Positions 1-64,000 of a DNA stretch of 64,000 bases are shown here, piece after piece. Where the stretch lies: assembly GCA_033065855.1 (NCBI GenBank), contig JAVXUO010002652.1, positions 1 through 64,000 on the forward strand, in the 5' to 3' direction. The position numbers and the translations under genes are program-made. Under the pieces are notes generated by a model. That model had not been told where the DNA came from. It did not search any database and saw only the letters and a list, made by a program, of their open reading frames with translations. The DNA is from Escallonia rubra (Eukaryota > Streptophyta > Magnoliopsida > Escalloniales > Escalloniaceae). Positions within the stretch are counted from its first letter, which is position 1, and the number at the start of each line of letters is the position of its first letter.

Positions 1-405
1 ACAACTACCAATATTTTTCATATCTAAATTTTATTTAAGTTCTAGTAATCTTATTAATTTCTAGTAAGCTTCAACAATAATTTAAATAGATAATATTGTC
101 TCACATGTTTTTACATTCTTTCTTATGTAGAGTTTTCTATAGTGCAAGTAAAAGTACAAAACATTTAATCTTTACTTATCTTTTACTCTTTAAATTTTTG
201 GATCTTATTTTGTTGAATACTTTACGAGATAAAGTCATAATAAAATACCAATAATTTAATTTATTAATTAAGTATAGTATAAAAAAAATTTCAACTTATG
301 AGATATTTAGTATATAATTTTGTCTCTCATGTTTTTACATTATTTATTAGTTAGAGTTTTTTTGAAAGCGCGAGTAATCTAAAAATTGATGACGCATACT
401 GTAAT
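1..405. repeat. Left arm of a ~400-bp inverted repeat
   Basis: Read on the opposite strand, this stretch matches 4738-5115 with scattered differences. Shared blocks include CTAGTAAGCTTCAACAATAA near the start and GTCTCTCATGTTTTTACATT near 330. The arms lie about 4.3 kb apart and enclose AT-rich tandem repeats. No coding capacity is visible. The arms may be ends of a foldback element or two opposite copies of one Helitron-like repeat. Confidence 0.7.
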
Positions 406-1499
406 ATCCCGAACTTCGAGAGTCGGTTAAAGTAACCATCTGGGCTCCAAAAAAATAAAATAAACGGGCGTTAAATTTGAGCAATGCTCGGGTATTAGCA
501 GTGCATAAGATCTTAAAAAGATTTGGGGGCATTTTCGTAATTTTGGAAACTTGAGGGACTATTTTGCAATTTTATGAAAATAATTTAAAAACCATGTTTT
601 TTAGAGTCTTGCCACCACCTACTAGCTTGCAATGACTAAGCTAATTAAATAGTAAAATATTGGATTGAAGATAAATGAATCTCGGGTGAAAAGAAAAGAA
701 AGAAAGAAAGAAAAAAAAAGAAGAAGCAGAAACTGAGCAAGAGAAAAAAAAGAAGAAACAAGGGGCTCGCGGCAGGCAAAAATTAGAGAGGAAGAGGGGT
801 GATTGAAGAACTTCGTTGGGTAATTATTGTACCCTATCTAGTTTATGTGATTTAGTGTGGGTTGTGTGGAATCAGTGTGTGCGTAGAATCCTGATAAGAT
901 AATCAACAATCTCCCAATTTGACTGGGAATACCGAGTGTCCCCCAATTATTGAAAGTTATATTTGAGTTATATCAGAACATTTTATCGGTAGTTAACTAC
1001 CCTTGACATTTCTAGGTAACGGAAGACACGCAGTTTCAGAAACAACATGTTCATGGCTAGTAGAGAAAAAAAAAAGTGTCATTGCTAGTTAATCACACTT
1101 AACACTCCTACGTAACATAAAACAAGCCCTTATTGTTGATTATTGAGCAAGTAGACGTCCTCTTCATGAATTGACCTTCCTATAGCTTTTCCTTATCTCC
1201 CCGCTGGAGCCAGTGAGAGGACTAATATCACCCATCTTCACCATCGCACCAACAAAATCAGAATTAAAAGTTTTGGAGTCCTTGTTGTAGGATTCAACAA
1301 GCCAGTCGATTGATCCATCCCTGTGAAGCTGCTAATCTGTGTGGAGGAGACCCTTCTGGCATATAACGTTATTGTAGTAGTGGAGGCGATACATAAGTCT
1401 TTTTTAGTGTTCTTTTCCTTTTTTATCTCTTTTAATTTTGTGACATGTCATTGCCTTTTACTTATGCGGCATGCATCATGTTTATTTTGATTTCACATT
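406..1499. other. AT-rich intergenic stretch, no gene seen
   Basis: Only short spurious frames are present. A purine-rich run (GAAAGAAAGAAAG and relatives) lies near 690-770. Nothing resembles a promoter, an RNA gene or a protein family. Confidence 0.5.
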
Positions 1500-2630
1500 T
1501 ATTTTTCACTTCTACTTATTAGAGACATACATGCACTATGACTCTTTGTTTTGATATCACATTCCTTTTTCACTTCTAACTATTAGAGACACACATGCAC
1601 CACGACCTTTTACTATAATTTATTATTAAAAAATTCACAGGTATTATTAACATAATTTTATTTAAACTTTATAAGAGTAAAAAACTAATTACGCACCTTC
1701 AAAAACTCTACCTATTCAATACAATTACATATAAGGTCTTAATTTTCACTACTAACAGTTCAAAAATACTTTAAAAATCTCTACTTATTAAAGTCACACA
1801 TGCATCATGACTCTTTACTATAACTTATTATTAAAAAATTCGCAGGTATTATTGGCATAATTTCACTAAACTTTATAAGAGTAGAAAACTAATTATGAAC
1901 CTTTTAAAACTCTACTTGTTCGATATATTAACATACAAGGTTTTAATTTTCACTACTAATACCCCAAAAGTAATTTAAAAATCTCTACTTATTAAAGTCA
2001 CATATGCATCATGACTCTTTACTATAATTTTTTATTAAAAAATTCACAGGGCATACAATTTTGCATCTTTAAAACTCTGCCTATTCATTATACTAACAGA
2101 TAAAGTCTTAATATTCACTACCAACACCTCAAAAGTACTTTAAAAGCCTCTCTTTCTTAAAGTCACACATCCACGATGACTCTTTTACTATTATTTTTCA
2201 CTACTACCACCCCAAACGTACTTTAAAAATTCTACTTATTAAAGTCATGCATGCATCGTTACTCTTTGTTATAATTTATTATTAATAAATTCGTAGGTAT
2301 TATCTGTATAATTTTATTAAACTTTATAAGAGTAAAAAACTAATTCTACACCTTCTACCTGTTCATATACTAATATATAAGGTCTTAATTTTTACTACTA
2401 ACACTTCAAAAGTACTTTAAAACCCTCTTCTTACTAAAGTCTCGTATGCATCATAACTCTTTACGGTAATTTATTATTAAAAAATTCACAGGTATTATTC
2501 GCATAATTTTACTAAACTTTATAAGAATAGAAAACCAATTCTGCACCTTCTAAAATTCTACATATTCAATATACCAACATATAAGGTCTTAACTTTCACT
2601 ACTAACACCTCAAAAGTTTATTTAAAATAA
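1500..2630. repeat. Tandem ~200-bp repeats resembling Helitron 5' ends
   Basis: Each unit opens with a version of TCTACTTATTAAAGTCACA, then ATGCATCATGACTCTTT, TTATTATTAAAAAATTC and ACACCTCAAAAGTACTTTAAAA. Unit starts are seen near 1509, 1574, 1779, 1981, 2149, 2228 and 2425, with drift and truncation. The opening TCTCTACTTATTAAAG resembles 5' ends of many plant Helitrons, which begin TC and are AT-rich. The Helitron call is an inference from that and from the 3' hairpin at 5763. Confidence 0.6.
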
Positions 2631-2817
2631 AATAAAATATGAGAATGTAAAATACAAAATATCATGTATGAAATCAAAGATAAATAATTCACAAATCAAG
2701 ATCTTCTTAATATAACTTACAAAGTGATATGACTTAATTTTTAACACTATTTTACATTTTTTATATTTTTTAGTGTTTCTTGTGTTATCTCTTAAAGTTT
2801 TTTTTTAGGTGTTAAAA

Positions 2818-3605
2818 GTCAAAATTAAGTCCTAATATGTTGATACGTTGATTAGGTAGAGTTTTAGAAGGTGTAGGATTGCTTTTCTACTCATATAAGG
2901 TAAACTAAAATTATGGCAACAATAACTACGAATTTCTAAAAATAAATTAAAGAAAAGAATCACAATGCATGTGTAATTATGATAAATATGGATAAAAAAG
3001 AAAAGGACTCGAAAACAAACATGATGATGTGTCGCAAAATTGACTTGAAATTCGAAATTGGGAATCATATACATCAAATCATGTATGAAATCAAAGATAA
3101 ATAATTCGCAAATTAAGATCTTTCAAAATTAGTTTACAAAGTGATATGACTTAAGTTTTTAAAAAAAATTACGTTTTTAATTATTCATATTTTTCAGTCT
3201 TTATTTTGTTATCTTAAAGTATTTTTGAGGTGTTAATAGTTAAAATTAAGTCATAATATGTTGATACATTGATTAGGTAGAGTTTTAGAATGTGTAAAAT
3301 TGGTTTTTTACTCATATAAAGTAAACTAAATTTATGGGAACAATAGTTGCGAATTTTTAATAATAAATCAAAGTAAATAATCATGAAACATGTGTAATTT
3401 GATAAATATGGATAAAAAGGGAAAAGGACTCGAAAACAAACATGATGATGTATCAAAAAATTGATCTCAAATTTTAAATTGGGAATCATATACCATACAT
3501 GCAAACAAAAAAAGAAATCAATGCGTATATGACTTATAAATAAAGATCTTTCATTTATATTTATGAAAATAATATACAAAGCGAATATGACTTAAGTTTT
3601 AAAAA
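2818..3605. repeat. Two tandem ~425-bp copies of a Helitron-like repeat, reversed
   Basis: 2818-3165 and 3241-3605 are direct repeats sharing blocks such as TTGATTAGGTAGAGTTTTAG and GGACTCGAAAACAAACATG. They match the reverse complement of the array at 1500-2630 and are relatives of 23440-23560 and 51770-51870. Short open frames inside are AT-rich and have no recognisable domain. Confidence 0.65.
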
Positions 3606-4737
3606 TATTTTCAAACACCAACATGGTAATTTACTTAAGATATTAATTTTCATTGTGTGACATCAACTTCTAAATTGGGAATCATATACACCGATAAATG
3701 CGAACTAAAAAGGAATCAAACTGAATATGACTTAACTCTTAAAAGTAGTTAAAATACAAAAATTTACAATTTAATTTCATAAATAATTTTTGAAATTACT
3801 AAATTAGAGATATGCATCATGGCGCTATTTACACGACATATCATACTTTCTAATTATGCGACATATTATCTTATTTATTTTCGTGTCTTTTTTTTTATCC
3901 CAACTTAATTGCAAACACTTTAATATGGTTTATTATTAAAAAAAAACTGTAGTTCTAATTTACCCAATTTTTTTATACCTTCTAAAACTAGAAAACTAGC
4001 TAATTCTACACCTTCTAAAACTCTACATAATCTATATACTCATATACTAGGCCTTAATTTTAAGTTTTAACACTTCAAACATATTTCAAAACAACAAAAT
4101 AAAATCTTCAAAGGTAAAATAATAAAATCATTCCCTACTTATTAACTCTTTACTATGATTTAGTATTGAAAATTTTGTTAGTATAATTATCCCGATATTT
4201 GTAAATAACTATAAAACTAAAAAATCAATTATACAAAATTTAAAACACTATGCTATAGACATATATATTTATATATTATGCTTTGATTTTGACTGTTAAC
4301 ACCTCAAGAGAATTTTAAAAAAATTAAAGAAAACTACGACAATAATGTATGAAACTAAAGACGACACTCAAGAATTAAAAGTTTTTTTTTTCAATTTACG
4401 ATAGTAATATATACAAACCAAAAATGACGTAGTTTTTCAAAATACGTCAAAATATCCAAATATATGTGTATTTAAGAAATTAGTTTTACCAAAAACTTTG
4501 AAAATGAAAAATAATATATACCTAACAAGTCCAAAAAAAAAAAAAAAACTAATAAGTGAAGCACACCTTATTTCACTTCATGTTCAAACAAACTTTATTA
4601 TGCCAAAATAGAAATTCACTTTCACAAATTAATTTTTAGTTAGATTACCTCAATCTCTCAAACGGAAAACATATACTCCTTTTAAATGTGAAAAAAATCA
4701 ATTATAAGTATCAAGTCATAAGCTCTGTGCATCATCA
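3606..4737. other. AT-rich non-coding repeat debris
   Basis: More degraded pieces of the same AT-rich family, for example CACCTTCTAAAACTCTAC near 4005. No gene or RNA was recognised. Confidence 0.5.
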
Positions 4738-5115
4738 ATTATTATATTACTCGCACTTTCAAAAACCCTAACCAAGAAATAATGTAAATAATGAGAGACA
4801 AAAGTATTGAAATAAATGTTATATCTCATAAGTTGGATATATTTTATATTATACTTAATAAATTAAATTACTGGTATTTGATTATGACTTTTATCACCTA
4901 AAGTATTCAACAAGATAAGAACAATAAATTTAAAGAGTGAAAGATAAGTAAAGATTAAAAGTTTTGTATCTTTACTTGCACTTTATAAAAACTCTAAATA
5001 AAAAAGAATGTAAAAACATGAGAGACAAAGTTATATATTGAAATAATTGTTGAAACTTACTAGAAATTAATATGATTACTAGCACTTCAACAAACTTTAA
5101 ATATAAAAAATATTA
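4738..5115. repeat. Right arm of the ~400-bp inverted repeat
   Basis: Reverse complement of 1-405. Matching blocks include AATGTAAAAACATGAGAGAC near 5008 and AAAGATAAGTAAAGATTAAA near 4940. Confidence 0.7.
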
Positions 5116-5762
5116 GTAATCATTAAAATATATGTTGTAGCTCATAATTCAGGATGTAAAATTATTTTATGCTCTTAATGAACAAATGAAATTATTAGAA
5201 CTTAGGCATTACTATAATCACCTTGATATGTTACAAAATTAGAACTCAATCAATAATCGACAAAGCAAAAAGATAAAGTAAGTGAACATAAAAAAAGAAT
5301 TTTTTAACTCTAAGTCATTGCAGCTCCTTCTATCACAGTCTATACGATAAACTTGACGTGAACAAAAGTTTTATCCATTTGACATATCTTTTAGTCAATC
5401 ACATAGTAGTATAATAATTACTTAAAAATAACTGTATGATCGTTCTTTCAATATTATCTTTAATTATCGTTTGTAATCGTACGATATTTCACAAATTTAA
5501 TAAATGTGGAATCAGATCAATATTTATTATTTTGGAACACTTTTCAGTTTTAGGTTTTTCTTTTAAGTTTCTTTTTATTATGATGATACTTATATGTGAA
5601 ATGCATGTATGTGACATATTTTGAATTTGATGGTTTGCTTCACGCAAATATAAATAAAGCTTAGTTCAAAATCAACAGCATAACGCCTCAATAACCAACT
5701 TAACTCTACCAAAATATACTGACACTCAAATGTACGGTTACATAAGTTGTTAACTATAACCG
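5116..5762. other. AT-rich stretch before the Helitron terminus
   Basis: A 62-codon open frame (5436-5624) has no recognisable motif and an AT-driven composition, so it is not called as a gene. The rest is featureless AT-rich DNA, probably internal Helitron sequence. Confidence 0.4.
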
Positions 5763-5792
5763 ACCCGGGCCTTGCCCGGGTTACTGGACTAG
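5763..5792 (+). mobile_element. Helitron 3' terminus (hairpin plus CTAG)
   Basis: ACCCGGGC CTT GCCCGGGT forms a perfect 8-bp stem with a 3-base loop (5763-5781). It is followed after 7 bases by CTAG (5789-5792) and then T. A GC-rich hairpin a few bases before a terminal CTRR, inserted ahead of T, is the known structure of Helitron 3' ends. Close relatives are at 49957-49987 and, decayed, at 55710-55743. The matching 5' end is uncertain because several candidates lie in tandem upstream. Confidence 0.7.
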
Positions 5793-5804
5793 TATATATA
5801 TATA

Positions 5805-6045
5805 TATTTTGCTAGCGCGATCTGGCCGTCCATCCTGAAAGATGGACGGCCCAGATCGCGCCTTTTACTAATACTGTCAGTCGTCCGCCATACTGTATAG
5901 CGGAAGGCCTTTTTGACCTTTTTGCCCCTCCGCACCGTCCGCTATACTGTATCCCAGACGATATTGAAGTCCTGACACGGGACAGCAAAAAGGTATCCGC
6001 TATACAATGTCGCGGACGTCCCAAGGCTGACACCTGTCAGGACTT
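5805..6045. repeat. Left TIR of the 11.2-kb MULE
   Basis: Begins TATTTTGCTAGCGCGATCTG, then a hairpin made of GGCCGTCCATC and its complement. It contains CCGCTATAC motifs and runs to the TGACACCTGTCAGG block. Reverse-complement match to 16715-16952. The outer GGGAGCTGATCC segment seen at the right end is missing. Confidence 0.85.
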
Positions 6046-6253
6046 TATTTCAGGGACTTTATTTCTGCACGTGTCAGAGTGTCGGGAATAATTTCCACTA
6101 TACAGTGTCGCATACATTATTTCCCATACCCCCAAAGTTCTCTAATTCTCAGCTCTTTCGGCAAACTTTTCTTCTCCTTTGGATTCACTTGCTTCCATTT
6201 TCGGCTCCCCTCAAGCTTCGAGTAACACTTGCTTCAATCTTCAGTCAAGCAAG

Positions 6254-6718
6254 GTAAGTTTCTGATCTCAAATATTTTCTGGGTGGATTGACTGATAAAA
6301 TATATATATATTTTTTTGACAAAAAAGTATAGATTTTGTATGATGTTCTAGAAATTTGTCACTCTATTCATCAACTTGTGATGTTCTAGAAATTAATTTG
6401 TAGAATTTAAACAAATTTATTGTAGTTAATTTTGATTTTTTTGAGGTTCGCTAACCTCGACACATGTATCCTATTTAAATTCGAATTTTTTGAGATACGT
6501 TTGTTGTATTTTGACATGAGGAATTTGTCTATTTATCTTATTAATTTTAATATGTTATGTTCTATAAATCTATAATTAGCAAAATGGGAGACTTTTGAGA
6601 TCATGTATATGGTATATTTGTCATCTTAAATTGGTCTATTCGTGAAGATAATTTTTAGGTAATATTTTCAGTTGAAAATGTCATTTGATTGTTAAGCGTA
6701 GTCTATATTTCTACATAG
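6254..6718 (+). other. Probable 5' UTR intron of the MULE transposase gene
   Basis: A strong donor AAG/GTAAGT at 6254 and an acceptor TTTCTACATAG/GT ending at 6718 flank 465 AT-rich bases with no coding capacity. The transposase start codon follows 13 bases downstream, at 6732. The splice call is inferred from the sites alone. Confidence 0.55.
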
Positions 6719-6731
6719 GTCTTGTTTCACA

Positions 6732-9024
6732 ATGTTTGATTTCGTGTCGAGCTCCAACACCCCCGTAGATGCTAGTGATCCGTATCTAGGACGAACCTTT
6801 CAAACATTGGAAGAAGCTGGAGAATGTTTCCGAGCGTATTCACTGAGGGTTGGATTTGGCATTAGAATAAAGACTACAAGAACGAGCAACGTAACGAAAA
6901 AGATATGCTCTCGCTTATACGAGTGTCATAGGGGCAGAAACCCAGTGCAAAATGAGACACGCGTAGGCAACGATAACAGTGATGACGAAATAAGATATTC
7001 GCGCAGAAGACGGGACTGCTTTGCGTGAACGAATTGTCAGGTCAAGATGTTCGTAAGCTATAAAGCCAAGCAAGATCATTGGCTTATTACCAGCCTGGAA
7101 CTGGCACACAATCACCCGTTAGTAACCCCTTCTAAGGTGAGTCAGATGCATCAACACAAGAAGATGGGTAAGGTCGCGAGGAGCCTCATTCACACAATGA
7201 GCGATGCGCGGCTAGGACCTACCGACATGATTAATGTTCTTGCTGAACAGGCCGGGGGAATTCAAAATTTAAACTTTAACACGACAGACGTTCGTAACGC
7301 GGTCCGAACCCATAGACGAGCTGCGTATGACCTCAATGATGCTCAAGCCACAATGAGCCTATTGAAACGGATGCAGATGGAGGACCCGCAGTTTACCTTC
7401 GATTATAAACTTGACGACGAGCATCGAGTTAGCACAATTTTTTGGGTCGACGGTCGTTCGAGGCTTGCTTATAAGCATTTTGGGGATGTCGTGACTTTCG
7501 ACACCACATACCGTACCAACAAGTACTCGATGCCTTTCGCCCTTTCACGGGGGCCAATCATCATTATCACTCCATCCTGTTCAGGTTCGCCTTGTTAAGG
7601 GACGAGAGCGAGGTTCTTTTGTATCGTTGTTTAGGGCGTGGCTGGAAGCAATGAACTTCAAAGCAGCCAAAGTTATCATCACCGATCAAGATTTGGCAAT
7701 GAAGAAGGCTATTGCCACCGTCTTCCCGGATACTCGACACAACTTGTGCACTTGGCACATAAGCAACAAATACCCCGAACGTTTGCATCACGTGTATGCA
7801 AAGTTTCCAGACTTTAAACAGGATTTTGACACGTGCGTTAGCAAGTCGTTAACGATTGAGGAATTTGAGGAGAGGTGGAAAAAGCTTGTTGAGGATTACT
7901 CATTGCAAGACAACGAGTGGCTCCAGCACTTGTACGAGCTCAAAGAGCAATGGATTGGCGTTTACACGAGGAGGCATTTTTCTACGGGCATGAAAACGAC
8001 GGGCATGAGTGAATCTATGAATGCCACGTTCGATAGTTACGTGGGTACAACTACCAATTTGAAGAGTTTCGTCACATCCACACAGAAAGCGGTTGCGTCG
8101 TTGTTCATGAAAGAAAGGGCTGCAGACTTTGCAACCACGTACAAACAGAGGAGAAGGTTGCTTGAGACCCAGCTGGAGCTGAACGGTGCCAAAGTGTATA
8201 CGAAGGAGATCTTCTTGCTATACCAAGTAGAGCTGCAAAAATCGGGACGATACTGTATAAACAAGGTGGCGGAAAAGTCTACGCGTGAGTACAAGGTTTA
8301 TTCGCTCGTGAATGACCTCATCCCTGAGAAGCTGCGCAGAATGTATACGGTGAGCCACGACACATTGACGGACTCGGTGTCATGTGTTTGCAAGAAGTTT
8401 GAGTTCCATGGCATCCTGTGTAGACACATTCTGCGATTTTTCACCCGGAAGAATATCAGGACAATCCCCGATAAATACGTCTTGCCACGGTGGACGAAAG
8501 GTGCAAACAGGTTGCACGGTACCATTGCCTTTCCGGAGCACCCGTATACTGACTTTGAAGAATCAGAGACGTTGCGGTATAATCATATGGTGACGATGTT
8601 CACCCGTTTGTCTTTAAAGGCTGCTGCTACAATGGTCGGTTATAAACATCTCCTCGAGGTAGCTCAGCAACAAGAGCCCATCGTCGACCAGTCGGAAGCA
8701 GCTTCAGTCACCAATGCGGTTGACACCGAGCCTACGACGGGATCAGAAGATGACGAGTCGGGGGAGGAAGACGACAATGATATCCGGCCGTTGGATCCAA
8801 TTATATCACAAACGAAAGGCCGCAAGAGATCTACGCGGATGAAAAGCTCTATTGAAACGGCAACTCAACCTAAAAAGCTGCGAATGTGTGCATTGTGCAA
8901 CAAAATGACCGACCACGACAAGCGGAACCATTACAAGGCATTGGGAATAAGTTCAAGGCGTTTGCAAGACGGGGAAGAAGATGTCGCCGAAGATGAGGAC
9001 GAACAAGCTGCAGTGGACCTTTAA
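6732..9024 (+). pseudogene. FAR1/MURA-type MULE transposase, broken
   Basis: It would cut and move the MULE from the nucleus. Domains in order: FAR1-type DNA-binding region (6790-7130, conserved C and H residues, ending LELAHNHPL), MULE DDE catalytic core (FDTTYRTN near 7498, TDQDLAM near 7680, SESMN near 8008), and a SWIM zinc finger CVCKKF...CRHIL (8383-8430). The C-terminal tail is acidic, with a final CxxC-type segment near 8885. Three lesions are visible: an in-frame TGA at 7026-7028 just before TNCQVKMF, and two apparent one-base losses, near 7545 and near 7612, which carry the reading from one frame to the next two. The TGA fits a CGA codon changed at a CpG. ATG 6732 follows the probable UTR intron. 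Length, about 760 codons, is normal for the family. Confidence 0.9.
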
Positions 9025-9187
9025 TTTTTTGTATAAGCCATCAAAGTCTGTTTGACATTTTAAAGGATTTTTTGTAATTTTTTTCTAATAATTTTTTGAC
9101 CGAATTGTCAATTTTTTTTCTTCTGATGGACCTATGAGAGGCCATCAAATCTAAGTCTTAAGTTTTTTTTTTATGTTTGTTTGCCCC

Positions 9188-9512
9188 GTCCGCTACATAG
9201 TGTAGCAGACGGATCTGCAGAGTCTGCGATGTAGCCCTTTTATGTCCCGCATGTTTTGTTCTTCGTGTCCGCTACACAATATAGAGAATGGAATCGCAGA
9301 AAAACTTTTCGTTTTCTTTTATGTCCGCTATAGAATGTAGCGAACGTCCAAGCAGAAAAACTTTTGGTTGTCTTCGATGTCCGCTATACAATGTAGCGGA
9401 CGTCCAAGCAGAAAAATGTTTGGTTTTCTTCGACGTCCGCTATACAATGTAGCGGACAGAATCACAGCAAAACTCTTGTTCTTTTATGTCCGCTATACAA
9501 TGTAGCGGATGA
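9188..9512. repeat. 56-bp tandem array with CCGCTA/TAGCGG palindromes
   Basis: Six units start near 9188, 9268, 9324, 9380, 9436 and 9489. Each carries a palindrome such as GTCCGCTATACAATGTAGCG followed by GAC, then CCAAGCAGAAAAAC and a T-rich tail. The middle units are spaced exactly 56 bp apart. The stretch 9025-9187 between the transposase stop and this array is T-rich 3' flank with no gene. The same core motif occurs in the TIRs and at 12253-12805. Confidence 0.9.
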
Positions 9513-9707
9513 CTCTATCCTATTATATATTAATCAGATCGGGTAATCATCTTTATCAGCCCGTCCGTTTCTCTCTCTGTCTTGAACATATAACCCAAGC
9601 CGCTACCCCATCTACGGCGACCCACATCTCCGGTGACCCACATCTCCGGCGACACCACCCACCTCCCCTCAACGCTGCGGCGCCTTCAGCGACATTCCCA
9701 TACCTCG

Positions 9708-10171
9708 ATGGCTTCTGGATCGGCGAGCAGCGGCGAATTTATTAGCAACATGCACCTTGCAGGCAGACACTTCTTCAAGGTCATGGTACCTGGTTTTGAG
9801 AATGACCTTGTAGGCCATCCCTCTTTGTCTGTGTTTTCGTGTGTTAAAAGTTTGATCTTTGGTTAAAAACTAACCTATTTTTTGTATTGTGAATTTCTTA
9901 GGACATACTGGTAGCCTTTTCCGATTGGGTTACCACAATTTATTTTGATTTAAGATTAACCAGCCCCAAGGGGTCATGGCATGTAAGAATCAAGATGAAG
10001 CGCGGCCTCCAAGGTCAACTTACTTTCGCAGAGGGTTGGAACGAATTCGTGCGGCAGCATGGCCTCCAACTCGGGGACTTTGTAGTGTTTGAACACATTG
10101 GAGCGTGGGATTTTCATGTTTTGATATTTGATCGGAGCATTTGTGAAAAAATTTCTTTCCCCCAATGTTGA
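9708..10171 (+). CDS. B3 DNA-binding domain protein (REM-like), two exons, intact
   Basis: A small nuclear DNA-binding protein by family. Exon 1 is 9708-9809, the intron is 9810-9901 (GT...TTCTTAG) and exon 2 is 9902-10171, with phase 0 at the join, giving 123 codons. Exon 1 contains RHFFKVMVPGFENDL and exon 2 contains SWHVRIKM, LTFAEGWNEFV, LQLGDFVVFEH and FHVLIFDRS, which together make one complete B3 fold of the plant REM type. No second domain is present, whereas many REM proteins have several B3 copies. ATG 9708 is the first in-frame ATG; a TATTATATATTA stretch lies near 9520. It sits between the two palindrome arrays inside the MULE and, unlike its neighbours, has no stop or frameshift. 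It may be a captured host gene kept by the element. Binding target unknown. Confidence 0.8.
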
Positions 10172-10662
10172 ACCCTAAATTATGTTTATTATGAATGAAT
10201 AAATTTATGTTGATGTTCATTATTTTTTTGAATTTTTTCTCGCTTAGTTATGCCGTTTGAGATTCCGTCGATATTGAGAGCGTTGATTGTGAATCGTACG
10301 TTATTTATTGTTCAAACGATATTGAGATTGTTGATTCCGTCGCTAAAACAAGTCTTCAGGCGCCAAATTATTGAAACCGAATTATCGCCGTTCGCTACAA
10401 TGTCTAGCGGACGGCGCAACAGAAATTCCCAACACTTGAAAAATCGAAAGACGGGGTTCGCTAATTAGAATGACATGTGGATAAGTGCTAGTTGGAATGA
10501 AATCCTAACATGCAGTAGGAAGATATCTATATATCACTCTTCATTTGACATATACTCATCAGATAAGTACTGATCATTGGTTAAAATATTATTTCTCTCG
10601 CCTGAATTGAGGTGCCTCCCACTAGCCTCGGCCATTTCTTCCGCAAGTTGAAGCATGTAAAA
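10172..10662. other. Non-coding stretch downstream of the B3 gene
   Basis: Includes a decayed palindrome unit near 10387 (GTTCGCTACAATGTCTAGCG). A 72-codon frame at 10250-10468 has no recognisable content and is not called. Confidence 0.4.
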
Positions 10663-10968
10663 TCATTTTCTACGCAGCAACATCCGGTTATTCTCCATAC
10701 GAATTCGGCAGACAGATTTCTTACACTGCTTAACATTACGCCTCAACAGAGTAAGTGAACGACGTTGCGGCACAGGTGCCCTCAGCGTGGTGAGATCTTG
10801 GTGTAGCGCGTCTGATTCCTTAACTCGATATGCCCATTCTCTTCGTAAACCCGCATAATACTCTCTGGGATCCGTGTACTTCACTTCTTTGTAGTCGTCG
10901 TTCCTTTCACACAACAACCACACAGTCTCACGTCCCCGATAACTAGAACTACCAGAAACTCCTGCTAT
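10663..10968 (-). CDS. Unknown ORF, paralogous to the ORF at 11387-11818
   Basis: Open from the stop at 10969-10971 down to 10663 but with no ATG, so it is either a 3' exon or a remnant. The protein is basic and aligns with the plus-strand ORF at 11387. Shared features are an EWAYR/EWSYR block, a PVPQR/AIPRQ block and a terminal RIRMENNRM / RIREDNNRM helix. I do not recognise the family. The acceptor-like AAATAGCAG just upstream (near 10965) would suit a last exon. Both ORFs sit inside the MULE between the palindrome arrays. An accessory protein of the element is possible but unproven. Confidence 0.5.
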   Translation of the reverse strand: MAGVSGSSSYRGRETVWLLCERNDDYKEVKYTDPREYYAGLRREWAYRVKESDALHQDLTTLRAPVPQRRSLTLLRRNVKQCKKSVCRIRMENNRMLLRRK

Positions 10969-11084
10969 TTAACTTAGGTACATCTAATGCGATGAGCATG
11001 GCTAACATATATAAATAAGCCCACTCGGAGCACATGTCCGCTATATTGGTGTAATAGCGGCACAATAGCCTGCCCATCTCTGGT

Positions 11085-11245
11085 GACAAGACAAGTCTCT
11101 GGACACTGACACCCTGCTTAATTGGTAGTTGGAGACAATAACATGCCCGTGTCAGTGAGAAGACAAGTCTTTGGTGACAAGACAAGTCTCTTCTTTTTTT
11201 CCCAGCGACTTGTCACATGACAAGACAAGTCTCTGGTCTATTGCA
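11085..11245. repeat. Short GACAAGACAAGTCTCT repeats
   Basis: The motif GACAAGACAAGTCTCTGG recurs near 11086, 11157, 11176 and 11217 between the two paralogous ORFs, where their promoters would lie if they are divergently transcribed. Function unknown. Confidence 0.6.
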
Positions 11246-11386
11246 GCGAATTGTCACATCTCATAAAGTTGAACCTATAACATCTCATAAAGTGGTCCCG
11301 TTTCAAAGTATATATTAGTACATGCATTGAATGAAAAGGCAAAGGGCATAGAGTGGTATACTATCAGTTTCATAACAACTCTGGAA

Positions 11387-11818
11387 ATGTCATATACTCC
11401 ACGAGATATTTTTGAAGCAATGGGTCGTTATTGGGCGGGCGAAGATGAATTTCACTATTCTTTGCGTCCAAATTTGCGTTACTCATCACGCTATGTTAAT
11501 ACATTACATGCAGAATGGTCTTATCGGATGAATGAATATGAGGTCTTAGTAGCTGATTCACGGCACATGAATATAGCCATACCTCGACAAAAGGCAATCA
11601 ACATGCCTCGAATTACACACATGGAGCTTGAAAGGGCACTGCATCGAATACGTGAAGACAATAACAGAATGAGAGTTCGTCAAAGTAGGCATAACTTACG
11701 TCGTATGTCACGTGATGCACATGAAGATGGCAACAAGAATGAAGCACAAGTATACTGGAACATGAGCTTCGAACTTGGATCTGTTTCCGATGCTCCAGTG
11801 TCAGATGAAGATGACTGA
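11387..11818 (+). CDS. Unknown 143-aa protein, MULE accessory candidate
   Basis: Starts at the first in-frame ATG (11387) and is open for 143 codons. The N-terminal part has aromatic residues (YTPRDIFEAMGRYW); the middle carries HAEWSYRMNEYEVL; a basic helical region ends RIREDNNRMRVRQSR; the tail is acidic (SDAPVSDEDD). It aligns with the minus-strand ORF at 10663-10968, so the two are divergent paralogs about 420 bp apart. No known domain was recognised. The helical basic stretch could bind DNA or RNA or mediate dimerisation; this is speculation. It is intact, unlike the transposase. Confidence 0.55.
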   Translation: MSYTPRDIFEAMGRYWAGEDEFHYSLRPNLRYSSRYVNTLHAEWSYRMNEYEVLVADSRHMNIAIPRQKAINMPRITHMELERALHRIREDNNRMRVRQSRHNLRRMSRDAHEDGNKNEAQVYWNMSFELGSVSDAPVSDEDD

Positions 11819-12252
11819 AGATCAAGTTCTTCTAAGGCTATAAGGCCTCCGCTTAGGCCGGGGTTCGGGAAGGTCGGAACTAGGTGTCTGGTTCGTGCGA
11901 ACCATTTTCTGGTCCAAGTTGCAGACAATGATCTGCACCACTATGACGTGAGATCCTCAGCTGTGCACCTTTTGTGCGTGTGTGGGTTTTCGTGGTGCGT
12001 GGATGTATTACGATAATACTTCCTCGCAAATCATGTATTGTGTTAGCGTTTATATGTGCATTTGTCTATGTTGTGAGACTGGTCTACTGCGGCTCCTCCA
12101 ATGGTTCACTGTGTCAACGTTTCTTTGAAGAGCGGACGGCCCAACAGAGAACCAGCCTCCAACACTTATTTTTCCAATTTTGAAAACTGAAAAAAAGAGC
12201 AAAAAAAAAAAAAAAAACCGTGTCAAATGGCCCCTTATTTTTTTTGGTTTTT
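11819..12252. other. No gene recognised
   Basis: Moderately GC-rich at first, then an A-rich run near 12205. Likely 3' flank of the upstream ORF. A single decayed palindrome remnant may lie near 12130. Confidence 0.4.
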
Positions 12253-12805
12253 CTCTACATCCGCTATATAGTATAGCGAACGTTCAAGCAGAAAGACAGC
12301 TTCCAACACTTATTTTTTTGTTTATCTCTAAATCCGCTATACTATATAGCGGACGACCAAACAGAAAGACCACACTCCAACACTTAGTTTTTTCTTGGTT
12401 CTGGTCCACTATACTATATAGTGGATGGCCAAGCAGAGACAATTTTCTTGGTTCTCTCAATGTCCGCTATACTATATAGCGGACGACCAAGCAGAAAGAC
12501 CACACTCCAACACTTAGTTTTTTCTTGGTTCTCTACGTCCGCTATACTATATAGCGGACGTTCAAGCAGAGAGACAGTCTCCAACACTTAGTTTTTTCTT
12601 GGTTCTCTCAACGTCCGATATACTATATAGCGGACGGCCAACCAATTAGTTTTTCTTGGTTCTCTCTACGTTCCCTATACTATATAGCGGACGGCCAAGC
12701 AGAAAGACAGTCTCCAACACTTAGTTTTTTCTAGGTTCTCTTTCCGTCCGCTATACTATATAGCGGACGGCCAAGCAGAAAGACCCTCTCCAAAACTTGC
12801 CCACA
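12253..12805. repeat. ~75-bp tandem array with CCGCTATACTATATAGCGG palindromes
   Basis: Eight units start near 12253, 12330, 12402, 12460, 12535, 12611, 12668 and 12745. Each has the near-perfect palindrome CCGCTATACTATATAGCGG, then CCAAGCAGAAAGACAG, CTCCAACACTTAG and TTTTTTCTTGGTTCTC. Units vary from 57 to 77 bp. One unit (12402) has a compensating change on both sides (CCACTA...TAGTGG), so the pairing is kept although the sequence differs. Confidence 0.92.
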
Positions 12806-13022
12806 CTTTTTTTCCCACCTGTCAAAGAGGACTACAGATCAGTCAATGAGCCAAAATGCTATATCTGACCACAAATCAAACACTCAACTGAATTCAACAA
12901 CACAACGATATCGGTCAATCAAATCAATCGCATTCAACACCGATCAACTGATGTCAACACAAATCAAATCAATCGCATTCAACGATAAGGACAATTAAAA
13001 AAGTGAATATAATGTTACAATG
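12806..13022. other. Spacer with AATCAAATCAATCGCATTCAA repeats
   Basis: A short direct repeat (TCAAATCAATCGCATTCAAC) occurs near 12917 and 12963. Otherwise nothing is seen. Confidence 0.4.
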
Positions 13023-13940
13023 TCAATTGGGGCCCTCATCCCCTGCGGGATCCTCGTTATTACACGGATTTACAATAAACCTAATAGCTCTAGGCCGACC
13101 ATTGATAATTTGCCAAGCCATCCTATACCTAAAGCCTTGTATACATTCTCGGCTCCAGATGGTCTTCTTGAGGCTCTCAGACCGGCAAACGTAATCCATG
13201 TACATGCAGACGAAGACGTCGCAGTCCGAGGAATTATGTTGCTTGGGCCTACTCCTCTTCAATTGGAAAATGAGAGTCGGCATGACCGGTACCCTCTCTT
13301 GACGCCTACCATTGACCATGGCAGCAAATAGATTCTGCGAGAAACATAATAAGCATTAAACATTAAACATAGCAAACATAAGAAGATTAATCAGTTTTAC
13401 AATATGCAAGTTACAATAAGAAGTAAACATGATCTTACCATGGCATCCAACTGGCCTTGGTACATTTCAATCACACCCATCACAGAGGTATCATCGTAGA
13501 GACTGTCGATGACTGATACCGTCTTCTTTGCTGGTTCATAGCAAGCCAAGTACAAGTGGGAATTCCCTATAAATGGGATTGGAAACACGTCGGCAACACT
13601 TGCGCTCACTGGACTATCCCTAACAAGATATGCTTGTAGGTTAGCGGACGGTCTCCACTGGGGCTGGGCTCTCCCCTTTCTCCCCTTCCTCGAATTGCTC
13701 CAGTCTTCCCACTCCTGTAGCCATGAAAAAAAACATCCAAGAGAAAAACGCGCGGACCGAAGTTTGGCTGCTCTCGACACCTTTGCCTCAGAATTTGCAC
13801 GTAGTGTGAGATGACACCGTTGTCTAACCAAGCTCCCGGTGCCAGCGAGGCCAATTCTGTCCACGCGGCATTGTAATCCAAGCCCTCCGGGTGATCCACG
13901 TCATACGACGCTCCATCTTGGGGGGCCCGTTAAAATAACG
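13023..13940 (-). pseudogene. Ulp1-like (C48) cysteine protease, broken
   Basis: The family removes SUMO or related tags from proteins. Last exon 13023-13334 and penultimate exon 13440-~13935 (the last base retained is 13439), joined by an intron with GTAAGATC donor and CTCGCAG acceptor in matching phase. Catalytic residues can be placed: His in NSHLYL (13556-13558), Asp in VIDSL (13505-13507), Cys in SSDCDVFVC (13221-13223), with Gln in KQHN upstream. The usual DCG is DCD here. The 5' part (LDNGVISHYVQILRQR...FLLDVFF) is in another frame from the His/Asp part; the shift falls at an 8-base A run (13726-13733), so slippage is likely. A TAA lies shortly upstream of the first block. Ulp1-like genes are known cargo of plant MULEs. 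Confidence 0.75.
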
Positions 13941-13972
13941 GGCTGTGATTAGGTCGCATTTATGCGACTTTA

Positions 13973-16219
13973 CGGGCCTGGCTGGATGCCCTTTAGGATA
14001 TTGCTCTCGGGGGTTGACCGGCAAATCATGCCCTCCGCAGCGGGGGGGGGGAGCAAGAGCAAGGGATATTGGCCTCCAAAAGATGGTTCGGCCGGCTGAT
14101 AATCTCTTTCGGGGGCCCCGGCCGGCTGATATAGCTCTCCGGCCATTTCTTCCGCTGACTGATAATCCCCTTTAGGGGCGCCAAGTGGTCCCGCCCACAG
14201 GACAATGGGCAGTGCCTCGGTGAAACCGTAGTTTCCGAATGGCCAGTCTTGCGTGACTTGACTTTGAGATAGGGGTTGGGGTTCCGGGAACAAATTGAAT
14301 GAGGGGCCGCTGTAATCACCCCACGACGCTTGAGCCTGTCCCATCCCCGCTACAGAGGGACCACCAGCTCCCTGGCTCACCCCTGAAGTCTATCCCGAGG
14401 GATCACCGTATCCCTGGCTGACGCCCGTATAACCTATTCCCGGGCTGACGACTGAAGACTGTCCTGATGTTTGGCGCACAAAATTCCCGCAGCCTAAAGT
14501 CAGTGCAGCAGCCTGTTGGCGAAGTTCCTCGCCCATTGCGCTCACCAGATCCTTCCGCTCACTCAACTTCTAGAAGAATGCAAGCGAGGCATTGACCTAC
14601 ATCCAAAGAGATAAAAAAATAAGTAACTTCAAGCAGACATTTATATTCAACAAATTCAAGAGAAGTCATACTAGTTGGGCAACTTACGAGATTGTATGCC
14701 ATACGCTCATCGATCTGACCCCTAGGCGCATACCTCTCCCCGCGTTCAAAGTTTACTGGGGCGACTCTCCTCCGCGTGACGCGGTAGTACCATTCATCAT
14801 ACTGTTCGATGCTGATAACGGGGTCCGGATCCGAGACGATGGCCGCCAGTGTGTCCTGCCATGAACTCCAAAGCTCTATTTCGGCCGCACACAATTCGTG
14901 CGCATTGGCCTTGCCAAACCGTCCGACATCCGGTGGGTCCCTGTTAACCCTCATATCCGGGGCACCGGCTGGCAAACCCTGCTCCAACTCAAAATGGCGC
15001 ATTGCTCGGTCTGGCAGCTGCCACTCAGCGACCTTAAAGTGGATCTGGGGTGTGCGCTGTAACCCGGAAAGCGTGAAGACGAACGACTCTCCCACCCGTC
15101 GCGCCAAACGTATGTACGGTGCCTAATGCATTTGGCCCGGAGATACACGGTAGAACTCCCCCCGATAGTACGTAATGTTGTGATGGGGATCGACTCTCCT
15201 GCGGTAGTGGCTATCCCTCCGGTTGTACTCCCAAGCACGCAACCGAGGCCACACTTTATCGGTTTCATCCCTACGTGTTGGTGGACCGGGAGCAAGGTGT
15301 TCATAAGACCACACCTGAGAACACGGGCAAATTATATTGATATCGTCGATTCAAAAAAAAAAAAAAAAACAATAACGAAGATAGGATTTATATGATATAC
15401 CTGCAATAGCGAGAAACATGCACATATGACTTTGGCGTCGGACCTCGTTGCCTTGTGCAATGCTCGGTACAGATACGAAAGAACCGCTGCACCCCAGGCA
15501 TAATCCCCAACCTCCGACAGGTTACCCAACAATGGTAAATATTTCACGCTGGCCGTGTTCTTCGACGTCGTTGGGAATAAAATTGCCCCCATCACCCACC
15601 AGAGGAAGGCTTTTGTGTAAAGCACAACCTCACGGCCCGTATAGTTTTTCGGTAAAACCCCGTAGGTATCTACCAACCACTTCAACTTTATACCACCACT
15701 GCTAAATTGATCTTGGGGTATCGAAGTGAAGAAGTCCCTAGCGGTTCTCTTATTCGTTGCTTCTGACGGAGGAGCAATTACCGGCCGCCTTGTCACCGGT
15801 AACCCTAAGATGAACCTTACATCTTCTAGGGTAATTGTCATCTCTCTGAGCGGGAAGTGAAACGTATTCGTTTCACTTCTCCACCTCTCAACAAGGGCAC
15901 CTATCAAGGCCCGATCAAGTTGTTGAAATATCTGTCCATGCGTGAAAATCCCAAACCCAATTCCACGCAGTATTCTTTTCTGGGAGGTGTTCAGTTTCCA
16001 TGATGTGAACTCGCGAGATACTTCTACGGTGGTGAGAAGTTCTCTTTCCTACGAATTAACACTTACAATTTAAGCAAAACAAACGGTATACCATTGTTCG
16101 TAAGAATAAGAAAGTTGATGAATAATGTATCTTACTCCACCATCCCATATGAGCGTACTGATATAGTTGGCTTGGTCGTATAACACGGATGGATCTTCGG
16201 GTCCAGGGTTAAATTCCAT
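13973..16219 (-). pseudogene. Plant mobile domain (PMD) gene, four exons, three in-frame TAG codons
   Basis: Related to the MAIN/MAIL1 family of nuclear proteins and to PMDs carried by transposons. Exons: 16136-16219 (starts MEFNPGPEDPSVLYDQ), 15401-16048, 14688-15314 and 13973-14596. All introns are GT-AG and in phase. PMD blocks seen: ELLTTVEVSREFTSWKL, PLREMTITLEDVRFILGLPV, YAWGAAVLSYLYRAL, WSYEHLAPGPP and YDEWYYRVTRR. The last exon is a low-complexity, proline/glutamine/glycine-rich tail. TAG codons interrupt the frame at 15123-15125, 14570-14572 and 14390-14392. It lies upstream of, and in the same direction as, the Ulp1 pseudogene; whether both were one fused gene is not settled. Confidence 0.85.
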
Positions 16220-16714
16220 TTTTTGCAACTGAAATTATGGAAAAACCTTTTCAGTTTGAATTTTACGGTTTGGATTTTGATAATCGCTCGTAAAAATACG
16301 ACGCTAACACATGCATAATACATACAATGTTAGCATATACACTCATATGTATAATAGATATATATACATATATGGAATCGGATTTTACAAACGCTAGCAC
16401 ATGAACAAATACATACATATATAAAACGCAATATTCATCACAACTATCGATTACAAACAAAAAAAGTATAGATTTTGTGAACTTACGTGATCTATTAGGG
16501 TATTAACGGTGTTCTTAAGAAGGAATTGCGCAGATCTGCTTGTCAACGCCGCTGAGAAAATTTGTGAGTAGAAACAATGGAGAAGAGTGTCGTAGTTACT
16601 GTTTTCCGAATACCAATTACACGTCCGTTACACTGTATCGCGGACTATTACGTCCGCCAAACTGTATAGCGGACTCTGTATACCTGTCAGGGACGTGGCG
16701 GGCGACGGGACAGG
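16220..16714. other. 5' flank of the PMD gene, AT-rich
   Basis: About 280 AT-rich bases and then CCGCTA-type palindrome units near 16625 and 16650 leading into the right TIR. This would hold the PMD promoter. No clear TATA box was singled out. Confidence 0.4.
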
Positions 16715-16988
16715 ACCTGACAGGTGTCAGCCTAGGGGACGTCCGCGACACTGTATAGCGGATACTTTTTGTTGTCCTGTGTCAGGACTTCAATATCGTC
16801 TGGGATACAGTATAGCGGACGGTGCGGAGGGGCAAAAAGGTAAAAAAGGTCGTCCGCTATACAGTATGGCGGACGACTGAGAGTATTCGAAAAAGGCGCG
16901 ATCTGGGCCGTCCATCTTTCAGGATGGACGGCCAGATCGCGCTAGCAAAATAGCCTATTTTGCTAGTGCTCTCAACGGATCAGCTCCC
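16715..16988. repeat. Right TIR of the 11.2-kb MULE
   Basis: Reverse complement of 5805-6045, with an extra outer segment ending CTCTCAACGGATCAGCTCCC at 16988. The same outer end, GATCAGCTCCC, closes the related element at 20268, which supports 16988 as the true terminus. Confidence 0.8.
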
Positions 16989-17011
16989 ATATATATATGT
17001 AATTATATATA

Positions 17012-18365
17012 GGGAGCCGATAATTGGCCGTCCACGTGTACCCGTGGATGGCCCAGATTTGTCTTTTTTTTTTTTCTGCCCAAAGTGCTAACCGCTTATA
17101 AGAGTAGTGGTTAGTGCAAAAGCCAAAAATACCCTTTCATGTGCAAAATACCCTAACCCCCATCTTTGTAGCAGTTAGGGGCCCACCTAACCGCCACAAA
17201 GACTGGGGGTTAATGGCTCACAGTTTTAAGGAGACATGCCACCTAACCGCCACAAAGAGTAGCGACCGGTGGGCCCCTAACAGCTACTCTTTGTAGCGGT
17301 TACATGGGGTGCCTCTATAACTAGCTGGGATGTAGATTGCTACTGGTTTGCTGCTGGATGTGTTGACAACTGTAAATTTTTTGCCAGTTGCTTGCTTTGA
17401 AGCATCAAGGCAATTCAATGAAGCCTAAGTTGTTGAGAAATTGGTTTGGAATTTTATGCTGGTTGTCTCTCAAGCATGTTTTGTCCGTGTTTCTTCTTTC
17501 ATTTGAGGAAATGGCTTCTCTTTTTGTCTTGCTTGTCTGTGTTCTGTTTATCTTGTGATGAAGAAAATTTTCATGTTAATTTTCTATAGGGAATTATATT
17601 GAAGGAAAATGGAAAATTTGGAGATGCAGAAAGGATGTTTATACAAGTGAGTAAATATATTATACAAAACACAGACAATCACTTCTCCCTACGCTTTCTG
17701 GAAGTAGCTAAAGCACATGTCTATATGGTTTGGCTTTTTTGACCATCAAAATGGACTATTTATATGGTTTTAGCTTTTTGCTGTGCACTAGAGCTTTTAA
17801 ATTAATTCGTGGATATAAAGAAGATGTTAGTTCGGTTTGGTAATTAATTGTGTGGTATACCAGTCATAGATATTAAGTTGTCCTTTGAAACATTGATGCC
17901 GGTGTAGATTGTTCCGCTTTAGTCTACTACCTTCTCGGGGCATGGGTTTTTTTTAACAATTTCTCCTCATTCCTTCTTCTCCTGCATATTGAACATAATC
18001 CCCTGAAGTGTCCATTAGGGTGCATTGGGAGTATGCATACATTGCCATGTAACCGCTACAAAGAGTAGCGGTTAGGGGCCCACTGGCCGCTACTCTTCGT
18101 GGCGGTTAGGTGGGCTGTCTTCTTAAGACTGTGGGCCATTAACCCCCAGTCTTTGTGGCGGTTAGGTACGCCCCTAACCGCTACAAAGATTGGGGGTTAG
18201 GGTATTTTGCACATGAAAGGGTATTTTTGACTTTTGCACTAACTGCTACTCTTATAAGTGGTTAGCACTTTGGGCAGAAAAAAAAAAGGACAAAACTGGG
18301 CCATCCACGGGTACACGTGGACGGCCAGATATGTGGTTATTTCTCCACCGGTAGATATGGATCGG

Positions 18366-18368
<3 letters not shown>
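17012..18368. mobile_element. 1.36-kb non-autonomous MULE-like element
   Basis: TIRs 17012-17307 and 18045-18368 match in reverse complement over about 300 bp. Both contain several AACCGCTAC...GTAGCGGTT palindromes and, near the ends, GGCCGTCCACGTGTACCCGT followed by GGATGGCC. The interior (17308-18044) is unlike the TIRs. It includes a possible captured exon at 17591-17646 encoding GIILKENGKFGDAERMFIQ, flanked by TTTTCTATAG and GTGAGTAAAT splice-like sites. The source gene was not identified; the peptide looks like part of a helical repeat protein. Confidence 0.75.

Positions 18369-18420
<52 letters not shown>
18369..18420. repeat. (AT)n microsatellite
   Basis: Twenty-six or so AT dinucleotides between two MULE-like elements. 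Similar runs occur at 18668-18722, 20266-20302, 22927-22942, 23076-23108 and 25807-25830. Several of them touch element ends, suggesting TA-rich target preference. Confidence 0.95.
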
Positions 18421-18422
<2 letters not shown>

Positions 18423-18665
18423 GGGCCGATCCACATCTTCAGGTGAAGAAATAGTTATTTCTCCACCGGTGATCTGGTCGTCCACTAGAGCTTGTGGACG
18501 GCTCAGATTGAATATTTTGTAGACTAACTGCTACACTTAATAGCGGTTAGGAACTCACTCGGACTGAATGTATCATAAATAGCGAGGGATCCAGGAAAAT
18601 GGGGGGGCAAGCCTAACCACTACAAAGAGTAGCGGTTAGACAGAGTGGTGGAGATCTCTACCGGT

Positions 18666-18667
<2 letters not shown>
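18421..18667. mobile_element. Fragment or short member of the same MULE-like group
   Basis: Starts GGGGGCCGATCC, has the GTCGTCCACTAGAGCTTGTGG terminal hairpin type and ACTACAAAGAGTAGCGGTTA, and ends TCTACCGGTAGAT beside an (AT)n run. It has no coding content. Confidence 0.5.
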
Positions 18668-18722
<55 letters not shown>

Positions 18723-18724
<2 letters not shown>

Positions 18725-18814
18725 GTAGCGGACGTAAATTATCGTCCGCTACATTATGTAGCGGACGGCAAAACAGCGCTGGCAAGCCTGCCAGCGCTAG
18801 CAACGGATCAGCTA
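18723..18814. mobile_element. Partial copy of the small palindromic element seen at 22943-23075
   Basis: Shares ATTATCGTCCGCTACATTAT and GCGGACGGCAAAACAGCGCT with the element at 22943-23075. It is truncated on the left by (AT)n and abuts the Pack-MULE on the right. Confidence 0.6.
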
Positions 18815-19140
18815 GGAGCGATCCGTGGCCGTAGCAAACTGGGTTAAGTTGCTAGCGCGATCTGGCCGTCCACGCGCGATCTGTGGACGGTCCAGATTTT
18901 TTTTTTTTGCGTTTTTTTTAAGTCCGTCTGCTACATTATGTAGCGGACTATTTTTTGCAGTTTTTTGACAATAATACCCTCCGAGTCCGTCCGCTTATGT
19001 AGCGGACAAGTTTTCAGACTTTTTTTCTCTTTCTGTCATTAATGTTCTGAATTTTTTTTCTTTCTCTCTCTCTCTCTCTCCTTTCTCTCATCCGCTACAT
19101 AATGTAGCGGACTAATTTTCTCATATCTTTTTCTCTCTCT

Positions 19141-19208
<68 letters not shown>

Positions 19209-20266
19209 GCGAGATCTGAAGTCATCTTCTTATTTATGTTATTGACTGCTTGGTGTTTCTTGAACAGCCCTAGATCCTTGGTAAGAGATTACACTGGTGA
19301 AAAAAGTTAAATACCAAAATTCCCTAGTTGAAGCAGCCTGGGCAGTGCCATTGAGGTTGCGTCTTCGTCTTCGTCCTCGTCCGTGTAGAGGGAAGCACAA
19401 GCATCCACTGCCAGTAGGTCCCGTCAGAGATACCTTTTGGTTTCGGCTCACTCTTGATTTGGAAAGTAATTTGCAAAGAAGCTAACACTGTTCTTATCAT
19501 AGTCATTTTGTCAAACATCTTGTGTGCATTTATCTCCGAGGACTGGATTGGGCTGGGCGTCCTCAAAGCTATCACACCAATTCCTAATGAAGTACATGCT
19601 TTCAATTCGAAGCCGTCTCTGTCGGGTTATTGAAAGAAGCCAATCTATGTGCCATCCTTCTCACACTTGTACAGCAACACGACCCCAATCCATGGCCAAC
19701 TCCACACCCACTGACACTTTCGGCAAGAAGGTCCGGAAGCCTTACACCATAACCAAGTCCAGAGAGAGCTGGACCGACGAAGAAGAAGGCAACAATATGG
19801 AGGGAGCCTGCTGCGAGGAAGAAGGTAGTGACAAAAGGTGCTCTGCCAGGAGTGACGAGGTCGGCGAATACACCTACCCATTTGATTCAGACTCGCTGGA
19901 GAGAGGGAGAGAGAGAGAGAGAGAAGAGTCAGAGCATTAATGAAGGGAGAGAGAGAGAAAAAAAGATATGAGAAAATTTGTCCGCTACATTATGTAGCGG
20001 ATGAGAGAAAGGAGAGAGAGAGAAAGAAAAAAAAGTCAGAACATTAATGACAGAAAGAAAAAAAAAGTCTGAAAACTTGTCTGCTACATTATGTAGCGGA
20101 CGGACTCAGAGGGTATTATTGTCAAAAAAATGCAAAATATAGTCCGCTACATGGACTTAAAAAAAAAAGCAAAAAAAATATCTAGACCGTCCACAGATCG
20201 TGCGTGGACGGCCAGATTGCGCTAGCAACTTAACCTAGTTTGCTAGCGCTCTCAATGGATCAGCTC

Positions 20267-20268
<2 letters not shown>
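18815..20268. mobile_element. Pack-MULE carrying a REVEILLE-like MYB fragment
   Basis: TIRs 18815-19206 and 19897-20268 match in reverse complement over about 390 bp. They include GCGATCTGGCCGTCCACG hairpins, CCGCTACAT...ATGTAGCGG palindromes and long (CT)n/(GA)n tracts. The interior 19207-19896 is unrelated to the TIRs and holds a host gene piece (next entry). No transposase is present, so it depends on another element, plausibly the 11.2-kb relative whose right end has the same GATCAGCTCCC tip. Confidence 0.75.
19692..19900 (+). pseudogene. Captured REVEILLE/LCL-type MYB fragment
   Basis: The frame starting at ATG 19692 reads through KKVRKPYTITKSRESWTDEE, the hallmark start of the single-MYB SHAQKYF-class REVEILLE/CCA1-like clock proteins. 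The MYB domain stops there: the helices and the SHAQKYF signature are absent, and a different segment follows (ending GEYTYPFDSDSLE), possibly another exon of the same gene. It lies inside Pack-MULE TIRs. It cannot make a working MYB domain but could yield antisense or small RNA against the parent gene. Confidence 0.7.
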
Positions 20269-20302
<34 letters not shown>

Positions 20303-20305
<3 letters not shown>

Positions 20306-20599
20306 AAGCTGAAACTTTCGCTTATCATTGCGACTAATAGGATTTTTAGCCTTCATATTTGCGACACGTAGGATTTAAGGGGCTTTCTCTATGTGCCACC
20401 TAAGCGACATCTTTTGTTGTGAGAGTTTTGCTTAACTGGACTCTTCAAGTATATAAAGTGTCCAATTTTACTGTACCTCTTAACATGAGAGAGTCCAACC
20501 TTGTGATAACTCTTTACCAAAAAAGCCCTCGTAAATTCCTGCCAGTGTTTGTCATCTATATCCCCTAGAATTGTATCATTCTTTTTCGTCCACGCATTA
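20303..20599. other. No gene recognised
   Basis: Unique-looking AT-rich DNA between the Pack-MULE and the LINE fragment. Confidence 0.4.
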
Positions 20600-21975
20600 C
20601 TGGGTTAAGGAAGGATGCAGAAGCCATGCAAGGAGCAGAAATTGGCTGAGCAGTGGACTGCAAAACACTTATGTCTTACCAAGTTTCTTGAGCAGACCAA
20701 ATTGAAAGCAAGATCAGGGCCTTTGTTTGGCATGGTAAAGAAACTCACTACACTGAGCCAAAAGTTTCTTGGAAAGAGCTGTATCTCCCAAAAAAAGAGG
20801 GGGGACTAGGTAAAAAGAGACTCGCAGAGTGGAACAAGGTAGCAATCTGGAAACATATATGGAGTCTGGCAAGTAAAAAGGACTCAATATGGGTGAAGTA
20901 GTGTCACACATATGTTATAAAGCATAAACATCTGTGCACATTTAAACCCCCGGTGAATATATCATGGACCTGGAGAAAACTTGTCAAAATTAAAGACCAA
21001 ATGACTCAATTCTGTACATACAAGGTGGGAAATGGGAAGGATATATGGATATGGCTTAATAGATGGGCTGATGAGGAGACATTAGTTAACAGACTTGGGC
21101 GTAGAGTAGTGTATGATGCTGGATTGGATCTTAATAGCAAAGTCTGTGCTATTATTCCAGGGGACTCATGGAATTTACCAAACACCATATCAAATGAGCT
21201 GAGGTTTCTTAATCAGTTGTTGGAATCAACGCCTAGACCTGACAAGGGACAGCCATACAGAATAATATGGAACCTTCTACCTAGTGGGCATTTTACTATA
21301 AGATCAGCTTGGGAGGGTATTAGAACTGAAGCACCTGCAGTCTCTTGGTGGAAACTGATCTGGTTTCCAGGAAATATTTCCAAATGTGCTATGATACTTT
21401 GGTTAATTTGTAGAGGACGTATTAGAACAAAGAGTAAATTGAAAGCATGGAATATCATTCCAGATGATACATGTGTACTGTGCGGCAAACACCTTGAGAC
21501 CATTGATCATCTATTCATGCAACGCCAGTATGCACAGGAACTGTGGCAGTTGGTGCTGAGTAAACTGAAGGTTCAAATTAACAGGGTTCATGGACTCAAT
21601 TTCTTCATGAAGCAGTCAGAACATGCAGGGGGAAGAGCTTCCAAGCCAAAATGAATGAACTGGTTGTGGCATATGGCAGAAAAGAAATTTCAGAATCTTT
21701 GAACATAAAAGCTCCACTTTATAGGTATCTCTCTATATCATCCAACAGTGGATAAAGTATAGAGTCTACAGTTGGGAAAATCCTCCAGCTACAGAAAGGA
21801 ATAAAATTATCTGCCAAGCATGGGATATAAGCACTCAGAAAACGCTTAGAGGAGTAGCTTAGAGAAGGGATATCTAGTCATGTATATAAACTGTATAGTT
21901 TTTGAGATGTATGACTATATATAAATAGTTTGAGCTTAAAGGCAATACAAGGAATTTTGACAAAAAAAATAAAAT
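20600..21975 (+). mobile_element. 5'-truncated LINE, copy A (C-terminal ORF2)
   Basis: Encodes the end of a plant L1-type ORF2. Blocks seen are LPKKEGGLG-like and EWNKVAIWKHIWSLASKKDS (20790-20890), then ISWTWRKLVKIKDQ and a zinc-binding zf-RVT region with CVLCGKHLETIDHLF and preceding ILWLICRGRIRTKSKLKAW (21390-21530). Lesions include an in-frame TAG near 20898 and a stop at 21652. An A-rich tail lies near 21960. It is closely related to copy B on the minus strand (23680-47500, split by insertions). The catalytic reverse transcriptase core is not included. Confidence 0.85.
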
Positions 21976-22219
21976 AGTGTATTGAGCAGATTGTTTTCCA
22001 AAGTGAGGGCCTTCCAATTTCGCTTCTTAGCTCTGTTTTTATCACTTTTCTTCAAGTTTATCTTGCTGGTATTGATTAGCTTTAATGATATCTATTTGAA
22101 CTTTCATTTCCTTGACATGCATTCGGTTGTGCCTTATGCTGTTGCTTTTATGACCAGTGCATTTCGGGATTGCTCAACGAATATAACTTGATCACCTTTA
22201 GTTAGTCTATATTAAAGAA
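21976..22219. other. No gene recognised
   Basis: A 69-codon frame (21982-22191) is hydrophobic but matches no family I know. Possibly a fragment of host DNA. Confidence 0.35.
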
Positions 22220-23070
22220 TCATAACAAGATTTTTCTTAGGCTAACAATGTAATGGCCAGGAGTAAGCTGGAATAGCATGGCTATTATGATCCCTTTAAA
22301 CCCAATACACATTTGCCTAAATGTAATATGTGCAATATATCAACGAATGAGTTTGGGTGTTATGTAAAATAAATGTGCAAATTTGGTATATCACGCCAGT
22401 AAGAGCAGATTATAAGCCCTTTAATCCAATCAACTCATGTTGATCCTATGAAATCTCCATTTACTCCCGTTAAATGGATATAATGCTTTATCATTCGCTG
22501 CTTATATACTTTAGAAGTTTATTTGGTTATCGTAACATAGTAGACCATAACAACCTCTTAAGTACTAATCCTTTTTATTTATACATGATTTTTGTACTTT
22601 ACAATGCGTGGTTTATTTTGTTTATTTTAAAGTACTTATAAGGTGTTATTCATGATTCTTCATATTATACTTTTGCGAAACTTTATTTTGCTATTTGAAC
22701 GTGATTTTAAGATGCTAACGGTCAAAGTTAAGGCCCTAACATGTATATATCCAAAATAGTTAGAGTTTTAGAATTGATTTTTCCAGTTCAATAAGGTTTA
22801 CAAAAATTGGACAAATTACCTAAGATTTTTTTTATAACAAATCATAGTAAGTATTAATAAGTAAGAGTGAAAAAAGAAAAGAACACCAAAACAAATAGGA
22901 TGATGTTTTGCATAACTAAAAGAGGTAAATATATATATATATATGGGAGCTGATTCGTTGCTAGCGCTAGCAGTGCTAGCACCGTCTGCTATATAATGTA
23001 GCGGACGGTGAATTATCGTCCGCTATATTATATAGCGGACGGCAAAACAGCGCTAGCAATGGATCACGAT

Positions 23071-23109
<39 letters not shown>

Positions 23110-23580
23110 TAAGAAAATGTTAATTTGTAAAGATTAATCATTAATTTCATACATGATTTTCGTGGTTTACATTTGCGAGATTTTATTTTATTTGTTTTAA
23201 GTGTTTTTAAGAAGTTAGTAGTCCAAATTGAAGCCTAATATGTTAATATATGGATTATGTTTAGTTTTCAAAGAGGTGGATATATATATTTTTTTTTAGT
23301 TTCATAAGATTTACAAAAGTTGGGCCAATAATTCCTACAAAAATCATAAATTCATACTTAAGAATTGGTAAGTAGGGGATGACTTTTTTTTTTTTTTTAC
23401 ATTTTTGAGATTTTATATTGTTATTTTAAAGTACTTTTGAGATTTTAAAGATAAAAATTAAGGCCTAATGTATAAGTATATTGATTAGGTAAAGTTTTAG
23501 AAGGTATATAATTAGTTTCTTATTTTTATAAAGTTTAACTTTGAGTATTATTAAACACGTTTAAAATGTATTTAGGGGGG
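22220..23580. repeat. Dispersed AT-rich repeat, also at 50690-51895
   Basis: Near-identical blocks run in the same order in both places, for example GTAATGGCCAGGAGTAAGCT and TTGATTAGGTAAAGTTTTAG. The copy here is interrupted by the small palindromic element at 22925-23107. Parts resemble the AT-rich Helitron-like repeats at 2818-3605. No coding. Confidence 0.85.
22925..23107. mobile_element. Small palindromic MITE inserted in the AT-rich repeat
   Basis: The core, 22943-23075, starts GGGAGCTGATTCGTTGCTAG and ends GCTAGCAATGGATCACGATCC. It holds two CCGCTATA...TAGCGG palindromes and is flanked by (AT)n. The paralogous repeat near 51375-51410 lacks this stretch, which defines the insertion. It is a relative of 18723-18814. 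Confidence 0.75.
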
Positions 23581-23679
23581 GGATGTGCAGCCGCTTAGTG
23601 CCTTAGTCAATGACTGCCTGGTAAGATCTTAACTATTGCATGCATATATTGTGGGCTTCATGACTTACACGTGTTCTTT

Positions 23680-24607
23680 TTTTTTTTGGTAAAAGGTCCT
23701 TTTACTCCATTAAGTGCAAAAACATACCTCTCCACTATTATGTACAATTCACTCAGGGTATTAGATCTTCACTATCTACATTTGAGTTCTCATCTCACTA
23801 GTTTACTAAAGCATTCTTCTTAAGCATTATTTTTTCATCAAGCCCCCATTCTGTGCATATTGGCTGGTTTCCAGCTTTGGACTCTGTATCTAGTCCATTC
23901 TTTAATCACATGCATACACCCACATTAGATCTTTTATTCTAAAAAATTCTTGCATTCCTTTCTTGCCATATGCCATAGATTGTTGTTGCCACTACTAGTT
24001 TGCCCAGCCTAGCTCTGAGGCTCTTTCCTCTAAAAAAGTGAGCAGCATAGTTACTTATAAATTGCAGCCATATTTGCAATCTGAGATCTGTTTGCATCTT
24101 TCCAAAAACTATGTTCCACAGCTCCACTGCATAGGGGCAGCTGGTGAACAAGTGATTCTCATTTTCTGGATGATTCATACATAACACACATGAGTCATCT
24201 TGAACAATATTCCATGCTTTCAGTTTGCTTTTTGTCCGGAGTCCACCTTTGCATAAGATCCATAATATCACTGAGCATTTAGGAATGCTTCCTGTAAACC
24301 ATATGAGTTTCCATATAGGATCCTTGTCCCCATGAGCTCTTATTTTTTCTTAGGCTGATTTGATGGTAAATTGCCTGTCATTGTTCAGAATCCGTTGTAC
24401 TTGATCAGGTGACTCTACATTTGGTCTTTGGAAATTAGACAGCAATGAATTGATTTCCCTTAGCTCCCTTGATCTAGGCAATAGCATCTGCTAGTCCCTT
24501 CCTCGTATAATTTCACATACTTTTGCATCACTCTGTAATCCAGAATAAAAAATGGTCCTATGTCCAAATTTCTCCATCAATGGTTTCTCAGTTAATCATT
24601 TATCCTT
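23680..24607 (-). mobile_element. LINE copy B, 3' segment
   Basis: A T-run near 23679 (poly-A on the minus strand) marks the 3' end. The minus strand encodes the zf-RVT region (ILWILCKGGLRTKSKLKAW, CVLCMNHPENENHLF) at 23939-24271. It continues on the far side of the Pack-MULE at 26080. A TGA interrupts the frame just inside the junction. Confidence 0.85.
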
Positions 24608-25805
24608 GGGTTAATTAAAAAACTGTCCCCTGAGGTTTACACGTTTTTGCACTTTGCTCCCCCCGTGTTTACAACTTTTGCAATATTGTCTCTCGAGGTT
24701 GACAAAACCATTGCAAATAGCTCCAAATTTGAACGTCCGTTCAATTTTGGACGTTAAGTGATCATGTGCGGTGCACATGCCATTTTGGCATGGGCAAATT
24801 TATAATTTCCCTACCCATCTTCCCACTGTGTTCATCTCTCTCTTTTCATTCGGGCCGTGTCATCTTATGGCAAGGATTTCGCAATGATCTCAAAATCTGT
24901 TAGAACAAGGTCCAGGGATCAGTGTAAGGTCTTTTTTAGCAAAGCTCGCAAGTGCCTTGGCTTGGACATAATGCGTCCTAGGCACGAGAATGGAGGAACA
25001 CCCACGAGCGATGATGCAAATGGAGGTGGGACTGATGAGGATGCTTGCATCGTGGAGGCCGACTCTGTTGTTTGCAGGGACAATTCCGCGTCTAAGATGG
25101 ACGAGGACCTCTTATTGTCTGATTTCAAAATAAAGCATGATGAATCTGATTCTGTACGAACCCTGAATTCGTATCCTGATTTGAATCAATCAAAGGAGAA
25201 CATTGGGGCAATAGAAGTGGACTGTAAAGGCACCCCAAAAGACACCAGAATGGAATTTAAACAAGATGGTATACATACAAAAGACATGATATCAACTCCC
25301 ATATTCCTAAAACCTACGTGGATTCAGCTCAAAATCCAATCAATTTAAGCCACATAACAATAAACCCACATAGTAAACTCTAGATATTATACATAAACCA
25401 CTACCCACCAACCAGAATGACAAGCTTTGATGATTGGAAGTGAGAATTTTAGAAAACTGAAGGAAACCTAATTCAAGATAATGAAAACCCAGGTGAACAG
25501 AGAGAGAGAGATTAACACAAAATGAATGGGAGCAAGAAAGATTTCCCGGTGAATCTGATGCGGGTTGCGGGCACTTCTTGAAGTAGCAATATTGAGTGCC
25601 AGGCAGCTTGGATTAAACTCCCGCCTGGGGCTGATTTAACTTTGCTCTACAATCTTGAATCACAATGAAACAATGAGGCAAACCCATTTCTTGTCTTTAA
25701 ATTGGAGATAAAGGCGTCGTCCAACATGGGTTGCGGATTACATTGTAGACAACTTATGAACGACCAGGCCTTCTATTCTTCCTGGGTGTTGGCACTCAGC
25801 ATGAG

Positions 25806-25842
<37 letters not shown>

Positions 25843-26079
25843 TGAACAAAGAGAGAGTACTGAACACAATGGGGAAGATGGGTAGGGAAATTACAAATTT
25901 GCCCATGCAAAATGGCATGTGCACCGCATATGATCACTTAACGTCCAAAATTGAACGGACGTCCAAATTTGGAGCTATTTGCAACGGTTTTGTCAACCTC
26001 GAGGGACAATATTGCAAAAGTTGTAAAGGGCAAAGTACAAAAACGTGTAAACCTCATGGGACAATTTTGTAATTAACCC
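24608..26079. mobile_element. 1.47-kb Pack-MULE with perfect 9-bp target duplication
   Basis: Flanked by TTTATCCTT on both sides (24599-24607 and 26080-26088), the 9-bp duplication typical of Mutator elements. TIRs of about 235 bp begin GGGTTAATTAAAAAACTGTC at the left and match the right end in reverse complement. It has no transposase. The host site is a LINE whose reading continues across the insertion, confirming both boundaries. The TIRs do not share the CCGCTA palindrome of the other MULEs here, so this is a separate family. Confidence 0.92.
24860..25260 (+). pseudogene. Captured SANT-domain fragment, POWERDRESS/NCoR-like
   Basis: Open frame inside the Pack-MULE. It starts SYGKDFAMISKSVRTRSRDQ, then CKVFFSKARKCLGLD, which is the third helix region of the second SANT domain in plant NCoR-like proteins such as POWERDRESS (partner of histone deacetylase HDA9). 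An acidic, serine-rich stretch with TPTSDDANGGGTDEDAC follows, also as in that family. Only a small part of the large parent gene is present and no ATG begins it, so it is a transduplicate rather than a gene. It keeps an open frame for about 160 codons. Confidence 0.7.
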
Positions 26080-26489
26080 TTTATCCTTCCACATCCATGT
26101 GGTTTTCCCATCCCCCACTCTGTGATGAATGGATTCCTGACATTGCTTTCTAATCTTCAGCAATTTTCTCCATGTCCATGATAATAGCACATGTGGCTTG
26201 AAAGTCCACATATGTTGATATTTCATTATGTACATATGGCACCATTTCACCCATAATGAATCTTTCTTGTGTGCTAGATCCCATAGGTTCTTACACACTA
26301 CAACCTTGTTCCATTCTTCCAGTTTTTTAATTCCTAGTCCCCCCTCTTTTTTGGGAAGACAGACATCCTTCCAAGCAACCTTTGCCCCAGTACATTTCAT
26401 TTCCTTTCCATGCCATATAAAAGATCTTACCCTCTGCTCAATTTGCTTTATAATTCTCTTTGGTAGTATGAAAATAATGCACCAATATA
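26080..26489 (-). mobile_element. LINE copy B, middle segment
   Basis: The minus strand encodes VRSFIWHGKEMKCTGAK, KKEGGLGIKKLEEWNK and LSWTWRKLLKIRKQ, the stretch between the reverse transcriptase and the zf-RVT finger. It is bounded by the Pack-MULE duplication at 26080-26088 and by the CACTA duplication ATA at 26487-26489, and joins the segment at 45822. Confidence 0.88.
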
Positions 26490-26910
26490 CACTACAAGAA
26501 AAAACTTTTTTTTTGCAACGAACTTTTAGGGACGGAATGGATTCCGTCGCTAAAAGTCACCTTCAGCGACGGAATTAACCGTCGCTAAAAGTCCGTGGCA
26601 AGAAGTCTTTAGCGACAGGCTCATCCATCGGTAAAAACCTTCATCGACGGCTTTTTACCTGCGAAATGTTAGCAACGGCCTTTCCGTCGCTAAAACTTTC
26701 TAAAAAATTTCTAATTTTCTATCATCATTTAAATTTTTTTTAAGCGACAGAATAATCCCGTCGCTAAACATTCTGTTGCTAAAAATTATTTTAGCGATAG
26801 GAATTTTCCGTCGCTAAAAATGACCGTCGCCTAACGTCTTAAAAATTATGCTTTTAGCGACAAACTTTTAGCAACGAAATATTCCGTCGCTAAAAGTCGT
26901 GTCTTAGAAG

Positions 26911-28189
26911 CCCTAATTTTTCCCACAGCCACAGATGACCGATCGCCCTCCACACTCCCATTCTCTCAGCTCCACAGCCCACTTCCTCCATCGCCTCCAC
27001 CGACCACAACCTCCATCGCCTCCACCGACCACCACCTCCACTGGCCACCGACCACCACCTCTATTCCCTCCACCGGCCACTGACCACTGCCTCCATCTCA
27101 TTTTTTCAATCGCATATGAACAGATGACAAGGCATCTGTTGCAATGCCGCCACCGCCTCCATCTCGCAACGCCATCGCCGCCTCTGTCGTCTTTCTCTGG
27201 CAGATCTACCACTGCGCCGAGTATGTCATCTACCACTGCCTCCATCTCTCAAATCTACCGCTATTTGATTTGTCTTGATGTGTTAGATACCACATTGTTT
27301 GATGCGAAATTATGTTAGATGCCTTTAAGTTTTGTTGATGAGCAAATTGAGCCTTTGATTGTTAAATGCTTGAATCTCTATGATAGTCTGCTATTTGAGA
27401 TGGTCCTATTGTTGAATCATTAATTCTGACAATGTTTTCTGATAGATGGTCCTATTGTTGAATCATTAATTCATTTTATAACGTACTTTAATTAAATTTC
27501 TGCCAATTATAATGCTCGGATCAGATAAAATGGTTTCTCACTAAAACCATGTGAACTCAGTTTCTTTACTCTTTGTCTTCGAATTCGTGCTTGGTCTTTT
27601 CCAACTGTGAGGCAAAGGACATGGATTTCTTACATAATTACATTGTCGAGCAATCAGGTGCTAGGGAATTTTTTAATATAATCTTCTACTTTTGTGTGGT
27701 CTACAAGATTAGCCTAACTGATTTGTGATTGCTGAATGGGTTTAGCGGTATAGGATTCTGTGCGTTTTGGTTTTTTGATTAAGAGTTTTTCTAAATCTCA
27801 CCAATGCAGAGGAATATAACTGATTTGTGATTGCTCAATGGATTTTTGATTGCTGAATGGGTTTAACAATTAGGTGTTGTGGAATTAAACAGTGATATAC
27901 GGCTTCAGCGATAAAAATTAGGCTTTTCCTGGCTGGATAGTATTAGGTTTATTTGCTTATGTCAATGGTCCAGAGTATTTGCTTATGTCAATGGATTTCT
28001 CAGTTTCTATAGCCAATTATTAGTAAGCAAGATACCTTTTACTAAGTGATGATTTTCCACTTAATTCTCAGAAGGAACTGGATCTTTTTTAAGAGTGTTG
28101 GACATGAAGTATAAAACGTTGGTCCCCAATTAGAATTAATGTTTCATCTGGATCAAACTATGAGCTAATGGAAGCTAATGTCACAATTC
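26911..28189. other. Interior of outer CACTA, no gene recognised
   Basis: 26930-27260 is low-complexity CCTCCAYCGCC-type sequence open on both strands, most likely repeat-driven. A 44-bp direct repeat (GATGGTCCTATTGTTGAATC) lies at about 27399 and 27446. TGATTTGTGATTGCTGAATG recurs near 27720 and 27820. Confidence 0.5.
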
Positions 28190-29398
28190 TCAGAGTTACC
28201 GCCAAAATGGCATGCTAAACTAATAGCAAATTAGCCATTAATCTAAGTAAACCAAATTAACCCTAATCAAACCGTAAGTATCCCTAATCTAACCAATTAA
28301 CAGTAATTAACCCCGAGTAGCCCTAATTGAACGAATTAACCGCAATTAAACCCGATTAACCCTAACTAAACCAATTAATTGTAATTAACCCTGATTCAAC
28401 CTAATTGAACCAATTAGCCCTAATTAATCATGATTTACCCTAATTGAACAAATAAACCCTAATTAGCCCTGATTAATCCTAATTGAACCAATTAACCGTA
28501 ATTAGCCTTATTAAACCTATTTAACCTATTTGAACCAGTTAACCTTAAACCCTAAATCGTAATTAAATCCTAATTAGCCCCGAATAAACCCTAATTACCC
28601 CTAACGAAGCCTAATTAATCTAACTGCATCCAAATTACTCGAATTACATCCGAATTAGCCTAATAAGCCTGAGTACATCCAAATTACTCGAAGTACATGT
28701 TAGAATTATTTTGATTATAGTTTTTGTGAAATGTCCTCTATTCCATTAAATGCAAAACTTACATGCCTATGTTTATGTACATTCTACATAGTACACTAAA
28801 CCCTCAATTAATCTATAGTGTCCATTTTTCATCAATCCCCCATGCCCTGCATGAGTGCTATATTCTTGGCATTTGCTGTGACTTGTTGAATTATTCTGGT
28901 TATAGTTAATTAGAATTTTTTTTTCAAGTTATTATGATGTCGAAGTGTTCTTTCTGATTTTCAGAATTGTTGTAATGTGAAGTTTTAAAAATTGATGCCT
29001 TAGCCTCTTTGATTGGTAGTTGGGAGTCACATGGAAATTGAATCCCTCCACAAGGGGTAACCGTAATTTTGTTTTTTTATTAACCCCGATTAACCCCTAA
29101 CACATCCCTAGGTAATCCTAATTAACTATAATTAACCCTACTTAACCATGATTCACCCTAATCAAACCTAGTTAACCATGATCAACCCTATTTAACCCCG
29201 ATTAACTGTAATTTACTCTGATTCACCCTAATTAAACTTAATTAACTATTATTAAACCTAAATAACCCCGATTAACCCTAAGTAAACACAATTAACCATG
29301 ATTAACCCTAATTAGCCCCCGATTAACCCTAATTAGCTCCGATTAACCCTCAATTCACCCCGATTAACCCCTAACACATTCCTCGGTAACCCTAATTA
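28190..29398. repeat. Degenerate CCCTAATTAA arrays of outer CACTA (left part)
   Basis: 28190-28700 and 29080-29398 consist of loosely repeated TAACCCTAATTAA-like units; related arrays lie at 42993-43560 and 44590-44930. About 28727-28870 between them resembles the 3' end of LINE copy B (AATCCCCCATGCCCTGCATG), probably a short LINE insertion on the minus strand. The arrays are not true telomere repeats, since the spacing is irregular and the unit differs. Confidence 0.7.
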
Positions 29399-29770
29399 CA
29401 CTACAAGAAAAATTGGCTATGGCAGCGGTCAAAAACTGCTGCGATAGATTGAACATCCGCTGCAAAAGGCTTTCCCAGCGACTCCCGACCGCTGCTATAG
29501 GCCTCGCTGCCATAGACATACAGCAGCGGTCAGACACCTTTACTGCAGCGGTCAACCGCTGGTACATTGATTCCAAAATTGGCGCTTTAAAGGCCTCCTA
29601 TGGCAGCGGCCAATCTATGGCAACAGTCTGCGACCGCTGCTATAGGTGGTCACCTGAATTTAAATTTGAAATTATGGCAGCGGATTGCCACGCTGCTGTA
29701 ACATTTTTATATGATTCTTTTTTTTTTTTTTGTACATAATGAAAAACTTATGGCAACGCACATTGACCGC

Positions 29771-30092
29771 TGCTAAAGATATGCAATTTTTTTTTTAATT
29801 AATTATAGAATACATATCGACTCAATTAAAGATATGTAGCCAACTCATCCAACCTGTTAAAAAAAGTAACGTACTTACTCAACTTTATAAACAAGCCAAA
29901 AAAAATATCAAAGCCATGCACTCAAATGTCATTGCATAAGACATTGTATATTTACAAACAAAAGAAAGGTCAAGTTGCTGTAGACTTTACATTAACTATG
30001 AAAATTTTCACTAGAAACACCTTCTAAGGGGGCAAAAGGCCTACAAATATAGCTGTTCAAAAGATGAAACGCAGCGCAATTTGCAACATCAA
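29771..30092. other. 3' flank of the TnpA-like gene, no gene seen
   Basis: AT-rich DNA between the subterminal repeats and the last TnpA-like exon. It would hold the terminator and polyadenylation site of the minus-strand transcripts. Confidence 0.4.
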
Positions 30093-31108
30093 TCAGTCAC
30101 TACCATTACTCGATCTATTTGCATTTGCCTCCACATTAGCCTGTGACATAATCAAGCAACCATTAGTGTACAACTCAGTTACTCCCATGAAGTTCGTTTA
30201 ACTTTCTTAAGTTAATAAAAATGTAAAAACTAAGTTTCTCAAAGTGAATGATCATAAAATTCAAACACCCAGCAGAAAAGAGACCGGAACAAGTCTTGTT
30301 AGAGATTATTGGTAAGAGTGTGAACATAATCGAGCGCTTGTTGAAAATACCATGGTTGAGCCCCTTGTGAAGCATTAGACCATGCTCATGCCTCATCATA
30401 TGCGCTTAACTAATACTATATTGATAGGTACTTTTGGACCATAGCATAACCGTTACAAGAATCGTTCAAGGGGGAACAAGTCAATGCATACAAGATGATA
30501 TGCAGTATATATGCATGTAGCTAGCTAGGTGACTAATTTATGCATACAATATCTTATGAGTATTTCAGCAATGAGACTAGAGCACCATGTCAAGGATTAA
30601 ATGTGTGGGTGTCCTTGATCAACGAAAAATCACACAACTCATCTCCAATTCTTTAGGAGGCATGAAAGGAGAAAGATTTTCAAGAAGAACAAGAGATGAC
30701 CAAAATGGTGAAGCATAACCATGTAGTTCAACTGCTTGGGAATTTTTCTAAGACTACAACACCACTGGAAGATACCCAGGACCAGAGCATTTAGTAAAAG
30801 AAGCACACATGCATGGGTGCTTTGACAATGCAGATCACCCAATTCATTTCCAACCTGTCTTGCTGACTCTCAGGGGCGAAGCAAAGCACAATATTGACCT
30901 GTTTTACATCTCAATTTAGTCTACCCTTTTGTGCATTGGATGCCGGCACACGTGGTTGTATCGCATGCATAACAATCAATAGTTTAATTGACGCAGAAAT
31001 TCAATGTCTAGCATTACTCCTCATCAAAAAGAGCACACAGTAATCTGCTGCATTTTTCTCAAAAGGGGGAGGGAGATGACTGTCTTAAAGGTTTAAGAAG
31101 AGAAAATA

Positions 31109-31342
31109 TCCATATGCAATCACTATGATGCAGTTGGAATTCACATAGTAAATCACTATGTTGTGTGAGTGTACCTGACTAGAACTAGTAGCATAGTCTG
31201 TGAAACTGTTCCCAGTAAGTCATTATCCATATGCAATCACTATGATGCAGTTGGAATTCACATAGTAAATCACTATGTTGTGTGAGTGTACCTGACTAGA
31301 ACTAGTAGCATGGTCTGTGAAACTGTTCCCAGTAAGTCGTTC
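31109..31342. repeat. 117-bp tandem duplication over the end of TnpA-like exon 6
   Basis: 31109-31225 and 31226-31342 are almost identical (CATATGCAATCACTATGATG starts each). The unit contains the 3' end of exon 6 and its splice donor, so the transcript has a second donor copy 117 bp downstream. Confidence 0.9.
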
Positions 31343-31769
31343 AAGAGCCTCTTCCATTTTCGCCATTCGTGCTTTCATTTCATTCATTCCGGCCAGCTTC
31401 TCCTTAAGAGAACAAAGTTGTTCTTGCATTTTCACATTTTGGAAGAACCCCATGTGTTTGAGATATTGGCCATGGGCCCCATTGCCCTCACCCTACCATG
31501 CCGGTCCTTACCCATAACCTTGGAAAGAATATCATTTGGACCGCTATCATCCTCGGGCAATGAGGCCTCATGTTGGAGTCTTTCGATATCATCCTAAAAG
31601 ATAAACAAAAACGAAGTCATTATCAATAAAAGATTGAGACCGAAAGATAAAGATGGGAATGCAAGGTGGTGGCGGAGACGGCAATAAGGTTGAGGAGTTG
31701 CACCCCCATCCGGTGATGGAGCAGCTTGCTGCCGTTCAATATTGCATCAACAGTCCACCTCCATGGCGT

Positions 31770-31805
<36 letters not shown>

Positions 31806-33988
31806 CCTATCTCCCTTACGTTGTTACATAGTATTGTGGTCTTTTCTAATAGTACTTGAGAGAGAGGTAGCCAAAAACTTATTAAGAAACATTGTTATAA
31901 TTTGCATACACACGTACGTACGTGCATTTTAAAAAAACTACCATCATCCGTCTCATTTTCAAAAGTTCAGCAAAAATTGCCGTTGTCATAGAAGAACACT
32001 ATTCGTTATTTGCATTGCATAATGCTGATTGAACGTGCAACGCAGTTCTCTTCAAATATAGTAAACGTAAACCAAACTGTTTTTGCAAAGTGGGAATAGT
32101 AACATAGTCATTACCAGGAAATAACAAAGTTATTATGCAGTCAACTTTCAATCAGTCGCTCATTACATTATGCTAAAATTGATAGCGATATTTGTGATAT
32201 TTAGCGATTTTTTAACCTTAAGGACAAAAATTTGTGAGTGTGAATGTCAAAGACTATTCATTTAGCGCACAATAGGAAGCTTCTTTATCTTGTCTTAATA
32301 CTCTTTCACTCAAGTAATCTGCATTTCTATGTCTTGTAAGGTGTCAACTATGTCAAGTTCTTGCTTACACATTATATTCAACTACGAAACTTGCCATATA
32401 AACACCGTATGTTTCTCCATTACATTTTGAAAATAAATGCATCATAATGAAAAGCAAGTGAATCAACTTACAGCCTTATTACGCGCTTGCGGGAGGACAT
32501 CTCCTTTAAGTTTCTTTGATTTGCGACTCACAACCCACATTGTTGCCCTACCTGGCCTAACATTATGTGTCTCAAACTTCAAAACCACAATAAAATATGA
32601 CTACATTAAGATTTAGTCCCAAAAAGGAGTATACTAATGTATAACAAGGTAGTAAAAGTTCGTACATATTCTTCCTCCTTCCGCGAACTGGATGTTCGGC
32701 CTAGCGTGTGTGGAATTGCATTGATGCTCGTCGCGTTTTTGCTGTTTAACTTTGCCTCCTTCTGCAATTTAAAGCACATTAATTAGTAGGTATCAAATAA
32801 AAACATGAATTATGTTAACAAATGTAAGTTTAGTGGATACTATAACTTCTTCACGCTGCCAATAGCTCGCCAAGGTTTGCCACTGCAGCCAATCTGCCCT
32901 TTTTTCAGTTGCAACAAGTGCATTTGAAGCTGGTATATCATCCGGCTTGAAGAATTTCCTTTTTAGCGAGCACTTCCAATCTTTCCAACGGGTGTTAAGA
33001 GTGCGCATTATAGCAGTTTTAGCAAGAGGATGATCCGTTGTAAATCTCTTCTGTGACCACGAGTACAATAGCATCAAAAAATTTCAAATAGCTTCGGATA
33101 AATTTAGGAAATGCATAACTTAATAATACCTCGATCTCCTCCCAAGCCTTTTCTTTGTCCTCCTCTGGAACATCAGCCCACTTGGTGTAAGTAATAGGTA
33201 ACAGCTTGCTCGAACGTGCCACACAACCTATAAAGGTACCAAGCTCATGAAATGCACCGGTATTAGCATGACCCCAATTGTCATACCCTACATATTTTTG
33301 CGTCTCCCTCACCCATATTTCAGCCCCTCTAGTGGGGCCTCGCTTTTTTGATGAACTAGAACCTGCAAGAAAAGAACATGTCCCATGAAATCAATAAAAC
33401 AATTTGTAGTCCAATCAGGTTTTCTGGCAGCATGAGATCTTGTTGATGAGCAAAGCATAAGTGAGTATAACAGCTGAGGCATAAGGTCACAAACATTCTT
33501 AAGCATGGCAGACTCTGTTAGGCCATTCTCTTAAAGTTTAAATTTTCAGAGGTGCTGGTAATTTAACATCATAACTGAGTTCTCACAGGATAGCTATGGC
33601 AATTAGTATACTAAAATACGAATAGGATGGTTGAGATATAGATTTCATTTCTGGGTTCAAATGCATAGAAAGAGAAATGATAATAAACTAGTTTTCATCG
33701 TGTGTGTGTCTTCAGAAGTTTAAAGGTCGACCCAGCGTAGGTACATATGATTGATAAGCTTCAACATCCTGTGAGATCAAATAATCAGCAACAAACTGGG
33801 GGTTGCAGTTCATGAACAGAGAAAATGAAACAGGGGACTGATTCAGTTTAAGCTACTAGCATGGCATGCATGACTTAAAAGTACAAGAATGAGGAGGCAT
33901 TGAACATTGTGCTGAGGATTATAAACAAGATAATACATCACACCCTACAGTTTAGTGCAGTGTACTTGAAGGATTTGTTGACATTTCC

Positions 33989-34405
33989 AACAACTTGATT
34001 AATATTAGTGCAGTGTACTTGCAAGGCATGCAAGGTGATGAACTCAGGACGGCGTTCACGGCTCTAATGTACCATGAGATGACTCATGTATTTCAATGGT
34101 CAGGGAACTTTACAGCCCCGGGTCCGCTGACTGAAGAAATTGCCGACTACATGGTCCTAAGAGCTAAACTAAACGGGACTGGCTTTGCTCTACCTGGGCA
34201 AGGTGATAGGTGGGATGAGGGATATGAAGTCACAGCTCGATTTTTAGAATATTGTGATAGCCTCATGACTGGGTTTACAGCTGCACTGAACAACAAAATG
34301 AGATATGCTTATAGTGAAGATTACTTTGTTCAGTTGTTAGGGAAGCCAGTTGATCAGCTTTGGTCAGAATACAAAGCTAAGTATGCTCCGGGATTATTAG
34401 TGTAA
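33989..34405 (+). pseudogene. Captured plant basic secretory protein (BSP) fragment
   Basis: An open frame of about 136 codons resembling the C-terminal two thirds of the BSP family, secreted proteins linked to defence with a metalloprotease-like fold. Blocks: YLQGMQGDELRTAFTALMYH, HEMTHVFQW (an HExxH-type zinc motif), EEIADYMVLRAK, GQGDRWDEGYEVTARFLEYC and DQLWSEYKAKYAPG. The signal peptide and N-terminal part are absent. It lies inside intron 1 of the TnpA-like gene, on the opposite strand, so transcription of the transposon gene makes antisense BSP RNA. The frame is uninterrupted, suggesting recent capture. Confidence 0.8.
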
Positions 34406-35286
34406 TGGTAGTACTCCTGTTGGGATATGATTAAGAAGAGATATACAAGGGTACCCTAAAGTAAAATTTTATTGTTTGAAACTAGTTTTCCGATATTGCA
34501 CCAAGCTTTACATTTTCTGCAAAGAAAATCTAATTATGCTGCTTACAAGCACATATAATTAATATGTTTAACTAGCAGGCAACAAATCTTAATTACGTAT
34601 GATGGGTATTAGAACCTACCTGACACCAAATACAGCCAACAACCCACTAATCAAATCCTTGCAAAGGCTGGGTTTGATTACTGGGAGAATTCACAAGTTT
34701 CTTTTCGGAAACTTGTGAATTCTCCCACTTGGAAGTTCCCCAATGGGTTTTTCTCTAGTTCTCTGTTGTCAATTGTCATTTGGATGTTTGTTGAAATACT
34801 CATATGGGCAAGATGCTTTGCAAAGGAAGCTTATATCTACTGCATGAACACACAGGTTATGGGAAAAGAGACACAATATTATCTTAACCCAATTGCTTGT
34901 TGTTACCCGTTAATTCTGTAACTTACGTGTTTCTTTCCAAGGGCGACTCCACAGGGTACTATACTCTAAAGGTAGACACAAAATCACTGATAAACAAGAT
35001 ACACAAATCTGTCACCGCATAATCAGATAACCAAAGGAAAATGAAAACAATTTCCAAATCATAATTAGAAGAGAGTTCAAGAAATCTGATTATTCACTAC
35101 TTGATGCGAGCCTCTTGGTATTGCCCAACGTATTTGATCTAGCGCTAGCTCAAACTCACTATTGCTGTGTAATTACCTTCTTATGACAATATAGATAGCA
35201 ATCCAATCACCCCAAACATGGACTACCAATTATGACAATATAGATAGAATAAAATCAGATTTTTCCTTCTCAAAACTCAGCTTTAC
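34406..35286. other. Rest of TnpA-like intron 1, with a 19-bp hairpin
   Basis: A perfect inverted repeat GGGAGAATTCACAAGTTTC with a TTTTC loop lies at about 34682-34724. Nothing else is recognised. Confidence 0.5.
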
Positions 35287-35711
35287 CTGTGGATGGTGGG
35301 TCACTTTGTGACCCCTCAAGATGACTGGTCATCTCAGCATCAAGCGCCTCATCCTCGATGTTGGGTGTATCGGTAATCGCAGCGACATTGGCATCAGTTT
35401 GTACCTCGACATTGTGCTGCTCGTTGATCTGCTCGTTGATCTGGGGAGAATCTCGTGATGGCACTTGTGCGCTGCAACCAACTCGTGCTCGAAGCTGCCG
35501 TCTATTAGCCATGGAAACACTATAGACACAAATATACGTATAAACATAACCAAAACTGGAATAGATAATGACTGAAAGAAAAATTGAAGTTAACCTTTAA
35601 TTAAGAGACTACAAGAAACAAAATAAACGAACAAACAAAGATATGATTCATTTAGAAGTTTTCTTCAGAAATAGATAGTACACAGAAATAAATAGCAAGC
35701 AGAAAAACAAA

Positions 35712-38700
35712 TCAATCACTACTCATAGAATCACTCTCTGCCTCTTCATTTTCATTTTCATTTTCATCTTCATCTTCCTCTGCCACTTCCTCCTTTTCCT
35801 CATCCTCGTCCTCTTCATCGTCCTCGTCCTCATCTCCTTCCTCCTCTTCGTCCTCCTCGTCATCTACAAAGGTTTCAAGTCTTCGCTTTTCAGCCCCACC
35901 ACTTTCTAGAGAAGTGTCAAGTCTATGCCTTTTAGTCCCTCTATCTATAGCTTGCTCCCTTGCTTGTGCGTTTTTGGACCTTTTTGCTGGACGTTCCTCG
36001 ACTATTTCTGTTTCAATGTCATTTCTGGCCCAAGTGATGTCACCTATTATATTTTCTGCATCTTGAACAACATGTGACTCACTTGAGGAAAGGGATGATA
36101 ACTCCTCGTGTTCATTGTCTTCCTCTTCCACATCTTCACAAAAGTCTCTTGGCCTTGTTCGAATAACCACACGCCAACCACTGTCCCTTGGATGATCCAC
36201 AAAGAACAGCTGCTCCACTAAGAACAGCTGCTCCACTTGAGAGGCCAACACAAATGGTTCCTCTTTATAAATAAATCTCTTCGAGTTAACAAGTGTAAAT
36301 CCATATGGATCTGTTTTGATCCCTGTATTTCGATTCACAGTGTCGTACCATTTGCATTTAAAAAGTACGACCTTTCCAGCTCCAAAATAATCTAGCTCAA
36401 TTACATCTTCCAAAACTCCAAAGTACTCTAATAAGTCTTCTGCAGGATTTCTATCTCTAGACGATGAATAACCACGTGTACTAGCAGAAACAAACACTCC
36501 GCTATTTTGTGTTTTTCTTTTTAGCTCGAGGCGCTCAGTGTGAAACCTATATCCGTTTATCAAATAGCCATTGCCTCTCTTCACAATATCATTTGGACCA
36601 CGTGCAAGGGCAATTATTTCCTTTGAAACCCCAGCTCTCAAAGTTTTTACCTGTGCAATTGCAAATCAAGTAATAAGAAATAACTCATAAATGCAAATTC
36701 AGAAAACTAATCTTGAATGCATAAAGAGAACTCACGTGACCACTAAACCATTTGGCAAACTCATTTTTTAAGCAGTTATCAACTTCCCTTGGCGTAGGTT
36801 TCTTTCTACGTCTTCCTAGCATCATTGTGCACACACTTTGACATAGGCTGCAATGACATGGTATATTAACATATTATCCATATGCCAAAAATAAATATAT
36901 TAACAATACTTTGAGAAAAATGCTTACCTTCGATACTCTTCTAACTCATCACAGTTAAACAACACGTAGCGATGTGCCATCTCTATATCCTTCACATCTA
37001 GATGACTAATAGAAGGAGTACCTAAAAATCTACCTTTGCAGCAAAAAACGTACAAACTTCTGGTCACTTCTTCAACATATCCATCTTCATTCCTTCCCGG
37101 TCGAGTCCATGCTGGATGAGAACCTTCTAAGTACATTGAGCAAAATCTTACACACTCTTCCGCTAATAACCCTTCTGCAATCGACCCTTCGGGGCGGCTC
37201 TTGCATCGAATATAGCCTTTTAACTTAAACATGTATCTATAATCATGTAATATAAACTACATTAGCCTCTAAGTGTCATATAATATCAAATAAAAAATAA
37301 TGAAAAGTATTTTACCTTTCAAATGGATACATTTGGCGATACTGTACAGGTCCAGCGATCCTTGCCTCCTCGGCAAGATGAACAGGCAAATGGACCATTA
37401 TATCGAAGAAAGCCTGTGGAAATATCATCTCAAGATGACAAAGTGTCAATACAATCTTCCTATTAAGTCGTTCAAAGTCTTCTACTCGGTAATTTTTAGA
37501 GCACAATTCTTTAAAGAATTGACATATGTCAACTACAGCAGAGCAAACATCCTCTGGCAAAACCCCTCTTATTGCTATCGGAAGAATTTGATGCATTAGG
37601 ATATGGCAATCATGACTCTTAAGACCTGAAATCTTGCCATCTTTTTCAAGTACGCAACGGCTAATATTAGACGAGTAGCCATCAGGAACCTTGACATTCT
37701 TCAACACATGGAGAAAATCCTTTTTCTCGTCCTTAGACATTGTGAAACGTGCAGCAGGCAACTTATACTTGCCTACACCAACTTCAACTGGATGCAGTTC
37801 TTGTCGTATGTTCATATCTTGCATGTCTAAGCGAGCTTTAAGAGTATCCTTTGTCTTCCCTTTGATACCCAACAATGTCCCAAGCAGATTATCACAGAAA
37901 TTCTTCTCAATGTGCATTACGTCCAAATTATGGCGTAAGATGAGAAACCTCCAATATGGCAACTCAAAAAAAATACTTTTTTTCCTCCAGTTATGGTTAG
38001 GATCCTTAGGCACAGTAGCTTTACTAGCCTTTCCAAACGTAACATTGATGTCGCTCACCATTTCAAGCACATCAAATCCCGAACGAATAACCGGACGTTC
38101 TCTATACTCACATAGCCCGTTGAATTTTTTTTTGTCGAGTCTATATATGTGATCTGGATCTAGAAAAGATCGGTGTGCCATATAACATTGCTTACCACGT
38201 AATCTACAAGATCGAGTGTTTTCTTGACAAACTGGACACGCCAACTTGCCCTTCGTGCTATAACCTGCCAACATTGCATAAGCTGAGAAGTCACTAATAG
38301 TCCACATGAGCATTGCACGCATCTTGAAGTTAGTTTTGGTGAAGGCGTCATAAGTTTCAACACCATCGAACAAGACCTTGAGCTCCTCAATTAACGGCCT
38401 AAGATACACATCAATATCATTACCAGGGGAAGTTGGACCAGGTATTAGCGAAGGCATAATGAAAAATCGTTGTTGCATACACATTCCCGGAGGCAAGTTA
38501 TAAATAACCACGGTAACTGGCCATATGCTATGACTTGCTCCGTGGCGAAAAGGATCCATACCATCAGTTGATAACCCGAGTCTTATATTACGAGGGTCTG
38601 AAGCAAAGTCTGGATTTAAGCGATCAAAGTGTTTCCAAGCTTCTGAGTCAGCAGGATGGCGTTGTCCTTCGTCTTTTCGACGTTTTTTATCATGCCATAT

Positions 38701-39531
38701 CATTAATTCAGCCGTCTTTGGTGACATATATAGCCTTTTCAGTCTTGGTATCAAAGGAAAATGACACAGTTGCTTGACAGCTATTTTTTTTCCTTCTTTA
38801 CAAGGTCTAGATTCTCCTTCCTTTTCTGCCTCCCTTTGAACCATCCTCCACCTTGATTTCTTGCACACCCTGCACGAATTCAATGTGCTATCTTCCTTCC
38901 AATACAATATACAATCATTGGGACAAGCGTCAATCTTATCGTAGCTGAATCCCAAGTCACCAATCATCTTTTTTGTTTCATAAAAGTTGGCAGGCAACGT
39001 CTCACCGTTAGGAATTATTTCTTTTAACTTACCAAGTAGCAAATCAAAGGACTTGTCTGTCCATTTACTGGTGCATTTCAGATTAAATAACCACACAATA
39101 AATGATAGCTTTGTCTCAGTCTTGCACCCCGAATATAATGGTCGATCTGCATCGCTCATGTATTTATAGAAGTTTGCAACTTTAACACAAGGTTCCTCCG
39201 ATCGGCTGGTAAATATGTCATTTACCATTTCATGCATAGCTCCACCACCACCAATGTTGAGCTCTACATCATTTTCCATGCGATTTGAACGAGAAGACGA
39301 GCCTTCCCCATGAACTGTCCATACTGTATAATTGCTCATAAATCCCCTTATTATTAAATGTTCTTGCACAATTTCACGCGTGCGGAACATGCTATTAACG
39401 CAATCTCTACACGGACACAAAATCTCTCTAAAGATTGTTGCCGTATTTGCAAATGCAAAATCCAAAAACATGTCGACTCCAGCACAATAAGTATCAGTTT
39501 CCCTAGAGTGCGTCATCCATACCTTGTCCAT
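35712..39531 (-). CDS. TNP2-type CACTA transposase, four exons, apparently intact
   Basis: The catalytic transposase of En/Spm (CACTA) elements. Exons: 37316-39531, 36928-37236, 36736-36847 and 35712-36650; every join is GT-AG and in phase, giving 1191 codons before TGA, a usual length. ATG 39531 (MDKVWMTHSR) is chosen because the open frame upstream reads only a hydrophobic AT-rich stretch. Regions: N-terminal transposase-associated zinc region with CPCRDCVN (about residues 39-46), TNP2 core with STDGMDPFRHG, IWPVTVVIYNLPPGMC and DFSAYAMLAGYSTKGKLACP, DUF4218-like PIAIRGVLPEDV and LCHLEMIFPQAFFD, then DUF4216-like VNSKRFIYKEEPFVLASQVE in exon 4, and a very acidic C-terminal tail. An 18-base in-frame duplication gives EQLFLVEQLFFV. 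It lies just upstream of the TnpA-like gene in the same direction. Confidence 0.9.
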
Positions 39532-40277
39532 ATTATCTTTCTTGTATGAAGAAAGCCAAAGCAGAAACACAAACAACAATAAGAGAAATGTAATTCCAAA
39601 GATATCATGATGACAATAAACTATGGCCTAATATGAGAAATCTCCAATATGACAACAACAACAATTGATGTGCAAAAATCTAAGAAACTAGAAACAACCA
39701 AATAATGTGTAATCAGTTGTTAACCTCAAAAAATCAAGCATTTCCTTTCAAACCCTCAAAGGATATGTGGAAAGAGTACTGAAAATGAGACTCTTTAATC
39801 ACGAGACGATTATATTGCCTACTTAAATTGTTTTTTTTTTCTAATCAGCTGTGACTAGGAAATCTAAATTGAGTCTAAATTTATTCTAGAGGCCAGCAAT
39901 TTATTCGGTAATGCTTTTCTTATACCTAGATTAAGGATTGTACTGCCCCATTTTGCATGAGTTCTTTAGCAAAACGAAAGCTAACGCGTACAAACTGAAA
40001 TTTTTACATGTCTGTGTTTGTTGCTCAGACTGAAAAAATTGACTTCACGTATTTGATATAGAGGTTCTTCATAGTTTTTCAGCAGACGCATGAACACTTC
40101 GAAATGCAAGTGAAAAGATTAATAGCCGACTACACAATAGAAAGCCTTTATTTTTAGGAACAACACTAATAGCTGGCCAAGTACAACATCTATTTTTAGG
40201 AACAACTCAAGTTGGTGCAACTGTTGATCCTATGACTATTATTTTTAGGAGTAACCACATCCATATACAATCTTATT
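39532..40277. other. 5' flank of TNP2, no gene seen
   Basis: AT-rich, with a poly-T run near 39830. It presumably includes the TNP2 promoter, but no convincing TATA box position was fixed. Confidence 0.4.
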
Positions 40278-40783
40278 TTGGGAAAACTCTATTGCGACCA
40301 CTATGGCACAATGCGTATTCAGGGGAACTGTAAATATTCGTGTAAGCTGAAATTTAAGGAGCAGTCCATTATAGACCGAAATCCTCACCAGGTGAGTCTC
40401 TCTCTCCCCCCCCCCAATCTCTCTCTCTCTCCCTCCATCCCTCCCTCCCCGTATGTGAGTGTGTGTGTCAGCGCGGTTGTGTTGCAGATGAGTAAAATAA
40501 CAAAAAAAAACTAACTGCCCACACTTTACAGGGACACCTGTTTAAGTTCAATGAACGTGATATTTTGCAGGTACAAGGCATTGTACAAGGAAGCAATGGA
40601 AAAACTCTGGCAACTCTGTTTGGGAAGTGGGATGAGAGCATGCACTATGTAACTGGAGACTGCTCCAGGAAAGGAAAAGGGTTTGAATCTCTATTAGATG
40701 CTCATTTGCTCTGGAAGAGGAGCAAGCCTCCCCAGTTCCCCACTAGATATAATCTGTCACGTTTTGCTATTACATTGAATGAA
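40278..40783 (+). pseudogene. Captured oxysterol-binding-protein-related (ORP) gene fragment, two exons
   Basis: Exon a ends at 40390 ([16 protein letters not shown]...DRNPHQ) with donor GTGAGTCT. Exon b begins at 40571 after ATTTTGCAG ([56 protein letters not shown]) and ends near 40783. The two join in phase exactly where ORP genes do, so genomic DNA including an intron was taken, not a cDNA. The parent family moves sterols or phosphoinositides between membranes. The start and the last part of the domain are missing. Confidence 0.8.
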
Positions 40784-42430
40784 CTCAAAAATTACATTTG
40801 CAAACAGGGTCACTCTCCACTGATTTTGTTGATGGGTCCATGTAACAACACATTTTAATGCCTATATTCAAAAGAGTAGCATTACTAAGAGAATGTTGGC
40901 TAGGAAACGATGATAGAGATCTGATAGATATCTTGTACGCCACGAGTCAAGGCACCCATCACCCATTAGAATTACTAATACTGCCTTGGTGTCAGACTAT
41001 ATCTAGAACAACTAAGAGGTAAAGATGAACCACAATATATAGAAACAGAAAGAAGGAATACCTTATGCGTGGAAGGAGTTAGCTGGATCAACCTCTTAAC
41101 TACCCGAAATACAATGCTTTCTAGCGGCAGTAAAATTAAAACCTGCACAAGTGATTACAAAGTAATGCTTAAATTTGTGCATGCCTTGGGAGGGCATGCC
41201 TCACATAATACCAGCTGGACAAGTGGGAAATAAGATGCCTCAATTAATATCATCTCTCCAGATTCCTTTCCGTTGCACCAAAAGAATCATCAATCAACCA
41301 TATCAACTTTATGGTGTGTGCACGTATGGTGTTTTCGTGTGTGTGCGTCTGTTATGTGCAGTGGCGGAGCCAGAAACACTGCACGAGGGGGGCACTCAAC
41401 AGACATTAAACTCGAATGATGAAAATGTAATTGCTCGCTAGAACCCCCATATGGATATGGTCAAATGGGTACAGGTGGAATATTTTTGCAATTAGCAGCG
41501 ATTTTATAGAACCATTATGAGCTCGTGACTGAATCCTCAATTTTCTTATGTTAATTTATTTTTCCATCTTTGTCACTTGTCGTAAAGACTTTTTCGACAG
41601 ATGGGTTAAAAAACTTACAAGGAAACAACAATATTAGCATAATGGAGACAATAAGGTTGTTAATCTTTTAAGACTACTATGAATTCACAAACTAACAAAT
41701 GTCAAACTACTATTAATGAAGACAAAATAGGTCAATTTGACTCCACGAAGATTAGGCTCTTTTTTTGCCACTCTAATCAATTCTATTTGATCCATCATTA
41801 TATTTGAGACACAAAAATATAGGTAAAAACGCAGCCCTTGTAAAGATTCAGATGTTTTTCAAGGCTCTATATCATGTTTAACTTCTAATTATAGCATTAA
41901 CATCATAGTCAATTTGACAATGAAACAAACCAAAGGAGGGGTAACCCATCTTAAATCTATCTGGGTCTTTCTTCTCTGTTATCTCCACTTTTCGAAATCT
42001 ATATACATACATCTGGAAAAGCTGAAAAACAAGGAAGGGAAGATAAGGAAATCATTGGTGGACACGAAAAGATTGGATAATGGGTTGAGATGAATGGAGA
42101 TAGAGAGATCATATTTGGAGTTTGCTGGCCGCCGATGGTGTATTCAGCAGCGGGGATGGACTGCGCCGAACCTGCAAGTGAAGGTGGATGCAGTGACCGG
42201 TGGATTATTCCATGTCGGCGGCAAGGCCGGGCACCATTGCTGGGTAGTCTAAACGAGGGAGGAGGAGGCAGCAGGTGGGCACGTGCCCCCCGCTGCCTCC
42301 ACTACTGGTTATGTGTGTGCTCTTTAGAGATAGGGAGATCGAGGGATAGAATTGAGAGAGGGAGATCGAAATATGAGTTTGAAGTAACCTGATTACTTTT
42401 GCGCCTGATTGTTTGAGTCCTGCGATTGTG
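40784..42430. other. Inner CACTA right interior, no gene recognised
   Basis: Contains CAGTGGCGGAGCCAG at 41360, a sequence often found at plant transposon ends, but no partner end was found. A GC-rich frame at 42090-42392 has no known motif. Confidence 0.4.
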
Positions 42431-42565
42431 TTTGCGTTTGATTGTTTGCGTCTGATTGTAGAACGGAGAGAGGGAGATCACGCGTTTGATTGTTTGCGTC
42501 TGATTGTAGAACGGAGAGAGGGAGATCCCGCGTTTGATTGTAGAATGGAGAGAGGGAGATCGAGA
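42425..42565. repeat. ~60-bp tandem repeat (about 2.5 copies)
   Basis: GCGTTTGATTGTTTGCGTCT plus GATTGTAGAACGGAGAGAGG recurs at about 42431 and 42482, then partly at 42532. Confidence 0.85.
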
Positions 42566-42699
42566 GTCGATTTGTTTGTGTATATGCTTCTGATGTGTGT
42601 TTGTGTTTGTATTTGCATCAGATAGAAGAACATAACCAGATTGGGGAAGGTAAGTGATTACGTGAGCTCGTGGGATAAAGGGAATGAAAAAAAAGTGGG

Positions 42700-42992
42700 A
42701 GTGTCTATGGCAGCGGTATATCCGCTGCCTAGCTTTTCTTATCCGCTTCTATTGGATTTCAATTGGCGCGGAGATTTCGCGGGTTTTTGGAGCGTAAAGT
42801 TTCAGCCGCGCGGCAGCTGTGGGCAATTTTTTTACGAGCTATGGCAGCGGTGAAAAGTAGCCGCTGCTGTAAATCGTCTATACCAGCGGCATCTAATTCC
42901 GCTGCTATAAACCGCTGCTATATATTACATATGCCAACGGTTTTTTAGGCCACTGCTATAGAGCGCTGCTATAGGGCATTTTTCTTGTAGTG
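42700..42992. repeat. Right subterminal repeats of inner CACTA
   Basis: Many direct and inverted copies of TATGGCAGCGGT / ACCGCTGCTATA, mirrored at 29410-29770. In En/Spm such motifs are the binding sites of the TnpA protein. Confidence 0.85.
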
Positions 42993-43249
42993 TTAACCCT
43001 AACTAAACTTTAATTAAACCCTATTAACCATAATTATCCTAAGTACAATCGACTCCCTAACTATATACTTAAACCCTGGACTCAACCACAGGTGGAACAA
43101 TATCAACTCTTCGAATGAACTCAACGAATTCTAAAGTGACTCAATCATAATTAACAATAGTTAAGTCGAATTAGCCGTCATTAGCATTAACCCTATTTAG
43201 CTCGAATTAGCCTTATTAGCTCTAATTGGCTCTAATTAGCCCTAATTAA

Positions 43250-44870
43250 AACTGATTAACCCTAATTTACTGTTAATTTAATCTCTAATCAGCCCTAATC
43301 ACCGTTGATTAACCTAATTAAACTCTGATTGTCCTGATAAATCGTAGACAAGCCCTAAATAAACCTAATTAAGGTAACTAACTGTAATATGTTCTAATTA
43401 GGCTAAACTAGTCCTAAGTAGCCCTAATTAATCCCTGAATAACACTAATTGAGTATAATTAAACGTAATTAACTGTAATCAACCCTAAATAGCTTGAATT
43501 GCCCTAATTGCTCCTAATTAACACATTAACTCGACATTTTCACCTTAATTAGCTATTATCAATTTAGGGTCGGTACAAAATTATTTCATTATAGTGAACT
43601 TGAGCAGATAATTAAATCATCATTCCTAAATCCTTCAATATCTAACGATCCACCAAATCGGGATTCTTAAGTAAACCCAGTGCTTTTGGTTGGTAAGTTA
43701 TGGACTCAAAATATTTTCTTAGCGCTTCATGTTGAACCATCTCGTCTAAGATCTTATCTTCTGAGACTTCAGATAACACTTTTGGCTTGCAACTCTCCAT
43801 GTCTGTAGAAGAGAAGACTTTCTGAGACAAATTAAAGGTCTTTCTCAGCCTTTCGCAGACATTTTCTGCCCTCCATTGTTCCTGCGGTAATTTGATGGTA
43901 TACATACACAGTTTTCTTCTGACCAGTCCTGTATGCCCGACATATGGCTGGCCTTTCAACTGATGGGGTCCAACCAATATCAAGCAAAACAACTCTCGAC
44001 GCCCCAACTAAGGCTGATTAGGGCTAATTCGAGCTAAATAGGGTTAATGCTAATGAGGGCTAATTCAAGCTCAATGAGGTTTGTAAGGCAAGCTATGTGG
44101 GGCATAAATTTGGTTGGGGCGTCGAGATTTGTGTTGCTTGATATTGGTTGCAATCCATCACTTGAAAGGCAAGCCATATGTCGGGCATACGGGATCAGTC
44201 TGAAAAAAACTGTGTGTATTTATCATCTAATTACCTCAGGAACAATGGAGGGCAGGGAATGTATGCGACATGCTGAGAAAGACCTTTAATTTGTCTCAGA
44301 AAGTCTTCTCTTCTGCAGACATGGAGAGTTGCAAGCCAAAAGTGTTATCTGAAGTCTCAGAAGATAAGATCTTAGACGAGATGGTTCAACATGAAGCGCT
44401 AAGAAATTTTTTTGAGTCCATAACTTACCAACCAAAAGCACCGGGTTTACTTGAGAATCCCGATTTGGTGGATCGTTAGATATTGAAGGATTTAGGAATG
44501 ATGATTTAATTCTCTGCTCAAGTTCACTATAATGAAATAATTTTGTACCGACCCTAAATAGATAATAGCTAATTAAGGTGAAAATGCCGAGTTAATGTGT
44601 TAATTAGGGGCAATTCGAGCCTTTTAAGGTTGATTACAGTTAATTGCGTTTAATTAGACTCAATTAATGTTATTCAGGGATTAATTGGGGCTAATTCGGG
44701 CTAGTTGAGCCTAATTAGAACATATTACAGTAATTACCCTAATTGGGTTTATTTAGGGTTTGTCTACGATTTATCAGGACAATCAGGGTTTAATTAGGTT
44801 AATCAGCAGTGATTAGGACTGATTAGAGATTAAATTAACAGTAAATTATGGTTAATTTTTAATCAATTTT
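43250..44870. repeat. ~1.6-kb inverted repeat with a short spacer
   Basis: Left arm about 43250-44010 and right arm about 44078-44870 match in reverse complement with modest divergence. The inner ~450 bp of each arm is a SNF2 gene end (next entry); the outer parts are CCCTAATTAA-type sequence, also paired (for example TTAACACATTAACTCG against its complement). The spacer is about 70 bp. A transcript through it would fold into a long hairpin. Confidence 0.9.
43642..44479. pseudogene. Captured CLASSY/DRD1-like SNF2 C-terminal fragment, present twice head to head
   Basis: Plus-strand copy 44104-44479, minus-strand copy 43642-44000. The protein blocks are VLLDIG.NPS.ERQAICRAY (helicase motif VI region), KKTVCIYHLITSGTMEG, then EDKILDEMVQHEALR, FFESITYQPKAPGLLENPDL and VDR with a stop. 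This matches the C-terminal end of plant SNF2 proteins of the CLASSY/DRD1 group, which act in RNA-directed DNA methylation. Both copies have frame changes near the middle, so no protein is expected. The stop codon position is conserved, so the captured piece includes the natural end of the gene. Confidence 0.75.
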
Positions 44871-44936
44871 TATTAGGGTTAATCGAATTTTAAATTAACA
44901 ATAAATTAGGGTTAATCAATTTTAATTAGGCAACGT

Positions 44937-45226
44937 ACGCGGCCTCCCTGGTAAGACTGCAACTGCCATGATAGGAGTGTCCCCACCCCCCGCTACATCT
45001 CCACAGACGCAGACACCGACCATGGAGCATTCGTTGTTACATGAGGACGAGGTCTGTCGCATTGCTGCAGAGGTTTATAGGAGGATCAGGGCACATAATC
45101 AGGTACAACCACTATATACGTTTAATTAGTGAACATTATACGATTGTTATCAAGATTAATGCGTTTCTGCCTTTACATGCAGGGCACTGCTGCTGGACAT
45201 GCCCCGGGACTCGCTGAACCCTGATC
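44937..45226 (+). other. Possible last exons of a decayed outer-CACTA gene
   Basis: An open stretch ending MEHSLLHEDEVCRIAAEVYR, RIRAHNQ (donor GTACAACC near 45102) can be joined to GTAAGHAPGLAEP and a stop after a TGCAG acceptor near 45181. GC-rich unlike its surroundings. The family is not recognised; a remnant of a TnpA-like gene is a guess. A poly-C run follows at 45267-45283. Confidence 0.35.
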
Positions 45227-45419
45227 AGCCCTTCCCCTCCTAGTACTTTGTATCCCGCTCCCATTCCCCCCCCCCCCCCCCCCGCCTTATACCACGCTCC
45301 CCTACTCTATTAATGTACCCCGCTCCCGTGCCCTCTTGAATTTTGTATACATTTTATTGTTGGATTGTTTATGGATTGTAATTACAGGTTTAGGTATTAA
45401 AAAAATTTAAATATAGTTT

Positions 45420-45821
45420 GAATTTTAGCGACGAACTTTATTCCGTCGCTAAAAGTCTAATTATTTTAAGGGAACGAGTTTTTATGACGGACGCTAAAGT
45501 TCTAAACGACAAACTTTTAGCGACGGAATTTCGTCGCTAAATATTTTACGTAAAAAATTATTACCGAAAAAGAAAATAAATTAAAATACAAAAAATAGAA
45601 TTAGTGACGGAAACTCCGCCGGCAATTGTGTTTGTTTGCCCGTCGTTGAAGGTGGACTTTAGACGACGTATTGTAAAAAGCTGTCGCAAAACTTTTAGAG
45701 ACGGGGTTGTAGGCAACAAAGTTTTAGTGACGGGTTGTCTGTCACTAAAACTCTTTTCCGTCGGATTACGAACTTTTAGCGACGGAATTATCCATCGCTA
45801 AATGTCTTTTTTCTTGTAGTG
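45420..45821. repeat. Right subterminal repeats and end of outer CACTA
   Basis: Repeated TTTTAGCGACGGAA and CCGTCGCTAAAAG, matching 26500-26910, then CTTTTTTCTTGTAGTG at the tip. Confidence 0.9.
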
Positions 45822-47500
45822 ATACTTGCATGCTACATAAGACATATAATGCCAATTGCACTCTTCTAGCATATGATAATGCTTTTGTTGTCCAACTTGA
45901 TAGCCTTTTAGTAATTCTATCAACTAGGACTGAACAATATGTGTACTTCAGTTTGGTTGATATAAGTGGTATCTCAAGATAGGTAACATGAAAGCTCCCC
46001 ATTCGAATATTTACTATCTCTGCCAAATTAACAGCTTCTTCTAGTTCCACTCCAGCTAAGAAGATAGATCTCTTCATCAAATTAGGGGATAGACCTAATA
46101 ATAGTCTAAATTCATCTAGAGCTAGCTTGATCAATCTGAGAGTCCAATGCTCAGCTTTTGCCAAAAAAATAAATCATCTGCAAAACACAAATGATGTATT
46201 TGCAATTCTTTGCACTTTGGATGATACCTAAAGTCAGGCTGCTGGACATAATTTGTCATAAGTCTAGAGAAGGCCTCCATAACCAATAGAAAAAGATAAG
46301 TAGAAATTAGGTCTCATTGTCTTAATCCTTTGGCACTAGCAAAGTATCCCTCCCCATTACCATTTAGGTTTATTGAGAACCTAGCTGTACTCACACATTG
46401 CATAATCCATTCCACACAAGCTGTTGGGAATCTCATAGCTTCCATCACAGCCTTGAGAAAACCCATCCCACAGAATCATAGGCTTTTTGCAGATCAATTT
46501 TCAGCACACACCTTGGTGAACCCCCTTTTAGATGGTAGTTCTTCACTATTTCTCGCATAAGCAACATGTTATCAGATATTTTCCTATTGACAACAAAAGC
46601 TGATTGATTAATGCAAACCAGCTAAGGCAAAATCTTCTTAATTCTAGCACATAACACATTTGATACACATTTATAAACCACATTGCAGCAGGCAATTGGT
46701 CTAAAATCCTTCATTGTGTTTGGGGAAGAGGATTTAGGTACCAAGGTTAAGATGGTACTATTGAAGAATTTTATACCTTTTTTCCTGTTTAGCATTTCTT
46801 TCACAGCTACAGTCACATTCTTCCCCACAACATTCCAAATTTTTTTGAAAAAACTGTGTTGTAAACCCATCAGACCCAGGTGCCTTGTTTGGCCTCAATG
46901 CAAACATAGCTTCCTTTACTTCACTGTCATTTACAGGGGCACTCAGCATAGCTTGTTGTTCCTCAGATATGTGTTTGGTGATAATCTGCTACAATCTCTC
47001 TCTTGTGTGAGGTTGATTAGGCACAAGATAGCCAAGGAAATCAGAAAAGTGCTTGATGGCAACTTGATGTAGTTATTTGCTTCCTATTATTTTTATTCCT
47101 TCCTCTGTTGTTATAGCCATGATCCTATTGAAAGCTCTGTGTACTTTCATCTGTTTATGAAAATAGGCTGTGTTACTATCACCCAGGCTAAGATGTTTTA
47201 TTCTTGCCTATTGATAGTAAAAGGCCTCCTCAGCTTGTAACAATTGATAATACTCCCTATGTATCACTTTCTCTTTCTGAACTTTAGCTTTGTCTTGAAA
47301 CTGCAGGATTTGTTGCTGCACCTTTTGCAATTCTTCCAATTTTTTCTGAACTCTTCTTGAGATGTTACTGTAGTTCACTGTATTCAGTACGTTGCCTCAA
47401 TGCAGGTTAAAGACCTTTAAGCTTGGTTCTCAATTGCATGCATGCATCTCCTGTAGTCTCTTCCTCCCATTTGGTTTTCATAATCTTCTCAAATGTACAA
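45822..47500 (-). mobile_element. LINE copy B, 5' segment with reverse transcriptase core
   Basis: The minus strand encodes much of a plant L1-type reverse transcriptase: EVKEAMFALRPNKAPGSDGF (near 46860-46930), ILTLVPKSSSPNTMKDFRPI, ACCNVVYKCVSNVL, VLKIDLQKAYDS-like sequence, the FADDL active-site box (about 46170-46186) and SSWTTKALSYARRVQLALYV beside the CACTA junction. Several stops and frame changes are present, so it is dead. No endonuclease region is seen beyond about 47500, so it is 5'-truncated. It joins 26080-26489 and then 23680-24607. Confidence 0.88.
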
Positions 47501-47519
47501 TGATTCATCCGGTAATTAA

Positions 47520-50393
47520 AAAATTTAAATGAATGTTCTTTTGGATTTCTCATATGTATTTACTTACTTTATTCTTTTACACTACTCGGCATATCCATGT
47601 ATGTGTATCCCCTTTGTAGCTCAAAATCAATGTAAAAGTAAAATAGATATAAAAGTAGAATAATAAAACACATATGGGTGATGATGTTCTGATTATGGTG
47701 TGACCCCATTGGCAATCCTCTAATGTTTAATGTAATGTTTGATTAGACTGTTACAATTGATTCGTACAGTGTAAAATCTTGAAAAACACATACCCGTCAT
47801 TTTATTCGGGTTACAATAAAGAAACTAAATCCACACTTACATTAAATCAGAGTATGAAAATGTACACGTGTGTGTAATAACATTTGCACTCGGTTTTAGT
47901 TAGCACTTGCTCTTTATTTCAAGCATGTATAGCTAATAAAGTAAGGAGGTCAAGTTAGTAACTGAAGAGTGACATATAATATCTCACGTAGTGTTAATTG
48001 ATGCTAAAGTTAGTAACCGAAGAGGTCAAGTTACCTGCCCTTTTTTAGTGTCATCACTCAAATAGTACTAGCAGATTTAGTGCCCTTAATTGTTGTAATA
48101 TGATAATTCAAGCCTCTTGCTACCTTTACAAGAAGAAAAAAAAAAACAAACAACAAGGATTTTGCTAACAACACCGTTGAGGATGCTATCAAGAATTGTA
48201 ATAACAACCTTGATTAACCCCTCCAAACTAATGTATGTTTCTTTAATTACGTGTACACACTCAACAACCTAGAATTTGAATCGTCACTCAAAAGAGAAAC
48301 TAACACGTGAACTTTTATAAGATATACTATTAGGTAATATTGACGTTTTAACACTCATCCAATCTAGATCTTTTGAAGCTATCATTGTAACTACGTAATT
48401 CAAATTAATACCTAAAACCGGTTTTTTTTAAGAGCGACAATGAATTATGGGATTATACTTGTGGTGGTTAAAGAGTCGATTCACAGAGATAGTCATGGGT
48501 GTTTGTAGTGTGTTTGGGGTCTTTAGGAGATGGTGTGGTGGTTAAAATTTCATATCATGATAGTTATTGCCTCAGGGAGCTAATTGATTGTGGAATGTGA
48601 TGATGATTAATGGCCTGGTTATGCTTGGCATGGCTTTGTGATCGAATACAGATGGATTGTTGATTGTGGCTATCAAGGCACAAATGTCACCGGTTGTAGT
48701 TATAGCCATAGAAACCAACAAAATACACGAAGACGCTGATAGTCATCTTTTATATTCTTCATTACTCATTAGAGGAGAAGACGTTATTGCCTGAGGTGTA
48801 GAGTACTGATGGTGACTGTGGAGGTGTAGATATGACCTTTAGTAGAAAGAGATGCGATATCGATGCTAGGGAACTAGCAAGAGCAAGAAGGGGGTTAACG
48901 ATGATGGTCAAGATAGTAAGCTCGAGTGCCGAAATGAAATAACCCTGTGAGTACAAGAGCTAATGTGTACTTCATCCTTCGTTCCAACACTGAGCCTTAA
49001 TGGTAAACCAAATGACGTCCAATTTCATTAGTCCATTTTCCCATGAACTCGAACTAACCCTTGATCATTTGTGCTATTAACACCCACCAATACTATTACG
49101 AGAAGTTTCTTCTTTAGTTAAAACAAATTAGAAACAATAAAATGTGATATGTTTTATGTACAGTGTTACAAAAATTGAGACCTATCATACATAAGTATTA
49201 AAAGTCTCCATCTTTCGTCAACTTTTTCGCTTACGATTATATTCTTTGTAACAGTAAGTTTAAACAAATTGCTCCATGCGAGTGCGCTTCATGCCAACAA
49301 GTCCTATTAAATATATTGTTGGTTAGCATACAAAAAAATTCTATGTGGATTGAGAAATACTTTGAAGACTATGTGCCAAACTATTTCTTTAAAGATGATA
49401 TACTATCAAATTAGCTGACAACAATAAAGAGGTATGCAAGTATTGCTTAACACATACAATATTATCCAAAATTTGCATTTTTTACCTTCATTAGTTTCAA
49501 TCAGGTTAGTAGGAAAAACGATGGTAGCTCAAAAATAAAGAAATTCAAAAATAAAATAAAAAAGCCTTAAAATGATGATAATGCATATGTTATATTAAGC
49601 ACCCTCAATACCAAAGTTCCGGGGTGGGGGGGGGGGGGGGGGGAAGTAAAAGGAAGAATAGAGTTAGATAATACTTTTTTTTTTGGAAGAATCATAATTG
49701 TAATTGATATGACCTCCCGGTATGAAAATTTGAACTTAAGACCTTGAGATAATACCCATGCCTTGGGGTTGAGTTAGATAATACGTTTAATAATTAGTTT
49801 TTCCCGACTTTCATTAGAGCTGAAGAATTAGTAGCCGATTCATTTTCATGAAATCATCTAAAATTGTTAGCTGAGAGTTTAAACTAAGTTATCTTTGTGG
49901 CTTGCTTTAATTTGTTTTTCCTTTTTTAATTATATAAAAGGCCTTTTTTATTTAATCCCGTGCATTTTGCACGGGTCCATTAACTAGTCATTACTAAATT
50001 AAAGAAGTGCACCTCATATATAAATAACCTATTGAATTTTGTTCAAGCAATGCCTAAAATTCTTCAGGCTGAGGTTAGCATCAAGAACCGAGAGTATAAA
50101 ATATTACACAGTATGTCTCTGGTGGCAGATTGCATACGCCATTCTTAACAAATTAATGAAGTTCCTTCTGACGGTGGACTTTTGAATGTGGACTTCTGAA
50201 GTTCCTTCTTGACATACGCCATTCTTGTTTGACTTCCAGATGTGGACATTTCACACCTTCATTACCTATCAGAAACACATTTTCTACTACCCTACCTCAT
50301 CGCTCTGCTTGACCATATGGATTTCACTCTCTCATGTCTACTGCTCTTTGGGCTGCTCTATGCATCTTTCTCTTTATTCTTCTGCACATCAAT
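47520..50393. repeat. First copy of the ~3-kb CYP716 upstream region
   Basis: Matches 53035-56070 in the same direction almost throughout, with small indels. Shared blocks include ATTCTTTTACACTACTCGGC and AGACGTTATTGCCTGAGGTG. It begins next to the LINE and ends inside the first codons of a P450 copy. The interior is non-coding; frames such as 48762-48956 are not supported. A poly-G run (49620-49643) is unique to this copy. Confidence 0.92.
49957..49987 (+). mobile_element. Helitron 3' terminus in the duplicated promoter region
   Basis: CCCGTGCA TTT TGCACGGG hairpin (49957-49975), then TCCATTAA and CTAG (49984-49987) followed by T. The paralogous site at 55710-55743 has the hairpin decayed by two G-to-A type changes and CTGG in place of CTAG, so the Helitron was there before the duplication. 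Confidence 0.7.
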
Positions 50394-50400
50394 CCCCTGA
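50317..50400 (+). pseudogene. Truncated CYP716 5' end
   Basis: ATG 50317 opens [20 protein letters not shown], nearly identical to the complete gene at 55996. The match is lost after the membrane anchor at about codon 24, and TGA follows at 50398. All catalytic parts are absent. The break joins a stretch of unknown repeat (50405-50685). Confidence 0.9.
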
Positions 50401-50404
50401 GGTT

Positions 50405-50689
50405 TAAACCGTAGGGAAAGGCATAAAAAATTTTAAAAAATGGCCACAGTTTAACCTTAGCCTACGGAATGTACCGTAGGTATATCTTAGGGTATCTATA
50501 GGGGTAAACTTATGGCTACGGTATCATCTGTAGGCATAGGCTTCAAAAATTAAACTTATCCTTACGGTTACACGGTAGGCTTATCCCTCAAGAATGGTCG
50601 CTATAAGTGGGTTAATACGAATTCGGCATAGGTATATAGGCTACAGGATAACCGTAGGGATAACATTCAACCCTGTAGGCATAGATCAT
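50405..50689. repeat. Unknown stretch with repeated CCGTAGG motifs
   Basis: CCGTAGG, CCTACGG and GTAGGCATAG recur in both directions, about ten times in 280 bp, like subterminal repeats of a CACTA or similar transposon. No terminal sequence was found, so the class is open. Confidence 0.5.
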
Positions 50690-51895
50690 AACGAGATTTT
50701 TCTTACGCTAACAATGTAATGGCCAGGAGTAAGCTGGAATAGCATAGCTATTATGATCCTTTTAAGCCCAATACACATTTGCCTAAATGTAATATGTGCA
50801 ATATATCAACGAATGAGTTTGTGTGTTCTGTAAAATAAATGTGCAAAATTGGTATATCAAGCAGTAAGAGCAGATTATTAGCCTTTTAATCCAATCAACC
50901 CATGTTGATCCTATGAAATCTCCATTTACTCCCATTAAATGGATATAATGCTTTACCATTCGCTGCTAATATACTTTAGAAGTTTATTTGGTTACTGTAA
51001 CATAGTAGACCATAGCAACCTTTGAAGTACTAATCCTTTTTCATTATACACGAGTTTTGTATTTTACAGTGCGTGATTTATTTTGTTTATTTTAAAGTAC
51101 TTATAAGGTGTTATGCATGATTCTTCATATTATACTTTTGCAAAACTTTATTTCGCTATTTGAAAGTGATTTTAAGATGATAACGGTCAAAGTTAAGGCC
51201 CTAACATGTATATATCCAAAATAGATAGAGTTTTAGAATTGATTTTTCCAGTTCAATAAGGTTTACAAAAATTGGACAAATTAATTAAGATAACAAACCA
51301 TAGTAAGTATTAATAAGTAAGAGTGAAAAAAGAAAAGAACACCAAAACAAATAGGATGATGTTTTGCATAACTAAAAGAGGTAAAAAAGAAAATATATGT
51401 TAAGAAAAGCTTACTTTTTAATTTGTAAAGATTAATCATTAATTTCATATATGATTTTCGTTGTTTACATTTGCGAGATTTGATTTATATTTGCGAGATT
51501 TTATTTTATTTGTTTTAAGTGTTTTTAAGAAGTTAGTAGTCCAAATTGAAGCCTAATATGTTAATCTATGGATTATGTTTAGTTTTCAAAGATGTGGATT
51601 TGGTTTTTTTAAGTTTCATAAAATTTACAAAAGTTGGGCCAATAATTCCTACAAACTTTTTAATCATAAATTCATACTAAAGAATTGGTAAGTAGGGGAT
51701 GATTTTTTTCTTATTTTACATTTTTGAGATTTTATATTGTTATTTTAAAGTACTTTTGGCATTTTAAAGATTAAAATTAAGGCCTAATGTATAAGTATAT
51801 TGATTAGGTAAAGTTTTAGAAGGTGTATAATTAGTTTCTTAGTTTTATAAAGTTTAACTTTGAGTATTATTAAACACGTTTAAAATGTATTAAGT
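50690..51895. repeat. Second copy of the AT-rich dispersed repeat (without the MITE)
   Basis: Same order of blocks as 22220-23580. At about 51375-51410 it reads straight through the site occupied by the palindromic element in the other copy. It has its own short duplication near 51470-51500 (TTTGCGAGATTT twice). Confidence 0.85.
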
Positions 51896-51914
51896 CGATG
51901 ACTGCTTGGTAAGA

Positions 51915-52260
51915 GTATTTGTAAATCCTTTGGACAAAATATCTTATTTGGATAGTTCAAAAGAGAATTTTTGAAATTTCGAAGTGATTTGAACTGTGGA
52001 TTTGGGGTCACCAAATCCACAGTTCAAATCACTAGTCTGAACTAGTTATTTGTCAAATCCACACCAATCAGTTACAAACCCACAATAACTAGTTCCCTAT
52101 TTTTTAGGAATCTTGCCTCCCACATTTTTTAACAACCTTTTGCTTCCTTTCTTCCAAACAAGATATTTCAAAATGATAGAATTTGTAAATTAAGGAATTT
52201 CGAAATGAGGGTATTTAGAAATGCCCAGTATTTCAAAATCACATATCCAAACACACCCTA
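51915..52260. mobile_element. Possible MITE with a perfect 22-bp hairpin
   Basis: 51984-52005 and 52011-52032 are perfect inverted repeats (GTGATTTGAACTGTGGATTT plus GG) with a 5-base loop. The flanks carry TTTGGA/CCAAA-rich sequence and ATATTTCAAAAT on both sides, as in plant MITEs. No target duplication was fixed. Confidence 0.45.
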
Positions 52261-53034
52261 ATAGTTTGGAAGATTTCTTAATGGTTTTCTTCATACAGCA
52301 TTTAGGGAGACATAGTTTGGTTCGGTAGTTAAAGTATTTATAATGGTTATGTGTAAAAGAAAGTATTTATGAGGAAACATAGGTTGACTTAAATGTGAAT
52401 GTCAAATCTGTAAAAGAAATTTAAATCTTGCAAGATATATTTAAATGTTGCTTTGAAATTGGAAAGGAAATCCTTTCTCATAAAATGCCAATAGAAGATG
52501 TTGCATAATTTTTGTAACTTATATTTTTAATGGTTAGTAGGCTTTGAATTGGCCCAATTTAGTAAGGAAAGAATTTTGGCTACCAAGTGGCGCTACAACC
52601 CCTCATATAACTATGGTTAATGACATCTAATTAGCGACACTAAATAATGCTACTAAGATTTAGCTACGACTTGTATTTACGTCAAATTATATCCTTCGTA
52701 TAGATATATCCATTGCAGTGTGGTTGATGATTAACTGATATTTGGGCCCTTAGATTTTACCATGCTTTTTTCATGGAATGCTACCACAGTGAATGTTAAA
52801 CTTTGCGGTAAATTACAACAACATTTTGGCAAAATCGTTTTTCTATCTTATCAAACTAATTGGAAACATTATATAGGTACATCCTGTTTTACCTTTTTTG
52901 ACTATTTCTGATCAAATTTTTTATTGGCCATATTCCGTAGCATTGTGTCCGGCTTCTAACAAGTGCTCTTTCGATAAAATAACTTCGCTAGAGTAGGAAC
53001 AACAAGAATACGTTGACCAATATTACAAGTCATA
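52261..53034. other. No gene recognised
   Basis: AT-rich unique-looking DNA between the repeat block and the second promoter copy. Confidence 0.4.
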
Positions 53035-55995
53035 AGAATATTCTTTTAGATTTCTCATATTTATTTACTTACTTTATTCTTTTACACTACTCGGCATATC
53101 CATGTATGCGTATCGCTTTTGTAGCTCAAAATCAATGTAGAAGTAAAATAGATATAAAAGTAGAATATAAAAACACATATGGTTGATGATGTTCTTATTA
53201 TGGTGTGACCCCATTGGCAATCCTCTAATGTTTAATGTAATATTTGATTACACTGTTACAAGTGATTTGTACAGTCTAAAATCTTGAAAAACACATACTC
53301 CTCATTTTATTCGGGTTATAATAAAGAAACTAAATCCACACTTATATTAAATCAGAGTATTAAAAAGTACACGTGTTTGTAATAACATTATGCACTCGGT
53401 TTTAGTTACCACTTGCTCTTTATTTCAAGCCTGTATAGCTAATAAAGTAAGGAGGTCAAGTTAGTAACTGAAGAGTGACATAAAATTATAATATCCCACG
53501 TATTGATAATTGATGCTAAATATAATTTTGTAGGAATTTTCACCGGTTACCCGCACTTTTTTAGTGTCATCACTCAAATAGTACTAGCATATTCAGTGCC
53601 CTTAATTGTTGTAATATGATAATTCAAGCCCCTTGCTACATTTACAAGAGAGAAAACAAAATAAAAAAACAAACAACAATGATTTTGCTAACAATACCTT
53701 TGCGGATGCTATCAAGAATTGTAATAACAACCTCGGTTAACCCCTCCAAACTAATGTATGTTTCTTTAATTACGTGAACACTCTCAACAACCTAGAATTT
53801 GAATCGTCACTCTAAAGAGAAACTTTCACGTGAACTTTTATAAGATACTATAAGGTAATATTGACGTTTAACACTCATTCGATCTGAATATTTTGAAGCT
53901 ATCATTGTAACTACGTAATTCAAATTAAAACCTAAAACGGTTGTTTTGAAGAGCGGCAATGAATTATGGGATTGTACTTGTGGTGGTTAAAGAGTCGATT
54001 CACAGAGATAGTCATGGGTGTTTGTAGTGCGTTTGGGATCTTTAGGAGATGGCGTGGTGGTTGAAATTTCATATAGTGATAGTTATTGCCTTAGAGAGCT
54101 AATTGATTATGGAATGTGATGATGATTAATGGCCTGGTTATGCTTGGCATGGCTTTGTGATCGAAAACAGATGAATTGTTGATTGTGGCTATGAAGGCAC
54201 AAATGTCACCGGTGGTAGTTATAGCCATAGAAACCAACAAAATACATGACGACGTTGATAGTCATCTTCTATATTCTTCATTACTCATTAGAGGAGAAGA
54301 CGTTATTGCCTGAGGTGTAGAGTATTGAAACTATTGATGGTGATTGTGGAGGAGTAGATATGGCCATAGTAGAAAGAGATGTGATACCGATGCTAGGGAA
54401 CTAGCAAAAGCAAGAAGGGGATTAACGATGACGGTCAAGAGAGTAAGCCCGAGTGCCGAAATGAAATAACCCTGTGAGTACAAGAGCTAATGTGTACTTA
54501 GTCCTTCGTTCCAACACTGAGCATTAATGGTAAACCAAATGTTTTGGACGTCCAATTTCGTTAGTCCATTTTCCCACGAACTCGAACTAACTCTTGATCA
54601 TTTGTACTATTAACACCCACCAATACTATTACGAGAAGCTTCTTCTTTAGTTAAAACAAATTAGAAACAAGAAAACTTGATATGTTGCATGAACAGTGTT
54701 ACAAAAATTGAGACCTATCATACATAAGTATTAAAAGTCTCCATCTATCGTCAACTTTTTCGCTTACAATTATATTCCTTGTAGCAGTAAGTTTTAACAA
54801 ATAGTTCCATGCGAGTGCACTTCATGCCAACAAATCCAATTAAATATATTGTTGGTTAGCATAAAAAGTTTTCTATGTGGATTGAGAATGACTTTGAAGA
54901 CTATGTGCCGAACTATTTCTTTGAAGATGATATACTATCAAATTAGCTGACAACAATAAAGAGGTATGCAAGTATTGCTTAACAAATACTATATTATCCA
55001 AAATTTGTATTTTTTACCTTCATTAGTTTCAATCAGGTTTGGAGGAACAACTACGGTGGCTCAAAAAAAGTAGCACATAAAGAAATTCAAAAATTAAAAA
55101 AAAGCCTTAAAATGATGATAATGCATATGTTACATTAAGCACCCTCAATACCAAAGTTTTAAAGAATCATAATTATAATTTATATGACCCGTCGGTATGA
55201 AAATTTGAACTTAGGACTTTAAGATTATTCGTCAAGGCCCTTTGTCACTTGAACGCCTTGGGGTTAAGTTAGATAATACGTTTAATAATTAGTTTTTCCC
55301 CACTTTCATTAGAGTTGAAAAATATAGTAGGCAATTCATTTTCATGACATCATCTAAAATTGTTAGTTGAGAGTTTTAACTAACTTATCTTTGTGACTTG
55401 CTTTAATTTGTTTTGAAAAAAATTTGGCTGCTATTCCGATTGAAAGAATCTTTCTTCTACTCCTTATATAATGATAATTGATGATCGTTATATGTTTCAA
55501 GAAAGACTAATTTGTTTTGAAAAAAATCGTGCGGCTAAAAATTGTCGTTGAAAGTGTTAGCAGGAAAGTCAATAAAAACATTCAGTAACTATTAATTGTC
55601 ATTATATACGGGGTTCAAGAAAGACTCCTATAAACCCGGGCAACAACCAAAGTTTGTTCATTTGTCTTTTCCTTTTTTAGTTATAAAAAAGGCCTATTTT
55701 TATTTAATCCCGTACATTTTACACGGGTCCATTAATTAACTGGTCATTACTAACTTAAAGCAGTGCCCCTCATATATATAAATAATATTACGGATACCAT
55801 ATCGTATCCGTAATATTATTTATATGTATGATTGACGAGATCGGCAGTATAATATATTACATACGCCATTATTAACAAATAAAGTTCCTTCTGACTGTGG
55901 ACTTTTGAAGTTCCTTCTTAACCGATCACACCTTCATTCCCTATAAGAAACACATCTTCTACTACCCAACTTCATCCTTTGCTCTGCTTGACCAT
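53035..55995. repeat. Second copy of the ~3-kb CYP716 upstream region
   Basis: Direct duplicate of 47520-50316, immediately upstream of the complete P450. Differences from copy one include an extra block near 55430-55650 and the palindrome at 55776-55825. Confidence 0.92.
55776..55825. repeat. Perfect 22-bp-arm palindrome upstream of CYP716
   Basis: Arms 55776-55797 and 55804-55825 (AATAATATTACGGATAC and its complement at the core) around CATATC. It lies about 170 bp before the ATG and is absent at the paralogous place near 50010. It could be a transposon footprint or a cruciform. Confidence 0.85.
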
Positions 55996-57803
55996 ATGGA
56001 TCTCACTCTCTCATGTCTACTGCTCTTTGGGCTACTCTATGCATCTTTCTCTTTATTCTTCAACTTCCGTAAAAAGTCCCCCCCTGACCAGAGATATCCT
56101 CCTGGCAATACGGGTTGGCCATTTATCGGAGAATCGCTTGAATACGTCGCCTCAGGCAGGAATGGCACTCCCGAAAAGTTCGTTAGAGAGAGGATGGACA
56201 AATTCTCACCGGAGGTATTCAAAACCTCCTTTGCCGGAGAAACCGTAGCAGTATTCTGTGGAGCAGCGGGTAACAAGTTTTTGTTCTCCAACGAGAACAA
56301 GCTTGTGGCCTCCTGGATGCCATCCTCATTCCTCAAGATCATCAATGCAAAAAACAGCGAAACCAACGGTATCTTACAGAAAACAATGCTGAGAAGTATC
56401 CTCCCGCAGTTCCTCAAGCCGGAAGCACTTCAAAAGTACGTGCCAATCATGGATCGCATGGCCATGCAACACTTGGAGAGAGACTGGAGTGGTGCATCCA
56501 ATAAGCAAGTTAAGGCTTACACCCTAGTGAAGAAGTTCTCATTCGAGACGGCATGCCGGCTCTTTATGAGCGTGGAGGATCCCAATCAGGTGGCGAGTTT
56601 CTCAACCAATTATGGCCTCGTCGCCGCCGGGCTCTTTGCCGTGCCAATGAACTTCCCTGGCACGACTTTCCGTCGTGCAATAAAGGCCGCTGATCACATC
56701 AGGTACGAGCTGTCGCCTATCCTCAAGGAGAGAAGGAGGCAATCGAATGAGAAAACAGATATGGGAACTCCCGACCTTGCTTCCCACTTACTGCTTTCCA
56801 CGGATGAGGATGGCAAATTCTTGACAGAGATCGAGGCTGCTGACCTGATCTTGGGCATACTTTTCGCGAGCCATGATACAGTGACCGCTGCTATTACTTT
56901 CGTTGTTTGCTATCTTGCAGATCATCCTGATGTCTATGCTCAAGTCTTCAAAGGTAAATCCCAATCTCAGGGTGAAATTCATGCTTTATTTCTTTCTTTA
57001 CTCTGTATCTCAAACAAATCGAATCATTGACATGCACCTGCAGTTATTTTAATTTAAAGCCAATGTTGAAATTCATGCTTTATTTCTTTCTTTACTCTGT
57101 ATCTGAAATTCATGCTTTATTTCTCCTGTAACTAGAGCTGTTTCCTGACAAAGTTAACTGACTGGCTTCCATTTTCCTTAAACTTGGTTTATCTTCGAAA
57201 TAGAACAAACGGAGATTTCGAAATCCAAAGGACCAAGAGAGGGGTTGAATTGGGAAGATGTCCAAAAGATGAAGTATTCTCGGTGCGTTCTAAATGAGGT
57301 ATTGAGGATACAACCTGCTGCTCCAGGAACTTTCAGAAAAGTTATTAAGGATTTCACTTATGCGGGCTTTAAGATACCAAAGGAATGGAAGGTGAGTTTT
57401 CACTATTTCTACATCAAACCTTCTTCAATGATTTTTGCTTCATATTACAGTGCAGTTCCATGCACGTATGGATTGATCCTTGTTGCCATAATCACAATCA
57501 CAGGCCTTTTGGAGCGTTTATTCAACACACAAAGACCCAAATTACTTTCCTAATCCGGAGAAGTTTGACCCGTCAAGGTTTGAAGGAAATGAACCAGTGC
57601 CATACAGTTTTGTACCATTTGGAGGAGGACCCAGGATGTGCCCCGGCAAAGAGTATGCCCGTCTAGAAGTACTGATCTTCATGCATAGGTTGGTCACAAA
57701 GTTCAAATGGGAGAGGTTGAATCCAAATGAAAAGATCATCATTGAATTATCTCCGGTTCCAGTAGATGGTCTTCCGATTCAGCTCTTCCCTCACAAAAGT
57801 TAA
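55996..57803 (+). CDS. CYP716-like: CYP716-family cytochrome P450, three exons, complete
   Basis: A membrane-anchored haem monooxygenase; CYP716 enzymes usually oxidise pentacyclic triterpenes such as beta-amyrin or lupeol, but the substrate cannot be read here. Exons 55996-56953, 57204-57391 and 57504-57803; GT-AG introns, phases agree, 481 codons, the usual length. N-terminal anchor ([18 protein letters not shown]), proline hinge ([19 protein letters not shown]), CYP716-like [19 protein letters not shown]-helix [15 protein letters not shown] (the usual acidic-threonine pair is present as D-T), K-helix E-V-L-R in [13 protein letters not shown]-type FDPSRF and haem loop [17 protein letters not shown] with the Cys ligand. 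No lesion was found. ATG 55996 is confirmed by the truncated copy at 50317. Its promoter region is duplicated 5.7 kb upstream. Confidence 0.93.
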
Positions 57804-58299
57804 AAAAGTATTATGTCTAAAGGGCTGGAGATTCAGAAGTACTGATCTTCATAAGATTTGTATAATCTCGTCAAAAGTATGTTTATGTTTTGTTCTAAAC
57901 ACTTATAATAATGGCCAACAAACTCCTCCTCTTTTTCTTGGCTTGCCTGATGCAAATAATCGCCGCTCTTGCTAAAAATTACAACAACAATTCTCCAGCA
58001 AAATAGGATTACCGACACTGTTACGTTTACACGCAAAGAACGAAATTCAAAGTCTTGCGAACCTCTTTCCGAACATATAACGTGCAGTTTAGCAAGAGCT
58101 CTTCCACCATTGAAAAGTTTGCATATAATCTGAATCAAGCAGCAAATTGATCTGCAGCCATCTCCCAATAAATGTTGGCACCAATATTTTCATGAATGGT
58201 GTGCAGACACGTGGCATAGTGATAACCACAAAAGAGTACATAAATGAAGAAAGTGGAAAAAGCACGATTGCAGTAGTTATCATTTGTTACTGAATTACA
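57804..58299. other. 3' flank of CYP716, no second gene seen
   Basis: Non-coding; a repeated AAGTACTGATCTTCAT (57667 and 57836) shows a small duplication of exon 3 sequence into the 3' region. Minus-strand frames at 57833-58283 are not supported. Confidence 0.5.
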
Positions 58300-59085
58300 A
58301 GGAAGAGATAAATGAGCAAAAGAAACGCGGGAAAACGAAATGTTTGAATAAACCGTAGAAGAAGGAGGAAACCGCCAAATAGTGTCATGGTCGATTGCGT
58401 TGAAACAAACGTGGGAAAACGTGCCAAAGGAAATTGGTTAGTGGAGATTTCTAAAACGGGCCATGATCAACATGATTGAGGGAATTTCGGAAGAAGCAAT
58501 CGATCATGGGGTCCGAGAAGTTGTCTCCAACGAAGATAAGGGATGACAGTTACCAAGGAAAGACAGTTACAAATATTACAAGTATAAAAGTAGATGGAAG
58601 GCAACAGAAAAAGGGGTCGTCAATCTCTTAACAAACTTAGACTAGGAAGATTAGCATGTTGAAAATCCTTAGAGTAGTCTGCTAGATGATCTGTATAGTG
58701 TCAATAGAGAGCCGAGTACGTTGTAGAAATCGTATTCATTGTGTTGTAAGAATTGTCTTTATAATTCCAGTGGACGCATCATCTGTTGATCATTTCAACA
58801 TATCTTTAGTTAGTTTTCCTTTTTAGTGATGTCCTCAGGCCCGAGAGGAAAAAAAGATATCACACAGTTCATCGATTGTGTCGCAGGCGCACGATCGATA
58901 GTGAGTTTGCTCAGCAGCGCAAACATTTGCACGCCCAGTGGGACCAGGTAGCTAAAAAAGAAAACCATGCCAAGCACACAGAGTAATGTTGTGAGGCAAA
59001 GTGGTACCACTAATGGTATCGAAAATCCAAACACTAACAACGGTGACAACTCGGAAGAACAAGGAATAATCAAGCCATTAATGGC

Positions 59086-61599
59086 GTGAACAGGATTGAA
59101 AATATGAATGCTAACGTTCAAGATTCAGGAAATTCCAACGGAGGAAGCTCTAGTGACAATGGAAGTCCTAACATGGGGATGCCGACTATCGGCCACAGTA
59201 GCCAAACTTTGGCACATATGATGGACCAGGTTAGTTCATCAACCCAAGAGTTTAAAGACATGGTGTCTCGATTTATGATTGCTATGGAAAATAAAAAATG
59301 TGTCTTTGAATAAACTGGTTGGTGAGCAGAGTCAATTTGGTTCCAAAATAGTAGAGGAACTGAAATGAGCTTCAGAGGAAAGAAATACCTCTGAAAGAGA
59401 AATGATAAAAGGTCTGTAGGGAGAAATCCAAAAACAGAATTCTTCTCTCCCTAAGGTGGTAAATCTAAACCTACAAAAAGGTAAAGCCCCTGTTAATGGC
59501 CATATTAATCCGTTGGAGATCGACGATTCTCCTATAAGGATCGAAAATGCTGTAAAACAACCAAATGGTTTGAGTTCAAATTAGCCGCACGATTCTGGTT
59601 GGTACATTCCTGCACCTATCGAAGGAGGAGAAAACGGGCCAAATAGGAAAGAAGTAGAAGGAAGTGGGACAAAGAACTACATGGCCTAATAATATCAATG
59701 TTCCCAGAAATGGAAATGGCTAGTACTATGCTGACCAGGGAGTAGAGAGTACATACGCCCCTCCTCATAAGAGGAACCCAGAAAGGGTAAATAGGTTTGA
59801 AAACCCTGTGTTCGAAGAAACGATAACGGTCAAATAAACGATAGGGAACGGATGGGTTACAAATCTATACCACATCTACCACATGAATTCCATCGAGGGG
59901 GAATGGGCCAAGTGCCATATTTACCTCATGAATTCCATCGAGTTCAAATGGGCCAGATTCTACAATTTCGTCATGAATTTCCACGAGTTGGTATGGGTCA
60001 CGGATATAGGCCTATCGATAGGCCTCTATATCGAAAACCATACCCTGATGATATCGACCAGTGGGAAGTACCTAGGGGGCAAAGGTCCCAGAATTCAGCA
60101 TGTTTCATGGTGAAGGAAATCAGTCAACCATCGAACACATTGCTAGGTTTACCTTCCAGTGTGGAGACTTGGGCCAAGTCGATTGGATTAAGTTAAAATG
60201 GTTTCAGTATTCATTGACTGGGGTAGCATTCTTATGGTTCGAAAATTTGCCTCATAATTCAGTGTTCTCTTTTAGAGACATGGAAGCTTTATTCCATGCT
60301 CAATTTTTCAAAATGGAACATGATATTTCGCTGTCTGATTTGGCTAGATTGAAGCAGCATTCAGAAGAAAATGCTGAGCAATTCTTAGAAAGGTTCAAAG
60401 CTTCAAAAAATAAATGTCATTTTCAAATGCTAGAGTCGGAGTTGGCAAATTTAGCCCTCAATGGCCTAGATCTGGAAATTAGGAAAAAGTTCGAAGGAAT
60501 GGAATTTAGGAATGTTTTTGAGTTATCGTCCAGGGTGACTCGATATGAAACTTTGTTGAGGGAAGAACAGATTAAGAAGAATTCCTCAATGGAAACTTAT
60601 TATCAAGATCCCATCGACCTAGAAGTGGATGCTGTAGAGATGGTTGGGAAGAAACCAGTCACCTGTGATACTTTGGTTAAAGTCAAAAACCCCATCAGCT
60701 TGCTCTCGAGACAGGCAAACAAGTTGAATCTATCACCCCCGTTGAAGAAATACCCATTCGATATAAATCATCTCTTGAAGATTAAGTTCATTCAGCTTCA
60801 GGGTCCTCTTAGAGCCCCAAAGGATAAGAAGACTAAGTTTTGTAAGTGGCACAATACTATCAGTCATAACACTAATAATTGTGTTATTTTTCGTAATGCG
60901 GTACAGGACCAAATTGAAGTTGGACTCCTCAAGTTTGTTGACAAAGAAAAAGAAGTGATGGAAGTAGACAGTGACCCTTTCCAAAAAATGGCACTTGATA
61001 TCAACATGGTATCGGTGGATTACAATCCAGTCGATTGCTCAAGTGAAGACGAAATTTCGAAAGGCGATAACTTCAAGATAAGGAAACCCTTGGAGAATGA
61101 TTGTAACAGGAGGAAAACTAAAGAAATGGTAAGTTCGGATTATGATATAGATGGGGGTTTCAATTACGAAAACAAGAAGAGAGAAGGTATTTTGTGGGCC
61201 GATGAAGAAAATAGCTCCAATAGAGGGAGCTTGATTCTAAAGTTAGGCACCTCGGTGTCAAAACTCAGACCGATAGGGGAGCCAGTGTGTCAGAGTTGTG
61301 GCTCCTCCAAAGAATGGTCAAAGAAGATGTGGCAGAAAGAACGGTGGATAGAGAATAAAGTTCGCAGAGAAACGATACAAGAAGGCAAACCAAGGAAGCC
61401 AGAGGTCTTTCAATTCGGGATGAGTTTTAAACAGCCAAATATGGCTAACCAGGTCATTTATCAAAAAAATGTGGGACCTGGACATTTTGGCTCAAAAATG
61501 GTAAAGCCAAGGTTTGGGCCGTTTGATCCGACATATGTGTCGAAAAACTACAAAGAAAAAACCCTATACCGGCTGGGCAGCGAGACGAATTTCGAATGA
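59086..61599 (+). pseudogene. Gypsy gag, broken at the 5' side
   Basis: The main open part is 60100-61599. It contains a retrotransposon gag core (IARFTFQCGDLGQVDWIKLK, AEQFLERFKASKNKCHF) and, near 60835-60900, CKWHNTISHNTNNCVIFRNA, the C-x2-H...H...C pattern typical of plant gypsy gag. Upstream (59852-60000) are three imperfect 16-residue repeats of the LPHEFHRGGMGQ type. Stops and frame changes separate 59086-59313, 59852-60196 and 60100-61599. Confidence 0.8.
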
Positions 61600-61894
61600 T
61601 GCGAAGATATTGAGGAGAATCAAGGATGTTGAAGCTAAAAGTCCCCTCCGATGATTATTGGCATACAGTTGGACAAGAGAAAGTCTCATTCCCAGAAACA
61701 TATCAAGATTTAAGTAGAACACAGAAACGAAGGGTTCAACGAAAGTTTGCAGCTATAATGCAAAGGGAGTTGGAGATCAAGCAAGCCCAACTTGAAAAGA
61801 GGAAGTGGATCTGGACAAGAGAAGAAGGAGGTATGAACTCAACTGGAGTACAACCTAAGAAGCAAACAGAGGAAGAGCTGAGATTCTTCAGGAG

Positions 61895-62644
61895 ATGGTT
61901 GCAAAAGGGAGGTTTCAACCACTCAAGAAAATGTCCGTTAGCAAGGGAGCAAAGATGGATTTTCCTGACAAAAAAGAAGATACGAAAGGAGGTGGGGTGG
62001 CTGACGAAGACAAGAAAATAGAAACCAAAAGAAAGCTGCTCTTTAGAGAGCACGAAGCAAATATCGAGTGCAACATGGTGTTTATTCTTCCTCTCACATT
62101 TGAAGCAAAGGGAGAACAAGTGATTCGGAATGAAGAAGACGTGGAGGATGATAGGGTACCAGTACCCAATAGCTTCGTAATCAAAGAGATAGACGATGTA
62201 ATAGATGGAGTAAGTCAAAACCATTCAAGCAAGGGAATCATGATCGATCGTGGAAATAGGGTCATATTGACAAAACTAGATCCTCAAAAAATAAGGCATC
62301 TGAAGCCTTTGTTTATTTCCACACTGATGGATGGTCAACCAGTGGCTAGAGTACTGGTTGATAATTGAGCTGCAGTGAATTTTTTACCCACAAGAATGTT
62401 GAGGAAGTTGTGTAAGGATGAAAAGGATCTAATTCCCTCTGAAATTTTGGTATGTAATTTTGCAGGAGGAGTCTCAAAGCCAAAAGGTGTGGTCCCAATA
62501 GAGCTTACAGTAGGGAAAAAGGCAAAAATGTTGCCATTTTTTCTGATCAATTCTTCCTCAAGTTTCAACGCTCTACTCGGAAGGGTTTGGATACACGTAA
62601 ATGACTGTATACCATCCTCGCTTCACCAAATTTTAATATTTTAG
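61895..62644 (+). pseudogene. Gypsy aspartic protease, active-site codon lost
   Basis: The reading ends in VARVLVDN and then TGA at 62366-62368, exactly where the Gly of the D-(S/T/N)-G-A motif should be, followed by AAVNFLPTRMLRKL. The rest reads GGVSKPKGVVPIELTVG and FNALLGRVWIH, as in retroviral-type proteases of plant gypsy elements. A GGA to TGA change would explain it. Confidence 0.75.
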
Positions 62645-62939
62645 AGGGAAGAGAAAGACGGTAAGAAAGTAGCTGAGTTAGTTTGGGCCGATGACAAACC
62701 ATTCTTGGCAGGCTCAAATTGCCTTGAAGCAAAATTTTACCAGCAAAGTATAGAACCAATAGTCCTGGATGAGGACGGGATATTAGTGGATGGCCAATGA
62801 ATCGACTCGATGGTAGGACCTAGCAACAGAAGGTCCTTGCCAAGTACATGTGAAAATAGTTATTAATGATTAAGTGTCCACATAAGGGATGTGGAGTGCA
62901 ACGGAGGCTGAAAGATGTTTCTGTAGCTAAGGGTTTAGA

Positions 62940-64000
62940 GACTAAAGGAAGTCACAAAAATTTTGAAAGTCAGTCGATGACTGATTAGACGACATGGCCA
63001 TTATTGGCCTACCATAATGGAAGATTGCGTTCGATATGCAAAGGGATGTCAAGCTTGCCAAAAACATGGAGCCGTTCACCATGCACCATGCATAGAATTG
63101 CAATCGATAGTGAAACCCTAGCCTTTCAGGAAATGGGCCATGGATTTGATAGGACAAATACATCCTTTTTCATCTAAAAGGCATGGATTTATAATTTTGG
63201 CAACTGATTACTTCACAAAATGGACAGAAGCCAAGTCAATGAAAATAGTTACACAAGAGAATGTAATCACCTTCATCAAAGAAAACATAATTCATCGATT
63301 CAGATTACCTCAAACAATCACAGCCGATAGAGGAGCCGTTTTTACTGGGGGCAAATACGTGAGTTCGCCAGAGAATACAAGTTTGTGATAATAAACTCTA
63401 CCCCTTATTATGCACAAGCAAATGGTCAAGCTGAAGCAACTAATAAGTCTATTAAACACATTATGGAGAGGGCTATTGAAGATACTCCAAATGATTGGCA
63501 TCGGTTGTTATCGGAAGTTCTTTAGGCATTTCGAACTTCCCCAAGGTCTAGTACAGGAGTAACTCCATATGCCTTGACATATGGGCATGAACCTGTAGTA
63601 CCTATGGAAATAACAGTAAGGTCTTTTCATGTAGCTATGCAAAATAGCATGCCGGTGATAGGATACAACGAAGCTATGATGATTGAGTTGGAGGATCTAG
63701 ATGATCATCACTTGGACGCATTGGATAGATTGCATGCCCAAAAGCTAAAGGTAAGTAGATCTTACAACCGAAGAGCTTTACCAAAACAATTTCAAGAAAG
63801 AGACTTAGTGTGGAAAACTATATTACCTATAGGTTTAAAAGATCCAAAATTTGGAAAGTGGTCACCAAATTGGGAAGGACCCTTTTTAGTCCATAAAGTT
63901 CTAAGAGGCGGGGCATGCAGGCTGAAATCACTAGAAGGACATTTGCACGCTAAGCCGATCAGTGGACGATACCTAAAAAAGTATGTCCCTTCCATGTGGG
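62940..64000 (+). pseudogene. Gypsy integrase, broken, continues past the window
   Basis: Begins with the zinc region (CVRYAKGCQACQKHG near 63030-63070). The catalytic core has D in ATDYFTKWTEAK (near 63200), D in ITADRGAVFTGG (near 63320) and E in ANGQAEATNKSI (near 63420). The C-terminal part includes KWSPNWEGPFLVHKVL and AKPISGRYLKKY. In-frame stops lie near 63117 and 63522 and a frame change near 63360. Confidence 0.85.

Follow-up and report, generated by a model that had tools for sequence, protein, structure and literature searches.

A CACTA Transposon Family of Escallonia rubra Carries a Long Inverted Repeat of a CLASSY1/2-type Gene End

Most examined copies of a CACTA transposon family in Escallonia rubra carry a hairpin of a CLASSY (CLSY) type gene, a host silencing gene type. 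CLSY is a gene of RNA-directed DNA methylation (RdDM); its proteins direct Pol IV to the places in the genome from which silencing siRNAs arise. One member of the family lies in the window, the whole stretch of 64,000 nucleotides of contig JAVXUO010002652.1 that was analysed. The comparisons reported here demonstrate, at the level of DNA sequence, a captured fragment of the gene, a hairpin made from it, the shared origin of the hairpins, their amplification, and the capacity of the arms to match the host gene. Transcripts from such hairpins may act against that gene.

Results

Two CACTA elements, one inserted into the other, surround the hairpin (Table 1). Their ends and their 3-bp target-site duplications, ATA/ATA and TTA/TTA, agree with the outer/inner reading made earlier from the letters alone. 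The outer element is 5735 bp after the inner insertion is subtracted, and the insertion point is the decamer array of the outer element. The inner element encodes a TNP2 transposase (Pfam Transposase_21, DUF4218, and DUF4216). It also has a BSP-family peptidase fragment at 33956–34402 (Pfam PF04450, 1.1e-39), perhaps another captured gene.

Table 1. Coordinates of the nested CACTA elements and of the hairpin parts in the window.
Feature	Position	Strand	Description
Outer CACTA	26490–45821	.	CACTACAAGAAAA/TTTTCTTGTAGTG ends; 3-bp target-site duplication ATA/ATA
Decamer array of outer element, left block	28243–28618	+	
Decamer array, second block	29079–29370	+	the inner CACTA lies between it and the array that starts after 42996
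Inner CACTA	29399–42992	.	CACTACAAGAAAA/TTTTCTTGTAGTG ends; target duplication TTA/TTA
Left arm, decamer-array part	43235–43561	-	
Left arm, gene-derived	43562–44011	-	last ~120 codons of CLASSY1/2-type SNF2 gene and a 3'UTR piece; antisense on +
Spacer (loop)	44012–44109	.	partly decamer array; 98 nt
Right arm, gene-derived	44110–44559	+	sense on +
Right-arm stretch almost identical to left arm	44272–44594	+	with the 4-bp insertion of the left arm; read as gene conversion
Right arm, decamer-array part	44560–44883	+	
Right flank of outer element	44945–45260	+	family probe independent of the hairpin

The outer element shows the termini, the 3-bp target-site duplication, and the subterminal repeats of the CACTA superfamily, the last as TAGCGACGGAAT/CCGTCGCTA-type motifs spotted by eye at both ends. 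No TNP2-type transposase was detected in the outer element's own parts, where the top ORF has 133 residues of low complexity, and the ORFs of six longer relatives, of which one is flanked by unequal 3-bp sequences, reach at most 175 residues. Since none of these holds a long ORF, the outer family appears to be non-autonomous. CACTA ends with two mismatches or fewer and equal 3-bp flanks are present in five of 20 long family loci, and in three of those five the left end can be aligned to that of the window. The array that occupies 28243–29370 and 42996–44930 is of a 10-bp AACCCTAATT type, resembling telomere repeats broken by AATT.

Within the outer element, 43235–44011 is an inverted repeat of 44110–44883, with 710 of 784 columns of the gapped alignment identical (E 0.0). 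The earlier note had described two head-to-head copies of an SNF2 C-terminal piece inside the outer CACTA, and such copies are there; the spacer, given as about 70 bp, measures 98 nt. The description of the arms as a gene end applies to approximately 450 bp of each 775-bp arm, the remainder being the AACCCTAATT-type array. Its ungapped core, 519 nt at 92% identity, exceeds in length all others of the 38 inverted pairs listed in the window. The + strand of 43241–44930 folds at −1213.8 kcal/mol, compared with −380 to −403 for five shuffles, and 735 of its 765 base pairs lie close to the axis of the hairpin. The − strand folds at −1185.6, compared with −345 to −377 for shuffles, with 498 of 758 pairs near the axis. 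The inverted-repeat structure is far outside chance. An Rfam scan of the window returned no family at gathering score; three matches at E ≤ 1 in 42900–45100 are far under gathering scores and were regarded as chance.

The arms encode the end of an SNF2 helicase domain, whose best solved-structure matches are a RAD54-like protein (5e-10) and ATRX (6e-9); the best PDB match for the tail of the fragment is no better than E 0.96. CLSY and DRD1 proteins are members of the Rad54-like group. Host genes were searched for in the window's own 566-Mb assembly with an Arabidopsis CLSY1 query; all 37 candidates were scored, yielding 23 matches. C1563 and C2428 share 51% identity with this query, and C2685, C3003, and C1924 share 37%, 38%, and 41/35%, respectively. 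With this query as the reference, the first two are putatively of CLSY1/2 type and the other three putatively of CLSY/DRD1 type. C1563 and C2428, which share 98.6% across 2.6 kb, may represent two alleles or a recent duplication. The source-gene type has the SNF2 ATPase with a helicase C domain of the Rad54-like group, as in the CLASSY family (Pfam SNF2-rel_dom and Helicase_C in the host gene L048), and by this query C1563 and C2428 are nearer to CLSY1 than the other SNF2 genes of the genome.

The fragment agrees with C1563 and C2428 at the end of their proteins, the final residues PDLVDR included. A perfect 21-mer is shared with C2428 by 69 of 74 arms and with C1563 by 56; the fetched 2.2–2.5-kb parts of C2685, C3003, and C1924 each share such 21-mers with 0 of 74. 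These results support the CLASSY-type identity that had been proposed for the arms. Perfect 24-mers to C2428 occur in 62 of 74 arms and to C1563 in 46. Small RNAs from the arms would be expected to act on the host gene at 1400–1440, 1460–1497, 1562–1653, 1759–1783, and 2507–2532 (numbered on L049 in sense). Counted on the alignment, the left consensus arm has 65 perfect 21-mers to C2428 compared with 32.7 expected (162 of 5000 shuffles as high), and the right consensus has 29 compared with 20.8 expected (1263 of 5000 as high); codon constraint alone could cause the clustering. In plants, RdDM can still be started by small RNAs that have as many as four spaced mismatches (PMC7913690), so the perfect-match counts understate the matching capacity.

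Comparison of arm and gene, which the earlier note had called for, shows that the consensus arms differ from the present CLSY genes by 11% and 13%. The left consensus differs from the host gene at 50 of 445 sites. Over 120 codons, dS is 0.36 and dN 0.053 for the left consensus, and 0.40 and 0.073 for the right, and a direct capture from the present CLSY genes is rejected by these values. Because purifying selection spanned most of the split from the host gene, the values point to a donor that was a functional CLSY copy, related but not identical to the present genes; capture would therefore have come fairly shortly before the burst of the family. Such a donor is not among the 23 matches of the CLSY1-query search in the assembly. 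Capture from spliced mRNA is possible, since 668 bp of the host 3' region are missing from the fragment, but the joint lies at a GGA repeat, not precisely on a GT-AG pair. Close to their ends, the host CLSY-type genes L048 and L049 contain an in-frame duplication of 21 bp (SEDKILY), which is absent from the transposon fragment.

The hairpin recurs in other copies of the family, where the earlier note had suggested looking for it. With an arm as the query against the same assembly, 279 first-look candidates were obtained and 40 scored, of which 34 have both arms: all 20 that were chosen for having two listed arms, 13 of the remaining 19, and the window. The second arm is absent from the stretch fetched in the remaining six (L035, L029, L030, L031, L036, and L037). 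The last five have the left arm, three of them with loop DNA as well, followed by sequence unmatched to the element or the gene. To guard against bias, the hairpin-free right flank was also used as a query. It gave 693 candidates, of which 40 were scored and 29 of these examined. Both arms are present in 24 of the 29, made up of 14 places already known and 10 of 15 newly fetched ones (in L064 the left arm is a 70% match only, and in L070 the right arm is in pieces only). The other five fetched places have one arm (three) or none within 0.9 kb (two). Together the two queries give 44 distinct hairpin places, and, going by the unscored candidates, there are perhaps hundreds of copies. In 20 long loci the inverted repeat is 1301–1776 nt with 80–88% identity, and the spacer ranges from 62 to 98 nt across 20 relatives. 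No relatives were found in viral_contigs or genome_contigs.

The arms of 21 elements fall into separate left and right groups in a tree (0.984), apart from the right arm of the window, which joins its left arm, and from L025, whose arms were labelled the wrong way round (swapped for the shared-change, C-context, and site-conservation analyses). In a tree of 71 arms rooted with the host gene, from which three short arms of the 74 were excluded, a left-type group of 39 and a right-type group of 31 (0.968, with the right arm of the window) are separated, and L035 stands in a basal polytomy. That left and right arms group separately across elements means that the hairpin is older than the burst. 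L035 is a single-fragment locus that keeps about 40 bp more of the gene and has none of the compared left- and right-arm changes. Its right flank is a more diverged version of that of the family, and the locus is truncated on the left. Because the tree program attaches L035 to the left arms with a zero-length branch (0.904), its basal position depends on the sites compared and on its longer piece of the gene. Between the left and right consensus there are 17 differences in 444 sites, plus 14 gap columns; judged against the gene, 12 changes are derived on the right and 5 on the left. Individual copies lie 3–8% from their own consensus. On account of the arm trees, the hairpin-less basal sibling L035, and the consensus differences, the sequences fit one capture, one inverted duplication, and then a burst followed by decay.

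The 4-bp insertion shared by both arms of the window occurs in 12 of 21 left arms and, by pattern search and leaving the mislabelled L025 aside, in the right arms of L011, L026, and the window. This distribution rejects a lesion predating the duplication. We take the insertion instead as a sign of gene conversion between arms within a subfamily. The divergence K of 44290–44565 is 0.026, compared with 0.154 and 0.080; selection as its cause was set aside in favor of the same gene conversion.

C-to-T and G-to-A changes make up 524 of 937 substitutions, the window included. C-to-T reaches 0.11–0.12 in CG, 0.09–0.10 in CHG, and 0.05 in CHH contexts, with 0.01 for A/T transitions. Decay of this type in all three contexts resembles that of methylated transposons and suggests that the copies themselves were methylated in the past. 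In 20 elements, the window excluded, changes common to both arms of an element numbered 33, compared with 26.2 ± 4.6 in permutations, 175 of which, out of 2000, were as high. In the same elements, four classes of sites were compared inside and outside gene-matching 21-mers. Three classes changed equally often in both (P 0.22, 1.0, and 0.59), and left-arm A/T sites changed less inside (P 0.018, uncorrected). Divergence from the window copy is 0.083–0.091 in the arms, within the range of the other element parts (0.045–0.188), and the hairpin is therefore without special conservation. Overall, the decay after the burst looks near neutral, with no clear compensatory or target-site conservation.

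Seven further matches of the CLSY1 query (E 4e-38 to 6e-17) lie in the SNF2 part and contain stop codons. Five were fetched (L053–L057; G000 C1853, C1461, C1123, C1042, and C1358) and are mutually related. None of them matches the outer CACTA. They carry another piece of the same CLSY-type gene, from the SNF2 ATPase part (within gene 3–476), with pieces of the 3' region in three of the five. That piece forms no long inverted repeat in any of them; 54–86-bp direct repeats are present in four. Their consensus has dS 0.24 and dN 0.023. As this is an unrelated repeat family with another CLSY piece, CLSY sequence has been captured at least two times in the genome.

Discussion

To account for the hairpin, we propose that a CACTA family captured the 3' end of a CLSY1/2-type gene once, that the piece was duplicated once as an inverted repeat, and that the family was amplified with the hairpin in place. 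Transcripts through the hairpin would fold into long double-stranded RNA, which would be diced to 21–24-nt siRNAs. The host CLSY1/2-type gene could then become the target of cleavage or methylation guided by these small RNAs; with CLSY repressed, Pol IV-dependent RdDM would be weakened while the family spread, to the benefit of the element, and the hairpin would amount to a counter-defence. Taken as a whole, from capture to siRNAs directed at the host gene, the proposal is possible and we adopt it tentatively, somewhat short of calling it probable.

The gene fragment could also be a mere passenger, captured and then inverted by an aberrant event in a family that spread for other reasons, the hairpin having no effect on CLSY. 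CACTA elements do pick up gene fragments: five with captured fragments are reported in a 22-Mb maize region (PMC2773423) and several in Chenopodium (PMC8978399). The near-neutral decay suits a passenger, as does the CLSY piece of L053–L057; since that piece has no hairpin, capture of CLSY need not mean use as a hairpin. Against this stand the hairpin in 24 of 29 examined flank-probe places, with a clear single-fragment form seen once only, and the RdDM type of the captured gene. We regard the passenger explanation as a real possibility, though a somewhat doubtful one.

Alternatively, the hairpin siRNAs may chiefly methylate and shut down their own CACTA family, in the way that Mu killer (Muk) of maize, which derives from MuDR itself, silences MuDR. 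Muk and the present repeat are both long transposon-related hairpins, and the methylation-type decay across all C contexts and the recurrence of the arm decamers elsewhere in the element would be expected of a self-silencing trigger. The paired sequence of Muk is MuDR-derived, whereas here it consists of host gene and decamer array. Host gene accounts for over half of each arm, and this part matches the CLSY-type genes, not the transposon's own coding sequence from which a Mu killer-type hairpin is made. Moreover, a strong self-silencer is unlikely to amplify as the predominant form, and an excess of C-to-T is usual in plant transposons whatever the trigger. Self-silencing is considered unlikely.

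Camouflage, or epigenetic conflict, would have the host-gene sequence shield the element, since siRNAs against it would also hit a needed gene. The model is stated in PMC8978399, where Muyle 2021 is cited for it, and a gene from the silencing pathway fits it, but an inverted repeat would be unnecessary and yet is present in most examined members, and the copies appear to have been methylated; we consider it very improbable.

The counter-defence proposal has a stronger form, in which the CACTA family independently evolved a long-hairpin weapon against RdDM from the 3' end of a functional CLSY1/2 copy, repressing CLSY during the burst, and in which the missing donor may itself have been a casualty. 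This form is rather unlikely. If it were true, the weapon and miR820/DRM2 together would show that capturing RdDM genes is a strategy that recurs among CACTA elements.

The outer family has in common with miR820 loci a foldback from an RdDM gene inside a CACTA element. In rice, the CACTA pre-miR820 foldback derives from OsDRM2, which miR820 targets, and counter-silencing has been proposed for it (PMC3459959); both foldbacks come from an RdDM gene and were amplified with the CACTA. The source is a CLSY1/2-type gene here and DRM2 in rice, and the form is a long hairpin here (1.3–1.8 kb in 20 copies) and a miRNA precursor in rice. The 44 places found here compare with 5 in Nipponbare and at least 18 in a BB genome (PMC3459959). 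The present family is known from its DNA, whereas a miR820-like counter-silencing element would also show a discrete 22/24-nt small RNA, target cleavage, and sequence coevolution with the target. If the proposed mechanism is true, plants would offer, besides miR820, another and independently evolved example of a CACTA that works against RdDM, here through a different kind of RNA.

Drosophila TART-A carries captured nxf2 sequence, and its abstract indicates that, like the present family, the transposon took up part of a host silencing gene against which small RNAs could be made (PMC7785250). TART-A differs in being a retrotransposon, in involving the piRNA pathway, and in having piRNA data, and the abstract mentions no inverted repeat of the captured piece (PMC7785250). 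By anatomy, the Escallonia family would be a variant of the miR820/DRM2 and TART-A/nxf2 kind, with putative functional membership. Other gene-capturing CACTAs (soybean Tgm-Express, the Tpn1 family, and those of Chenopodium) all contain host gene fragments, some with tandem arrays; an inverted pair of an RdDM gene is stated for none, among the matches listed. Nor did open-access full-text literature yield a CLSY hairpin in a transposon among the matches listed, consistent with the earlier statement that no hairpin of this kind has been described.

Elsewhere in the window, 7495–9021 is a MULE transposase ORF (Pfam MULE 1.2e-16, SWIM 2.2e-05), 24806–25345 a Myb/SANT-domain stretch (Pfam 4.5e-05, slightly under the cut-off), and 55909–57027 a cytochrome P450-like coding stretch (Pfam p450, 4e-19).
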